A stretch of DNA of 54,356 nt, from NCBI GenBank assembly GCA_022562275.1, contig JADFPP010000013.1:1-54356 (forward strand). Reading direction: 5' to 3'. This DNA comes from Bacteroidota bacterium. Its GTDB lineage: Bacteria > Bacteroidota > Ignavibacteria > Ignavibacteriales > Ignavibacteriaceae. The notes below the pieces were generated by a model. It did no database searches and had not been told where the DNA came from. It saw only the letters and a program-made list of their open reading frames with translations. Below, piece after piece: positions 1 to 54,356 of this stretch; position 1 is the first letter of the stretch, and every line of letters begins with the position of its first letter. The position numbers and the translations under genes are program-made.

Positions 1-1205
1 CAGCTCTTCAACATTATCATAAAAGTTGTACCTTCACCGTGTACAGATGATTTTACAAATATTTTACCTCCGTGATATTCTTCGATAATTCTGTTTGCCA
101 GACTCAATCCTAAACCCCAACCTCGTCGCTTTGTACTATAACCGGGTCTGAATACATCTTTTCTTCTTTTTAAATCAATTCCCTTTCCACTGTCGGATAT
201 TTCGATCTCAACATATTTTTTTCTTTTGGTAATATAAATCTTTATCCATCCTGATTTATTTTCTATTGCGTCCAGAGCATTTTTAATTAGATTTTCAATT
301 ACCCATTCAAATAATTCCGGATTCATTTTAGCACAAACATTTTTATCCCCATCAATTGTTAAATCCACTATTTTACCAGTCTGTGGAAGCCGTCGTTCAA
401 AATAATCAATTACCTTTTTTAACTCCTCAAACACTATTTTATTTTTCATCTGAGGTTTTGAACCAATTTTTGAAAATCTATATGTAATCTTATTTAATTT
501 CTCAACGTCATCTGTTATTTCTTCTGCAACATCCAAAACTTTATCCGGTTCCTTATAGTGAAGTTTAAGCATTTCCAGCCAGCCCATTAAACTCGATATT
601 GGCGTACCAAATTGATGAGCGGTTTCCTTTGCCATTCCAACCCAAATGTTGCTTTGTTCACTCTTCTTTATGCTTCTGAAACCAATGTAACCAAGTAAAA
701 TAAATAATGTTGCAAGTACAATTTGTACATATGGGTAGTATCTTAATTGAGTAACAAATTCAGAATCTCCGTAATGGATTTTAGTTAGCACTAAAGTATC
801 TGCATAAATTACACGAATAGGTTCATGAACCTTATCCATTTCCAGTATTCTTTCAGTAATAAATCTTATAAATTCTTCTTCGGTATAAGATGTATCGTAA
901 TCAATGTTTCGTATATCGGTTCTGTTGTAAATGTTTACATTATCATTGGCATCGGTTAAGATAAGAGGGAAGTCGATTGGTTTTATAATGTTATCGAAAA
1001 GAAAAGTGATATCCTCGTTTGGATTGGAGGAATTTGCAATGTACTCAATCCCGCGTGCGTAAAGTTCAACTATTTCCTTTTCTTTTTTCTGCAGTTTCGA
1101 AACAAGACTTTGGGTATAAACCAAGGTTCCAACAGCAATCAGCAGAGCTGCAATTACAAGAAGAACCTTAATGTTAATTGAAGCCGGTCCGCCATACATT
1201 TTCAT
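1..1205 (-). CDS. Sensor histidine kinase, C-terminus cut by window edge
   Basis: An open frame of 401 codons runs off the left edge of the window, so the last residues are missing. It encodes a two-component sensor kinase. A membrane segment sits at about residues 10-28, followed by a roughly 130-residue probably extracytoplasmic sensor region, and a second membrane segment lies near 160-178. The H-box reads AKETAHQFGTPISSL. The ATPase domain shows an N-box (ENLIKNALDAIE), a G1 box (DSGKGI) and a G2 box (GWGLGLSLANRI). The start is ATG at 1205; a second in-frame ATG lies two codons later. No response regulator gene is visible beside it. The sensed signal is unknown. Family call is secure; the true end is outside the window. 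Confidence 0.88.
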   Translation of the reverse strand, partial: MKMYGGPASINIKVLLVIAALLIAVGTLVYTQSLVSKLQKKEKEIVELYARGIEYIANSSNPNEDITFLFDNIIKPIDFPLILTDANDNVNIYNRTDIRNIDYDTSYTEEEFIRFITERILEMDKVHEPIRVIYADTLVLTKIHYGDSEFVTQLRYYPYVQIVLATLFILLGYIGFRSIKKSEQSNIWVGMAKETAHQFGTPISSLMGWLEMLKLHYKEPDKVLDVAEEITDDVEKLNKITYRFSKIGSKPQMKNKIVFEELKKVIDYFERRLPQTGKIVDLTIDGDKNVCAKMNPELFEWVIENLIKNALDAIENKSGWIKIYITKRKKYVEIEISDSGKGIDLKRRKDVFRPGYSTKRRGWGLGLSLANRIIEEYHGGKIFVKSSVHGEGTTFMIMLKS

Positions 1206-1326
1206 TATCGTATATCCGTTAAATATTTAGAAACAGGGGTAATAAAATCGCTAATTATAATATTTAAATTCCAATTACAAAACTATTGATTTTTTATCTT
1301 GAACAGACCTTATTAAAATCATTGAA

Positions 1327-2598
1327 TCAATTTACAGTGAAAGTTTGTTTTCTTTTAGGGCCAACTGAAATAATCTCAATTTTTATATTTGCATGATCGG
1401 AAATAAACTCAAGATAATCTTTTGTTTTTTGGGGAAGCTCATCATAAGATTTACATTCCGAAATATCTTCCATCCATCCATCCAAAGATTCATAAACCGG
1501 TGTTACGTTATTTAACTGTTCAACATCCGTAGGGAAGGAATTTAGGGATTTTCCATTCAATTTATAACCAACACATACTTTAATCGTTTTAAATGTGCCT
1601 AATACATCCAGTTTAGTAATTGCAACAGAATCAATTCCGTTTATCATTGCAGAATAACTTACAAGAAAAGCATCAAACCACCCACAGCGTCGAGGTCTAC
1701 CGGTTGTTGCTCCATACTCAGCACCTTCTTTTCTAAGATTTTCTCCTTCATCATTAGCAAGTTCGGTGGGGAATGGACCGTTGCCAACGCGTGTTGTATA
1801 AGCTTTCACAATACCAAAAACAGAAGTTATCTTGTTTGGCGGAATACCTGATCCTGTACATGCACCTCCTGAAGTCGGGCTTGAAGATGTGACATAAGGA
1901 TAAGTACCATGATCAACATCAAGGAGTGCGCCTTGTGCTCCTTCCAATAATATACTTTTGCCATCTCTTATAGCATTATTCAGCATCAATGGAACGTCTG
2001 TAATATATTTATCAATAGCTTTATCGAACTGGATATATTCATTTATAATTTTATCTACATCCAAGCCATCATGTTCATAAACTTTTTTAAGAAGAGTATT
2101 CTTCTCTTCCAGGTTATCCCGTATTTTTCTTTCCAATATTTCCTTGTTCAGAAGATCAACTATTCTTATTCCCTTTCTTGCATACTTATCCATATAACAG
2201 GGTCCAATACCCCTTCCGGTAGTACCGATTTTCTTCTTACTGCTTTCACTAATAGAATCTAAAAGTTTGTGATAGGGCATAATCAGATGTGCATTATGGC
2301 TAATAAACAATCTCCCCTCAACATTAATTCCATTTTGTTTAAGCAGTTTTATCTCCTCCAATAAAGCATTTGGATCTACAACAACTCCATTGCCTATCAC
2401 ACATTTTACATTATTCCTTAATATTCCCGATGGTATAAGATGGAGTATATATTGATTGTCGCCAATCTCAACAGTATGACCGGCGTTAGCACCACCCTGA
2501 AAACGGGTAACTATATCATAATTTTCGCTAAGGATATCTACAATTTTGCCTTTCCCCTCATCGCCCCACTGGCATCCTACAAGAACAGTTACACTCAT
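1327..2598 (-). CDS. purA: Adenylosuccinate synthetase
   Basis: PurA joins IMP and aspartate using GTP to make adenylosuccinate, the first committed step from IMP to AMP, in the cytoplasm. The 423-residue length matches the family. The N-terminal GDEGKGK loop is at residues 12-18 with catalytic Asp13, and GGANAGH ends in His41; both agree with the classic numbering. Also visible are GTTGRGIGPCY, the GAQGALLDVDHGTYPYVTS stretch and the TTRVGNGPFPTE substrate loop. The start is ATG at 2598. The gene stands alone between the kinase downstream and the STAS gene upstream, which has its own terminator. No purine riboswitch or operator could be recognised. Confidence 0.98.
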   Translation of the reverse strand: MSVTVLVGCQWGDEGKGKIVDILSENYDIVTRFQGGANAGHTVEIGDNQYILHLIPSGILRNNVKCVIGNGVVVDPNALLEEIKLLKQNGINVEGRLFISHNAHLIMPYHKLLDSISESSKKKIGTTGRGIGPCYMDKYARKGIRIVDLLNKEILERKIRDNLEEKNTLLKKVYEHDGLDVDKIINEYIQFDKAIDKYITDVPLMLNNAIRDGKSILLEGAQGALLDVDHGTYPYVTSSSPTSGGACTGSGIPPNKITSVFGIVKAYTTRVGNGPFPTELANDEGENLRKEGAEYGATTGRPRRCGWFDAFLVSYSAMINGIDSVAITKLDVLGTFKTIKVCVGYKLNGKSLNSFPTDVEQLNNVTPVYESLDGWMEDISECKSYDELPQKTKDYLEFISDHANIKIEIISVGPKRKQTFTVN

Positions 2599-2633
2599 TA
2601 TATTTTACCAGATATTTGTTATTATTTGTTAAA

Positions 2634-2671
2634 GCAAAAAGAAAACTCCGAGTGAAACAACCCGGAGTTTT
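2634..2671 (-). terminator. Rho-independent terminator of the STAS gene
   Basis: On the minus strand a nine-base-pair stem (arms at 2663-2671 and 2642-2650, AAAACTCCG with its complement) closes a 12-base loop and is followed by a T-rich tract. It lies between the stop of the STAS gene at 2698 and the start of purA at 2598, so it separates the two transcripts. Confidence 0.75.
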
Positions 2672-2697
2672 AAAATCAATGCTATTATTTAAATTGA

Positions 2698-3039
2698 TTA
2701 AGATGAAAATGTTTCGACAGCTTCGTCAACCGTATCGAATGATTCAAAAATAGTGATCAATTTTGTAATAATTAAAAGACTCTCAATTTTATCTGTAACC
2801 CGGGCTAGTTTTAACTGTCCATCAGCTTTCTTAACCGTTGTAAGTGCGCCAATTAACATACCCAAACCTGAACTATTCATAAATTTTACACCTGACAGAT
2901 CGATAACAACATGTTTCTTCCCTTTGTCCATCAATTTGTGTAAATACTCATTAAAATTTTTAGTATTTTCACCGCCCATCACATTTCCCTTTAATGCAAT
3001 AACAACGGCATTATATTTTTCAGTAGTTTTAATTTTCAT
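2698..3039 (-). CDS. STAS-domain anti-sigma factor antagonist (SpoIIAA/RsbV type)
   Basis: The whole 113-residue protein is one STAS domain. Such proteins bind and sequester an RsbW-type kinase when unphosphorylated and release it when phosphorylated on a conserved serine. The phosphorylation loop reads VIDLSGVKFMNSSGLGMLIG, with the acceptor serine expected in NSSGLG near residues 54-58. The C-terminal DTVDEAVETF is typical of the family. It is monocistronic, divergent from the ECF sigma gene, with a clear terminator. No kinase is adjacent; the nearest RsbW-like kinase is at 8031-8471, so cross-talk with that module is possible but is inference. Confidence 0.92.
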   Translation of the reverse strand: MKIKTTEKYNAVVIALKGNVMGGENTKNFNEYLHKLMDKGKKHVVIDLSGVKFMNSSGLGMLIGALTTVKKADGQLKLARVTDKIESLLIITKLITIFESFDTVDEAVETFSS

Positions 3040-3151
3040 AAATTACTCCTTGAAATTTTCGGTTCAATTTAAGTAGATGCCCATACTTTTGCAAATTTGG
3101 ATGGTTACTTAATTTATCTGCACCTGGAACTATCAAAGCTACTAATTTTAC

Positions 3152-3179
3152 GGAACAATCATTTAAGCACGGCGTCTAA
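3152..3179 (+). promoter_or_regulatory. Candidate ECF-type promoter of the sigma factor operon
   Basis: GGAAC at 3152-3156 is followed after 16 bases by CGTCTAA at 3173-3179. This matches the general -35 GGAAC and -10 CGTC pattern of promoters read by ECF sigma factors, and would fit autoregulation of the sigma gene that starts at 3183. Transcription would begin at or just inside the annotated ATG, which has no Shine-Dalgarno sequence, so the transcript might be leaderless or the real start might be downstream. A second GGAAC at 3126 has no matching -10. Confidence 0.42.
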
Positions 3180-3182
3180 AAA

Positions 3183-3779
3183 ATGAGTTCAAATAATAAT
3201 AGTAATGAAGAGTTGATTCAACCTCAGATACTTAAGTTAGATGATGATTTTTCTCTGGTAAAAAGATTTATAGACGGAGATGAATCAACATTCAGATTGC
3301 TGGTTCAAAGGCATCAGGAAAAAATTAGAAACATTATTTATCTGGTACTCAGCGATTCAGAAGTAGTAGATGATATTGCACAGGAAGTGATGATAACTAT
3401 TTATAAAAATCTTAAGAATTTCCGGTTTGAGTCACAGTTCACAACATGGTTTTACAGAATAACAGTTAATAAATGCAAAGATTATCTTAGAAAGAAAAAT
3501 GTAAGAAAAATTTTTGTACCAATAAAGGAAGCAAGTGAGAAATTTGAATATACTTCCTCTACAGAAGTAAATGATATCTCTGAAATTGTTATGGATGCAA
3601 TATCAAAATTGCCGGTTAAATTGAGGGTTCCGCTTCTGCTTAAAGATATCGAGGGATTCAGCTATCAGGAAATTGCACAAACAATAAATTGTGAAATGGG
3701 TACTGTTAAATCCAGAATTTACAGAGCGAGGGAAGGACTAAAAAAAATCCTTAAGCCAATGGAATCGGAGTTAAGCTAA
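3183..3779 (+). CDS. ECF-family RNA polymerase sigma factor (RpoE-like)
   Basis: This 198-residue protein has the two regions of an ECF sigma factor. Region 2 covers about residues 20-95 (FIDGDESTFRLLVQRHQ, then DIAQEVMITIYKNL and FTTWFYRITVNKCKDYLRK). Region 4 covers about 130-190 (LPVKLRVPLLLKDIEGFSYQEIAQ, then GTVKSRIYRAREGLKK). It would direct RNA polymerase to stress or envelope promoters. Its stop overlaps the start of the next gene by one base (TAATG), so it is translationally coupled to the candidate anti-sigma gene. The ATG at 3183 is not preceded by a ribosome site. The first 20 residues are weakly conserved, so a later start is possible. Confidence 0.95.
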   Translation: MSSNNNSNEELIQPQILKLDDDFSLVKRFIDGDESTFRLLVQRHQEKIRNIIYLVLSDSEVVDDIAQEVMITIYKNLKNFRFESQFTTWFYRITVNKCKDYLRKKNVRKIFVPIKEASEKFEYTSSTEVNDISEIVMDAISKLPVKLRVPLLLKDIEGFSYQEIAQTINCEMGTVKSRIYRAREGLKKILKPMESELS

Positions 3780-5377
3780 TGAGTAAAGTCAAAAAAGATT
3801 TTGAATTACTTTCTGCCTATCTTGATGGCGAGCTTTCTCCTAATGAAGTTGAGCAATTAAAACAAAAAATTAAATCTTCACTTGAATTGCAGAAAAAACT
3901 TGAAGATCTGCAGCAAATTAAAAAACTTACTTCATCTTCATTCAAAACCTTGCCGGAATCACCTTATTTTGAAACAAGACTGTTTGCACGGATAGAATTA
4001 CAAAAGGTCTGGTATAAAAGAGTGTTCAGGTGGTCACCCGCAATTGGGCTTGGTGCAATTACTATTATATTAATGGTAATTCTAAAATTTAATCCCGATG
4101 TTATTAATAATCTTATCAATCAGCAAAAATCAAATGTTGCTGGTTTTTATAAGGAGAACTTACAACCGCTGTTGTTTGCAGCAGATCTTAACAATGAAGA
4201 CATATTTAATTTTGCAATGTATAAACAGTTACCGCTTGATACTAAGGGAAAGCAATATATTCATCTCGGTTATGATGATGCGGGAAAAGAGTTTGTTGAA
4301 ATAAAAAATCTTGATATTGTTCAGGAAGAAAATAATTACGAAAAATTCCTGCTTGCCCTGGAGCTGAATGAAAATCAAATAAAACAGATGGATTCGATAA
4401 TTAATCAATATGCTGTAGAACTTGAAACCCAGATTCTTGTTAATACAAATAATACAGTTGCCATAAATTCCAACCTTTGGAACTATCAGCGGGCTATACA
4501 AAGCGATCTTCTAACCTTTGCAGAAAATTTCAATGAAAAAAAATTCCATAAGTTTGTACCAGCTGCCGTCTCTTTCTCTAAGAACCCGGTTGTAGTAAAT
4601 ATTGTTCGTGAGATAAGGACGGCACAAAATAATAATTATATTATCCTAACTCCCGATTCAATTTTTTCAGAAAATATTGAATTTGATCTTGAAGAGTACA
4701 AATCCTTTATGCGTGATTTTAAAGCTGAATTAAGCGAGCAGGATGCAGCGTTAAAGGGAAAGGAAATAGAATTAAAAGTAAAAGTTGGAAGACTAAATGC
4801 TATTAATTTTCATAGATATGATTCAAGCTGGAAAAAGTTAAAATACGATTATAGCTGGAACAAGAATTTTAAAATTAGTTTTGACTCCAATCTCTGCAGA
4901 GTGGAAATTTCGAATTTTAATATGCCTGTTATAAAAATACTGAATTTTGATAGTCTGTTCAGCGCCTTTGATAGTGTGGCGAACAACTTTAAGTTTTATT
5001 CCCAATTCATTCCAAGAATTGAACATTTGGATGATATGATTAAATTCCATTTTGATGGTGATTCTTCTAAATCATTTGAGTTTAAATATCGTGTTCAATT
5101 CGACACGGATTCTTTATTGGAAACCCACAGTGAACTTATGGATTCACTCAAATATTTTAACTGGAATAATTTTTATAACTTTAATGACTCATTGGCATTC
5201 AATAGTATTCCGGAATTTGATAAATTCTTTAATTTTAATGAAAGTAATGGCGAGCTTAGGTTGGAAATGAAGGAATTAAAAAAAGAATTGACGCAATTTA
5301 GACTTGAAATGAAGGATTGGAAGAAAAAATTCAAAAGACAATTTAAATCCCACGATAAATTGGAAGATGATTCGTAA
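3779..5377 (+). CDS. Membrane-anchored anti-sigma candidate with a large outer domain
   Basis: The gene is coupled to the ECF sigma gene by a one-base overlap, the usual position of an anti-sigma factor. Residues 1-75 resemble the cytoplasmic anti-sigma fold (FELLSAYLDGELSPNEVEQL, with helical content after it), but the histidine and CxxC of zinc-binding versions are missing. One membrane segment lies at about 86-103. The remaining 430 residues would be outside the cytoplasmic membrane and are rich in Phe, Asn, Asp and Lys. The last 40 residues are a charged probable coiled coil (ELRLEMKELKKELTQ and a second similar unit). The outer part matches no family I know. Function as sigma regulator is inferred from position and N-terminus. 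Confidence 0.72.
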   Translation: MSKVKKDFELLSAYLDGELSPNEVEQLKQKIKSSLELQKKLEDLQQIKKLTSSSFKTLPESPYFETRLFARIELQKVWYKRVFRWSPAIGLGAITIILMVILKFNPDVINNLINQQKSNVAGFYKENLQPLLFAADLNNEDIFNFAMYKQLPLDTKGKQYIHLGYDDAGKEFVEIKNLDIVQEENNYEKFLLALELNENQIKQMDSIINQYAVELETQILVNTNNTVAINSNLWNYQRAIQSDLLTFAENFNEKKFHKFVPAAVSFSKNPVVVNIVREIRTAQNNNYIILTPDSIFSENIEFDLEEYKSFMRDFKAELSEQDAALKGKEIELKVKVGRLNAINFHRYDSSWKKLKYDYSWNKNFKISFDSNLCRVEISNFNMPVIKILNFDSLFSAFDSVANNFKFYSQFIPRIEHLDDMIKFHFDGDSSKSFEFKYRVQFDTDSLLETHSELMDSLKYFNWNNFYNFNDSLAFNSIPEFDKFFNFNESNGELRLEMKELKKELTQFRLEMKDWKKKFKRQFKSHDKLEDDS

Positions 5378-5407
5378 TTAAATTTTAGCTGGTCCAATAA
5401 ATCTAAA

Positions 5408-5435
5408 AAACCGTCCGATATGGGCGGTTTTTTTT
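5408..5435 (+). terminator. Rho-independent terminator after the sigma/anti-sigma operon
   Basis: A nine-pair stem (AAACCGTCC and GGGCGGTTT, one G-U pair) with a five-base loop is followed by a run of T. It lies 30 bases after the anti-sigma stop. Confidence 0.87.
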
Positions 5436-5558
5436 AATCTTTTCAAATATCCTGAATTAACCCCGCTTATACTTCTTCTCTTTACATAATTTCAAAAAAA
5501 GTTTATTTTCACATACTCTTTCATTTTTTCTATCTGTATTTTGTTAAAATAAATATGA

Positions 5559-7712
5559 ATGACTAATTATACGAATTTGAATGCGGACAAAATAAATATT
5601 CTAGATAATATTCAGTTCAGGCTTTTTCTGGGTTCTTCAGGTGCATTACTGGTATTCAAACTATTATTCTCAGGGAGTGAACTGATAGTATATAAGCTTG
5701 TAACGGACTTATTAATAATATCAGCCATCTCGTTTCTTTTTTTATTTCTGATGGACATTTTTGAAAAGAGAAATGCAAGTCCGTTCTCTCTTATAATGAA
5801 CATTGGAATACTAAATGCATTTGTCTTCTTTTTAATTATGTTTTCTGATTCGATAATGTCTTTGCTCTTTGAAAATGTGAATGAGAAACTGAACAATCCA
5901 AGTTTGGTTTCTACTATTATTACACTTGCATATATTCTGTTAATTGTCGGATTTATTATATACGTATTTATAACTCTCAGGCATTTATTTTTTTTCAGGC
6001 AAAGCGGTTCCCAAAAAATATACTTTTACACAATGCTTGTTTTCTTTGTTCTTGCTTCATTAACAGCGCAGTATTTTGGAGCGAACGAATTATCTTTTAT
6101 AAGCGATACATTTATGATTATATCAGTTCTGCTGATGCTTTTAAACTCATTAAGGATTTCGTGGATTGCGTTTATTGTTAAAAAAGAAAAAATTGCTCTG
6201 CTTGTTCTCTCAATAGTAATTGCTGTTCTTTTTATTGTAAACCTAAATAATTCTGGTGATGCCACCGTTCACAGTAAAATGCTGAGCTCGATTTCTCCAT
6301 CATTAAAAGAGTTTACAGAGATTATAATGCTATACGCAGCTATATATTTCAGCGTGCTTTTCTTTACCACACTATTTCATATACCAACCGCTGAAGCATT
6401 TGACAGGAAAGCAGAAGAAGTTTCATCTTTACAATACTTTAGCAAACTTATTACCCAGGTACTGGAATATAATGAACTGGCTGATACAGTAACAGATATT
6501 ACTATAAGGGTAAGTGGTGCTAACGCTTCGTGGATAATCTGGAGAGAGAAAGATGAATTTATTTCTCTCGCAAATAAAAACATTGGTTTTATTGATTCGA
6601 ACTTGTTAAACAAGTTTATTTTAAGGAAAGTTGATTGGGAGAATTTGGATGATACAATATTCTTAAAACTGTCTGATATTGAAGTGCAATCAAAACTTAG
6701 CCAGAAGTTTCGGGCAATGGCAATATCCCCGTTAAAAGCGCATGGTAAGCTACAGGGTCTATTGGTAGCGATTTGTAAGGACGACAAAAAATTTAATGAA
6801 GAAGATAAAAATGCTATTGCCACATTTTCGGATTATGCTTCTATATCAATGGAAAATTCAAGATTGCTTGAGGAATCAATTGAAAAGGAACGACTGGAAA
6901 GGGAACTTGATGTTGCCAGAGAAATTCAGAGAAAAATAATTCCTGAAAAAAATCCGGAATATGAGGATCTTGAAATATCATCTGTCTTTGTGCCGGCTTT
7001 TGAGGTTGGAGGAGATTATTATGATTTTTTTAAAATATCAGAATCTAAACTTGGTATATTGATCGCTGATGTTTCCGGTAAAGGTATTTCCGCCGCATTT
7101 ATTATGGCAGAGATTAAGGGAATATTTGAATCACTTTCAAAAACAATTGAAAACCCAAGAGAGATTCTTATTAAAGCTAACGATATTTTAATAAGCACTT
7201 TAGATAGTAAAACCTTCGTAAGCGCAGCATACTGCTTGATCGATTTTAATGAAAGAAAATTGAATATAGCACGGGCAGGGCATTGCCCCGTGCTTCTCTT
7301 AAGAAACGATACCGCTCAAAGATTAAAACCTTCGGGCATGGGACTTGGTATGAGCAGAGAAAAACATTTTGAAGATACTCTTGATGAGTTAATAATTGAT
7401 TTAAAGGAAAACGATACTATTGTACTGTACACTGATGGAATAACGGAAGCTAAAAATGAGAACCTGGATGATTTTGGAGAAAAATATTTTACTGAAATCC
7501 TGCTTGAGAGCAGAAATAAAAGTTCAGATGAAATTTCTAAAAAAGTAATAAACGAAGTGTCTATGTTTGCAAAAAATCATTCGCAGTATGATGATATTAC
7601 TTTAGTAATTTTAAAATGGAAACCCCGTCATTCCGAAGAAAGAGGACGGGACAGGCAAAAAATTAAACTTAACGGAGAGAAAGAATGGCAGAATTCAGCA
7701 CAGCAATTATAG
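5559..7712 (+). CDS. Membrane-bound SpoIIE-type serine phosphatase with GAF domain
   Basis: This RsbU-like PP2C phosphatase should dephosphorylate a STAS protein and so release the RsbW target. About residues 20-280 hold some seven hydrophobic segments. A GAF-like domain follows at about 290-430, then a linker helix (ERLERELDVAREIQRKIIP) and the SpoIIE catalytic domain at about 465-685. Metal-binding motifs are VGGDYYDFF, DVSGKGISAAF, YTDGITEA and YDDITLVIL. The gene overlaps the STAS gene by 28 bases. The last 28 residues, after the usual end of the domain at ILKW, are an odd charged extension encoded partly by a hairpin at 7624-7650. The ATG at 5559 is used because an ATG four bases upstream meets a stop after two codons. 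Confidence 0.93.
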   Translation: MTNYTNLNADKINILDNIQFRLFLGSSGALLVFKLLFSGSELIVYKLVTDLLIISAISFLFLFLMDIFEKRNASPFSLIMNIGILNAFVFFLIMFSDSIMSLLFENVNEKLNNPSLVSTIITLAYILLIVGFIIYVFITLRHLFFFRQSGSQKIYFYTMLVFFVLASLTAQYFGANELSFISDTFMIISVLLMLLNSLRISWIAFIVKKEKIALLVLSIVIAVLFIVNLNNSGDATVHSKMLSSISPSLKEFTEIIMLYAAIYFSVLFFTTLFHIPTAEAFDRKAEEVSSLQYFSKLITQVLEYNELADTVTDITIRVSGANASWIIWREKDEFISLANKNIGFIDSNLLNKFILRKVDWENLDDTIFLKLSDIEVQSKLSQKFRAMAISPLKAHGKLQGLLVAICKDDKKFNEEDKNAIATFSDYASISMENSRLLEESIEKERLERELDVAREIQRKIIPEKNPEYEDLEISSVFVPAFEVGGDYYDFFKISESKLGILIADVSGKGISAAFIMAEIKGIFESLSKTIENPREILIKANDILISTLDSKTFVSAAYCLIDFNERKLNIARAGHCPVLLLRNDTAQRLKPSGMGLGMSREKHFEDTLDELIIDLKENDTIVLYTDGITEAKNENLDDFGEKYFTEILLESRNKSSDEISKKVINEVSMFAKNHSQYDDITLVILKWKPRHSEERGRDRQKIKLNGEKEWQNSAQQL

Positions 7713-8062
7713 ATAGAGGTGATGTAAGCGTGATCAATGTGTCCGGGTATCTCGATGCTCACACAGCGCCAACGCTTGAGAGTAATTTCACCGAATTAAT
7801 AGATAACAATAAGTTTAAGATTGTTGTAAACTTTAAAGATCTTGCTTACATAAGCAGCGCCGGGCTGGGGGTTTTTATGGCATATGTTGAAAAAATAAGA
7901 GATAACGCCGGCGATATTAAACTAACTAATATGAATGAAAAAGTTTATAACATATTTGACTTGCTTGGCTTCCCGTTATTGTATGAGATATTCAGTACGG
8001 AAGATGAGGCAGTAAACAAATTTAATAAGAGTGATAAAGTTGGGAACGACGAATCTAAATAA
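7685..8062 (+). CDS. STAS anti-anti-sigma factor (RsbV-like)
   Basis: This 125-residue STAS protein is the expected substrate of the phosphatases around it and of the RsbW-like kinase encoded next. The phosphorylation loop reads VNFKDLAYISSAGLGVFMAY, with the acceptor serine in ISSAGLG near residue 58. The C-terminus has the usual EIFSTEDEAVNKF. It starts inside the end of the preceding phosphatase gene, with GGAGAG about 5 bases before the ATG. It overlaps the next gene by 32 bases, so the three genes are translated as a tightly coupled set. Confidence 0.94.
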   Translation: MAEFSTAIIDRGDVSVINVSGYLDAHTAPTLESNFTELIDNNKFKIVVNFKDLAYISSAGLGVFMAYVEKIRDNAGDIKLTNMNEKVYNIFDLLGFPLLYEIFSTEDEAVNKFNKSDKVGNDESK

Positions 8063-8471
8063 AAGCGAAATAAGCGTTAAAAGTCGTACTGAAAATCTCT
8101 CGTTGATCAGGGATTTTGTCAGCAGTAAAACATCTGATGCGGGCTTAGCAAAGGATGAAATTGAAAATGTTATGCTTGCTGTGGATGAAGCTTGTACCAA
8201 TATAATAAAGCATGCATATAATTCATTTCCTGATGGCGAGATAGTTATTAAACTTGAATATAACTCCGATAAACTTCTTGTAACCATTATTGATCATGGT
8301 TCTACATTCGATCCGAATGGTATCCCGGATCCTGATTTACAAAAATATTATAGAGATGGCAGAGTTGGCGGTTTAGGTATGTTCTTGATGAAAACTTTAA
8401 TGGACGATGTTAAATATATTACAGTTCCAGGCAAGTACAACCAGGTACTGCTTTCAAAAAGAATAAATTAA
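8031..8471 (+). CDS. RsbW/SpoIIAB-like anti-sigma serine kinase
   Basis: This 146-residue protein is a GHKL ATPase of the RsbW class. The N-box is DEACTNIIKHAY, the G1 box is DHGSTFDP and the G2 box is GGLGMFLMKTL. Proteins of this class phosphorylate the STAS partner and, when the STAS partner is phosphorylated, bind and inhibit their own target. The start taken here is GTG at 8031, within the STAS gene; a TTG ten bases downstream is out of frame by sequence and was not used. No sigma-B-like gene is encoded nearby, so the protein inhibited by this kinase is not known. Confidence 0.93.
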   Translation: MIKLGTTNLNKSEISVKSRTENLSLIRDFVSSKTSDAGLAKDEIENVMLAVDEACTNIIKHAYNSFPDGEIVIKLEYNSDKLLVTIIDHGSTFDPNGIPDPDLQKYYRDGRVGGLGMFLMKTLMDDVKYITVPGKYNQVLLSKRIN

Positions 8472-8482
8472 TCTCATAATTA

Positions 8483-10162
8483 ATGAATGATAAAGGTAAT
8501 CTTAAACTAAAAAGAGATTTAACATCTCTTGTGGATTTTAGCAGAATAATAAACTTCAGTATAGATCTCCAGTTTATTCTTAACAATGTTCTTCTCACAT
8601 GCCTCGGAAAATTTTTATCGACGAAGGGTCTGATAGCTTTAAGCGAGAATGGGAAGATCGAGTTAAAGATTTCTAAGGGATTAAGTAACAGTACGATTGA
8701 TAAATTCCCGGTGCTGGAAGCCAATGAAGATTGTCTGAAAGATGAAAGACTTAAAAATTTTATGATATCATCAAAACTGAAAGCTGTAGAGAAAATAGTT
8801 TCATCGGAAGATTGTATTGGAATGGTTTGCCTGGGTGAAAAATTAAATAAAACAGAATACACCCGGGACGACCTTGAATTTTTTAGAACAATCCTGAATA
8901 TATCGGCAACTGCAATTCAAAACTCTATAAGGATCAATGAATTACAGGGTGTTAATCGCCAACTGGATTCGAAGATACAGAGACTAAATGCTCTCTTCGA
9001 GCTAAGTAAAGAATTCGGGCTGTTTTCAGAATCAACTAAAGTAGCAAAGCTTCTGGTGTTTTCTATAATCGGGCAGTTCATGGTTTCAAAATTTGCAGTT
9101 GTAAGTTTTAATGGTGATGATATTGAAATTCTCGATTCAAAATTTGATAGTAATAAACTGGTAGAAGATTTAAAGCAATGTGATTGTGGTATGATCACAA
9201 GCCCTCTAAACAGATCGGAAGTGTTAAATACCTATCCACTCTTAGGTGAGATGGGAGTAAACCTTATTGTTCCTATGGAAGTGCAGGGCAAAACAAAAGG
9301 ATTGATATTGCTGGGTGAAAGAATTAACAAACAACCCTACACCAATTCTGATATTGAGTTCATTTATTCGGTTGGAAGTCTTGCAATAATATCTCTGGAA
9401 AACAAAAGATTGTTTCTTGAAGAATTAGTAAAGCAAAAGATGGAAGAAGAGCTGGAAATTGCCAGGGAGATTCAGCAAAATTTATTACCCCAAACTCTAC
9501 CCCGGTTTAGTAATTTTGATATGGCTGCAGTTAATATGTCATCGAAACAAGTGGGCGGAGATTATTATGATGTTATAACTCTGGATGATAACAGATTTTG
9601 TGTGGCAATTGCAGATGTGTCCGGAAAAGGTGCACCCGCATCTTTACTTATGGCAAATATCCAGGCTTTCCTGCAGGTTATCTGCAGACTGGATTTAAAT
9701 ATAGTCGATTCAACTGCGCTAATAAATGATTTGATTTTTGCAAATACAAGCGACGGAAGATTTATTACTTTCTTTTGGGCAGTTGTAAATAATGAAGAGA
9801 GAAAATTAACCTATGTTAATGCCGGGCACAATCCTCCGTTGTTAATTAGAGATGGTAAAATAACCAAGCTTAAGAAGGGAGGTATTATTTTTGGAGTGGT
9901 CGAGAGCACAATACCTTATATTTCTGAAACATTAAGTTTGCAAAAAGATGATGTTATTGTATTGTTTACCGATGGAATTTCAGAAGCTATGAATAAAAGA
10001 GAAGAAGAATATTCTGATGAAAGATTGGAGGAGACTGCAATAAGATTAGCTTCAGGCACAGTTAATGAAATTCTGGAAGGTATTAAAAAGGAAGTTTACG
10101 AATTCGCAAATGGTGCTCCTCAATCCGATGATATTACGATGGTTGTTATAAAAGTGAAGTAA
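8483..10162 (+). CDS. Soluble SpoIIE-type phosphatase with two GAF-like domains
   Basis: This 559-residue RsbU-like phosphatase has no membrane segment. Two GAF-like sensor regions lie at about residues 10-150 and 170-310. They end in similar strings (LGEKLNKTEYTRDDLEFF and LGERINKQPYTNSDIEFI), which suggests an internal duplication. A linker helix (EEELEIAREIQQNLLP) leads into the PP2C domain at about 345-555 with VGGDYYDVI, DVSGKGAPASL, AGHNPPLL, FTDGISEAM and SDDITMVVI. It begins 11 bases after the kinase gene and is part of the same operon. It would feed a cytoplasmic signal into the same STAS partner; that link is inferred from gene order. Confidence 0.94.
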   Translation: MNDKGNLKLKRDLTSLVDFSRIINFSIDLQFILNNVLLTCLGKFLSTKGLIALSENGKIELKISKGLSNSTIDKFPVLEANEDCLKDERLKNFMISSKLKAVEKIVSSEDCIGMVCLGEKLNKTEYTRDDLEFFRTILNISATAIQNSIRINELQGVNRQLDSKIQRLNALFELSKEFGLFSESTKVAKLLVFSIIGQFMVSKFAVVSFNGDDIEILDSKFDSNKLVEDLKQCDCGMITSPLNRSEVLNTYPLLGEMGVNLIVPMEVQGKTKGLILLGERINKQPYTNSDIEFIYSVGSLAIISLENKRLFLEELVKQKMEEELEIAREIQQNLLPQTLPRFSNFDMAAVNMSSKQVGGDYYDVITLDDNRFCVAIADVSGKGAPASLLMANIQAFLQVICRLDLNIVDSTALINDLIFANTSDGRFITFFWAVVNNEERKLTYVNAGHNPPLLIRDGKITKLKKGGIIFGVVESTIPYISETLSLQKDDVIVLFTDGISEAMNKREEEYSDERLEETAIRLASGTVNEILEGIKKEVYEFANGAPQSDDITMVVIKVK

Positions 10163-10192
10163 AGACTTTGTTAATTATTTAATTGCTTACGA

Positions 10193-12754
10193 ATGAAAAA
10201 GATAAAAGCAACATATCTTAGATCAAAACCAAAACTGATCGTTGTACTTTCACTGATATTAATAACGATAGCAGTTATCAATATATATTTTGTTCTGGAA
10301 GTGAGGGTAACAAGCAATGATGAATGCCTCTGGGTGCAGAAAAAAATTACGCAGGATAGTACAGTCATATTTTTCAGCCTGGTAAAGGTTAACGGCGTAA
10401 CCTGGGATGCCGGCATAAGGAACGGCGACGAACTTGTGGCTATAAATAACAAAATGGTTCACAACACAGGCAAAGCACAAGTAATTTTAAATTCAGTTAA
10501 AAGCGGTGATTACGCTGATTATACAGTAGTAAAACCAAACGGGGAAATTTTGCAAACCAAAGTAAGGATTAAGAAACTTATACATTATAGCAACCTTGCT
10601 AATACTCTGAATTCTTTGTTCTGGATGCTGATCGGATTTATTGTTCTGACTTCAAAACCTGAAGGAAGAATACAGAAACTGTTTTATGCAATAGGTGCAT
10701 TTGCAGTTTTAGCATCCATGAATGTACTTATCCCTCAAAGTTTTGAATTCTTCAGATTCGTTCAGGAAAACCCGTTACTTGCATTAATAATTAATATCCT
10801 CTGGATATCCGGCTTAAGTTTTTTACCGTTTATATTACTCTACTTTTTCTGGAACTTTCCTCAGCCATTTAAGTTTGCGCAAAAAAAATGGCTGAAAAGG
10901 TTAATGTTTATTGCACCGGCGATAATTGCCGTAGTTTCAATAGTAAATATAAATCAGGCGGTAAATTATCCTAGAGTTAATTTAAGTGCCTTCCTTATCA
11001 ATTTATATTTTCTTTTAGGTTTGTTAATTATAACAAACTTAGCATCATTCATATTTTTAATAATTCAATACAGAAAGCTAAGAACAAAACAGCAGAAAAA
11101 GCCGATACTCCTTATACTATTTGCTTTTGCATTTGGGATCGCAGTTTCCATTTATGCTGCAACGATTGCTCCGGCTATTGCAGATTCCATTTTTAACTCT
11201 CCCGAATATTTTGCACCCATATTACTTGTTGCATTAGTACCCCTGATTTTTGCTTATGCCGTGTTCAAATACCAGTTGATGGACGTTAGCGTGGTTGTTA
11301 AAAACACTGTTATTTACGGTGTAGCTACATTAACTATTGCAGCTATCTATTTTGTAGTTATTTATATATTAGGACAAAGTATAAGTAAAGCCATCGGCAC
11401 AGAAAACCAGGGAATCATTGCAGGAATTCTGTTCATTATATTTGCCATTATTTTCCAATCAACGAAAGACAGGTTCCAGGATTTTCTTACCCGGAAGTTT
11501 TATCCCGAGCAGTTTGCTCATCAAAAAGTCCTAATTAATTTAAGCAACGAACTAGCTACAGTTGTGGGTTTGGAAAACATCCTTGAGATGATGAACAAAA
11601 CATTTGTGAATGCTCTTAAAATTAATACCTTCGGGATATTGATCAGAGATAAAGAAGGCGTTTTTAGACTGGTTAAAAGTGTTGGCATAAATGAAGAAGC
11701 TTGCATAATTACAAGATCAAACATTGCACAGTTTTTAAAAGAAAGATCGTTGATTGCAAAATATCCTGCAATTTGTCAGCCGGATTTCAAAAATGTTTTC
11801 CCGGATATGGCAGACCGGTTAATTGAAGAGGAAATTTACATCGTAATCCCAATGATTATTAAAAACAAGATTGTGGGTTTATTGATCTTCGGATTGAAGC
11901 ATTCAGGTTCACAATTTGCTGGAAAGGATGTTGAGCTATTATGGGCTGCTGCAAATCAAGCGGCGGTATCAATTGAGAATGCACGTTTGTATAAATCGGA
12001 AGCGGAAAAATTAAAAATAGAAAGAGACCTTGACCTTGCGCGCAAAATTCAGGAAGGATTGTTACCTACCAGCATTCCTGAAATAAGAAACCTTGATATC
12101 AGCGGCGAGATGATTCCTGCTATGCAGGTTGGCGGCGATTATTATGATCTGCTTCCTGTAAACGGATCTGATAGTAAATTATATGTTATCATCGGTGATG
12201 TTTCGGGAAAAGGACTTGCCGCTTCACTTTATATGACGAAACTCCAGACTATGGTGCAGTTCGCATGTACATCGGATACAAGTCCGAAAGAAATATTGGT
12301 AGAAATAAACAAAAGGATTTACCGTGAAATGGAGCGTAATTGGTTTATAACAATGTCAATTGCTTATTTTGATCTTGAAAAAAACATAGTAAAATTTTGC
12401 CGTGCAGGGCATATGCCTTTATTAACAGCTATTAACGGTACTGTTCAATCTCACCGCACACAGGGGATAGGAGTTGGATTGGAAAAAGGTAACATATTTG
12501 AAAAATCATTGATGGAAGAAGAACTGGAATTAAAACCCGGGCAAACCTTTGCATTCTTTACGGATGGAATTACTGAAGCAATGAATGAGCAGCAGGATAT
12601 GTTTGGTGAAGATAAACTTTCCTCAATACTAAAAAGCAAATCTTTTCAACGTTCCACTGAAATTATGGATGAGATCTGGTCTTCTATAAATACTTTCCGC
12701 GGCACCGCCGAAGTTAATGATGATATGACTATGGTTATTGTTAAAGTGAAATGA
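10193..12754 (+). CDS. PDZ-membrane-GAF SpoIIE-type phosphatase
   Basis: The 853-residue protein begins with a membrane segment at about 18-36. An extracytoplasmic PDZ-like domain follows at about 60-125 (VTWDAGIRNGDELVAINNK). Then come seven or eight membrane segments (about 138-415), a GAF-like domain (about 445-600), a linker helix (ERDLDLARKIQEGLLP) and the PP2C domain to the end. Catalytic motifs are VGGDYYDLL, DVSGKGLAASLY, FTDGITEAMN and NDDMTMVIV. It lies 30 bases after the preceding phosphatase and closes the operon. The PDZ domain suggests sensing of protein termini outside the membrane, as inference. Its last 96 bases have a diverged copy at 13841-13936. Confidence 0.92.
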   Translation: MKKIKATYLRSKPKLIVVLSLILITIAVINIYFVLEVRVTSNDECLWVQKKITQDSTVIFFSLVKVNGVTWDAGIRNGDELVAINNKMVHNTGKAQVILNSVKSGDYADYTVVKPNGEILQTKVRIKKLIHYSNLANTLNSLFWMLIGFIVLTSKPEGRIQKLFYAIGAFAVLASMNVLIPQSFEFFRFVQENPLLALIINILWISGLSFLPFILLYFFWNFPQPFKFAQKKWLKRLMFIAPAIIAVVSIVNINQAVNYPRVNLSAFLINLYFLLGLLIITNLASFIFLIIQYRKLRTKQQKKPILLILFAFAFGIAVSIYAATIAPAIADSIFNSPEYFAPILLVALVPLIFAYAVFKYQLMDVSVVVKNTVIYGVATLTIAAIYFVVIYILGQSISKAIGTENQGIIAGILFIIFAIIFQSTKDRFQDFLTRKFYPEQFAHQKVLINLSNELATVVGLENILEMMNKTFVNALKINTFGILIRDKEGVFRLVKSVGINEEACIITRSNIAQFLKERSLIAKYPAICQPDFKNVFPDMADRLIEEEIYIVIPMIIKNKIVGLLIFGLKHSGSQFAGKDVELLWAAANQAAVSIENARLYKSEAEKLKIERDLDLARKIQEGLLPTSIPEIRNLDISGEMIPAMQVGGDYYDLLPVNGSDSKLYVIIGDVSGKGLAASLYMTKLQTMVQFACTSDTSPKEILVEINKRIYREMERNWFITMSIAYFDLEKNIVKFCRAGHMPLLTAINGTVQSHRTQGIGVGLEKGNIFEKSLMEEELELKPGQTFAFFTDGITEAMNEQQDMFGEDKLSSILKSKSFQRSTEIMDEIWSSINTFRGTAEVNDDMTMVIVKVK

Positions 12755-13025
12755 TTCTGCAGAAAGTCTTCCGGGAAATGAAATAACTATGTAACTGAAA
12801 TTATAAAATTTGAAAAAAATCTACACTCATCTTCTTAAGGGTGTAATCAGGAATTTGTAACTATGATTATTAATAAACTAAGCTTTAATAAATTTTTAAA
12901 TCTTTGATAGCAAACAAAATAAACTTTCTTAACTAAGCTGGGGATTAAATATCTTCAACTCGTAAGCTTGACTTAAACTTATTTATGCCATTATCTTTCT
13001 TCTAATATTATTTTTGATTATTAGA

Positions 13026-13274
13026 ATGAAATCAATTCCCATAAAGCTCTGGAAAAAATATCTTAAAAGTAAGGGACTTAGGCACATTCGCACTAAGTCA
13101 AGTCATGAGATTTGGGATATACCTGATGGATCTCTGCTCCGCCCGATAACTGTGGATAAGAACTACACGGATGTACCAATCACTCATATCCACACAAGTT
13201 TGAAAACCCTTGATATTAATAAAAAGGTTTTTTTGAAAGAATTAGAAAAATTGAAGAGGGGCAAAAAGAAATAA
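13026..13274 (+). CDS. hicA: HicA-like mRNA interferase toxin
   Basis: This 82-residue basic protein fits the HicA/YcfA double-stranded-RNA-binding fold. It has an N-terminal helix (LWKKYLKSKGL), then RTKSSHEIW with the expected catalytic His27, then PDG and a C-terminal VFLKEL helix. HicA toxins cut mRNA and are held by HicB. The ATG at 13026 was preferred to a TTG 12 bases upstream because the protein then starts at the conserved helix. It is unusual that hicB lies on the opposite strand, tail to tail, with the two stop codons abutting and no gap. The usual glycine before the Ser-His is a serine here. Confidence 0.72.
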   Translation: MKSIPIKLWKKYLKSKGLRHIRTKSSHEIWDIPDGSLLRPITVDKNYTDVPITHIHTSLKTLDINKKVFLKELEKLKRGKKK

Positions 13275-13610
13275 TCAATAAGGAATGGTAACTTCCTGTA
13301 AATATTTTCTCTTTGCAGACCTCATAATTTGATTTGATAATTTTGGAGGTCGGTAGTTTATTTTTGGTGTTTGTTGCAATTTCCAACCTTGTTTTAGTAA
13401 GTACTTCTCCAAAGTTCCTTTCTTAGCTGTTTCTTCTATGAATATGTTTATTTCATTTTTAAAAGATGCTAACGCTTCCTTTTCTTTTTTACCGTATGCT
13501 GATAATTCGAGTGCGGGGCAATATGCTACAAAATATTCATCCTCTCTAAGAATTACAACATCAACTTCGATTTTGATTGATTTACCGTTTGAGTGTATTC
13601 TGTTCGTCAC
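13275..13610 (-). CDS. hicB: HicB-like antitoxin
   Basis: The 111-residue protein has a HicB-type partial RNase H fold at residues 13-60. It reads VDVVILREDEYFVAYCPALE, then LSAYGKKEKEALASFKNEINIF. A C-terminal tail (GTLEKYLLKQGWKL and a basic end) replaces the usual short DNA-binding domain. HicB normally neutralises HicA and represses the operon. The frame opens with GTG at 13610; no earlier ATG exists and the ribosome site is weak, so the start is uncertain. Transcription converges on hicA, so each transcript that runs on would be antisense to the other. Confidence 0.7.
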   Translation of the reverse strand: MTNRIHSNGKSIKIEVDVVILREDEYFVAYCPALELSAYGKKEKEALASFKNEINIFIEETAKKGTLEKYLLKQGWKLQQTPKINYRPPKLSNQIMRSAKRKYLQEVTIPY

Positions 13611-14169
13611 TGTAATTTTCTATTTAAATTAAAAAACATACTTATAAATTATTTTCTTGATAAAGATACAATAAAATAACATTGACAGTTCAAAAAATCA
13701 ATAAAAATACCTTTACCCCTAATTTTTAATAAAATTTAATTCTAAACTTTTCGTATAACTATAAGAATTTTACACTTCCATTCGTAGCTTTATATCCTTT
13801 TTATGATAAACCAATAATTATACCATCACACCGCTATAAAGAAATATTGGATGAAATTTGGCAATCCGTAAATACCTTCCACGGCACCGTCGAAGTTAAT
13901 GATGATATGACAATGGTTATTGTTAAGGTTGATTGATTCTTAAATAATGGAATTTATATTAATTAATTTTTGAAAAGGATAATATTCTGCCGGTTTTTAT
14001 AGAAGCGAATTAACTCGAATTTTTCCATTGTTCCTGCCCCAAATCTATATCCTTTTCCCATTTTGATATATATTATTTATCCTTCCTCCTTTAAAACCGT
14101 TAAAACAGTTCAAAAATCAATGGTATAGTTGTTGAATTCTGTAAGTGTCATTTAATTGAGGAAAAAACA
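13611..14169. other. 559-base AT-rich spacer holding a phosphatase remnant
   Basis: No complete gene is seen here. The only recognisable content is the 96-base phosphatase tail described separately. The rest is AT-rich with scattered stops in all frames. A GAGG ribosome site at about 14158-14161 serves the next gene. Confidence 0.6.
13841..13936 (+). pseudogene. Remnant of a SpoIIE phosphatase 3' end
   Basis: Translated in frame this stretch reads EILDEIWQSVNTFHGTVEV followed by NDDMTMVIVKVD and a stop. It matches the last 31 codons of the phosphatase gene ending at 12754. By my count 79 of 96 bases are identical, and the match continues a few bases past the stop (TGATTCT in both). Upstream of 13841 the similarity fades and there is no catalytic domain or start, so this is a dead fragment left by a duplication or deletion. 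The HicA/HicB pair lies between the intact gene and this fragment. Confidence 0.85.
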
Positions 14170-14889
14170 GTGAACAACTTAAACTTGGAATATTTCATCC
14201 TCCCGATAGAGGATAAAGAGCTCAATCAGTATAGAATACTTGCCCTGCTTAAAAAGTATTCAAAGCAGTTTAGCAAAAATAGACTCTATCCATCTCTCTT
14301 TCATTTAAACCGGATTGATAGATTACTTAATTCTCTTTATATAAAGTATCAGCCATATAATGCTGCTTTATTTAATGGATTTAAAACTGCGGATACTAAT
14401 ACACAAAGGGAAATTGTTGTTGGAGATGACAACCAGAATATTGATGAGACGGAAGCTTTTGAATTAGTTACCTGGGCCAGACCATTAGTTAAAGCTACAA
14501 TGCATGAAGGGATTGCAGTTTATGAATATGTATATGAGAATATGATAATTAAACCTGTGGCACCGGTGCCCAATTTTAAAGAAGAAGGTTGTTTTGTAAT
14601 TCCCGATTTTGAAAGTTACCAACTAAGGGTCTATGAATATTCTTGTTCTTTGTTTGCTTCTGGCAGCAAACCGCTTAGATCTCTAAAGATAAAACCTCTT
14701 GCTAATGCCGCACTTGATGATATTAATGCTCCCACATTAAGTATGGGTATTAAACTTGCTTATAAACACACAGATTTAATTAATCCGGCAATTTTCTTCT
14801 GTAATACCGAACTTGATTTTCCATTCAAGGAAACTGTATTCCCAATTGCAAAAAGTAAATTATTTTCTGCTTTAACAACTAAAGAATAA
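14170..14889 (+). CDS. Protein of unknown function, 239 residues
   Basis: I do not recognise this family. The frame starts at GTG with a GAGG ribosome site eight or nine bases upstream. There is no signal peptide or membrane segment. The protein is mixed in composition, with an acidic stretch near residues 80-95 (VVGDDNQNIDETEAFELV) and a long region of beta-like character after it (YEYVYENMIIKPVAPVP, SYQLRVYEYS). It is monocistronic and ends in a strong bidirectional terminator. Codon use looks like its neighbours. The clean long frame, ribosome site and terminator support a real gene. Confidence 0.8.
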   Translation: MNNLNLEYFILPIEDKELNQYRILALLKKYSKQFSKNRLYPSLFHLNRIDRLLNSLYIKYQPYNAALFNGFKTADTNTQREIVVGDDNQNIDETEAFELVTWARPLVKATMHEGIAVYEYVYENMIIKPVAPVPNFKEEGCFVIPDFESYQLRVYEYSCSLFASGSKPLRSLKIKPLANAALDDINAPTLSMGIKLAYKHTDLINPAIFFCNTELDFPFKETVFPIAKSKLFSALTTKE

Positions 14890-14922
14890 AAACAGAATAT
14901 ATTATTTTAACAGGACATTAAA

Positions 14923-14957
14923 AAAGCCGGTGATCATTCTCATCGGCTTTCTTTTTT
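14923..14957. terminator. Bidirectional terminator between the orphan gene and secF
   Basis: An 11-pair stem with one G-U pair (AAAGCCGGTGA at 14923-14933, TCATCGGCTTT at 14940-14950) has a six-base loop. It is flanked by A residues on the left and CTTTTTT on the right. It sits between convergent genes and can serve both. Confidence 0.87.
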
Positions 14958-14969
14958 AGAAGGGTAAAT

Positions 14970-16109
14970 TTAAAATTCTAATTTCTTTTTATACTTCTGT
15001 GCGTATTCGTAAACCAGGGCACTCGCAACAAATATTGATGAAAATGTACCTATAATAACTCCAAAGAAAAGTGTAAAAGCAAAAACTTTTAACACCTCGC
15101 CTCCAAAAATCAAAAGTACAAGAACAGTAATTAATGTAGTACCACTTGTAAGTATTGTACGGCTCATTGTCTGGCTAATGCTTGTGTTAATAACATCATA
15201 AAGCGAGCGGGTTTTGTGTATCTTCAGATTTTCTCTTATCCTGTCATAATTAACAACAGTATCATTAATTGAGTAACCGATTAATGTTAAGAACGCTGCC
15301 ACAACTGTAAGATCAATATCCAGATTTAATCCTGGTATCACACCATAAAGTATTCCAAAAAGTCCCAGAGTAATTAAAACATCATGAAAAAGTGCAGCAA
15401 CAGCACCCATTGCAAATATAAATTTGAAACGGAATCCTAAATAAATAAGAATAGCAATTAACGCAAAGAAGATAGCTAACACAGCATCCTTTTTAAGTTC
15501 TTCACCTATTTTTGGTCCCACTATATCTTCTTTAAGAACGATGAACGGATTATTTCCCAATTTATCACTTAGGTTCTCCTTTATCCAATCAGCAATACTT
15601 ACCCTAACAATCATTTGTTTGTTATCCAATTCCTCAGAAACACGACCGGTCTGAAATCCCGCATCAAATAATTCATCAATTACTGTATTTGTAATTTCAG
15701 AGTTCGCAAACTCATAAGTAATAGAACTTGCAGTTGAATCGATTATGTTCCTTTCGATACCCGGGAAATAATTTTCAATTGCACTTTCAATATTTTCGAC
15801 AACCTTCGGGTAAATACCCGGCGGTATTACCTGTTCTTCCGTACGAACCAATATTCCGGTTTCTCCACCGAAAGTTTTAACTTCAGCAGATCCTAAACCA
15901 AGATTTTCAACGTATGTTCTCATCTCACCAATATCTATGGGTTTTTCGAATTGAAGAACGATTTCTGTTCCACCTTTAAAATCGATTCCAAATTGCAAAC
16001 CTCTTACAATAACGCTGATAAAACCAATCAGAAAAAGGGTTATAGAAATTGCGTATGCAATTTTTCTTTTACCTAAAAAGTCATAATTAAAATTTTCTAA
16101 TATTCGCAT
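14970..16109 (-). CDS. secF: Protein translocase subunit SecF
   Basis: SecF works with SecD at the SecYEG channel and uses the proton or sodium gradient to drive late steps of protein export. The 379-residue protein has a first membrane segment at about 15-35, then the FGIDFKGGTEIVLQF motif, and an outer domain to about 210. Five further membrane segments follow, with the conserved GYSINDTVVNYDRIREN motif near residues 276-292. It follows secD by 32 bases on the same strand. The extra-membrane domain of about 170 residues is longer than in the E. coli protein. Start is ATG at 16109. Confidence 0.97.
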   Translation of the reverse strand: MRILENFNYDFLGKRKIAYAISITLFLIGFISVIVRGLQFGIDFKGGTEIVLQFEKPIDIGEMRTYVENLGLGSAEVKTFGGETGILVRTEEQVIPPGIYPKVVENIESAIENYFPGIERNIIDSTASSITYEFANSEITNTVIDELFDAGFQTGRVSEELDNKQMIVRVSIADWIKENLSDKLGNNPFIVLKEDIVGPKIGEELKKDAVLAIFFALIAILIYLGFRFKFIFAMGAVAALFHDVLITLGLFGILYGVIPGLNLDIDLTVVAAFLTLIGYSINDTVVNYDRIRENLKIHKTRSLYDVINTSISQTMSRTILTSGTTLITVLVLLIFGGEVLKVFAFTLFFGVIIGTFSSIFVASALVYEYAQKYKKKLEF

Positions 16110-16141
16110 ATTTTAGTTCTGCTCCTTAAAGCGTGAATACA

Positions 16142-18067
16142 TTAACCAATAGTTACTTCAATTCCTTTTGCTGTCATAATATCAAGTACCAAGCGGTTTA
16201 TTACCAGTGCGCTAAATAAACTTGCCGCAATACCAATCATCAAAGTAAGAGCAAAGCCCTGAATAGGTCCTGTACCAAATTGGTAAAGAATTATACCTGT
16301 AAAAAATGTTGTAATGTTTGAATCTATAATAGCAGAATATGCTCTTGCAAAACCACTATCAATAGATGCTTTAATTGTTTTTCCGGTTGCCATTTCTTCT
16401 CTTATCCTCTCGAAGATAAGCACGTTGGCATCTACTGCCATACCGATTGTTAAAATAATTCCGGCAATACCTGGCAAAGTTAGTGTAGCTTTAAATCCGG
16501 CAAGTACACCAAGAATAAAAAGGATTGAAAAAACAAGAGCTGCCGCTGCAACTGTTCCGGATCTTTTGTAATAAAATATCATAAAGAGTACAACAAGCAC
16601 GTAACCGAGAACCACAGAACGAAATCCTTTTATTATGGAATCTTCACCCAGCGAAGGACCAACTGTTCTTTCTTCCAATATATCTACCGGTGCTGGCAGT
16701 GCGCCGGCTTTTAAAATGATCTCAAGCAATTTTGCTTCTTCCATATTAGCCATTCCTTCAATTTGGGAACGACCGCCTGTTATCTTGTTCCTCACTACAG
16801 GAGCTGAGAAAACAGATCCATCTAACATAATTGCAATCCGTTTACCAACATTGGCTCCGGTAATTCTTGCCCAATCTGTTGAACCTTCACTGTTCATTGT
16901 CATCGAAACAATCCATGCTGTTGTATTGGGGTCAATGTTTGCCTGAGCATCTGTAATAACGCCGCCTGTAAGTTCCGGTTTGTTGCTTACCAGATACATT
17001 TTGTAAAATTTTTGTCCATCTTCCTGTTCGATTGGTTTTGCAGAGAATACAAATTCAACATTGTTTGGAATAACTTTCCGTACTTCTGGTCTGCTTAACA
17101 TTAAAAGCAATTTATTTTTATCACTACCTTTTACATAAGCATCGGCGCTTCCGTCCTGAGCTAACCGAGCAATTGAGAAAAATGGATGCTCTTCTTCGGA
17201 AAAGTCCTGTGTATCGATATCTGAAAGATTTGTGTCCGAAGCCGCAGATGAAGTGTCGTTGACGGATACTGTTTCAGTACCTGTTGTATCGGTCTTATCG
17301 GTTCCGATAGTTTTAGCCAAAACAGCATCTATTTTTTGCATAACTGAGATTGTAAAATCAGATTCTTTCAATAATCTGAATTCAAGTAAAGCGGTTCCCT
17401 GCAACAACCGTTTTGCTTCTTCTTCTCTTGCAACGCCCGGCAGTTCAACAATTATTCTTCTGCTGCCCTGTCGTTGTATGGATGGCTCTGCTACACCGTA
17501 TTGATCAACTCTGTTTCGTATAATTTCGAGTGCACGGATTACAGCATCATCAGTATCTTCTTTTAGTCCGGAAAGAATTTCATCATCTTCCTGCCTGATA
17601 GTCCCAAAATATCGGCTGAATCTAATTCCTTTTTCAGTAAGTTTTCTGCCTAATATATCTACTACAGATTCATCAGAAACTGAAGCTTCTTCCTTTGCCT
17701 CTGCTAATATTTGTTTAAATATGTCATCCGGATTGTTTGCCAGCTTACCCAATAACTCCCCGGTGTTTACTTCAAGCACTACTCTCATACCACCCTGGAG
17801 GTCTAAACCGAGCTTAATCCGATTTTCACGATCTTTCAAAATATCCGGGTTAGCACTTAAAATACTATCCTCCACAACCCGAATCATTTTATTCAGTTGA
17901 TTGGTTGTCAATTCAGGATTAGAAGAGAGGAATTCTGATTTTTTTTCATCCAGAATTTTAGTAATATCCTTCGAGTTTTGATAGTCTATGTAGGTTGGGT
18001 ATAATAAATATAAAGCTAAAACAATAGCAGCTAATACCATTATAATTCGTACTCTGAATTCTTTCAT
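16142..18067 (-). CDS. secD: Protein translocase subunit SecD
   Basis: SecD is the partner of SecF in the export motor. The 641-residue protein has a membrane segment at about 7-24 and the motif GLDLQGGMRVVLEV near residue 107. A large outer P1 domain follows, then a C-terminal five-segment membrane domain with GMAVDANVLIFERIREE. Between about residues 250 and 285 is a low-complexity insert rich in Thr, Ser and Asp, which would be on the outer face and is not usual for SecD. The gene leads a two-gene secD-secF operon and lies 115 bases downstream of punA. Confidence 0.97.
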   Translation of the reverse strand: MKEFRVRIIMVLAAIVLALYLLYPTYIDYQNSKDITKILDEKKSEFLSSNPELTTNQLNKMIRVVEDSILSANPDILKDRENRIKLGLDLQGGMRVVLEVNTGELLGKLANNPDDIFKQILAEAKEEASVSDESVVDILGRKLTEKGIRFSRYFGTIRQEDDEILSGLKEDTDDAVIRALEIIRNRVDQYGVAEPSIQRQGSRRIIVELPGVAREEEAKRLLQGTALLEFRLLKESDFTISVMQKIDAVLAKTIGTDKTDTTGTETVSVNDTSSAASDTNLSDIDTQDFSEEEHPFFSIARLAQDGSADAYVKGSDKNKLLLMLSRPEVRKVIPNNVEFVFSAKPIEQEDGQKFYKMYLVSNKPELTGGVITDAQANIDPNTTAWIVSMTMNSEGSTDWARITGANVGKRIAIMLDGSVFSAPVVRNKITGGRSQIEGMANMEEAKLLEIILKAGALPAPVDILEERTVGPSLGEDSIIKGFRSVVLGYVLVVLFMIFYYKRSGTVAAAALVFSILFILGVLAGFKATLTLPGIAGIILTIGMAVDANVLIFERIREEMATGKTIKASIDSGFARAYSAIIDSNITTFFTGIILYQFGTGPIQGFALTLMIGIAASLFSALVINRLVLDIMTAKGIEVTIG

Positions 18068-18182
18068 TCTTTAACTTTTAGCTAAGTGAGGTTTAAAAAT
18101 AATTAACTAACAAAATTAGTGCTCTGGATTATGAATGTCAATAAATTGAGATATTAGCGGCAATCAAAATTTTCAAAGATAT

Positions 18183-19007
18183 TTAAATGAAAGAAATAGT
18201 TCTTTTTATCAGTCTTTCAAATTTACTCTTAACCATCTTTGCTGATTCGGTTACTTCTGCGTGTGACAGTTTAGTGTTAGAAATACCTGCTGCTAAATTT
18301 GTGATACAGGAAACTGATGATGCTTCCATTTTTAGTGATGCAGCAAATATTGCCTCGTGAACCGTCGACATACCCACTGCATCTCCGTTAAATTTATACA
18401 TCATATTTATTTCTGCCGGTGTTTCATAACTTGGTCCTTTGGAAAACCAATATGTTCCCTCCTGTAATAAAATATTTTCTTTAATAGATGCTTTTTTAAT
18501 AACGCTGTTTAATTGGGATGAGGGAAGATTAACGAATGCACTTTTTACATCATTTGCTGTCAATCCAATTAACTGTGTTAATTCCTTTTTAATGTCAATT
18601 CCGTTAAACGAGTATGCAAGCATCAGATCACCGGGAGAGTAATTCCTATTAATACCGCCGGCAGCATTTGTAAGAAGTATTTTGCTGCAGCCTAATTTAT
18701 GTGCGATGAATACAGGAAGAACACATTCATAAATTTTATAGCCCTCATAAAAATGAATTCTGCCCTTAAAGAGAAGCAGTTTTTTACTATCAGCCTCAGC
18801 AAAAATAATTTTACCGGAATGACCTGAAACTGTTGAAGGTGGATATCCCGGAAGGTCTTCGGTTGAGATTGATTTTTTAACATCTACAGTCGATGCAAAA
18901 TCCCCAAGCCCGCTGCCCAAAATGATAGTAAATTCAGGATTGAAAGGTTTTTCTTTATTTATATGTTCTAATAAATCTTTGTATTTGAATGAGAGATCAA
19001 TCTTCAT
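18183..19007 (-). CDS. punA: Purine nucleoside phosphorylase, trimeric class
   Basis: The enzyme splits purine nucleosides with phosphate to free base and ribose-1-phosphate. The 274-residue length and the motifs GSGLG, GHSGK, LTNAAGGI, YETPAEI and GDAVGMSTVHEAI identify the PNP/MTAP family, low-molecular-mass trimeric type. An asparagine-for-lysine level choice of base cannot be judged by eye. It is the last gene of a salvage run with nupC, tdk and cdd upstream, 48 bases after nupC. Start is ATG at 19007. Confidence 0.94.
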   Translation of the reverse strand: MKIDLSFKYKDLLEHINKEKPFNPEFTIILGSGLGDFASTVDVKKSISTEDLPGYPPSTVSGHSGKIIFAEADSKKLLLFKGRIHFYEGYKIYECVLPVFIAHKLGCSKILLTNAAGGINRNYSPGDLMLAYSFNGIDIKKELTQLIGLTANDVKSAFVNLPSSQLNSVIKKASIKENILLQEGTYWFSKGPSYETPAEINMMYKFNGDAVGMSTVHEAIFAASLKMEASSVSCITNLAAGISNTKLSHAEVTESAKMVKSKFERLIKRTISFI

Positions 19008-19055
19008 TTACTTATTATGTAAGCTCTAAAAAATTGATGTGTATGAAATAATGTA

Positions 19056-20417
19056 TTAGTTGCCAATGTATAATAAACCAGCTAAAGTAGCAGTCATTAA
19101 AGTTGCCATCGATCCGCCAATAACTGCTCTAATACCCAAGCTAGCAATTTCTGATTTTCGGCTGGGAGCCAAGGGTCCTAATCCGCCAATTTGTATTCCG
19201 ATTGAGCTGAAATTTGCAAATCCGCATAAAGCGTAAGTTAACATTATAATAGTTTTTTCGTTTAATATTTTTCCGGCTTCAATCAATATTCCCATATCCG
19301 AATAAGCAACAAATTCATTAATTACTATTTTTGTTCCGAACAAACTTCCAAAGCTCAGGGCGTCTTCCCACGGCACACCGATTCCAAAAGCAACAAACTG
19401 AAATATCCAGCCAAGCATTAGCTGAAAGCTTAGTGATTCTCCGTAATTTGCTTTTAGAGATTCATTCCAATTAAAAAGATCACCTATAAAATTCAAACCA
19501 TAGTTAAACATTGCGATTAATGCAATAAACACCAAAAGCATTGCACCGACATTTAATGCAAGTTTCAAACCTTCGCTTGCACCATTAGCTGCAGCTTCAA
19601 TAACATTCTCTGCACTTTTTTCTACATCAATTTTTACTGTGCCTTTTGTTACCGGCTCTTTTGTTTCGGGGAAAAGAATTTTTGAAATAACAATTGCAGC
19701 CGGTGCCGCCATTATACTTGCACCAAGTAATTGTGTCGCAAAAATATGCTGCGCATCTATAAGCGGAATTCCGTGCTTTATTGAATAAGCCGTACCTAAA
19801 ATCTGAATATAGGCTGCCATTACTCCGCCCGCAATGGTTGCCATACCTCCAACCATTATAGTAAGTATTTCACTTCTGGTCATATCTTTAAGATAAGGTC
19901 TTATCATCAAGGGTGCTTCGGTTTGCCCCACAAATATATTTGCCGAGGTTGAGAGTGATTCAGCACCGCTTGTACCTAAAAATTTTGCCATTATCCATGC
20001 CATACCTTTAACTACCGTTTGCATAAAACCCAGATAATAAAGGATGGACATTAAACTTGCAAAAAATATTATTGTAGGTAAAACCTGGAAGGCAAAGAAA
20101 AAACCTAAACTTCCATCCGCGCCCGGAGGTTTGGCAAGATCTCCAAATACAAACGATGCACCCTCCGTTGTGAAGTTAAGGATAATAACAAAGAAGCCGC
20201 TAACCCATGTAAAAAAATCTTTTGGCCAGCCAAATGGAACAAAAAAACTTCTTAGCTCTTCACTTCGCAGAATGAAAACTGCAAAAATAAATTGCAGTCC
20301 TAATCCTGTAAACACAAGTTTCCAGTTTATTTTCTTTTTGTTATTTGACAGGAGAAATGCGATTCCAATTAAAACAAGTATTCCGATAAATCCTCTGAAG
20401 ATTGAATTTATATCCAT
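19056..20417 (-). CDS. nupC: Concentrative nucleoside transporter, NupC/CNT family
   Basis: This inner-membrane protein imports nucleosides with sodium or protons and supplies the enzymes encoded beside it. It has 453 residues and about ten membrane segments. Recognition motifs of the CNT family are visible: NIFVGQTEAPLMIRPYL near residue 160, GGMATIAGGVMAAYI, and INEFVAYSDMG followed by CGFANFSSIGIQIGGLGPLAPSR cut across two helices. A stretch of about 60 residues between membrane parts (KEPVTKGTVKIDVEKSAENV) is typical. The stop of tdk lies 9 bases upstream, so the two genes are co-transcribed. Confidence 0.96.
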   Translation of the reverse strand: MDINSIFRGFIGILVLIGIAFLLSNNKKKINWKLVFTGLGLQFIFAVFILRSEELRSFFVPFGWPKDFFTWVSGFFVIILNFTTEGASFVFGDLAKPPGADGSLGFFFAFQVLPTIIFFASLMSILYYLGFMQTVVKGMAWIMAKFLGTSGAESLSTSANIFVGQTEAPLMIRPYLKDMTRSEILTIMVGGMATIAGGVMAAYIQILGTAYSIKHGIPLIDAQHIFATQLLGASIMAAPAAIVISKILFPETKEPVTKGTVKIDVEKSAENVIEAAANGASEGLKLALNVGAMLLVFIALIAMFNYGLNFIGDLFNWNESLKANYGESLSFQLMLGWIFQFVAFGIGVPWEDALSFGSLFGTKIVINEFVAYSDMGILIEAGKILNEKTIIMLTYALCGFANFSSIGIQIGGLGPLAPSRKSEIASLGIRAVIGGSMATLMTATLAGLLYIGN

Positions 20418-20426
20418 AAGAAATCT

Positions 20427-21005
20427 CTAAACTTCCTCAGGAATGTAATGACATTTTCTGCATCTTGCTTCGTAGATATCTGCGGCGCCTACAATCACTC
20501 TTTCTGATGACTTAGTTTTACGCTGTGTTCTATCTGCAGGGTTTCCGCATTCAACACATATTGCCAATGATTTAGTTATATATTCTGCAATTGAAAGTAA
20601 TCGCGGCATAGGTTCAAAGGGGATACCACGGTAATCCTGATCTAATCCAACAACAATTACTCTTTTACCTTTATCCGCAAGTTCATTACAAATATCTACT
20701 ATTTCATCCGAGAAAAACTGTGCCTCATCTATACCAATTACCTGTGAGTCTTCGGTTAGTTTTAACACATCTTTTATATCTTTTATTTGTATGGAAGGAA
20801 GAGATTGGTCGTTGTGTGAAACAATTGAACTTTCAGAATAACGTGTATCAATTAAAGGTTTGAATATTTTTACTTTTTGTTTAGCTATTTGTGCTCTTCT
20901 TAAACGCCGGATAAGTTCCTCTGTTTTTCCGCTGAACATACAACCCGTTATCACTTCAATCCAACCTGTATCTTTAGGTAATAAATGTGGTGCCGAATCA
21001 ATCAT
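20427..21005 (-). CDS. tdk: Thymidine kinase, type II
   Basis: Thymidine kinase makes dTMP from thymidine and ATP. The 192-residue protein has the P-loop GCMFSGKTEELIRR at about residues 21-34, the catalytic region VIGIDEAQFF with the glutamate base, and a lasso-type substrate loop. The zinc site is formed by CVECGNPADRT and CRKCHYIPEE, so all four ligand positions are present. It sits in the nucleoside salvage run directly upstream of nupC. Start is ATG at 21005; a stretch of heptamer repeats separates it from cdd. Confidence 0.97.
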   Translation of the reverse strand: MIDSAPHLLPKDTGWIEVITGCMFSGKTEELIRRLRRAQIAKQKVKIFKPLIDTRYSESSIVSHNDQSLPSIQIKDIKDVLKLTEDSQVIGIDEAQFFSDEIVDICNELADKGKRVIVVGLDQDYRGIPFEPMPRLLSIAEYITKSLAICVECGNPADRTQRKTKSSERVIVGAADIYEARCRKCHYIPEEV

Positions 21006-21010
21006 AGTTT

Positions 21011-21047
21011 ATAATGTAGAATGTAGAATGTAGAATTTAGAATGATG
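21011..21047. repeat. Heptamer tandem repeat between cdd and tdk
   Basis: Five near-identical seven-base units follow one another (three AATGTAG, then AATTTAG, then a partial AATGATG). They lie in the 51-base gap between the cdd stop and the tdk start, so they are within the transcript and overlap the position where the tdk ribosome site should be. Confidence 0.75.
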
Positions 21048-21056
21048 ATTTAATTT

Positions 21057-21449
21057 TTATTTAAGATCTTTATCACTAAAAGCAAACGGCAGCAGTTCCG
21101 ATGTTTTCATCACTTTGGTTTCATTTTTACTGTTAACCAGAATAACATCAATATCACCGCAAAGGTCGCTTATTACTTGCCTGCAGGCACCGCAGGGAGA
21201 AATTAATCTTTCTGTATCACCGGCAACCGCAAGCGCCTTAAATTTTCTTTCACCTTCGGATATAGCTTTAAATATCGCAGTTCTTTCAGCACAAATTGTT
21301 AGACTGTAAGAACTCGATTCGATGTTGCAGCCGGTATAGATTTTATCATCTTTTGTTAAAAGAGCTGCGCCGACAAAAAAGTTAGAATAGGTTGGTAGAG
21401 CATTCGATTTAGCTTCTACAGCTTTTGATACAAGTAATTTATAATCCAT
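21057..21449 (-). CDS. cdd: Cytidine deaminase
   Basis: The enzyme converts cytidine and deoxycytidine to uridine and deoxyuridine. The 130-residue length fits the homotetrameric class. The zinc site is complete: CNIES followed by ICAERTAIFKAI (the glutamate is the proton shuttle) and SPCGACRQVISDL with the two ligand cysteines. It leads the nucleoside salvage run on the minus strand. Start is ATG at 21449. Confidence 0.96.
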   Translation of the reverse strand: MDYKLLVSKAVEAKSNALPTYSNFFVGAALLTKDDKIYTGCNIESSSYSLTICAERTAIFKAISEGERKFKALAVAGDTERLISPCGACRQVISDLCGDIDVILVNSKNETKVMKTSELLPFAFSDKDLK

Positions 21450-21531
21450 TCAAATCCAGTTTTGTTAAACAGAAAATAATCATTTAATATCGATTTAAGA
21501 AATTATACCTTGCCCAATAATACAATGATTG

Positions 21532-22356
21532 TCATTTTTTAACTAATACAAAATAAAAAGTTGGAGTGATAAATTTATTAGCAAATCCGGTTTTATCATT
21601 AGCAATTTTTATAATAATTTTATTGAGCTTTAGCCCGTTGGCGATCTTTAACAGAATAAGATGGAAATTACTCCACAAAATTCCTTTGTTTCCCTTGAAT
21701 AATTCATTAACAGAATGTGATGTAAATAAGTGTACATTAAAAAATTTATAAAATAGATTTAATATTTTTTTAAGTGATAGTAATTCAGCAATATCTTTTC
21801 TATTTACTTCGGATTTTCTAAAATATTTTAAAAAATATTTTTTTGTTTGTTGTCTCTTAAAAAGTGAAACGAACGGGGCTCCCCAATGCGGATCCGCAAT
21901 GAAATTAATAAATGAATACTTATTGGGTGTGCTGAGATAGATTATACCCCCATCACTTAAAATCTTATTAAGATTATTTATTACTCTTTCTAAATTGTTC
22001 AGATGTTCAATCACATCCTGAAGAATTATTATATCAAATGATTTTTCCTTAAACGGCATGAACAATGCATCCCCGCATATCACTGCATTCTTACAATCAG
22101 ATCCCGCATATCTGTGCAGCCGTATTTTACTTATATCAAAACTTACAACCTCATTATTTTCTGATAGAACAGCAGATGTTCCTCCTTCACCGGAGCCGAG
22201 ATCGAGAATTCTTAATTTTTTGCATGCGGAAAAATTAGTAATAACGGATTTAACAAATTTTCCCCGATCAATAGAAATATCTCTTGCATATTTCCACTTT
22301 TTATAATTGGGATGATCCTTGTTTAACCATGGAATTTGCTCCTGTGTTATATCCAT
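21532..22356 (-). CDS. Class I SAM-dependent methyltransferase
   Basis: The 274-residue protein has the Rossmann methyltransferase core at about residues 45-160. Motif I is ILDLGSGEGGTSAVL, the acidic strand end is VVSFDIS, and motif IV/post-motif reads IIILQDVIEHLNN. The pattern is close to UbiE/Methyltransf_11 enzymes. The C-terminal 100 residues are basic and hydrophobic, which suggests membrane contact. It overlaps the glycosyltransferase gene by 10 bases, so a role in modifying a lipid or glycan is likely. The substrate cannot be told from sequence. Confidence 0.87.
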   Translation of the reverse strand: MDITQEQIPWLNKDHPNYKKWKYARDISIDRGKFVKSVITNFSACKKLRILDLGSGEGGTSAVLSENNEVVSFDISKIRLHRYAGSDCKNAVICGDALFMPFKEKSFDIIILQDVIEHLNNLERVINNLNKILSDGGIIYLSTPNKYSFINFIADPHWGAPFVSLFKRQQTKKYFLKYFRKSEVNRKDIAELLSLKKILNLFYKFFNVHLFTSHSVNELFKGNKGILWSNFHLILLKIANGLKLNKIIIKIANDKTGFANKFITPTFYFVLVKK

Positions 22357-23447
22357 TCAATCTTCCCGGATTTTGCATTGAAAAAGTGAATTATAATAAA
22401 CATCTCGTAAAGAAATTGTAAATAAATAACCTCAGCAATCTTAAACTTATAACCGAGTTTTTTCTGATAAGTAAGAACAGTTATTAAATCGAAAGTAAGT
22501 TTAAATACAAATGGAAGAATGAAAAACAAATTAATAAACATTAATAGGGTTGATAATATAAACGCTATATTAAACAAATGCCATAAAGCAAGAAACATTT
22601 TCTGTTTGAATAAATAATGAAAAGATGATTGAGTATGTCTCGCTCTCTGAGACAGATAATCCTTGAATGTATCTTTTGTTTCTGAATAAACAAATGAGTC
22701 TTGTGCCATAAATGTACATACTTTTAACTTATTCTTAACTGCTTCACGAAGCAGCAAGTCGTCGTCTCCGCTTATAGTATCTGTTGTGTTTTTATAACCG
22801 CTTATCTTTTCAAATGCGCTTTTCTTAAAACCAAAATTTCTTGCTGACGCAGTATAGGCAAATCCCAGGTTTGCGGCAGAAATTGCCAGCAGTGAATTTT
22901 TGAAATTTTCATAACAAACAACTTTGTTTACAATATTTCCTTTTTGAATAAAAGGTGCATTACCAAAAATAAAATCACATTCGCAGTTAAATTTTTCTGA
23001 AGCAATTAGTAACCATTCTTTTTCCGGAGTACAGTCTGCATCGGTTATCAATATAAAAGGATGCTTTGCTAATGAAATACCATAATCGAGCACACCTCGT
23101 TTACCTTCGTACTTTTTATTTTTTGCACAAACAACCGAAAAGTTGTTCAGGCTGGAAATTAATTCTTCAGCTATTTGAAAGGTATCATCATTGGAATTAT
23201 CATCAACAATTATTGTCTCATAATCATTTTTTGAATAATTAAAATTTTTAAGAGCTGAAATTAATTTAGCCAGATTATCGGCTTCATTTTTGGCAGCTAC
23301 GATGATTGAAATCTTAACAGGGTCATTCGGACCAATACAATCAGGCAGAACTAAATTAGAGGAATCAAAATTAAGTTTTGAAATAATCGTATAATAAATA
23401 ATGGTGTATACAATTACGCTTATGAATATAGTCACTTCTATTGTCAT
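22347..23447 (-). CDS. Membrane-bound family 2 glycosyltransferase
   Basis: A membrane anchor at about residues 3-22 is followed by a GT2 catalytic domain. It starts at KISIIVAAKNEADNL and has the nucleotide-sugar aspartates at IVDDNSNDDT and ITDADC. The acceptor-side motif is SGDDDLLLREAV and a QRARHTQ element resembles the QxxRW of processive enzymes. Two or three hydrophobic segments follow near residues 285-350. It would add sugars at the cytoplasmic face of the inner membrane. ATG at 23447 was chosen; GTG two codons upstream is an alternative. The methyltransferase gene follows with a 10-base overlap. Confidence 0.9.
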   Translation of the reverse strand: MTIEVTIFISVIVYTIIYYTIISKLNFDSSNLVLPDCIGPNDPVKISIIVAAKNEADNLAKLISALKNFNYSKNDYETIIVDDNSNDDTFQIAEELISSLNNFSVVCAKNKKYEGKRGVLDYGISLAKHPFILITDADCTPEKEWLLIASEKFNCECDFIFGNAPFIQKGNIVNKVVCYENFKNSLLAISAANLGFAYTASARNFGFKKSAFEKISGYKNTTDTISGDDDLLLREAVKNKLKVCTFMAQDSFVYSETKDTFKDYLSQRARHTQSSFHYLFKQKMFLALWHLFNIAFILSTLLMFINLFFILPFVFKLTFDLITVLTYQKKLGYKFKIAEVIYLQFLYEMFIIIHFFNAKSGKIEWI

Positions 23448-23831
23448 TAACACATAAAGTGGTATTATTTTAAGATATTATAAAGAAAGAAATTTGACGG
23501 AATAAAATAAATATTTTATTTGAATTTACTTTTTTTATTTAAATAATTTATTATCTTTTATTTAACTAATTGATTTCTTAATCATTTTATCAAAGAAAAG
23601 TCAAAGTTGAAAAGATTATTACTCTTTCTAAATCCCACTGCATTTTGTTATAAGTTTTCTCAGGTTAGAGTAATTTTATTATTTAATCTCTATAATTATA
23701 CTTAAATTAATTCAGATTGTATGATTGCGTAAGAATTTCCTGCTTGTGAGGAAACTAGTTTCTGTATATGCAAATTGTTACAAAGCAAATAATTTTAACT
23801 GACTAATTTATCTAATAAAAAAGGAGACATA
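23448..23831. other. 384-base intergenic region, no gene seen
   Basis: This divergent region between the glycosyltransferase and the first type IX cargo gene is very AT-rich. Two overlapping small inverted repeats (TTTCCT at 23736-23741 with AGGAAA at 23749-23754, and GAAACTAGTTTC at 23751-23762) could form alternative stems in the leader of the cargo gene. The strong ribosome site AAGGAG is at 23821-23826. No promoter could be assigned with confidence. Confidence 0.5.
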
Positions 23832-25082
23832 ATGAAGCAGCAATACCTTTTTCGGCTAACTGTACTACCATTCTTAATTTTTTTATTATCATTAATAACA
23901 CTAGACACTTTTGCACAAACTCAGGATAAAATTTACACCACAGAAGAAACGACGATCTCTGGCGGTGCAGAGTTTAACATCATGCTCCAGGAAGCCATCC
24001 GTAACGGGAATGTTGATAAATTTATCTATTCAGGTAATTTTACTTCACCAACACCTAATTCACTAAATACAGTAACCACCTTCGATGGGTTTGACTACGA
24101 TGATAATCCAATATTCAATGGTGGAATCAGCTTTATCCCTCCGGACCCAAGCGGTGTTGGGGGTTTGGATAGGGTTATTGCTGTCGTCAATACAATGATT
24201 GAATGTCGGGATACAACGGGTATTTTACTTTGGCAGGATGATCTTGCAGGATTTTTTACTTCTCTTACTCCTACAACTTTTACATTCGATCCTAAAGTGA
24301 TTTACGATCAGTATGAAAATCGTTTTGTAGTTGTAGATTTGGAAATATTCGAAGTTGCATCGGGCACGGACCCAGGCAACATATCTCGAATTTTCTTGGC
24401 GGTTTCCAAAACCAGTACACCGGCAACCGCTACCAGTACAGATTGGTGGTATACTGCTATTGATGCTAAAGAAGTTATCGGTGGGGCAGATCATTGGGCG
24501 GATTATCCAGGTTTCGCGATTGATGAGGAGGCTGTTTATGTAACTGCTAATATGTTTTCTCATGTTGATGGTATTTTTGGTGGAACGAGACTATGGATTA
24601 TTGATAAAGGTGTGGCAGGTGGATTTTATGGAGGAGGTGCAGCAACAGTAACTGGTGGGTGGGACTTCCCTGGCTTAACAGGTGGATCTGCCGGGACACA
24701 TCAACCTGCTCATGTTTTTGGTTCAACTGGAGTAGCTACAGGAGTTGGAACTTTTCTTGTTAAGTATAGTGGATTAACGACGGGAGGACCAGGCGGCACA
24801 GAAGCAATTCAAGTAATACGAGTAGATGATCCATTAGGATCACCAACATTTGTTGGCCCTGAATTTGTTTCAATGGGAGATATAGAAGATTTAGGCGGGG
24901 TCTTTGGATTTCCTGCATTACCTGATGCACCGCAGTTAGGTTCCGGAACTGAAATTGAAGTAAATGACAGACGAACTTTACATGCCGTATGGAGAAACAA
25001 TTCCCTTTGGTTGACAACTACTATAAATCCAAATTCCGGTCCAGGTATTAGGACAAACAACTGCTCACTGGGTTCAGCTTAA
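23832..25082 (+). CDS. Type IX cargo protein, 5' part of a frameshifted gene
   Basis: A signal peptide is clear (basic start, hydrophobic core ending LDTFAQ near residue 29), and AAGGAG sits five bases before the ATG. The mature part has repeated Gly/Thr/Asp-rich beta-like stretches (GGISFIPPDPSGVGGLDRVIAVVNT, cut here, and ENRFVVVDLEIFEVASG). It looks like an exported beta-propeller-like surface protein of the kind common in this group; I cannot name its activity. The frame ends at 25082 after residues that do not fit. Dropping one base near 25048 restores a frame continuing directly into the next entry (GIGQTTAHWV), so both entries are one gene of about 745 codons. Confidence 0.85.
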   Translation: MKQQYLFRLTVLPFLIFLLSLITLDTFAQTQDKIYTTEETTISGGAEFNIMLQEAIRNGNVDKFIYSGNFTSPTPNSLNTVTTFDGFDYDDNPIFNGGISFIPPDPSGVGGLDRVIAVVNTMIECRDTTGILLWQDDLAGFFTSLTPTTFTFDPKVIYDQYENRFVVVDLEIFEVASGTDPGNISRIFLAVSKTSTPATATSTDWWYTAIDAKEVIGGADHWADYPGFAIDEEAVYVTANMFSHVDGIFGGTRLWIIDKGVAGGFYGGGAATVTGGWDFPGLTGGSAGTHQPAHVFGSTGVATGVGTFLVKYSGLTTGGPGGTEAIQVIRVDDPLGSPTFVGPEFVSMGDIEDLGGVFGFPALPDAPQLGSGTEIEVNDRRTLHAVWRNNSLWLTTTINPNSGPGIRTNNCSLGSA

Positions 25083-25092
25083 TACAACAACT

Positions 25093-26070
25093 TTGGGTTC
25101 AACAACATTAACCGATCAGGGTGATGTAGGAGGTGAAGATATTGCATCAGGTACCTTTACTTTCTTCCCTGCTATTGCAGTTAACATCAATGAGGATGTA
25201 ATAATCGGTTTTTCAGCCTCAGCTCCCACAATTTTTCCCGGTGCCTATTATGCAGGTAGATTTGTTGGAGATCCTGCAGGTACTGTAAACCCATCTGTAG
25301 TAGTAAGAGCCGGTTTAGATTATTATGTTCGGACATTTGGAGAATCGAGAAATAGATGGGGTGATTATACCGGTGCAAGTGTTGATCCTAACGATGATAA
25401 ATCGTTTTGGATATTCAATGAATATGCATCGACCAGGGGATCACCGACAGGTATTCCTCCCGAAGATGGCAGATGGGGAACTGTTTATGCACATGTTCCT
25501 CTGAGTGATTTACCTGTTGAACTCACTTCATTTGCAGCTACGGTTGATGAAGCTGATGTTACGCTCAGCTGGTCAACAGCCACTGAAACTAACAACCAGG
25601 GATTTGAAATTCAGAGGAGTAAAGCTGAAAATGAATATGAAAAAATTGGTTATGTACCTGGTCACGGAACAACTACAGAAATTCAAACATATTCATACAC
25701 CGATTCAAAAGTAGCCAGTGGTAATTATACTTACCGCTTAAAACAAATAGATTACGACGGTACAATTGATTATTCGAATGAGGTAGCTGTGGAAGTAACT
25801 GCCCCACTTGAATTTGTATTGGAGCAAAACTATCCCAATCCGTTTAATCCAAGTACGTTAATAAAGTATTCAATTCCTGAGAATGGATTTGTTAATCTGG
25901 ATGTATATAATTTACTTGGAGAAAAGGTTGCATCACTTGTAAACTCAGTTCAGGAAGCAGGCAGATATGAGGTAAATTTTGATGCCTCAGAACTTGCAAG
26001 CAGTATATATGTTTACAGCTTAAAATCAGGCAGCTTTAATTCAGTTAAAAAGATGCTTCTGATGAAGTGA
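25093..26070 (+). CDS. Type IX cargo protein, 3' part of the frameshifted gene
   Basis: This segment has no ribosome site or true start of its own; the reading frame is open from about 25048 and continues the preceding entry. It holds the rest of the beta-rich domain (VNINEDVIIGFSAS and NRWGDYTGASVDPNDDKSFW). A fibronectin-like linker follows at about residues 135-245. The type IX sorting domain is at about 250-325, with EQNYPNPFNPSTLIKYSIP, YNLLGEKVASLV and the ending KKMLLMK. The protein would be exported by Sec, then taken across the outer membrane by PorSS and attached or released. The linker is nearly identical to that of the next gene. Confidence 0.85.
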   Translation: MGSTTLTDQGDVGGEDIASGTFTFFPAIAVNINEDVIIGFSASAPTIFPGAYYAGRFVGDPAGTVNPSVVVRAGLDYYVRTFGESRNRWGDYTGASVDPNDDKSFWIFNEYASTRGSPTGIPPEDGRWGTVYAHVPLSDLPVELTSFAATVDEADVTLSWSTATETNNQGFEIQRSKAENEYEKIGYVPGHGTTTEIQTYSYTDSKVASGNYTYRLKQIDYDGTIDYSNEVAVEVTAPLEFVLEQNYPNPFNPSTLIKYSIPENGFVNLDVYNLLGEKVASLVNSVQEAGRYEVNFDASELASSIYVYSLKSGSFNSVKKMLLMK

Positions 26071-26095
26071 TGTCGAAGTCATCATGCTAAGCTAA

Positions 26096-26144
26096 AAAGT
26101 GCCGGTCAACAAGTGCCAGTCACTTTAAAAGTGACTGGCACTTG
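26096..26144. repeat. Palindromic repeat element, copy 1
   Basis: A direct unit (AAGTGCCGGTCAAC from 26097) is followed by a perfect inverted repeat with 17-base arms (26110-26126 and 26128-26144) around one central A. The arm contains AAGTGCCAGTCACTTT. It lies 26 bases after the stop of the type IX cargo gene. The same arrangement recurs at 31721-31768. Confidence 0.88.
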
Positions 26145-26209
26145 TAACCAATTTAAAATTTGATCATCAAAAAATAGTTAGAATGTTTAAGTAACAATTT
26201 GTTCCTATC

Positions 26210-28846
26210 TTGAAAAAACTTTTAAAAAATATTTTCCCACCATTAATAACAGGAATAGAATTTACAGTAAAAATTGTTTCATCTGCCGTTACGCTGTTAT
26301 TGTTTGTAATTTTCACTGCTGTTGGTACAGCTCAAAAATCAACAGAAGTTATATGGAGTGATATTTCGGAAGAATTAATCTCTTTTACTGGTGAGCGGAA
26401 TATCACCCCGCAAAATTACCGAACGCTTGAACTTGATATTTTGGAAATGAAAGATGAATTAAACAGCGCTCCTTCCGAAAAAATTATTCAAGTAAAAGAA
26501 TCGGGAAAAATTATCAGTCTTCCTTTACCAAACGGAGAATATATAAATTTTAAATTTGTAGAGTCTCTTGTAATGGAAGATGAGCTTGCAAATAAATACC
26601 CGGATATAAGAACATATTTAGGGCAGGGAATTGATCAAACTACTGCAAGTGCACGGTTCGATATAACTCCCGCAGGTTTTCATGCAATAATTTTTACTTT
26701 AGACGGAACGGTTTACATCGATCCTTACAGCAGCAGTGATAACAGGTATTACATTTCCTATTACAAAAAAGATTTTATTACCAGCAGGGAAACTATAAAC
26801 TTATCCTGCACAGTACTCGGTTTGGAATCTGAAATTACACAGCAATTAAAAGAGCGGGTAGAAAATGGACCTGATGTTTTTACCGGTGAAGAGCTGAGAA
26901 CCTACCGCCTTGCCTGTGCTGCTACCGGCGAATATACAATCTTTCACGGCGGAAAAGTTACTTCGGGGCTGGCTGCTATCGTAACAGCAGTTAACAGGGT
27001 TTCCGGTGTTTACGAAAGAGAAGTTGCAGTTCGATTGGTTTTAATTGCAAACAACGATTTAATTGTTTATACAAATCCCGCAACAGACCCTTATACAAAT
27101 TCTAACGGTTTTACCATGCTAACCGAAAACCAAACAAACCTGGATGCTGTGATAGGTTCTGCAAATTATGATGTGGGGCATGTTTTTAGTACCGGCAGTG
27201 GCGGTGTTGCTTTCCTTACGGTAATTTGTCAGAATGGTTTTAAAGCAAAAGGAGTTACAGGACTGTTAAATCCTATAGGCGATCCTTTTTACATCGATTA
27301 CATAGCACACGAAATGGGACATCAGTTTGGAGGGAATCATTCATTTAACGGCAACGCTGGTTCTTGCGGGGGTGGAAACAGAAATGCATCCACAGCATAC
27401 GAACCGGGAAGCGGAAGTACTATTATGGCATACGCAGGTATTTGCGGAAGTCAGAATCTGCAAAGCAACAGTGATGATTATTTTCATAACATAAATTTTG
27501 TAGAAATTGTAAATCACACAACCGGAAGCGGAAACTCCTGTGCACAAATTACTGCAACCGGAAACACACCGCCTACTGTTAACTCAGGCACCGGTGGATT
27601 TACAATTCCTATTAATACCCCTTTTATATTAACCGGCTCGGCTACTGATCCGGACGGTGATACATTAACCTACAACTGGGAAGAATTTGATCTGGGACCT
27701 GCAGGGCATCCGAATAATACATCCGGTAACGCACCGATTTTCAGAACATTCCCCGTAACTCTTGAACCTTGGAGAACGTTTCCAAAATTTTCCGATCTGT
27801 TGAATAACACACAAACCATCGGCGAAATACTTCCATCCTATTCACGCTCACTTAAATTTAGGTTAACTGTGAGAGATAACAGAGCCGGCGGAGGCGGAGT
27901 GGATTACGATGAAATTCTATTTGATGTAACCGATGCCGCGGGACCCTTCCTTGTTACTGCACCGAACGCTTCTGTTACCTGGCAGGGTAATTCAGTTCAA
28001 ACTGTAACATGGGATGTTGCAAATACAAGTGCTGCACCTGTAAATGCAACTGAGGTAAATATTCTACTTTCTGTTGATGGCGGAATAACCTACCCGATTA
28101 CACTTACTGCAAACACTCCAAATGATGGCGGCGAGCAGGTGTTAATTCCGAACGATCCAACTACACAGGCAAGAATAAAAGTTGAAGCGGCTGGAAATAT
28201 TTTCTTCGATATTTCTAATGAAGATTTTACAATTGAAGATGATCCTATCCCGGTTGAGTTAACAACTTTCTTTGCACTGATTACAAATGAAGGTGTGATG
28301 TTAAAATGGGTCACTTCAACTGAAACTAACAACCAGGGATTTGAAATTCAGAGGAGTAAAGCTGAAAATGAATATGAAAATATCGGTTATGTACCTGGTC
28401 ATGGTACAACTACTAAAATTCAAACTTATTCATATACTGATTCAAAAGTTGCCAGCGGTAATTACACTTACCGCTTAAAACAAATTGATTACGACGGTAC
28501 AATAGATTATTTGGATGAGATAGCTGTGGAAGTAATTGCTCCACTTGAGTTTGCCCTGGAGCAAAACTATCCAAATCCTTTTAACCCGAGTACAGTAATT
28601 AAATATTCAATTTCTACAGATGGTTATGTTAAGCTGGCAGTTTACAATTTATTGGGTGAGGAAATTGTAACTTTGGTTAATGAAGAAAAACCACCAGGTG
28701 TTTATGAAGTTGAATTTAATGTAGCTAAGAATAGCATTCTGAGCAGTGGAATTTCCGCCAAAGCCGGATTCGCCTCCGGCGTATATTTTTATCAATTACG
28801 TGTGGGAAGTTTCGTAGCGACGAAGAAAATGGTTTTATTAAGATAA
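26210..28846 (+). CDS. Secreted metzincin metalloprotease, M12B-like, with type IX sorting domain
   Basis: The frame starts at TTG. A signal region with a hydrophobic core ends near VGTAQ (about residue 45). A propeptide-like region runs to about 225. The reprolysin-like catalytic domain follows, with zinc motif HEMGHQFGGNH at 367-377 and the Met-turn STIMAYAGICG about 35 residues later. Next come an Ig-like/cadherin-like stretch (about 460-560), another beta domain (about 580-680), a fibronectin-like linker and a type IX sorting domain with EQNYPNPFNPST and final TKKMVLLR. The sorting domain carries a ten-codon insert. The protein is probably a surface or released protease active on extracellular protein. 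Confidence 0.93.
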   Translation: MKKLLKNIFPPLITGIEFTVKIVSSAVTLLLFVIFTAVGTAQKSTEVIWSDISEELISFTGERNITPQNYRTLELDILEMKDELNSAPSEKIIQVKESGKIISLPLPNGEYINFKFVESLVMEDELANKYPDIRTYLGQGIDQTTASARFDITPAGFHAIIFTLDGTVYIDPYSSSDNRYYISYYKKDFITSRETINLSCTVLGLESEITQQLKERVENGPDVFTGEELRTYRLACAATGEYTIFHGGKVTSGLAAIVTAVNRVSGVYEREVAVRLVLIANNDLIVYTNPATDPYTNSNGFTMLTENQTNLDAVIGSANYDVGHVFSTGSGGVAFLTVICQNGFKAKGVTGLLNPIGDPFYIDYIAHEMGHQFGGNHSFNGNAGSCGGGNRNASTAYEPGSGSTIMAYAGICGSQNLQSNSDDYFHNINFVEIVNHTTGSGNSCAQITATGNTPPTVNSGTGGFTIPINTPFILTGSATDPDGDTLTYNWEEFDLGPAGHPNNTSGNAPIFRTFPVTLEPWRTFPKFSDLLNNTQTIGEILPSYSRSLKFRLTVRDNRAGGGGVDYDEILFDVTDAAGPFLVTAPNASVTWQGNSVQTVTWDVANTSAAPVNATEVNILLSVDGGITYPITLTANTPNDGGEQVLIPNDPTTQARIKVEAAGNIFFDISNEDFTIEDDPIPVELTTFFALITNEGVMLKWVTSTETNNQGFEIQRSKAENEYENIGYVPGHGTTTKIQTYSYTDSKVASGNYTYRLKQIDYDGTIDYLDEIAVEVIAPLEFALEQNYPNPFNPSTVIKYSISTDGYVKLAVYNLLGEEIVTLVNEEKPPGVYEVEFNVAKNSILSSGISAKAGFASGVYFYQLRVGSFVATKKMVLLR
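28751..28780 (+). repeat. Ten-codon hairpin insert within a sorting domain
   Basis: Thirty bases between the codons for SSG and VYFYQL encode ISAKAGFASG. Other sorting domains run SSG directly into VYxY. The insert contains the inverted repeat GCCGGA-TTCGCC-TCCGGC (28763-28780). It resembles the hairpin at 36004-36022 in the region before clpC. It keeps the frame and duplicates the SG pair at its end. Confidence 0.62.
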
Positions 28847-28924
28847 CAACAAATATCTCCGCAGCACTAACTCTCTCTTCAAATTGTAATATGTGTTTAT
28901 TATTTAAAATGATTGTTGTAGGTT

Positions 28925-31684
28925 ATGTACAGTTTTATTAGAATATGCAGCAATCAAATAAAATTATTTTGGTGTTTATTTCTTGTTATAGTTATTCCAT
29001 CCTTTATTTTTCCTCAGAATTATTTAGGTAACTACACTTCTCATGTTTCAGGTGGAAATTCGGTGAAAGTTTTTGCCGGAGAAACATCCCTGGAATTTAT
29101 TTTTTATAGATCAGATATTCTTCGAGTAGATTTTCTTCCCACACTCACAACGGAACTGGATTCTTCATTTGTAATTATCCGGGATACAACAGAAAGTGTT
29201 GCGGTTATTACTAATGATTTCACCGATTCTTTGATTATTTCATCTTCTGAAATAATGATTGTATGCCAAAAGTTTCCATTAAGAGTAAAATATTTTAATT
29301 CAACTTACAGCTTATTGCTATCAGAGCCATCCTCCGGTGGTATCGCAACAAATGGAAATGATCGAATAGTTAATTTTATACTTGATGATGAAGATCATTT
29401 TTATGGTACCGGCGAGCGGGGGACCAGTCTTGATAAAAAAGGTCAAAGTTTTTCCAGTTATAATACTCAAATTGGCGGTTATACTTCTGCACTTCCTACT
29501 ATGAATATCAACATTCCGTTCTTAGCTAATAAAAAAGGTTACGCACTTTATTTTGAAAACACTTATCCGGGAAATTTCGATCTTGGTAATACGAATCCAA
29601 ATAAGTTTTCATATACAACTTCCGGTGGTGAGCTCTCATACTTCCTTATCGTTGCTGATAATGTTCCGCTTCAATTAGAAAAATATACCTGGCTAACAGG
29701 AAGGCAGCCTCTGCCGCCAAGGTGGGCATTTGGTTTTATTCAATCTAAATTTGGATATCAGAATGAAGCGGAAGCCAGGTTTACTGTACAGACACTTAGG
29801 CAGAGAAAGATTCCCAGTGATGCGATCATCCTGGATTTATTTTGGTTTAAAAATATGGGTGATATTTCATGGGATTTTACCAAATGGAGTGATCCCTTTC
29901 AAATGATGACTGATTTTCTTGATGATGGAATGAAGACAATTGTAATAACAGAGCCATACATTGTTGAATACTTACCAAACTTCCAACCCGCCATTGCCAA
30001 TAATTTCCTTGCTTCAAATTCAAGCGGGCAGCCTTATTTACTTCCCGGCTGGTGGTCGTGCGGTTGTAATGCCGGTTTATTGGATTTAACAAATCCTTCA
30101 GCCAGACAATGGTGGTGGGATAAGCATCCCATTTTTTTCGGCGATGAGTTAAGCGGAATATGGACGGACCTCGGAGAACCGGAAAATCATCCCGAAGGAA
30201 TGACCCATTTCCTCGGAAGCAGAAATAAGGTTCATAACATTTTTAATCTTCTTTGGGCAGAAACGATTTTTAATGGTTTTAACCAGTTCAGACCCAATCA
30301 AAGAATTTTTAATTTAACAAGATCCGGGTATGCAGGCATTCAAAGATATGGAGTAATTCCGTGGTCTGGCGATGTTGGAAGAAGTTTTGGCGGACTTGAA
30401 GTACAACTTCCAATGCTTTTAAATATGGGGATTTCCGGTCTGGGATATCATAATTCAGATATCGGAGGATTTTGCTGCGGCACTACTACACCTGAATTAT
30501 ATATTAGATGGATGCAGTTTGGTACATTTAGTCCCATCACAAGAGCGCATGGTGTCGGGCAGCCAACAGAACCCTGGGGTTATGGTGAGGAGGCAGAAAG
30601 TATTTCCAAAAAATATATCGAACTAAGATATCAATTGCTTCCATATATTTATACGATGGCATATCAGAATTACAAGACAGGCATGCCGCTTGCCCGCCCC
30701 CTGTTTTTTGATCATCCGGAGATTGGCTTTCTGGATAATTACAGTATGTCTTATATGTGGGGCGATGCTTTGCTGGTATCTCCTGTCGTAGCAGAAGGTG
30801 CACAAACAAAAGATGTTTATTTGCCGGAAGGGAATTGGGTAAACTTTTGGAATGATAAAGTCTATGCCGGCGGAGAGAATTATATTGTTAGTGCGCCGCT
30901 CGATGTACTTCCGATTTTTATAAAGGAGGGAAGTGTTATCCCGATGCAGCCGGTTATGCAGTACACTGACGAGATGCCTTTGGATACTCTTATTCTTGTA
31001 ATTTATCCATCACCCGGCAAAGCTGCTGAATTTCTTCTTTATGAAGATGATGGCACTACGCTTGAATATCAATCCGGAAGTTATGCAATTACAAACATCA
31101 ATCAATTTTTCACAGGAAACTCTTTACTTGAAATTAATATCGGTGCATCGATAGGTAGTTTCCAGGGGAAGCTTTCTAATAGAACTTATCTTACCGAAAT
31201 ACATTTGATTGGCAATGCGCCAACCGGAGTTTTTAAGAACGGATTTCCTGTTGCGATACGTTCATCTTACCAGGATTTAAGAAGCAATGCCGAGGGATAT
31301 TTTTATGATGGAAATGTAAATCTGCTGTATGTTCAAATTACCGGCAGCACCGATAGCACTTACCAGATAACCGGTGAAGGTATAATATTATCAGCAGGTG
31401 AAAATATCGACGGTTATCCGGAAAATTTTGTATTGAAGCAAAACTTTCCCAATCCATTTAACTCAACAACCACAATTCGCTACGAATTGCCAGAGTTAGC
31501 TAATGTAACGCTTAAGGTTTACAACATCCTTGGCGAAAAAGTAGCGTCTCTGGTTGATGAACAAAAAGAAGCAGGCAGATACCGGGTTCAATTTAATGCC
31601 GGAAATCTTTCAAGCGGTGTTTACATTTATAGAATTGATACCGGTAATTTTACAGTATCTAAGAAACTCATACTAATGAAGTAA
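28925..31684 (+). CDS. Secreted glycoside hydrolase family 31 enzyme with type IX sorting domain
   Basis: GH31 enzymes are mostly alpha-glucosidases and alpha-xylosidases. A signal peptide ends near PSFIFPQ (about residue 31). An N-terminal beta domain covers about 40-250. The catalytic barrel starts at LPPRWAFGFIQSKFGY, has IPSDAIILDLFWF, and carries the nucleophile region SGIWTDLGEPENH with Asp415. The acid/base region is WSGDVGRSFGGLE. A C-terminal beta domain (PEGNWVNFWNDKVYAGG, IFIKEGSVIPM) follows. The sorting domain is at about 845-919 with KQNFPNPFNSTTTIRYELP and the ending SKKLILMK. The GEPE in place of NEP after the nucleophile makes the exact substrate uncertain. Confidence 0.94.
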   Translation: MYSFIRICSNQIKLFWCLFLVIVIPSFIFPQNYLGNYTSHVSGGNSVKVFAGETSLEFIFYRSDILRVDFLPTLTTELDSSFVIIRDTTESVAVITNDFTDSLIISSSEIMIVCQKFPLRVKYFNSTYSLLLSEPSSGGIATNGNDRIVNFILDDEDHFYGTGERGTSLDKKGQSFSSYNTQIGGYTSALPTMNINIPFLANKKGYALYFENTYPGNFDLGNTNPNKFSYTTSGGELSYFLIVADNVPLQLEKYTWLTGRQPLPPRWAFGFIQSKFGYQNEAEARFTVQTLRQRKIPSDAIILDLFWFKNMGDISWDFTKWSDPFQMMTDFLDDGMKTIVITEPYIVEYLPNFQPAIANNFLASNSSGQPYLLPGWWSCGCNAGLLDLTNPSARQWWWDKHPIFFGDELSGIWTDLGEPENHPEGMTHFLGSRNKVHNIFNLLWAETIFNGFNQFRPNQRIFNLTRSGYAGIQRYGVIPWSGDVGRSFGGLEVQLPMLLNMGISGLGYHNSDIGGFCCGTTTPELYIRWMQFGTFSPITRAHGVGQPTEPWGYGEEAESISKKYIELRYQLLPYIYTMAYQNYKTGMPLARPLFFDHPEIGFLDNYSMSYMWGDALLVSPVVAEGAQTKDVYLPEGNWVNFWNDKVYAGGENYIVSAPLDVLPIFIKEGSVIPMQPVMQYTDEMPLDTLILVIYPSPGKAAEFLLYEDDGTTLEYQSGSYAITNINQFFTGNSLLEINIGASIGSFQGKLSNRTYLTEIHLIGNAPTGVFKNGFPVAIRSSYQDLRSNAEGYFYDGNVNLLYVQITGSTDSTYQITGEGIILSAGENIDGYPENFVLKQNFPNPFNSTTTIRYELPELANVTLKVYNILGEKVASLVDEQKEAGRYRVQFNAGNLSSGVYIYRIDTGNFTVSKKLILMK

Positions 31685-31698
31685 CAGCGAAGCTGTTA
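31682..31698 (+). terminator. Small hairpin starting at the GH31 stop codon
   Basis: TAACAGC and GCTGTTA form a seven-pair stem with loop GAA, beginning with the stop codon itself. No T-run follows, so termination is more likely to depend on the larger palindrome at 31734-31768. Confidence 0.35.
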
Positions 31699-31720
31699 TC
31701 TCAAATATGTGGCAACCACA

Positions 31721-31768
31721 AAGTGCCAGTCACCAAGTGCCAGTCACTTTGGAAGTGACTGGCACTTG
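31721..31768. repeat. Palindromic repeat element, copy 2
   Basis: A direct unit AAGTGCCAGTCAC (31721-31733) is followed by an inverted repeat with 16-base arms (31734-31749 and 31753-31768) and loop TGG. The order and sequence match copy 1 at 26096-26144. It lies between two convergent genes and may also act as a bidirectional terminator. Confidence 0.9.
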
Positions 31769-31774
31769 ATTTGA

Positions 31775-33796
31775 TTAAAACTCATCCTCCACAAGCCAGC
31801 CCTCTGCTTTATCAGGAGAAATGTCTGAGATGAATCTCGAAGGTTTTGATAAAGTAGTTCCTGCCTCACGGTCGTACATATTCATTGGATAAGTTACAAA
31901 CAAATTCTGCTTTGCTCTTGTTGATGCAACGTACATTAAGCGTCTTTCTTCTTCAAGTGTTTCGAGTTTTTCTGCTGATCTTGCTGAAGGGAAGTAGCCG
32001 TCGATTACATGGATAATAAAAACCGAATGCCATTCCAATCCTTTTGCGGAGTGTATTGTTGAAAGAGTTAAAATTTCATCTTCTTTGTCAGTTGCATCGA
32101 TATCAATCATACTTTCAATCATAGGTTCAATTGCCATATCTGCCAAAAGTGAATCCAGCGAACGGTAGTTCTCACTTATGTTAAGGAATATCTCAAGGTC
32201 TTTTTTGCGCTTGTTAAAGTCATCGTATTTATCTTTGAACAGTGGATAGTAATAATCGTAAACCATCTGCACTTTTTCTGTTGGGGGCATTTTTATAGTA
32301 TGAATTTTGTAAAGAAGAACAAATAATTCGACAAGGTTTTTTTTCTGTATGATATTTTTATCATCCTTCCCCGGGCTGGAAGCAATAGTTATCCTTGCAG
32401 TTGCAAGTTCATCTAAAATTCTTTGTGCGGCTTTTGGTCCAACTCCTTCGTGCAAAAGTAAAACTCTGTACCAGCTAATAATATCTTTTGGATTTGAAGC
32501 AATACGAAGAAATGCAAGAACATCTTTTATATGTGAAGTTTCAATAAATTTCATACCACCGAATTTTTGAAAAGGAATGTTTGCCTTTGCCAATTCAATT
32601 TCCAGATCGAATGAAAAGAAAGATGAACGGAAAAGAACAGCGATATCGTTTAATGTAATTTCTTCTTCTCTTAATTCTAAAATCTTTTCCACTATAAATT
32701 TGGATTGCATATTAGCATTTGCTGCTGCAACTATATATGGAAGAGCACCACCTTTCTTGTTTGTATAAAGCACTTTTGTATATTTTTCAATTGCACCGTC
32801 ATAAATATGATTTGCAAAATCAAGTACGGTTTGAACGCTTCGGTAATTTTCCTCAATTTTTATTACCTGAACATTATCAAACAGCTTCGGGAAATCCATT
32901 ATATTCCTGAAGCTTGCACCCCTGAAAGAATAAATGGATTGAGCATCATCGCCTACAACCATTACGTTTCCGCTGTACTGTGCTAATCCTTTTACAATTT
33001 TTGCCTGAATGTGATTTGTGTCCTGGAATTCATCTACCATAATAAATTTTATTGTGGAGAGGAGAGCATTAACTGCAGCAGAACCACTAAAGAGAAAATC
33101 GCGCAGATAAATAAGAAGGTCATCATAATCTAGCAGATCATTTTTTCGTTTATACTGGATAAAAACTTTTTGGATATCGAGAATTTTATCCATTAAATGG
33201 AGAAAATGAGGATAATCTTCTTCAATAATTTCTTCTGCTCTTTTTCCCGTATTCACACTAAAGCTAAAAATTTTATTAAGCGTGTCTTTCTTCGGGAACC
33301 TTTTTTTGTTATCAATAAATCCGTCCTGCGATCTGATAAGATTAATTATATCTGCACTGTCTCCCTGATCGAGAATTGTAAACGCAGGATTTAGACCAAT
33401 TGCTTTTGCATACTTCCGCAGTGTAATATTCGCAAACGAATGAAACGTTCCACCTCTTATTTTTGAACACCTGTCATCAAGCAGCAGGGAAGCTCTCCGC
33501 ATCATTTCATTTGCAGCTTTACGCGTAAAGGTTAAAAGAAGAATTGAGCTTGGATCGTAACCGGATTCGATAAGTCTTGCAACACGGTAAACGAGTGTTC
33601 TTGTTTTACCTGTTCCTGCGCCTGCAATTATTAAATAAGCACCTTCCGTTGCAGCAACTGCTTCGTACTGCGAAGCATTAAGTTCCTGCTGATAATTAAT
33701 TACAAACTTCGATTCATCTATTTGTTTAACAATATTTTGCGAGTGAATTCTTGTAAGTTTATACTTCTTTGGGCTCATCTGTTTATAATTGCTCAT
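31775..33796 (-). CDS. UvrD/PcrA-like superfamily 1 DNA helicase
   Basis: The 673-residue protein is a 3'-5' SF1A helicase for repair or replication restart. It has a Q motif (LNASQYEAVAATEG), Walker A GAGTGKT near residue 58, motif Ia LLTFTRKAANEMMRRA and TFHSFA. Walker B is IMVDEFQDTN, motif III GDDAQSIYSFRGA, and motif IV ENYRS. Motif V/VI reads LSTIHSAKGLEWHSVFII and EERRLMYVASTRAKQNLFV. It is slightly shorter than PcrA or UvrD (about 720 residues) and lacks their C-terminal tail. A 30-residue basic N-terminal extension precedes the Q motif. It is monocistronic and convergent with the GH31 gene. Confidence 0.95.
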   Translation of the reverse strand: MSNYKQMSPKKYKLTRIHSQNIVKQIDESKFVINYQQELNASQYEAVAATEGAYLIIAGAGTGKTRTLVYRVARLIESGYDPSSILLLTFTRKAANEMMRRASLLLDDRCSKIRGGTFHSFANITLRKYAKAIGLNPAFTILDQGDSADIINLIRSQDGFIDNKKRFPKKDTLNKIFSFSVNTGKRAEEIIEEDYPHFLHLMDKILDIQKVFIQYKRKNDLLDYDDLLIYLRDFLFSGSAAVNALLSTIKFIMVDEFQDTNHIQAKIVKGLAQYSGNVMVVGDDAQSIYSFRGASFRNIMDFPKLFDNVQVIKIEENYRSVQTVLDFANHIYDGAIEKYTKVLYTNKKGGALPYIVAAANANMQSKFIVEKILELREEEITLNDIAVLFRSSFFSFDLEIELAKANIPFQKFGGMKFIETSHIKDVLAFLRIASNPKDIISWYRVLLLHEGVGPKAAQRILDELATARITIASSPGKDDKNIIQKKNLVELFVLLYKIHTIKMPPTEKVQMVYDYYYPLFKDKYDDFNKRKKDLEIFLNISENYRSLDSLLADMAIEPMIESMIDIDATDKEDEILTLSTIHSAKGLEWHSVFIIHVIDGYFPSARSAEKLETLEEERRLMYVASTRAKQNLFVTYPMNMYDREAGTTLSKPSRFISDISPDKAEGWLVEDEF

Positions 33797-33878
33797 TTTT
33801 ATCCCGACGTGTTATATCTACGTTAACTTAATTGCCCCGACTTTTAGAGACTGTGTGAAAATTATATGTCCAATTTAA

Positions 33879-33987
33879 GAACTCATCCCCAACCCCTTCT
33901 CTTAAAAAGAGAAGGGGCTAAAGCAAGCCGCTTTCTCAGCTTTTTAAAAGTCCCTCTCTTAGTAAGAGAGGGATTTAGGGTGAGTTT
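33879..33987. mobile_element. MITE-like element with two hairpins
   Basis: Imperfect terminal inverted repeats (AACTCATCCCCAA at the left, TTTAGGGTGAGTT at the right) bound two strong hairpins. The first is CCCCTTCTCTT with its complement (33893-33903 and 33907-33917). The second is TCCCTCTCTT with its complement (33951-33960 and 33964-33973). A minor AAAGC/GCTTT stem lies between them. There is no coding capacity. This fills most of the 329-base gap between the helicase and the floA operon, where no other feature is visible. Confidence 0.68.
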
Positions 33988-34125
33988 ATTATTATTCACG
34001 CAAGCTCTAAATGGCATGGCATCTTGCCTGCTGCAAGTAGGTTCAACAATAGTTACACTTTTTATAAGTCAGTCATAAGGAAATGTTCCTTCAGTTAATG
34101 TCCATACAACGTTTCAAGACTCGTT

Positions 34126-34707
34126 TCATCTTTTAAGAGCTTTGGGCTTACCCATAATTTCAGATATTATCACATATTCCTTTAGTGTAGATGGACTTTT
34201 CAATCGTTCTTTAATATTCTTGATTATTCCGGTTGCAGTTGAATCTTTTCTTATTAAACTTTCCTCATAATCAAATGCCTGTTTATCGATTTCCGGACTT
34301 AACTTCTTTTCCCTCTTTTCCAGTTCTTTTCTTTTTATATCCAAGGGGTCTGTAAAAGTATGTTCCGATTCAGTAAGAGTATGAAAACTTTTTTCGGGAA
34401 CAGGTATATAATTTTCCCGGTCTTTAGCACCTTCATACATTTCCTTATCGGTATGAACCTTTGTTTCAGTTTGTTGTGGTTGCCCGATATCAAAGAAGCT
34501 TTCGATTCCCTTTAAAATATCATACTCTCCCGCCTTCGGTTCTTGTAAAGGCGGAATATCAATAATTTTATCTTCCGTTATGTCAGTCCGCTGATGAAGT
34601 GTTAGATCAGACGGTTTTTTTGGAAGAGGTTTCTTTTTCTTAAAAAAGGAAATGATAAAACTTATAATTATAAAGCCATAGATAAGATATTCAAATAGAT
34701 TATCCAT
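34126..34707 (-). CDS. Small membrane-anchored protein linked to FloA, unknown function
   Basis: The 193-residue protein begins [18 protein letters not shown], one membrane anchor at residues 3-20, followed by a KKKKPLPKK basic stop-transfer. The middle (about 30-150) is charged and probably disordered. The C-terminus is a conserved-looking helix ([20 protein letters not shown], then GKPKALKR). The ATG at 34707 overlaps the floA stop by eight bases (ATGGATAA), a typical coupled start; a longer frame from 34749 would overlap floA by 50 bases and is less likely. Its job is unknown; position suggests work with FloA at membrane microdomains. Confidence 0.82.
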
Positions 34708-35692
34708 TGGGGTCTTTCTTCTTATCTTCCGGTTTAGAGATTGACTCACGCATTTGTGTGTCTGCCTGAACGTTTCTCAAATTATAATAATCCATTACAC
34801 CAAGGTTTCCTGATCTGAAAGCTTCTGAGATAGCTTTTGGAATTTCTGCCTCGGCTTCTACAACTCTTGCTCTTTGTTTAGCAACCTCGGCAATATTTTC
34901 CTGTTCAGTTGCTACTGCTGAAGCACGTCTTTCTTCTGCTTTTGCACGTGCAACTTTAAGATCTGCTTCTGCCTGATCGGTTTGAAGAATAGCACCGATG
35001 TTCTGTCCTATATCAACATCAGCAATATCAATCGATAGAATTTCGAAAGCTGTTCCGGCATCCAACCCTTTTGCCAACACGCTCTTAGATATTTTATCCG
35101 GGTTTTCTAAAACCAGTTTATGTGTCTCACTCGATCCGATTGTTGATACAATGCCTTCGCCAACTCGTGCTAAAACTGTTGCTTCACCGGCACCGCCAAC
35201 CAGCCGTTCAATATTTGTACGAACAGTTACCCGTGCAATTGCTTTTAGCTGAATACCATCTTTTGCAACGGCAGAAACCACAGGGGTTTCAATTACTTTT
35301 GGCAGAACAGACATATTAACTGCTTCAAGAACATTTCTTCCGGCAAGATCAATAGCTGCAGCTCTCTCAAAAGTCAAACCCAAATTCGCCTTATCTGCAG
35401 ATATTAATGCGTTAATAACATTAGGAACATTTCCACCTGCAAGCAAGTGGGCTTCTAATTTTCCCATCTCTACCGCAACACCTGCTTTGACAGCAGCGAT
35501 CATAGCGTTAACAATTATGCTCGGCGGAACCCTTCTTAATCTCATCCCTATCAAATCCTGAAAGATTCTTATTTTTACTCCTGATGCAATTGCCGCAATG
35601 TATAACCGGACAGGAATAAAGTATAAAAATAGAATTACTATAAATCCTATTGCAATAATTATTATAAGTGATAGACCTGTTAATGCTTCCAT
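34700..35692 (-). CDS. floA: Flotillin-like protein FloA
   Basis: FloA scaffolds ordered membrane domains. The 330-residue protein has an N-terminal hairpin-like membrane region ([20 protein letters not shown], about 8-27, and a second near 30-40). A SPFH-like domain follows, with [54 protein letters not shown] and VARVGEGIV-type repeats. The coiled, alanine/glutamate-rich tail has [17 protein letters not shown]. Length and motifs match the FloA (formerly UPF0365) family closely. It is the first gene of a two-gene operon. Confidence 0.96.
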
Positions 35693-35876
35693 AATTATCT
35701 CCTTTTTTTATTTACTTATAATGGTATTACTAATATACTTCTTTCTTAAGAATTATTTACCAATTATACTAATATGCAGTGGCTTATTGAAATTCTTACG
35801 TTATTGTTAATTAGCAGTTTGCGACTCTCCTCAGAGATTAATCTCATTTTTTACTTTTGATGCAGGAACAAAGAAA

Positions 35877-36056
35877 TTTAATAACTCACCTTACGTAAAG
35901 GAATGATTTTTGTCATATTGATCCCGATTCATCGAGGAGAAATATCTCCAAATAGTGCAAATCGTAAACCTTGAGATTCTTCTCCGAAGGAGTCCTTTGG
36001 ACATCCGGCAAATGCCGGATTCAGAATGACAATTTTGCTTAAGGTGACTTAATAAT
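35877..36056. mobile_element. MITE-like nested inverted repeat upstream of clpC
   Basis: Outer arms TTTAATAACTCACCTTA (35877-35893) and its imperfect complement (36040-36056) match at 14 of 17 positions. Inside them a second pair, TGTCATATTGATCC (from 35911) and GGATTCAGAATGACA (to 36031), is also inverted. The core has several short hairpins: GGAG/CTCC, CTCC-GAA-GGAG, TCC-TTT-GGA, and TCCGGCA-AA-TGCCGGA at 36004-36019. No open frame is present. It occupies a third of the 564-base region between floA and clpC; the rest is AT-rich with nothing recognised. Confidence 0.66.
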
Positions 36057-36256
36057 TAATAAGAACTAAATTATTGAGCTTATATTGGCATTTTTTTTGC
36101 TTACTTTACTAATTGAAAAATTGATGAAAATCACAAAATTTGTTTATTTTAGTATTTATATTCTGTTAGGAAGTTGCTTCTATTTTATATATATATAGCA
36201 ATAACAGTTAATAGCTTCTGAAAACCAAATTTTTATAAATGCAGTAAGGAAACATT

Positions 36257-38758
36257 ATGGATGGAAATTTTTCTGATAGATTACAAGATGTAATCAGGTT
36301 AAGTCGAGAAGAAGCGATAAGACTAGGGCATGATTATATAGGCACTGAACATCTTTTATTAGGGATAATACGTGAAGGGCAAGGGGTTGCTGTAAGGATT
36401 TTGAGAAATCTTGATTGTGATTTAATGAAGTTGAAAAAAGCAATTGAAGATACAGTAAGAACCACTGGCGGAACACTAACCATAGGCAACATCCCGCTTA
36501 CCAAGCAGGCTGAAAAAGTATTAAAAATTACCCAGATAGAATCTAAGATTTACAAAGCAGATGTTATCGGCACAGAACATCTTTTACTTTCTTTGTTGAG
36601 AGATGAAGATAACATAGCAACTCAAATTTTACATCAGTTTAATGTTACTTATGATACAGCCCGGGCTGAATTGAATGAAATGTTAACCAGTAAAGATCCT
36701 AAGGATAGCTCCGCAAGACCATTTACAAAGGATAAGAAAAGTGAGAAGACAAAAACTCCTGTACTCGATAATTTTGGGCGTGACTTAACAAAGCTTGCAA
36801 TAGAAGATAAACTTGATCCTGTTGTAGGCAGAGATAAAGAAATTGAACGTGTGGCCCAGATTTTAAGCCGCAGGAAGAAAAATAATCCCGTTTTAATTGG
36901 TGAGCCGGGTGTTGGAAAAACTGCCATTGCCGAAGGGTTAGCACTCAGAATAGTACAAAAAAAGGTACCGAGAACATTACAGGATAAAAGAGTTGTAACG
37001 TTGGATTTAGCGGGATTGGTTGCCGGCACAAAATATAGAGGGCAGTTTGAAGAAAGAATGAAAGCTTTAATGAATGAACTTGAAAAAGCAAAAGATATTA
37101 TTCTTTTTATTGACGAGTTACATACCATAGTTGGTGCGGGCGGTGCATCGGGTTCATTAGATGCCTCAAATATGTTTAAACCGGCGTTAGCACGTGGAGA
37201 TTTACAATGCATAGGAGCCACAACTTTAGATGAATATAGAAAGTATGTTGAGACTGACGGTGCATTGGACAGACGTTTTCAAAAAGTAATGATTGATCCT
37301 CCATCCTACGATGAAACTATTGAGATACTCGATAATATTAAATTTAAATATGAAGAACATCATCACGTAAAATATTCCAAACAAGCAATTCAAAATGCTG
37401 TTAAACTTAGTAACAGATATATTACCGACAGGCACTTACCCGATAAAGCAATTGATGTAATTGATGAAGCTGGCTCGAGAGTACATATGGGTAATTTTGA
37501 AGTTCCGGAAGAAGTACTGAACCTGGAAAGTGAAATAGAAGCAGTGCGGCACGAAAAAGCTACCGTAGTTAAGCATCAAGACTATGAAGAAGCTGCAAAA
37601 TTGAGGGACAAGGAGCGAAATCTTCAATCCGATCTCGATATAGCACAAAGAGAATGGGATGCTAAAACAAAAGATATTGTACATGATGTTACGGAAGAAG
37701 ATATTGCAACTGTGGTAGCAATGATGACCGGTATACCTGTTAACAGGATTGCTCAAACAGAATCTGAAAAGCTGCTTAAGATGGAAGATTCCCTTAAGGA
37801 ATATATTGTTGGGCAGGACGAAGCAATTACAAAACTAACTAAAGCAATTAGAAGAACAAGAGCCGGATTAAAAAATCCTAATAAACCTATTGGTAGTTTT
37901 ATATTTCTTGGTCCAACCGGTGTTGGTAAAACAGAATTGTGCAAAGCATTGGCAAAGTATCTGTTCGATTCAGAAGATTCACTTGTACGGATTGATATGA
38001 GCGAATACATGGAAAAATTCTCACTTTCAAGATTAGTTGGAGCACCTCCGGGATATGTTGGATATGAAGAAGGAGGACAGCTAACAGAAAAAGTAAGAAG
38101 GAAACCATATTCTGTAGTTTTATTTGATGAAATAGAAAAAGCGCATCCGGATATTTTCGGCATTCTTCTTCAGGTACTAGACGACGGACTTTTGACTGAT
38201 AGTCTTGGCAGAAAGGTAGATTTCCGTAATACAATTATTATCATGACATCTAACGTAGGAACGAGAGATATTCGTGATGTTGGTTCTTTTGGATTTGGCG
38301 ATGAATCAAAAGAAAAAGACAAACATGCTCAACTGAAAAATGCTGTTGAAGATGCGATGAAGAAACTATTCAATCCTGAATTCATTAACAGAATTGATGA
38401 TACAATTGTATTCAGGAAACTCACCAAAGAAGATATAATGAAGATAATTGAAATTGAGATTCAAGGTCTATACAAGAATCTTGAAGAAAACAAACTCGAT
38501 CTTCTTCTGGATCAAACGGCAAAGGAATTTTTAGTTGATAAAGGATTTGATGAAAAGTTTGGAGCAAGACCCCTAAAACGCGCCATCCAGAAGTTTATTG
38601 AAGATCCTTTAGCTGAAGAAATTTTAAGAGGTTCGTTCAAAGAAGGCACTAAAATAGTTGCAAAGCACGTTGAAGAGGCAGAGGAACTTGTCTTTTATGA
38701 TGAGTCGTTTGAAAAAGAAAGTCCGAGCGAAGAACCGGAAAAATCTGATACAAACTGA
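36257..38758 (+). CDS. clpC: ClpC-type AAA+ unfoldase of the Clp protease
   Basis: ClpC unfolds proteins and feeds them to ClpP; no clpP is in the window. The 833-residue protein has two N-domain repeats (residues about 4-145, each with GTEHLLL). The first AAA+ module has Walker A GEPGVGKT near 214. A UVR-like middle region contains DYEEAAKLRDKERNLQ near 435-450. The second AAA+ module has Walker A GPTGVGKTE near 551 and Walker B VVLFDEIEKAH, followed by the D2-small domain (GARPLKRAIQKFIEDPL). The acidic C-tail is short. It is monocistronic with its own terminator. No CtsR-like operator was recognised; the MITE-like element lies about 200 bases upstream. Confidence 0.96.
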   Translation: MDGNFSDRLQDVIRLSREEAIRLGHDYIGTEHLLLGIIREGQGVAVRILRNLDCDLMKLKKAIEDTVRTTGGTLTIGNIPLTKQAEKVLKITQIESKIYKADVIGTEHLLLSLLRDEDNIATQILHQFNVTYDTARAELNEMLTSKDPKDSSARPFTKDKKSEKTKTPVLDNFGRDLTKLAIEDKLDPVVGRDKEIERVAQILSRRKKNNPVLIGEPGVGKTAIAEGLALRIVQKKVPRTLQDKRVVTLDLAGLVAGTKYRGQFEERMKALMNELEKAKDIILFIDELHTIVGAGGASGSLDASNMFKPALARGDLQCIGATTLDEYRKYVETDGALDRRFQKVMIDPPSYDETIEILDNIKFKYEEHHHVKYSKQAIQNAVKLSNRYITDRHLPDKAIDVIDEAGSRVHMGNFEVPEEVLNLESEIEAVRHEKATVVKHQDYEEAAKLRDKERNLQSDLDIAQREWDAKTKDIVHDVTEEDIATVVAMMTGIPVNRIAQTESEKLLKMEDSLKEYIVGQDEAITKLTKAIRRTRAGLKNPNKPIGSFIFLGPTGVGKTELCKALAKYLFDSEDSLVRIDMSEYMEKFSLSRLVGAPPGYVGYEEGGQLTEKVRRKPYSVVLFDEIEKAHPDIFGILLQVLDDGLLTDSLGRKVDFRNTIIIMTSNVGTRDIRDVGSFGFGDESKEKDKHAQLKNAVEDAMKKLFNPEFINRIDDTIVFRKLTKEDIMKIIEIEIQGLYKNLEENKLDLLLDQTAKEFLVDKGFDEKFGARPLKRAIQKFIEDPLAEEILRGSFKEGTKIVAKHVEEAEELVFYDESFEKESPSEEPEKSDTN

Positions 38759-38782
38759 CAATATTTTTTTTACTAAGTTATT

Positions 38783-38813
38783 AAAAGCGTATTTTATTAA
38801 TACGCTTTTTTTT
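38783..38813 (+). terminator. Rho-independent terminator of clpC
   Basis: An 11-pair stem (AAAAGCGTATT at 38783-38793 and its complement at 38799-38809) has a five-base loop and is followed by T residues. Confidence 0.88.
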
Positions 38814-38858
38814 ATTTAAATTTACAATTATTTTTTTCACTAACACGAGAAACTGATT

Positions 38859-39146
38859 ATGCCTTTATTAAAATCAATGGAAATAGACAGAAAGCTTTCT
38901 GATCTTCCGGGTTGGAATTATACAGATAAGCGTATCGGGAAAGTATATGAATTAAGTAATTTTAGAGAAGCGTTGGATTTTGTAGTAAAAATTGGAGAAG
39001 CCGCTGAGTATATGAATCACCATCCGGATATTTTTATTCATTCCTGGAATAAGGTAAAGATAACTATATCCACACACAGCGAAGGAGGAGTAACCGAAAA
39101 GGATTTTATACTGGCTGGTAAAGTTGAGAAGCTTAAAAATGAGTGA
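38859..39146 (+). CDS. phhB: Pterin-4a-carbinolamine dehydratase
   Basis: The enzyme dehydrates 4a-hydroxytetrahydropterin, and related proteins serve in pterin or molybdopterin chemistry. The 95-residue length fits. The active-site signature is present: EYMNHHPDIFIHSWNKVKIT, followed by STHSEGGVTEKD, with the His-His-Pro, Trp, and Thr-His residues. No aromatic hydroxylase gene is nearby, so the physiological substrate is open. Its 3' end overlaps the next gene by eight bases (ATGAGTGA), indicating a coupled operon phhB-TPR-pyrE. Confidence 0.94.
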   Translation: MPLLKSMEIDRKLSDLPGWNYTDKRIGKVYELSNFREALDFVVKIGEAAEYMNHHPDIFIHSWNKVKITISTHSEGGVTEKDFILAGKVEKLKNE

Positions 39147-39450
39147 TAGATTAAAATCACTTTTAGAGTTGTACAGTAAGGATCCAAATGATTCGTTTGT
39201 GGTTTACGGAATTGCATTGGAGCATATTTCAGCAGGGAACTACGAACAAGCAGAAAAGTATTTGACTTCTTTAATGGAAAGGGACCCCGACTATGTTCCT
39301 GCTTATATGCAATTAGCACGTGTGAAAGAAAATCTTAACAGGATAGAAGAAGCAAAAGAAGTTTATAGAAACGGGATAGATGTTGCTAAAAAAAATAATG
39401 AATTGCGAACGGCAACTGAGATGGAGGAATTCTTAAGTGAGCTTGAGTGA
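39139..39450 (+). CDS. Small TPR protein
   Basis: This 103-residue soluble protein is made of about two and a half tetratricopeptide units. They are DSFVVYGIALEHISAGNYEQ followed by AEKYLTSLMERDP, then VPAYMQLARVKENLNRIEEA followed by KEVYRNGIDVA. It should act as a protein-binding adaptor; the partner is unknown. The ATG at 39139 overlaps the phhB stop and is preferred to a TTG five codons earlier. The end overlaps pyrE by 14 bases. Confidence 0.86.
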   Translation: MSDRLKSLLELYSKDPNDSFVVYGIALEHISAGNYEQAEKYLTSLMERDPDYVPAYMQLARVKENLNRIEEAKEVYRNGIDVAKKNNELRTATEMEEFLSELE

Positions 39451-40021
39451 AGGAGAAATTCTAAAAATTTTTGAAGATACTGATGCACTCCTTAATGGTC
39501 ATTTTCTTTTAACTTTAGGAAGACATAGTAAAGAATATTTTCAATGTGCAAAAGTTTTACAATATCCTGAATACGCAAAACAACTCTGTTCAATTATTGC
39601 AAAGCATTTTAGTGATGCGGAAATTGATACTATAATTTCACCGGCAATTGGTGGATTAGTGGTTGGACAGGAAGTTGCCACGCAGCTGAATAAAAAATTT
39701 ATATTCGCTGAAAGGGATAATAAAGAACTTACGCTTCGCAGGGGTTTTGCAATTAGAGAAGGCGAAAAGGTTTTAGTGTGCGAAGATGTTGTAACTACAG
39801 GAGGTTCGGTATTCGAGACTATTGAAATCGTTAACTCAAATAATGCCTATGTAGCTGGAATTGGATTTATTGTTGACAGAAGCAACGGTAAAATTGATTT
39901 CGGTTATTCGCAAGTAAGCGTTGTAAAATTAAATCTTAAATCCTTTCAACCCGATGAGTGTCCTTATTGTTTAAAAGGACAGGAACTAATCGAGCCGGGC
40001 TCGAGAAAAGTGCATGCCTGA
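39437..40021 (+). CDS. pyrE: Orotate phosphoribosyltransferase
   Basis: PyrE makes orotidine monophosphate from orotate and PRPP in pyrimidine synthesis. The 194-residue protein has an N-terminal hood (LLNGHFLLTLGRHSKEYFQC), a catalytic lysine/arginine loop region (FAERDNKELTLRRGF) and the PRPP signature VLVCEDVVTTGGSV near residues 113-126. The start is GTG at 39437 inside the TPR gene; TTG two codons later is a weaker choice. A short palindrome (CTGATAG-A-CTATCAG) overlaps the stop codon. Confidence 0.95.
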   Translation: MSLSEGEILKIFEDTDALLNGHFLLTLGRHSKEYFQCAKVLQYPEYAKQLCSIIAKHFSDAEIDTIISPAIGGLVVGQEVATQLNKKFIFAERDNKELTLRRGFAIREGEKVLVCEDVVTTGGSVFETIEIVNSNNAYVAGIGFIVDRSNGKIDFGYSQVSVVKLNLKSFQPDECPYCLKGQELIEPGSRKVHA

Positions 40022-40075
40022 TAGACTATCAGCTTATTATCTTAAAATATTTTATTACATGAAATTTCAAATAAA

Positions 40076-41344
40076 ATGCGGACTATTTTTATTTTTTTAT
40101 CAGTAACTGCAACTGTTTTTCCCCAGTTAATTTTTGATGAACTTTTTTACGATAAAACTTTACGTGTGGATTATTTTCATACAGGAAATAGTGAAAGTGA
40201 TTCCTATTCGATTGATGAACTAATTGAAGAACCCTTTTGGGGAGGATCAAAAGTAAATTTAATTGATAAATTCAACTATGGTAAGTACAAAGTGGAAGTG
40301 CACGATCAAACAAGCGGTATAATGATCTATTCGCGATCTTATACAACTTTGTTTAATGAATGGCAGAAAACTAATGAGGCAAATCAGACAACAAAATCGT
40401 TCAGTGAATCTTTTGTTTTACCTTTTCCAAAGAAACCGGTGAGACTGGAATTTTACAGCAGAAATAAAATAAACGAGTTTATCAATAAGTATGAATATAA
40501 TATTGATCCTGAAAGTTATTTTATTAATTCAGAAAGAAGTACAAAATATAAAAAATTCGAAGTAATGATCTCAGGTGAACCGGCTAAAAAAGTTGATATT
40601 GTTTTTATTCCGGATGGTTATACAAGTGAAGAAATGGATAAATTTAAACTGGATTGCGATCGATTTGCAGGATATTTATTTGGAAGTACACCGTACACAG
40701 AAAATAAAAACAAATTCAACATTTGGGGTATAATGGCTCCTTCTGAGGATTCTGGAACAGATATTCCAGCGAAAAATATTTGGGTGAATACAGTTGTTGG
40801 AACAACATTTTATACTTTTGATCTTAATAGATATTTAATGACAAGAGCAAATAAGGAATTGAGGACAATTGCATCTTATGCCCCTTACGATCAAATATAT
40901 ATCATTGTGAATTCCAGTAATTACGGAGGTGGTTCAATTTACAATTTTTATTCTGTTTGCGTTAGTGATAACAGATATTCGGATTATATTTTTGTGCATG
41001 AATTCGGACATGGCTTTGCTTCGTTGGGCGATGAATATTCTACATCAGATGTAACTTATGAAGATTTCTATTCTACCGAAGTTGAACCTTTAGATCCGAA
41101 TTTAACTACACTAATAAATTTTGAATCAAAGTGGAAAGACCTTGTTGAAGAGAGCACGCCGATACCTACACCTAATACAGAAGAGTACAAAAATAAAGTT
41201 GGAGCGTTTGAAGGAGGCGGCTATATGAAAAAAGATATATTTCGACCGACTGAAAACTGTACAATGAAATCAATCTCAGTTGATAACTTTTGTCCGGTTT
41301 GTAAACGAGCAATTCAAAAAATGATAGATTTTTATACAAAGTAA
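40076..41344 (+). CDS. Secreted M64-family metallopeptidase
   Basis: A short signal peptide (RTIFIFLSVTATVFPQ) precedes an N-terminal beta domain (about 20-150). The M64 catalytic domain starts at VDIVFIPDGYTSEEMDKF. The zinc motif is HEFGHGFASLGDEY near residue 308, and a downstream CTMKS methionine region and two CxxC-like cysteines (FCPVCKRAIQKM) complete the family pattern. Members cleave IgA in one studied case, but most act on unknown extracellular substrates. There is no type IX sorting domain, so the protein may stay in the periplasm. It is followed 16 bases later by a SpoIIE-type phosphatase gene. Confidence 0.9.
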   Translation: MRTIFIFLSVTATVFPQLIFDELFYDKTLRVDYFHTGNSESDSYSIDELIEEPFWGGSKVNLIDKFNYGKYKVEVHDQTSGIMIYSRSYTTLFNEWQKTNEANQTTKSFSESFVLPFPKKPVRLEFYSRNKINEFINKYEYNIDPESYFINSERSTKYKKFEVMISGEPAKKVDIVFIPDGYTSEEMDKFKLDCDRFAGYLFGSTPYTENKNKFNIWGIMAPSEDSGTDIPAKNIWVNTVVGTTFYTFDLNRYLMTRANKELRTIASYAPYDQIYIIVNSSNYGGGSIYNFYSVCVSDNRYSDYIFVHEFGHGFASLGDEYSTSDVTYEDFYSTEVEPLDPNLTTLINFESKWKDLVEESTPIPTPNTEEYKNKVGAFEGGGYMKKDIFRPTENCTMKSISVDNFCPVCKRAIQKMIDFYTK

Positions 41345-41360
41345 GGCAAAATATTTATTT

Positions 41361-42593
41361 ATGAATCAAAAAAAATTATATAAACTTGTAGAAACAATCG
41401 CTTCACAACGCTTTTCTTCGGAAGAGAAACTGCTTACAGAAGTTCTTGACCAAATTGTTGAAAATGAAAATATAAAAATTACCAGCGGTAGGATTTGGAA
41501 ATTAAACCGGGAAAAACGATCCTATAAAATTATTTATCAAACCGGAATATTTGAAAAGTTGAAACGAGGTTTTGAGATAAAAGTAGGTGAGTATCCCACA
41601 TTCGATTTGATTACAAAAGAACGAACAATTTTAGGTAATGAAACACACAAAGTATTGATAGAAAAAGGAATATTTAAATACTCTGCTTCTGGTGTTGGTT
41701 CAAAATTAAAAATAAATGATCATTGTTACTACGAATACATTCTTGCTTTGAACAGTGATAAGATTGACAATGAATTAAGACTAAATCTAAATATAATTGC
41801 AACCGCACTAACATCTCAAATAAAGCAAAGAAGATATTCTGCAAGCGCATCTCATCTTAAAGCAGATATTGATAAAGCCAGACAGCTGCAAAAAAGTATT
41901 CTCCCCGAACATGAACATAGGTTTGGCGATTATGAAATTTATGGTGTTACCAGTCCTGCCGAAATTGTGGGCGGTGATTTCTTCGATTACTTAGAAGCCG
42001 GAGAGGAAAGTGAACGGCTTGGTATTGTGGTAGGCGACGCAGCCAGTAAAGGTGTAGGTGCTGCTGCTGAAGCAATGTATATATCTGGAGCATTAAGAAT
42101 GGCAAGTAGTTTTGAGATAAAAATTTCTCCGATTATGCGAAGGATGAATCAACTTGTTAATAGAATATTTGAAGATGATAAGTTTGCTTCATTATTTTAC
42201 GGTGAACTTTCCATGCATAAAGGTGGATTATTTCTTTACGCTAATGCAGGTCACAATCCTCCGATTTTTTACAAAGCTGAATCCGGTAAGATTGAAATTT
42301 TAGATACAACCGGTCCGCTTCTTGGTCCCGTACCCAACGCTCCATATTACATTGAAAGTATTAATTTTTCTAAAGGAGATGTGTTGTTGTTATTTTCCGA
42401 TGGAATAACAGAAACTTCTGATTCTAAATTTGAGCAGTATGGTGATGACAGACTAATAAATATATTTAAAGAAGTGAGTTCTTTTTCATCAAAAGAAATT
42501 GTTTTGAAAATATTGGATGATGTAGTTATTTATTCGAAGAATGGCAGCTACTCCGATGATAAAACTTTAGTTGCAATTAAAAGAATTGACTGA
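41361..42593 (+). CDS. Soluble SpoIIE-type phosphatase with GAF-like N-terminus
   Basis: The 410-residue protein has an N-terminal GAF-like sensor (about 5-160) and a linker (KADIDKARQLQKSILPEHEH). The PP2C domain covers about 190-408, with VGGDFFDYL, DAASKGVGAAAEAM, AGHNPPIF, FSDGITETSD and SDDKTLVAI. In DVSGKG the Val-Ser pair is replaced by Ala-Ala-Ser-Lys, and DDITLV by DDKTLV. The metal-binding aspartates are kept. It is the fourth intact phosphatase of this type in the window, but it is separate from the STAS/kinase block. Confidence 0.92.
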   Translation: MNQKKLYKLVETIASQRFSSEEKLLTEVLDQIVENENIKITSGRIWKLNREKRSYKIIYQTGIFEKLKRGFEIKVGEYPTFDLITKERTILGNETHKVLIEKGIFKYSASGVGSKLKINDHCYYEYILALNSDKIDNELRLNLNIIATALTSQIKQRRYSASASHLKADIDKARQLQKSILPEHEHRFGDYEIYGVTSPAEIVGGDFFDYLEAGEESERLGIVVGDAASKGVGAAAEAMYISGALRMASSFEIKISPIMRRMNQLVNRIFEDDKFASLFYGELSMHKGGLFLYANAGHNPPIFYKAESGKIEILDTTGPLLGPVPNAPYYIESINFSKGDVLLLFSDGITETSDSKFEQYGDDRLINIFKEVSSFSSKEIVLKILDDVVIYSKNGSYSDDKTLVAIKRID

Positions 42594-42743
42594 TAACTGG
42601 GTATATTTACACGTCAATCATGTTGAAACAATAAATCTAAACATAACATAAATCAGATATTGTTCACCAAGCCTGCTGCTGTAAGAAAATTCAGAGTAAT
42701 GATTAATTAAGAAATCGGAGATTTGCCTTAAGTAAGTCGTTGC

Positions 42744-45623
42744 CTAATCGCCCGGTTTTCCGTTAGATAAAACTTTTTGCATTAAACTCAAAAAGATTTT
42801 TGTGTCGAAAGGTTTGGAGATATAGTGAGAACAACCCTCCGCCAAAAATTGTTCTCTATGACCTTTCATTGCTAATGCTGTAACTGCTATTATCGGAATA
42901 TTTTTATACCCCTTTATCTTCCTTATTTCTTTTGTTGTTTCGATACCACTCATTCCTACGCCAAGATCAATATCCATAAGTATTGCTTTATACTGTTTTT
43001 TTGTCGTCATTTCTAAAGCCATTATACCTGTTTTTACTGTGTCTAGATTACATACCCCCTCTAGTAAATACCTAATAACTCCTGCATTAGATAGATCATC
43101 TTCCACGAGTAAAACTTCAGGCAGCTTTGCTTCGTCTGTCCTCGTCTCTTTTTCTTGCATGACTGATTCCACATCATCTATGGGAACTATAGTATCTCCG
43201 GTCTCTTTTTTCTTTCTGTACAAAGGGAAGCTAACAGTAAAAGTCGAACCTTCTCCAAGAACGCTATCAACTGAAATCTCACCATCCATTAATTTGACGA
43301 ATTTTTCAGTAATACATAACCCAAGTCCACTACCTTCAAAGCCCCGGTTAAATCCTTCGCTTACTTGCCTGAATTCTTCAAATATTAATTGCTGACTATC
43401 TTTCGGGATCCCTATTCCTGTATCGGTTACACTTAATATCACTCTCCCTTTATTCTTAATTAACTTTTTATCTACTTCTACAGTTACACCGCCCTTATTA
43501 GTAAATTTTATCGCATTACTTACGAGGTTATTAATTATCTGGCGGAAAATTCTTTCGTCAAGTAATGAATAAATCTGTTCATCAGATATTACTGTTTTCA
43601 GATATAAGTTTTTTTCTTCCGCAATCTGTTCAAAGCATTTTATCTGATTTACAGTTACATCTACAATATTTATTTCTGTCATCTTAATTTCGGATTTGTC
43701 TGCTTCAATTTTGGATAAATCAAGAATAAGGTTTAGCGTTGATAATAATCTGGTTGCACTCTCAAATATCTCTCCCGACATTTCTTTTAACTCAGGGTCG
43801 GTTATTTCTTCTTTAAGAATTTCTGTATAACCCAATATACCTACCATAGGAGTTCTTAATTCGTGACTCATATTAGCCAGGAAAGTTGTCTTCAATTTGT
43901 TCATTTCTTCTGCTTTATTTTTAGCTTTAATTAATTCCTCCTCTGCCTGTGAGCGTTCAATTGCCATGGCAGTCTGATTTGAAACGAAGGATAGAAATTC
44001 TGTATCCTGATCAGTATATCTAATCTGTTCAGTGTAAGATTGCACAACCAGAGCGCCAATTGTTTTACCGGCTGTTTTCAACGGAACACCCAGCCAGTCA
44101 ATTGAATCAGTCAGAACCTTTTCAACTTCTCCCGATTCAGTAAGCTTTTCAAAGGTTTCAGGATCAACCAGCAAAGGCTTACCTAAACGAATCACATATT
44201 CTGTTAATCCTCTTCCTGATCTTTTAGGAGCAGGCTTTTCATCGAACTCATCTACAAAATAAGGAAAGCTGAGTAAATTCTGTTCAGGATTGTATAAAGC
44301 TATGTAAAAATTTCTTGCATTTATAAATCCACTTATAGTTTTATGAATTTCTGAGTAAAGGTGGTTCAAGTCCAGGGCAGCATTAGCAGCCTGTGAAATT
44401 TTGTAAACCGCATCTTGAAGTAATTCGGACCGTTTTCTGTCTGTTATGTCCCTCACAATTGCTTGAATCATAACCTCATCATTCAATTCAAACATATTTA
44501 GGCTTACTTCAGCATCAAAAAGTGTCCCATCAAGCTTACAATGTTTCCATTCAAAGAACATAGGTGTACCGGATAGTGCTTCATTTATTAATTCCAATGC
44601 TTTTTCCTCTGAGTTACAGCCATCAGGTTGTCTTGGGGGAGAAAATCTAAAGGGGGTCTTGCCAATAATTTCTTCTTGTGAACATCCAAACATTTCAAGC
44701 GTTTTGGAATTACAGTCTATGAAACGGTCTTCTTTCATCAGGAAAATTGCATCATTAGCAGTATCAAACAAAGTCTTATACTTGAGTTTGTTTTCACTTA
44801 ATTTTTTGTATGTTGTTTTTCTTTCTGTAATGTTTCTAAAACTCCAAACTCTTCCAATAATCTTTTCATCCTGCTTATGTGGATGTGAGTATCTTTCAAA
44901 AACACTTCCATCTTTAAACTCAAGAATATCAAAACTTTCTTCCTCGGGATGGGCATATAAATATTTTACTTTCTTCAAAAAGTCTTCTGGCTTGGATAAC
45001 TGATTGAGAACAAAATTGATTAAACTCTTATCATCTTTTGTTTTAGCTATGGATGCAGGTATTTTCCACATCATCAGGAAATTATGATTAAAACTTTCTG
45101 CTTTGCCATTCTTGTTTACTACCAGGATTCCATCTGTTGTAGATTCTAAAGTAGAACGTAAAATTGCAAGAGAGTTTTCAGTTCTCTCTTTTGCTTTTCT
45201 AGCATCTGTAACATCAACTGCCATCCCAGAAATTACATCACCCTGCAGCACTGCACTTACTTCCATATTTTTAATCTTTCCGGATTTGGTAACGAATTCA
45301 GTTTCAAAGAATTTTACTTCCGAAAACTCTTTTAATTTCTCAATAAATCGTTTTCTGTCAGCTGCTTTGTTATATCTTGTTAGGATATTATTAGTATAAA
45401 ATTCGTCTTTGGATTCAAACTCAAATGCTTTCCATGTATAATCATTCACATATAATATTGTTCCATCTAATTTTGTTTTGAACAAGCTGATCTGAAGATT
45501 ATTAGCCAGCCATTCGAAAATTTTTTCTGAATCTGCAGGGACAGATTTGGAATTAGCAAGTTCTTCCTTGATTTTATCAAGTCCCTCAATTAAATCGATT
45601 TTTGCATTGGATTGATCTAACAT
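42744..45623 (-). CDS. Hybrid sensor histidine kinase with PAS, GAF and receiver domains
   Basis: The 959-residue protein has no membrane segment. Three PAS domains lie at about 35-140, 150-270 and 275-395. A GAF domain follows at about 400-560, with [19 protein letters not shown] and [21 protein letters not shown]. The HisKA region has [15 protein letters not shown], with the phospho-His near residue 585. The ATPase domain (about 690-810) has [19 protein letters not shown] and GSGLGLCI. A receiver domain (about 835-955) has the acceptor Asp near 882 in AILMDIDLG. It probably passes phosphate to an unlinked regulator. The gene converges with the phosphatase gene. Confidence 0.95.
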
Positions 45624-45730
45624 ATCCTATCCGCTAGATTAGTTTTTCTTCTACTCATTTATAAAATCGGGTAAATATTGTGCCAGTTTTTTCCGCAGCA
45701 AATATTGATTTTATGTAATTATTAGTTGTA

Positions 45731-45838
45731 TTGAGTTTGAAAACGGAAGTTTTTGCAGGTATTATTTTTGTCGTGATGATTATGATTATTGTCCTGTTCA
45801 CATTAGTTCTCTATACAAAATATCAATTATGTAAATAA
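45731..45838 (+). CDS. Possible 35-residue single-membrane-span peptide
   Basis: A short frame from TTG encodes a peptide with a charged start (SLKTEVFAG), a strong membrane segment (IIFVVMIMIIVLFTLVLY) and a basic end (TKYQLCK). There is no convincing ribosome site and the first ATG is inside the hydrophobic part, so translation is doubtful. It lies in the 370-base gap between the hybrid kinase and truA, where nothing else was found. Confidence 0.25.
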   Translation: MSLKTEVFAGIIFVVMIMIIVLFTLVLYTKYQLCK

Positions 45839-45993
45839 TTATTTAATCAAGAATCTTATGTATTTTTAAACCTTAAACTTTTGGGAAAAGTAAATTTCAA
45901 ATTATGAGTATTTCTTTTTCTAATAAGAAAATTGTTTACTGAAACCAGTTTAAGTTACAGTTACTAAGTTTAACTTTAATTAATAAATTTAAG

Positions 45994-46719
45994 TTGTTCA
46001 ATTATAAATTAACCATCCAATATGACGGAACTGAATACGCAGGCTGGCAAATTCAAGAGAATGCAAAATCTGTTCAAGGCACTATATCCGAGGCAATCAA
46101 GGTAGCATTAAAGAAAGAAGTAAACCTGATTGGCGCAGGAAGAACTGATACTGGTGTGCATGCATTAGGGCAAATTGCAAACTTTCGATATCTGAAAGAA
46201 ATTACTCCGTTCCATTTTCAGCATTCGTTGAATTCTATATTGCCGAAAGATATTTCTATAATTAAAACAGAAAAGGTTTCTGGATCATTTCATTCCCGAT
46301 TTGATGCAAAGGAAAGATCTTACTTATATCTTATATCAAAGGATAAATCTCCTTTTTATTATAAGTATGCCTTGTTAAAGAAAAATGTTGATGTGAAAAT
46401 ACTAAACCAATTAAGCAATATATTTTTAGGAAAAAATAATTTTACATCTTTCTGCAAAAAAAACTCGCGGGTGAAAGATAAAATTTGCAATGTAAATTTT
46501 ATAAGATGGCGGGAAACAAAAAACTTTTATTTATTTTTTATCTCAGCAGATAGATTTTTACACGGTATGGTAAGAACAATAATTGGTACTTTGCTGTACA
46601 CCTTAGAGAAGAAGGAAAACAAGGAATTCATTAATACTATTATTAATAATAAGGATAGGGAAGCTGCTGGTGAAGCAGTTGCTGCAAAGGGGCTGTTTCT
46701 TTATAAGGTAAAATATTAG
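45994..46719 (+). CDS. truA: tRNA pseudouridine synthase A
   Basis: TruA makes pseudouridine at positions 38-40 of the tRNA anticodon arm. The 241-residue protein has YDGTEYAGWQIQEN near the start and the catalytic loop GAGRTDTGVHALGQ with Asp52. Further motifs are SFHSRFDAKERSYLY and FLHGMVRTIIGTL. The start is TTG at 45994; no in-frame ATG precedes the conserved first strand. It ends one base before the TTG of the next gene, so the two are co-transcribed. Confidence 0.95.
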   Translation: MFNYKLTIQYDGTEYAGWQIQENAKSVQGTISEAIKVALKKEVNLIGAGRTDTGVHALGQIANFRYLKEITPFHFQHSLNSILPKDISIIKTEKVSGSFHSRFDAKERSYLYLISKDKSPFYYKYALLKKNVDVKILNQLSNIFLGKNNFTSFCKKNSRVKDKICNVNFIRWRETKNFYLFFISADRFLHGMVRTIIGTLLYTLEKKENKEFINTIINNKDREAAGEAVAAKGLFLYKVKY

Positions 46720-46720
46720 T

Positions 46721-47470
46721 TTGATAAACTTAAAAAACAAAACAGCTTTAATTACCGGTGGTTCGAGGGGAATTGGTAAAGCATGCGTTCGATACTTATC
46801 AAGAGCAGGTGCAGATGTTGCCTTCACCTATAACACAAATAAAAATATTGCTGAAAACTTATGTAAAGAATTAATTGATGGCAGTATTGTAAGAGCGTTT
46901 AAAGTTAATGCTCTCAGTGAGGATGAGATTAAAACAGCAATTGATTCGATTAAAAAGGAATTTGGAAAAATTGATATACTTGTGAACAATGCCGGTATTT
47001 GGGAAGAGGGAAAAATTGATGATCTAACACTTGCAGATTGGGAAAAAACTTTAAATATTAATTTAACCGGAATGTTCCTGTTTACTAAGTATACTGTTCC
47101 CATAATGAAGAAACATAATTTTGGAAGGATAATTAATATTTCTTCAACTGCCGGTCAGAGAGGTGAAGCTGATCACTCACATTATGCAGCATCAAAAGGC
47201 GGAATGATTGCATTTACAAAATCACTTGCAGGTGAATTAGGTAAATATAATATCACTATTAATAGTGTTGCCCCCGGTTGGGTTAGAACTGATATGACAA
47301 AAAATTTTCTTGAAGATAAATTTCGAGAAGAAAAAATTATTAAGGAAATACCATTGAAAAAAATAGCTGTTCCCGATGATATTGCCGGTTCCGTTTTGTT
47401 TCTTGCATCTGATCTGGCATCGCATATAACAGGCAGTGTGATAAATGTGAACGGAGGTTCTGTATTGTGA
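46721..47470 (+). CDS. fabG: Short-chain dehydrogenase, 3-oxoacyl-ACP reductase-like
   Basis: This 249-residue classical SDR uses NADP(H). The cofactor loop TGGSRGIG is at residues 12-19, NNAGIWEEG follows at 89-97, and the catalytic set Asn114, Ser142, Tyr155 and Lys159 is complete (YAASKGG). The C-terminus SHITGSVINVNGG is typical of FabG-type enzymes. It could be a fatty-acid reductase or another oxo-acyl reductase; no other fab gene is adjacent, although an enoyl-CoA hydratase lies 1.1 kb downstream. The start is TTG one base after the truA stop. Confidence 0.88.
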   Translation: MINLKNKTALITGGSRGIGKACVRYLSRAGADVAFTYNTNKNIAENLCKELIDGSIVRAFKVNALSEDEIKTAIDSIKKEFGKIDILVNNAGIWEEGKIDDLTLADWEKTLNINLTGMFLFTKYTVPIMKKHNFGRIINISSTAGQRGEADHSHYAASKGGMIAFTKSLAGELGKYNITINSVAPGWVRTDMTKNFLEDKFREEKIIKEIPLKKIAVPDDIAGSVLFLASDLASHITGSVINVNGGSVL

Positions 47471-47494
47471 TGCTAAACTTTGTAACAAACTAGT

Positions 47495-47962
47495 ATGGAA
47501 TTTTTAGCAGAACTACATCCAAAAGTCGTTCATTTTCCAATCGCATTACTCATAACGTTTGTATTGTTAGAGTTAATTGGAACATTACTGAATAAAGACT
47601 TTTATGCTAAAACAGCGCACTTAATTTTATTTCTTGGTGTGATCGGAACTATTTTTGCGGTTCTTACAGGAAACCAGGCATTTATTGCCTACGAATATTG
47701 GAATCCTCCAAGCGAAGCACTGTTCAATAATCATCTAACATTTGCCAGTTTAACCGTATGGTATTTTACAGGATTACTTGTAATACGAACCTATCTTGTT
47801 GTTAAGAAAAAATATTTTAAAACTATGAAGTATATATTTTTAGTTCTTACTTTGTTTGGCGGGTTTTTAGTATATCAAACTTCAGAGTATGGTGGCGAAC
47901 TCGTAAAAAAATATGGAATAGGAACAGAGCTAAAAATTAACGATACTGAAATGAATGATTAA
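47495..47962 (+). CDS. DUF2231 integral membrane protein
   Basis: The 155-residue protein has four membrane segments (about 13-30, 40-60, 80-100 and 110-130). It opens with LHPKVVHFPIALLITFVLLE, the hallmark of the DUF2231 family. A histidine in the first segment and one in the third (FNNHLTFA) are the conserved pair that may bind heme or metal, as inference. Function is not established. It is 24 bases after the SDR gene. Confidence 0.88.
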   Translation: MEFLAELHPKVVHFPIALLITFVLLELIGTLLNKDFYAKTAHLILFLGVIGTIFAVLTGNQAFIAYEYWNPPSEALFNNHLTFASLTVWYFTGLLVIRTYLVVKKKYFKTMKYIFLVLTLFGGFLVYQTSEYGGELVKKYGIGTELKINDTEMND

Positions 47963-48006
47963 AAGAATGCTTTTTAGTATTTTGCATTTATACAATCGAC
48001 GGAAAT

Positions 48007-48597
48007 ATGAAAAATTTTTTAATAATATTTGTATTGGTTTTTGCAGTTAATTCTTTCGCAATAGATCCTCCGGCATCAAGAGCACAGGGGGTTTTTCTTG
48101 CATTTGGTGTTGGTCCACGATTACCATTGGGTGATTTTTCCAATTCAACGGATATTGGATACGGTTTCAATATAGAATTATCATATACAGATAATGAATT
48201 CCTGCCTGTCTTTTTGTTTGCTAATATTGGTTTTGAGCAGTATCCCGGTGCACAGAGTTTTTATCAGGAAACAGACTACTCAAACTTTTCAACAAATTCT
48301 ATTCCTATTAATGTGGGTGCTCGTTATTACTTCAGTCCGCTAATTGAACAAGTAGTTTTACTTATCCCAATTATAGAATTTTCTGCCTCTTATACATACA
48401 CGCAGGAATTAAATGAGTTTAAAATTGACTCGGGTAGAAACAACTTTAAAGAGCAATTTTCTAAATTCGGTGTATCAGGAGGGGTTGGTCTTTCTATGTT
48501 TCTTATGGAAATAATAGCTGCCTATCATTACTTTGAATCCAATCAATATGTGTCATTTGATCTGAGGATTCGCATTCCATTATTTATAAATTACTAA
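48007..48597 (+). CDS. Small outer-membrane beta-barrel protein
   Basis: A signal peptide (NFLIIFVLVFAVNSFA, cleavage near residue 18) precedes a glycine- and aromatic-rich region of alternating strands. These include VFLAFGVGPRLPLGDFS, YGFNIELSYTDNEFLPVFLF and INVGARYYFSPLI. It ends in SFDLRIRIPLFINY, an aromatic C-terminal strand suited to BAM insertion. The size suggests an eight-stranded barrel. No function can be assigned. Confidence 0.82.
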   Translation: MKNFLIIFVLVFAVNSFAIDPPASRAQGVFLAFGVGPRLPLGDFSNSTDIGYGFNIELSYTDNEFLPVFLFANIGFEQYPGAQSFYQETDYSNFSTNSIPINVGARYYFSPLIEQVVLLIPIIEFSASYTYTQELNEFKIDSGRNNFKEQFSKFGVSGGVGLSMFLMEIIAAYHYFESNQYVSFDLRIRIPLFINY

Positions 48598-48606
48598 AAT
48601 TAAAAA

Positions 48607-49389
48607 ATGAATTACAAAACATTATTAATAGATATTAAAGAAAATGTTGCTCTTGTTACTTTAAATCGCCCGGATAAATTGAATGCATTAAATACTCAAA
48701 CCGTAAATGATCTTGATAGAGTTTTTGATGCGTTGAAAGATAACGACGATGTATATGTTATTATTCTTACCGGAAGCGGGGAGAAAGCGTTTGTAGCAGG
48801 TGCCGATATTTCGGAATTAAATAAACTTGATATGATCGCTGCAAAAGAATTCTCAGAAAGAGGACAAGCAGTTTTTAACAAGATTGAAAACTTTGATAAA
48901 CCTGTTATAGCGGCAGTTAACGGTTTTGCTCTTGGTGGAGGTTGCGAACTGGCTTTAGCTTGTCATATAAGACTTACAAGTGAAACAGCAAAATTTGGGC
49001 AGCCGGAAGTTAATTTGGGAATCATTCCTGGTTATGGCGGAACTCAAAGATTAGCACGACTGATTAATACCGGACGTGCAATGGAATATATTTTAACTGC
49101 CGACATGATCGATGCAAATGATGCGTATCGTATAGGACTTGTAAATAAGATATACCCCCCAAACGAGTTGATTGAAGGTGCAATGAAAATGGCTAAGAAA
49201 ATTGCAGGTAAAGGACAGCAGGCAATCAGGCTGGCGATAAAAGCGATTAAAGCTGTAGATGAAGTTTCTTTAAAAGAGGGGCAAAATCTTGAAGCAACTC
49301 TTTTTGCACTTTGCTGCGGAACGGATGATTTTAAAGAAGGGACTTCTGCCTTTCTTGAAAAAAGAAAACCTGTTTTTAAAAACAATTAA
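48607..49389 (+). CDS. Enoyl-CoA hydratase of the crotonase family
   Basis: The 260-residue protein has the crotonase fold. Oxyanion-hole parts are AFVAGADISELN and NGFALGGGCELALACH. Both catalytic glutamates are present (the E in GGGCELAL and the E in FGQPEVNLGIIPGYGGTQRL), so true hydratase activity is likely. It would hydrate enoyl-CoA in fatty-acid or butyrate-type metabolism. It starts 9 bases after the barrel gene with ATG at 48607. Confidence 0.94.
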   Translation: MNYKTLLIDIKENVALVTLNRPDKLNALNTQTVNDLDRVFDALKDNDDVYVIILTGSGEKAFVAGADISELNKLDMIAAKEFSERGQAVFNKIENFDKPVIAAVNGFALGGGCELALACHIRLTSETAKFGQPEVNLGIIPGYGGTQRLARLINTGRAMEYILTADMIDANDAYRIGLVNKIYPPNELIEGAMKMAKKIAGKGQQAIRLAIKAIKAVDEVSLKEGQNLEATLFALCCGTDDFKEGTSAFLEKRKPVFKNN

Positions 49390-49406
49390 TTACTTCCCTC
49401 TAAAAA

Positions 49407-50429
49407 ATGAAGCTGCGAACCACCAGGAAGTCAATTACACTTATTCTGTTTAGTGCTACTTTATTTTTATTGACTGTAAACCTCCTTATTAATGTTATTA
49501 ATCAATCACCCGAACCAGAACCGAATGAAACTAATTTAAGCAGCCAGGAGATAGATAGTATTTTTTTTCATTCTTTATACAGTTTTGGTTTGTTGGATGA
49601 ATGGATAAAAGAGACTAAAAATTCTAAAGTTAAAAGTGCATATAAAGTTAAAGTTCCTGCTGATCTTTCAATTCCTGTAATTTTAGCAGAGATAAATAAA
49701 AATTTTTGGGGAAAAGATGTAACAATCAGTTCAGTGGAAAAAGATTTTTCAGGCAAAACGATATTGAACATAAGTAAAGCAAACATTATTCAATTAAAAT
49801 CAGAATTTAAATACGACAAAGGAATTCAGCGTAGTGCCGGGACAGCAGCATTTGTTATTGAAGATTTCGAATTATCGAATGATGAAGATTCAATGCTGCT
49901 GAAAATTCCGAACCCCTTTTCACCATTATTAATTCCTTCAAAAGAAAACTCAAAAATTAAAGAATTTATTATTAATAATGATAAAATATATCTGTTATTG
50001 CTTAGTGATGATATATCTGAACTGAAATATAAGTTAAAAGAAGGTTTTACCAGGAAACGATTAAAGAGTTCTTTACTTTCTATTATTAATGCTTTTTCGG
50101 ACGCTTCCTTTTTTGTTATAGATGATAAATCTGATCTGTTTTTATCCACCGCGTATTCTTATTTACAAACTGAACTAACAAAAAGAAAAATTAAATTGGT
50201 AAAGTTAAGTTCCCTTCAAAAATTAGAGTATGAAGATGTAAATCAACTTAATAATACATTTGAAAATTTATTGATAGCTGCGGGAGTGGAGGAAGGTATA
50301 ACTTTTTTAATTACATCAGAAGGATTTAAAAAATTACTGCCCGAGATTGAGCGTTTTAGAAAAATAGGTTATAAATTTGTGCATCCGTCGGAAACAATAA
50401 TTGAAGATATAATTACTGCTCAAGATTAA
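49407..50429 (+). CDS. Membrane-anchored protein, divergent polysaccharide deacetylase-like
   Basis: A membrane anchor or uncleaved signal sits at about residues 9-28. The region from about 140 to 335 follows the order of the divergent polysaccharide deacetylase family (YibQ-like). It has AAFVIEDFELSND at the first strand, a PNPFSPLLIPSKENSKIKEF segment, DASFFVIDDKSD, and a late VEEGITFLITSEGFKKLLPE. The metal-binding residues are largely replaced, so it may have no enzyme activity. This assignment is from layout and a few motifs only. Its stop overlaps the stop of the convergent M16 gene. Confidence 0.6.
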   Translation: MKLRTTRKSITLILFSATLFLLTVNLLINVINQSPEPEPNETNLSSQEIDSIFFHSLYSFGLLDEWIKETKNSKVKSAYKVKVPADLSIPVILAEINKNFWGKDVTISSVEKDFSGKTILNISKANIIQLKSEFKYDKGIQRSAGTAAFVIEDFELSNDEDSMLLKIPNPFSPLLIPSKENSKIKEFIINNDKIYLLLLSDDISELKYKLKEGFTRKRLKSSLLSIINAFSDASFFVIDDKSDLFLSTAYSYLQTELTKRKIKLVKLSSLQKLEYEDVNQLNNTFENLLIAAGVEEGITFLITSEGFKKLLPEIERFRKIGYKFVHPSETIIEDIITAQD

Positions 50430-51778
50430 AAATTATTTATAACTTCAACTTTGCCAAAATCCTTTCCTTCTAACTGTGGAATGAGTTTTTCCTTATCACC
50501 TACGAGTACGGTTGTTGCTAATTCGGGAAAGATACTTTCTTGTGCAGCTTTATTAACGTCTTCAATTGTAACAGAGTTAATATTATTTATATACGAATCA
50601 AAATAGTCATCAGGCAGATCGTAGATTACTTTACCAATAAAGTTTGAAGTAACCTGTGAGTTAGTTTCAAAACTTAAAGGAAATTTTCGGACGATAGAGG
50701 ATTTTGCAAATTTCAGTTCCTCCTCTGTTACACCGTCTCGTATCTTGTTTAATTCTTTAAATATCTCATTCAATGCGTTAGCAGAATTTTCAATACCCAC
50801 CGATGTTGAGACTGAGAAATAAGCTGAATCTTTAAAATAATTATAACTCGATCCGGCACCGTATGTATAGCCTTGTTTCTCACGAAGATTAAGATTTATC
50901 CTGCTTGAAAATTGTCCGCCTAATATTGTATTTAGCAAATGTTTTGGAAAATAATCTTTTGAGTTTCTTTTAGCTGCATGATGACCTGTTCGTATTTCAG
51001 TTTGAACTGAGTCTTTTTTATCAACTATATAAACTACTTTCTCATCAGACTTATCTGTAGACTTAAATTGAGCATCGAAGTTTCCAGTTTTCCAGCTGGA
51101 AACATATTTATCTAAGTTTTCTCTTAATTCTTTATTTGAAATATCACCAACGATAACAATGAATGAATTATTTGGAAAAATATAATTTTGATAATACGAA
51201 ACCACTTCTTTATTGGTAATACTATTAATGTCTTTTTCAAGACCTAAAAAGGGAAATGAATATGGATTCCTCTTCCCAAACAGCAGAGATTTAAATGAAG
51301 TGCTTGCAAGATAATCCGGATCATCTTTTAACTGTTTAAGGCTGGTTAGGATTTTCCTTTTTTCCCGTTTAAAATCTTTTTCATCAAAGTGAGGTGAAAT
51401 TAATATCTTCCCTATTAACTCCAGCGCTTTACCAAAGTTTTCTTTTAGAGTTTGAAGAGTTAATTGAATTGTATCATTATTGCCGCTAACTGAAAATTGT
51501 ACTCCAAGAAGATCAAACTGTTCACTTAATTGTAAAGAATCAAATTCACCGGCGCCCTCATCAATGCACATTGTAAGCAGGTTGGAAATTCCTTTTTTAC
51601 CTGGCTGCTCAAATTTACTTCCGGCGTAAATAATAATATTAATTTTTATAATCGGCAGAACATCCTTTTTAATAAAATAAACATCAAGATTATTCTTAAG
51701 TACAAATTTATCATGCGAAGGCATTTTAAATATCAGTTTTGAAGTAATTGATGGTTTTTTACTGCGATCAAATTTCAT
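50426..51778 (-). CDS. M16-family peptidase subunit without zinc motif
   Basis: This 450-residue protein has the two-domain M16B fold. Where active members have HxxEH, it reads GISNLLTMCIDEGAGEF, so it cannot bind zinc in the usual way. The later substrate-binding RxxY region is kept (RINLNLREKQGYTYGAGSSY). Such subunits pair with an active partner, which is encoded immediately upstream with a four-base overlap. Together they resemble two-chain M16 peptidases that degrade peptides in the periplasm or cytoplasm. No signal peptide is seen. Confidence 0.93.
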   Translation of the reverse strand: MKFDRSKKPSITSKLIFKMPSHDKFVLKNNLDVYFIKKDVLPIIKINIIIYAGSKFEQPGKKGISNLLTMCIDEGAGEFDSLQLSEQFDLLGVQFSVSGNNDTIQLTLQTLKENFGKALELIGKILISPHFDEKDFKREKRKILTSLKQLKDDPDYLASTSFKSLLFGKRNPYSFPFLGLEKDINSITNKEVVSYYQNYIFPNNSFIVIVGDISNKELRENLDKYVSSWKTGNFDAQFKSTDKSDEKVVYIVDKKDSVQTEIRTGHHAAKRNSKDYFPKHLLNTILGGQFSSRINLNLREKQGYTYGAGSSYNYFKDSAYFSVSTSVGIENSANALNEIFKELNKIRDGVTEEELKFAKSSIVRKFPLSFETNSQVTSNFIGKVIYDLPDDYFDSYINNINSVTIEDVNKAAQESIFPELATTVLVGDKEKLIPQLEGKDFGKVEVINNF

Positions 51779-53046
51779 GATTCGTTATCCTTAGGTACTA
51801 CTCTCAACTCGATATAAGGATTTGATAAATACTTGTCGGTTACATGAATTATATCTTCCTCTTCAACTTTATTATATCGTTCTAAATCATACGAAAATGA
51901 ATTTGGTTCGTTAAGATAGAAGTTGTACGAATTCAGATGATCTGCTAGTGAATCTAAGTTTTGGAGAGAAAAAATAAAACTTGATTTTATTCCGGTTTTT
52001 GATTTTTCTAACTCTTTAGAAGAAATGCCATTTTTAATCAGATCGCTTATGATATTGAAAATTTTGGTCTTTATTTCATCTATAGATTTGCCCGGTTTTA
52101 CTGTTGCAACAATTGTAAAATGTCCGCCGTATTTTCCGGAGAACTGAAACGCCGTTACATCCTGTGCAATCTCTTTTTCGAATACCAAAGTTTTATACAA
52201 ACGCGAATTTTTTGAGCCGGTGAGCAAATCTGATAATATATCTAATGCGGCATCATCTTTACCATATGCTTTATCCGAAAGCCAGGAAAGATAAATCCTT
52301 TCAAGTTGAACGTTATCTTTATGCCTGATGATTTTATTTTGGGTTAATTTACCATTTGATATTTTTAGAGGAACAACAATCTGCGCGTTTTTTATGTCGG
52401 CGAAATATTTTTCTACAAAAGACACAGCTTTATCTCTTTTAAAATCACCGGCAATTACAAGAGTTGCATTATTTGGCGCATAGTATGTTCTGAAAAAATT
52501 CTTTACATCGGCGAGTGTGTAATTCTTAATATCATCGGCAAAACCGATTGTTGACCAGCTATAAGGATGAGATTTATCGTAGAGATTTGTAATTAATAAT
52601 TCCCATGCCAATCCGTATGGTTGATTGTCATATCTCTCAAGCCGTTCATTATATACAACATCCTTTTGATTATCTAATTTATCCTGATCAAGTGCGGGCA
52701 ATAAATAACCCATCCTATCCGATTCTAGCCACAAAGCAACTTCTAAAAAATTAGATGGCCCTTTTTCATAATAATTAGTTCTATCAAAACTTGTTGAGCC
52801 ATTCAAAGTTCCTCCCGCCTCCTGTATATAGCGGAAGTGCATTTCTTTTGCTACATTTTCAGAACCCTGAAACATCATATGCTCAAAAAGATGAGCAATA
52901 CCTGTTTTCCCTTTAACTTCCTGTGCCGATCCCACCTTATACCAAATGTTAACAGCAACCATCGGAAGGTTTTTATTTTGATGTAAAATTACTTCAAGAC
53001 CGTTATCAAGCTTATATTTTTCGTAACTAATATTAAGGAGTTTCAT
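51775..53046 (-). CDS. M16-family zinc peptidase, active subunit
   Basis: The 423-residue protein has the inverted zinc motif HLFEHMMFQGS with His52, Glu55 and His56, and the third ligand region DNQKDVVYNERLERYDNQPYG. The second domain has LVIAGDFKRDKAVSFVEKYF. It would form a heterodimer with the inactive subunit encoded next. No signal peptide is predicted by eye, so a cytoplasmic peptidase is the simplest reading. The gene begins 13 bases after the phosphodiesterase gene on the same strand. Confidence 0.95.
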   Translation of the reverse strand: MKLLNISYEKYKLDNGLEVILHQNKNLPMVAVNIWYKVGSAQEVKGKTGIAHLFEHMMFQGSENVAKEMHFRYIQEAGGTLNGSTSFDRTNYYEKGPSNFLEVALWLESDRMGYLLPALDQDKLDNQKDVVYNERLERYDNQPYGLAWELLITNLYDKSHPYSWSTIGFADDIKNYTLADVKNFFRTYYAPNNATLVIAGDFKRDKAVSFVEKYFADIKNAQIVVPLKISNGKLTQNKIIRHKDNVQLERIYLSWLSDKAYGKDDAALDILSDLLTGSKNSRLYKTLVFEKEIAQDVTAFQFSGKYGGHFTIVATVKPGKSIDEIKTKIFNIISDLIKNGISSKELEKSKTGIKSSFIFSLQNLDSLADHLNSYNFYLNEPNSFSYDLERYNKVEEEDIIHVTDKYLSNPYIELRVVPKDNES

Positions 53047-53059
53047 AGAAATTTATTAT

Positions 53060-54298
53060 TCAATCTTCTTTCAGTATAAATTCAATCCGTTCTAGGTGCC
53101 CATCGATATTGCTGTTCGGGATGACATTAAAAATTTTGCAAAGCAAAGGATAAACATCCAAACAATTTATTGTACCGGTTTTATAATTATTTTTGAACCG
53201 GGGTCCTGCTGCTATAAAAATCCCGTGCATATCCAGTTGATGATTATCGTATCCATGATTTCCTTTATACCGGTCGGGTTTCATCCAGTCGAGATTCTTA
53301 GTCACGATCACACTCCATCCTAAATCGGCAACCAGCAAAATATCTGATATCATTGGACTTTGAGAGAGGTGGTAGAACCCTGGAATCTCTTCTTTTTTAT
53401 AAACCTTATAATGGTTTGCATTCTCTTTAAGAATTAAATAGACCTGCTCAAGCTCATCTTCATTTGGTTGAATCATCATTGCGGGTCCGCTGTTAGATGA
53501 GGCAAATTGATATCCCTCCAACATTTCCTCAATATTAATTACCTTCCCTGTACTTACTTCAGTCATCCCATGATCGGAAACGAGAATAATATTCACACTA
53601 TCCCGCATTTGGATATTCTCTAAACCGGATAATAATAAGCCAAGTGTGCTGTCTAAGCTTGAAATTGCCAAATTCATCTCTGGAGAATTGGCATCGTTAC
53701 TGTGCCCAACACCATCAGTCAAATCAAAATACATTGTTATAAAATGAGGTTTTTTATTAAAAGGTTGCTGCAGCCAATCTAACACACCGTTCACTCTGTC
53801 TTTATATGGCTTTTTGTGTTCGTAATGATAAAAATAATTTGGTCGTCTGTATTCCAGATCTATATCTGAACCGGGCCAAAAATAACTGGCAGTAATAATT
53901 CCTTGTCTTCTTCCTGTTTCCCAGAATGCTTCACCTTTATACCATCTGCTATCTCTAACTTCTACACTATCGCGAATATTATATTCTCTACCGTTGAATG
54001 GATTTTTAAAAACATTGAATATAATTCCGTGATTTTCAGGATACATTCCTGTAATAATTGAAATATGATTAGGGAAAGTTTTTGTTGGAAAAACCATTTT
54101 TAAGGAAGATGCTTTTACCCCTTCATTTATCAATAATTTAATATTCGGAGTAATACCTCTGTTAACATAATCCCAGCGGAATGCATCAAACGAAATTAAG
54201 ATAACGTAAGGTTGTGACTGTGAATATGATAGTGCAGCAAATAAAATAATAATGAGTGCTGCTAATCTAGCTTGCTTAAGTTTTAGTAAGAAATTCAT
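53060..54298 (-). CDS. Exported NPP-type nucleotide pyrophosphatase/phosphodiesterase
   Basis: A signal peptide (LAALIIILFAALSYSQ, cleavage near residue 27) precedes an alkaline-phosphatase-superfamily domain. The metal site includes Asp38 in ISFDAFRWD, the nucleophile Thr74 in FPTKTFPNH, YFDLTDGVGHSNDA, VSDHGM and KGNHGYDN. This is the ectonucleotide pyrophosphatase pattern, acting on nucleotides or phosphodiesters in the periplasm. The 412-residue length fits bacterial members. It leads a run with the two M16 genes. Start is ATG at 54298. Confidence 0.94.
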   Translation of the reverse strand: MNFLLKLKQARLAALIIILFAALSYSQSQPYVILISFDAFRWDYVNRGITPNIKLLINEGVKASSLKMVFPTKTFPNHISIITGMYPENHGIIFNVFKNPFNGREYNIRDSVEVRDSRWYKGEAFWETGRRQGIITASYFWPGSDIDLEYRRPNYFYHYEHKKPYKDRVNGVLDWLQQPFNKKPHFITMYFDLTDGVGHSNDANSPEMNLAISSLDSTLGLLLSGLENIQMRDSVNIILVSDHGMTEVSTGKVINIEEMLEGYQFASSNSGPAMMIQPNEDELEQVYLILKENANHYKVYKKEEIPGFYHLSQSPMISDILLVADLGWSVIVTKNLDWMKPDRYKGNHGYDNHQLDMHGIFIAAGPRFKNNYKTGTINCLDVYPLLCKIFNVIPNSNIDGHLERIEFILKED

Positions 54299-54356
54299 AA
54301 AAAGTAAATTGTAAGATGATTGAAATACTAAACACTCAAAATTATTAAAGAGTAAT

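Follow-up and report, generated by a model that had tools for sequence, protein, structure and literature searches.

A partner switch with several phosphatase inputs, found on a contig of 54,356 nucleotides (hereafter the window), may have an output that in this order is coupled to an adjoining ECF sigma factor and not to sigma-B, a reading to which a probability of about 0.5 is given. The original prediction had portrayed a five-gene block standing without a sigma-B/F-type gene, and had missed an ECF sigma factor and membrane anti-sigma pair that adjoins the block and is conserved alongside it across the order. The ECF is the most economical candidate for the output because it is linked to the block and because its anti-sigma has lost the sigma-binding domain in one clade. 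On this reading, an old multi-input switch came to be joined to an ECF sigma factor, whose anti-sigma it may have replaced in one branch.

With its 54 kb, the window is one of the 148 contigs of a 3.4-Mb genome (100 percent complete, 2.7 percent contaminated). It was compared with a class sample of 294 genomes, 59 of them in the window's order, apparently Ignavibacteriales. A total of 58 loci were fetched around the block within the order, from what appear to be Ignavibacteriaceae (the window's family, 23 loci) and Melioribacteraceae (33) and from the sister family of the latter (2), and 22 stretches around the kinase were opened outside the order. Genome searches took a limited number of best-scoring candidates per genome. 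The ORF caller gave no kinase (KIN) in two of the 58 order loci and in six of the 22 outside, in all of which tblastn finds it.

To begin with, all five predicted ORFs of the block were found on the forward strand with their motifs intact. The first, P1 (5559-7712, 717 aa), combines membrane helices, a GAF domain and a SpoIIE phosphatase (Pfam), and is followed by STAS2 (7685-8062, 125 aa, Pfam STAS 4e-17), an RsbV/SpoIIAA-like protein with the phospho-acceptor motif YISSAGLGVF, and by the RsbW-like kinase KIN (8031-8471, 146 aa, GTG start, HATPase_c_2 7e-30). Further on lie P2 (8483-10162, 559 aa), a soluble SpoIIE phosphatase with GAF, probably double (Pfam), and P3 (10193-12754, 853 aa), in which TM1, a PDZ domain, nine further TM segments, GAF, a coiled coil and a SpoIIE phosphatase succeed one another. 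The genes do overlap or nearly touch, by 28 bp (P1/STAS2) and 32 bp (STAS2/KIN), with the next gaps measuring 11 and 30 bp. The phospho-acceptor serine of STAS2 was kept throughout 70 aligned sequences, window included, 69 reading YISSAGLGVF and one YINSAGLGVF. In KIN, where the motifs DEACTN and GGLG are present in the alignment, the N-box (D52, E53, A54 and N57) and the glycine box (G113, G114 and G116) were invariant over 39 sequences. Its closest solved structure in a profile search against the PDB was RsbW (6m36, 2e-25), and it scored 91.7 on the RsbW equivalog model, below the cut-off of 145. Every part required for partner switching is therefore in the block, and phosphorylation of the STAS protein by the kinase, with the ensuing change of partner, is predicted from these sequences. 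The window's genome is rich in STAS (11 matches) and SpoIIE (13 matches) genes, and two further small RsbW-like kinases occur on contigs C77 and C76 (at L054 2518-3292 and L053 6549-8924); one precedes its own STAS gene, and the other is bounded upstream by a 636-aa protein, for which NCBIfam gave nothing at E ≤ 1e-5, and downstream by a malate-dehydrogenase-like gene.

The three phosphatases carry different sensors, as had been claimed, and share the SpoIIE domain (Pfam E 1e-40 to 3e-44) with intact acidic metal-binding motifs (GGDYYD, DVSGKG, DG and DD). For P1, at least six hydrophobic helices were found, and the GAF assignment holds through the family (GAF_2 in 17 of 22 members), the GAF of the window's own protein scoring 20.1 bits, under the Pfam cut-off. 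P2 had been described as a soluble double-GAF protein: it is soluble-looking, with one hydrophobic window, and has one clear GAF (GAF_3, 22/22 members), while the second GAF is represented by only two stretches of the DgcA model, which leaves 'double' likely rather than settled. The combination of PDZ, membrane part and GAF in P3 was confirmed. Its PDZ domain (residues about 40-129; 10310-10579, forward strand) is placed by family matches (PDZ_6 in 38/40 members, under the cut-off in the window's protein) and by the predicted fold. The model (mean pLDDT 83.8, pTM 0.58) shows a helix at 2-37, PDZ-like strands and helices at 40-129, membrane helices to about residue 436, GAF, and then the coiled coil (578-622) and the phosphatase. 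Ten TM segments whose positive loops alternate to the inside predict that the PDZ domain lies outside the membrane and the phosphatase inside; an eleventh hydrophobic window (550-568) was counted as part of GAF and not as TM. In fold comparison, with aligned rows spanning about residues 618-853, the phosphatase domain resembled SiaA (Z 28.7, rmsd 2.6, 241 aligned) and the RsbU part of Rv1364c (Z 26.2, rmsd 2.3, 216 aligned). Literature searches joining PDZ domain, SpoIIE, phosphatase and GAF found nothing.

Elsewhere in the window, a further soluble SpoIIE phosphatase (41361-42593, forward strand) lies away from the block, with a variant second motif that does not match DVSGKG, beside a large hybrid sensor on the reverse strand (42744-45623), which reads as PAS/GAF-like with a histidine kinase and a receiver. 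A small reverse-strand protein at 13275-13610 reads as HicB-antitoxin-like; neither Pfam nor NCBIfam matched it at E ≤ 0.1. Moreover, two adjacent forward-strand ORFs at 23832-26070 read like one interrupted secreted protein, the second having a sorting-tail-like end that, by reading, recurs almost unchanged in the 26210-28846 protein.

The absence of a local sigma-B/F-type gene was borne out, none being found in the window or in its own genome, and the genome search for a sigma-B-like factor that the original prediction had proposed as a check returned none in any of the 294 class genomes either. With the best nine candidates per genome scored on the SigBFG model, none of the 294 genomes of the class reached E ≤ 1e-50 or exceeded the cut-off, B. 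subtilis being detected as the positive control. Four region-3 sigma factors of the window's own genome exceeded the cut-off for that region, all of them RpoD-like; they scored 113-125 bits on SigBFG, whose cut-off is 234. One RpoD-like sigma gene (L052 7861-9819, contig C107) is flanked by two divergent STAS genes with the motifs DSTFFG and DSTFLG, and is a candidate second partner-switch target; a similar sigma on C8 has a neighbouring STAS gene with three stops.

Upstream of the block and on the same strand, the ECF/anti-sigma pair ends 181 bp before P1. The ECF sigma factor (3183-3779) matches Sigma70_r2 (2.5e-16) and r4_2 (7.5e-16) and exceeds the cut-off of TIGR02937; it thus has regions 2 and 4, with no Pfam match to region 3. 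The membrane anti-sigma (3779-5377) consists of an N-terminal sigma-binding domain (residues 1-84; 3779-4030; zf-HC2 24.4 bits, cut-off 22.2), one TM segment (residues 86-104) and a large extracytoplasmic part, and with its helical sigma-binding domain and TM it was assigned to class I. Among 19 aligned family members, RseA_N matched in seven and the HxxxCxxC zinc motif was absent from all rows. The best PDB profile matches were RsiW and RseA, both weak (E 0.01 and 0.033), another anti-sigma profile gave nothing useful against the PDB, and a fold search with the anti-sigma model gave nothing at E ≤ 0.001, RsiW and MucA appearing at E about 1 with probabilities of 0.93-0.96. On the other side of the ECF, a single-domain STAS gene, STAS1 (2698-3039, reverse strand, Pfam STAS 6e-18), and purA downstream of it (1327-2598) together diverge from the ECF; each was found in 49 of the 58 order loci, with NSSGLG or NSTGLG as the STAS1 motif. 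The interval between anti-sigma and P1 holds a terminator-like hairpin (5405-5433, forward strand; 1 found, 0.1 expected) and a sigma-70-like promoter TTTACA-N17-TATTTT (5481-5509, forward strand), the latter not above chance (1 found, 1.6 expected in shuffles). In many Ignavibacteriaceae loci a CCG-pyrimidine-TTAT-like stretch followed by CTTTACA was seen by eye upstream of P1 (about 5460-5510 in the window), which may mark a distinct promoter and a site for a regulator. The window's ECF keeps a class I anti-sigma, and its transcription unit is probably separate from the block.

Conservation of the gene order, the other check proposed, showed that the block and the adjoining ECF pair are kept together across the order. 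A KIN ortholog (E ≤ 1e-25) was found in 166 of the 294 class genomes, including 59/59 of the order, which indicates that the block is more than a chance arrangement. The ECF stood beside the block in 54 of the 58 order loci (19/23 in Ignavibacteriaceae, 33/33 in Melioribacteraceae and 2/2 in the sister family), and an ECF ortholog was present in 57/59 order genomes at E ≤ 1.3e-86, the next best match, outside the order, having 1.2e-66. Genomes G207 and G269 have no such ECF genome-wide, yet the block is kept. Among the four loci without it, L103 and L143 are genome-wide absences; in L148 a contig break falls inside P1, and the ECF, the anti-sigma and the start of P1 lie together on contig C122; in L104 the contig starts 1.0 kb before P1 without the anti-sigma, and the ECF and its anti-sigma lie next to purA at the end of a different contig. 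A 64-aa ORF in L103 was considered as an anti-sigma scar and rejected, the match being weak (E 0.006) and lying over a coiled-coil-like stretch.

The core has a different setting outside the order. There, two phosphatases surround the STAS protein and the kinase: P1 and P2 were each present in 19/22 and P3 in 0/22 (counted in kinase loci only), P3 occurring in 49/58 order loci. No ECF was found in 21 of these 22 kinase stretches, and the remaining one (L169) has a different ECF about 6 kb away. Contigs named Calditrichota and KSB1 also bear the core or most of it. Conversely, 16 ECF loci were opened outside the order, coming from 15 of the 64 non-order genomes that match at E ≤ 1e-45 and picked mostly for high scores; two of them (L312 and L313) represent a lower-scoring group with short anti-sigmas. 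In 16/16 of these, the next protein had a sigma-binding-domain match plus a TM segment, 14/16 matched the full anti-sigma profile, 13/16 had the promoter described below and 0/16 had the kinase in the stretch. The ECF module and the switch module are thus apart in the loci opened outside the order and joined within it.

After the joining, the two branches of the order differ in the anti-sigma. The sigma-binding domain was kept in 20/20 Ignavibacteriaceae proteins, window included, and was absent from 31/31 of those of Melioribacteraceae and the sister family, where 15-25 residues precede the reference column of the TM segment vs 89-99 in Ignavibacteriaceae. A profile of this domain, 19 of whose rows come from Ignavibacteriaceae, matched 46 of 48 genomes of that family at E ≤ 1.1e-18 and gave 0 matches better than 5.7e-10 in 48 genomes of the other two families; the weak matches there look like other anti-sigmas by frame length, one such locus (L319) being opened. 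Furthermore, the whole anti-sigma gene was missing in 4/33 Melioribacteraceae loci (L115, L137, L149 and L150), and no anti-sigma was found at E ≤ 0.01 anywhere in genomes G049, G277, G009 and G263, two positive controls being detected. Since L115 stands apart in the tree from L137, L149 and L150, at least two gene losses are implied. A tree of P1, P2, STAS2 and KIN supported Ignavibacteriaceae (0.999), Melioribacteraceae with the sister family (1.0) and the order (1.0) as clades; because the two families form one clade and all 16 opened outgroup loci keep an anti-sigma with a domain match and a TM segment, the loss appears to be a derived trait that postdates the union of the modules. By parsimony it looks like a single domain loss on the stem of Melioribacteraceae and the sister family, after the modules met. 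Other accounts of the missing domain were explored: a split domain hidden between ECF and anti-sigma was sought in three frames in six loci, including the four with the largest gaps, and no open stretch as long as the domain appeared, nor did genome searches of the two families find a relocated domain or gene.

The interval before P1 also differs between the branches, measuring 0-105 bp in 28/29 Melioribacteraceae loci (the 487-bp gap of L108 being accounted for by a split P1 ORF) and 124-374 bp in 18/18 of Ignavibacteriaceae. Terminator-like hairpins were found in 6/18 Ignavibacteriaceae intervals plus the window vs 28/360 shuffles, which keep base counts only. Distance correlations between ECF and KIN reached a partial r of 0.82 in Melioribacteraceae, where all 11 tested pairs, STAS1 included, correlate after purA correction, and 0.37 (p 0.13) in Ignavibacteriaceae (n=10), where five of the 11 pairs miss p 0.05. 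Group-specific sites were five relaxed, four fixed only in Melioribacteraceae and the sister family, and two switched in the ECF, and one fixed, two relaxed and none switched in KIN; this comparison of ECF and KIN sites gave no clear interface signal.

An ECF-type promoter, GGAAC-N16-CGTCTAA, was found by pattern match at 3152-3179 of the window (forward strand), three bases before the ATG of the ECF. The pattern GGAAC-N15-17-CGTC occurred at the ECF start in 47/54 loci plus the window, and in 0/343 control regions of equal size, which were taken in the same loci where seven further genes or parts of genes begin. In 42/47 loci, CGTC stands 4-8 nt ahead of the start codon. G269 retains the promoter site though its ECF is gone. 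Genome-wide, a stricter motif showed no excess over its reversed control (103 matches vs 111 in 96 genomes), and among the 59 genomes whose locus is known it matched 66 times, 42 times at the locus and 24 times elsewhere; the window's own genome had two matches, the second at chance level. Self-activation is therefore likely, and a large regulon with the strict consensus is not indicated. For the window, the promoter predicts self-activation and a nearly leaderless transcript, its use by this ECF being inferred. The strict promoter was missing in three of the four anti-sigma-free loci: in L137, L149 and L150, which form one branch, the strict GGAAC element is gone and CGTC is kept, as if the specificity of the ECF had drifted.

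The following mechanism is proposed, drawing on family knowledge for its first three steps and on gene context only for the fourth and for the loop. Signals at the membrane (P1), in the cytoplasm (P2) or in the periplasm (P3, through its PDZ domain) would activate a phosphatase, which would dephosphorylate STAS2, whereupon STAS2 would capture KIN; with STAS2 phosphorylated, KIN would be free to hold its target. It is tentatively suggested that this target is the ECF, if not throughout the order then in Melioribacteraceae and the sister family, where the ECF's own anti-sigma domain has been lost. The freed ECF would then act on the GGAAC/CGTC promoter to transcribe its own operon, and in these two families the switch would be transcribed along with the ECF, closing a positive loop. 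In Ignavibacteriaceae, as in the window, the block would form a second, neighbouring layer beside an ECF with a class I anti-sigma, and since that anti-sigma is present and the transcription unit is likely separate, the coupling there may be looser. The domain loss in one branch suggests that the switch took over control of the ECF. As one possible history, put forward with reserve, the modules would have been joined in the ancestor of Ignavibacteriales and the RsbW-family kinase would have become the ECF's anti-sigma, the domain and then, in some genomes, the gene being discarded in Melioribacteraceae and the sister family, which would leave a partner-switched ECF that is self-activating and has three sensors.

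Several observations weigh against a contact between KIN and the ECF. RsbW and SpoIIAB complexes contact region 3 of their sigma factors, and ECFs are without region 3. Moreover, the core exists outside the order without the ECF, and G207 and G269 keep the block without it; the window has a hairpin before P1 and an ECF that retains its anti-sigma; ECF-KIN does not stand out from the other pairs in the distance correlations; and the lack of the strict promoter coincides with the lack of the anti-sigma in three of four loci. The published results on RbaW and on RsbW-like controls, given below, point the same way.

A serious alternative, which may account for the data but falls well short of being probable, is that the target of the switch lies elsewhere in the genome and is the ancestral one, such as a group-2 RpoD-like sigma factor or a non-sigma protein, and that the ECF is a mere neighbour which, where operonic, sets the amount of switch made. 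Because the kinase core occurs outside the order without this ECF (P1 and P2 beside KIN in 19/22 each, no ECF of this family), its ancestral target must have been something else, and the two order genomes that keep the block without the ECF, as well as the extra RpoD-like sigmas of the genome, one flanked by two STAS genes, fit such a target. However, this would leave unexplained why one clade lost the anti-sigma domain once the ECF was linked to the block, and why the adjacency is conserved. It is rather unlikely that the output is the STAS protein itself, an arrangement reported for SypA and RbaV and reviewed in PMC8256260. The near invariance of STAS2 about its phospho-acceptor, and the second STAS gene of 49/58 order loci, would fit this, but no candidate receptor was found and both the ECF association and the domain loss would go unexplained. 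Finally, a standard sigma-B general stress switch with its sigma-B gene elsewhere, which the domain set and the rsbU-V-W-like gene order would fit, can be set aside as extremely improbable, since no SigBFG factor was found in the window's genome or in the 294 class genomes searched, and the region-3 sigmas of the window's genome are all RpoD-like.

Coupling to the ECF, the preferred reading, sets the system beside several known ones. The phospho-acceptor STAS protein, the GHKL kinase closest to RsbW, the SpoIIE phosphatases and the overlapping genes are shared with RsbU-RsbV-RsbW of Bacillus, unlike which no sigma-B was found in the class sample, three phosphatases stand in the block and an ECF is its neighbour. 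An ECF followed by a membrane class I anti-sigma recalls RpoE/RseA and SigW/RsiW, and pairs of these types have an ECF-type promoter before them, as here; the difference lies in the joining to a partner switch and in the sigma-binding domain being gone in Melioribacteraceae and the sister family. The nearest precedent for an ECF with U, V and W components is the btr locus of Bordetella, for which PMC7498569 describes the ECF BtrS, the anti-sigma BtrA and BtrU/V/W in one locus, and in whose account BtrU, BtrW and BtrV are all required for secretion, none being a negative regulator. The locus studied here departs from it in its three phosphatases, in the ECF-type promoter standing where the ECF gene begins and, in one clade, in an anti-sigma that has lost its domain. 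PhyR-NepR-EcfG is alike in placing an ECF under partner-switching control and differs in that a response regulator, working with a histidine kinase, mimics the sigma factor, as outlined in PMC8999054.

RbaV-RbaW-RbaY of Rhodobacter capsulatus is likewise a partner switch without a known sigma target. It differs in that its RsbW homologue RbaW was negative in two-hybrid assays with both ECF sigmas examined in PMC3999984, where the genes of the switch are not shown next to an ECF. In that assay RbaW was also negative with RpoD and RpoHI and bound RbaV, and its authors note possible insolubility. RsbW-like proteins served as a control in PMC7406223, being referred to there as never described to bind ECFs, and the same source gives an adjacent class I anti-sigma for 6 percent of Bacteroidetes ECFs vs 32 percent when all phyla are taken together. 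According to PMC8256260, several partner switches that lack a sigma-B have no known target. Literature searches linking Ignavibacteri with partner-switching, or Melioribacter with anti-sigma, found nothing.

Overall, comparative genomics gives a specific and testable target for a partner switch that lacks sigma-B, and the order together with its relatives offers a natural series in which the modules are apart, joined, deprived of the inhibitor domain and deprived of the inhibitor gene. If KIN binds the ECF, control of the RsbW type would extend to ECF sigma factors, and such binding could help to explain the scarcity of adjacent class I anti-sigmas for Bacteroidetes ECFs.
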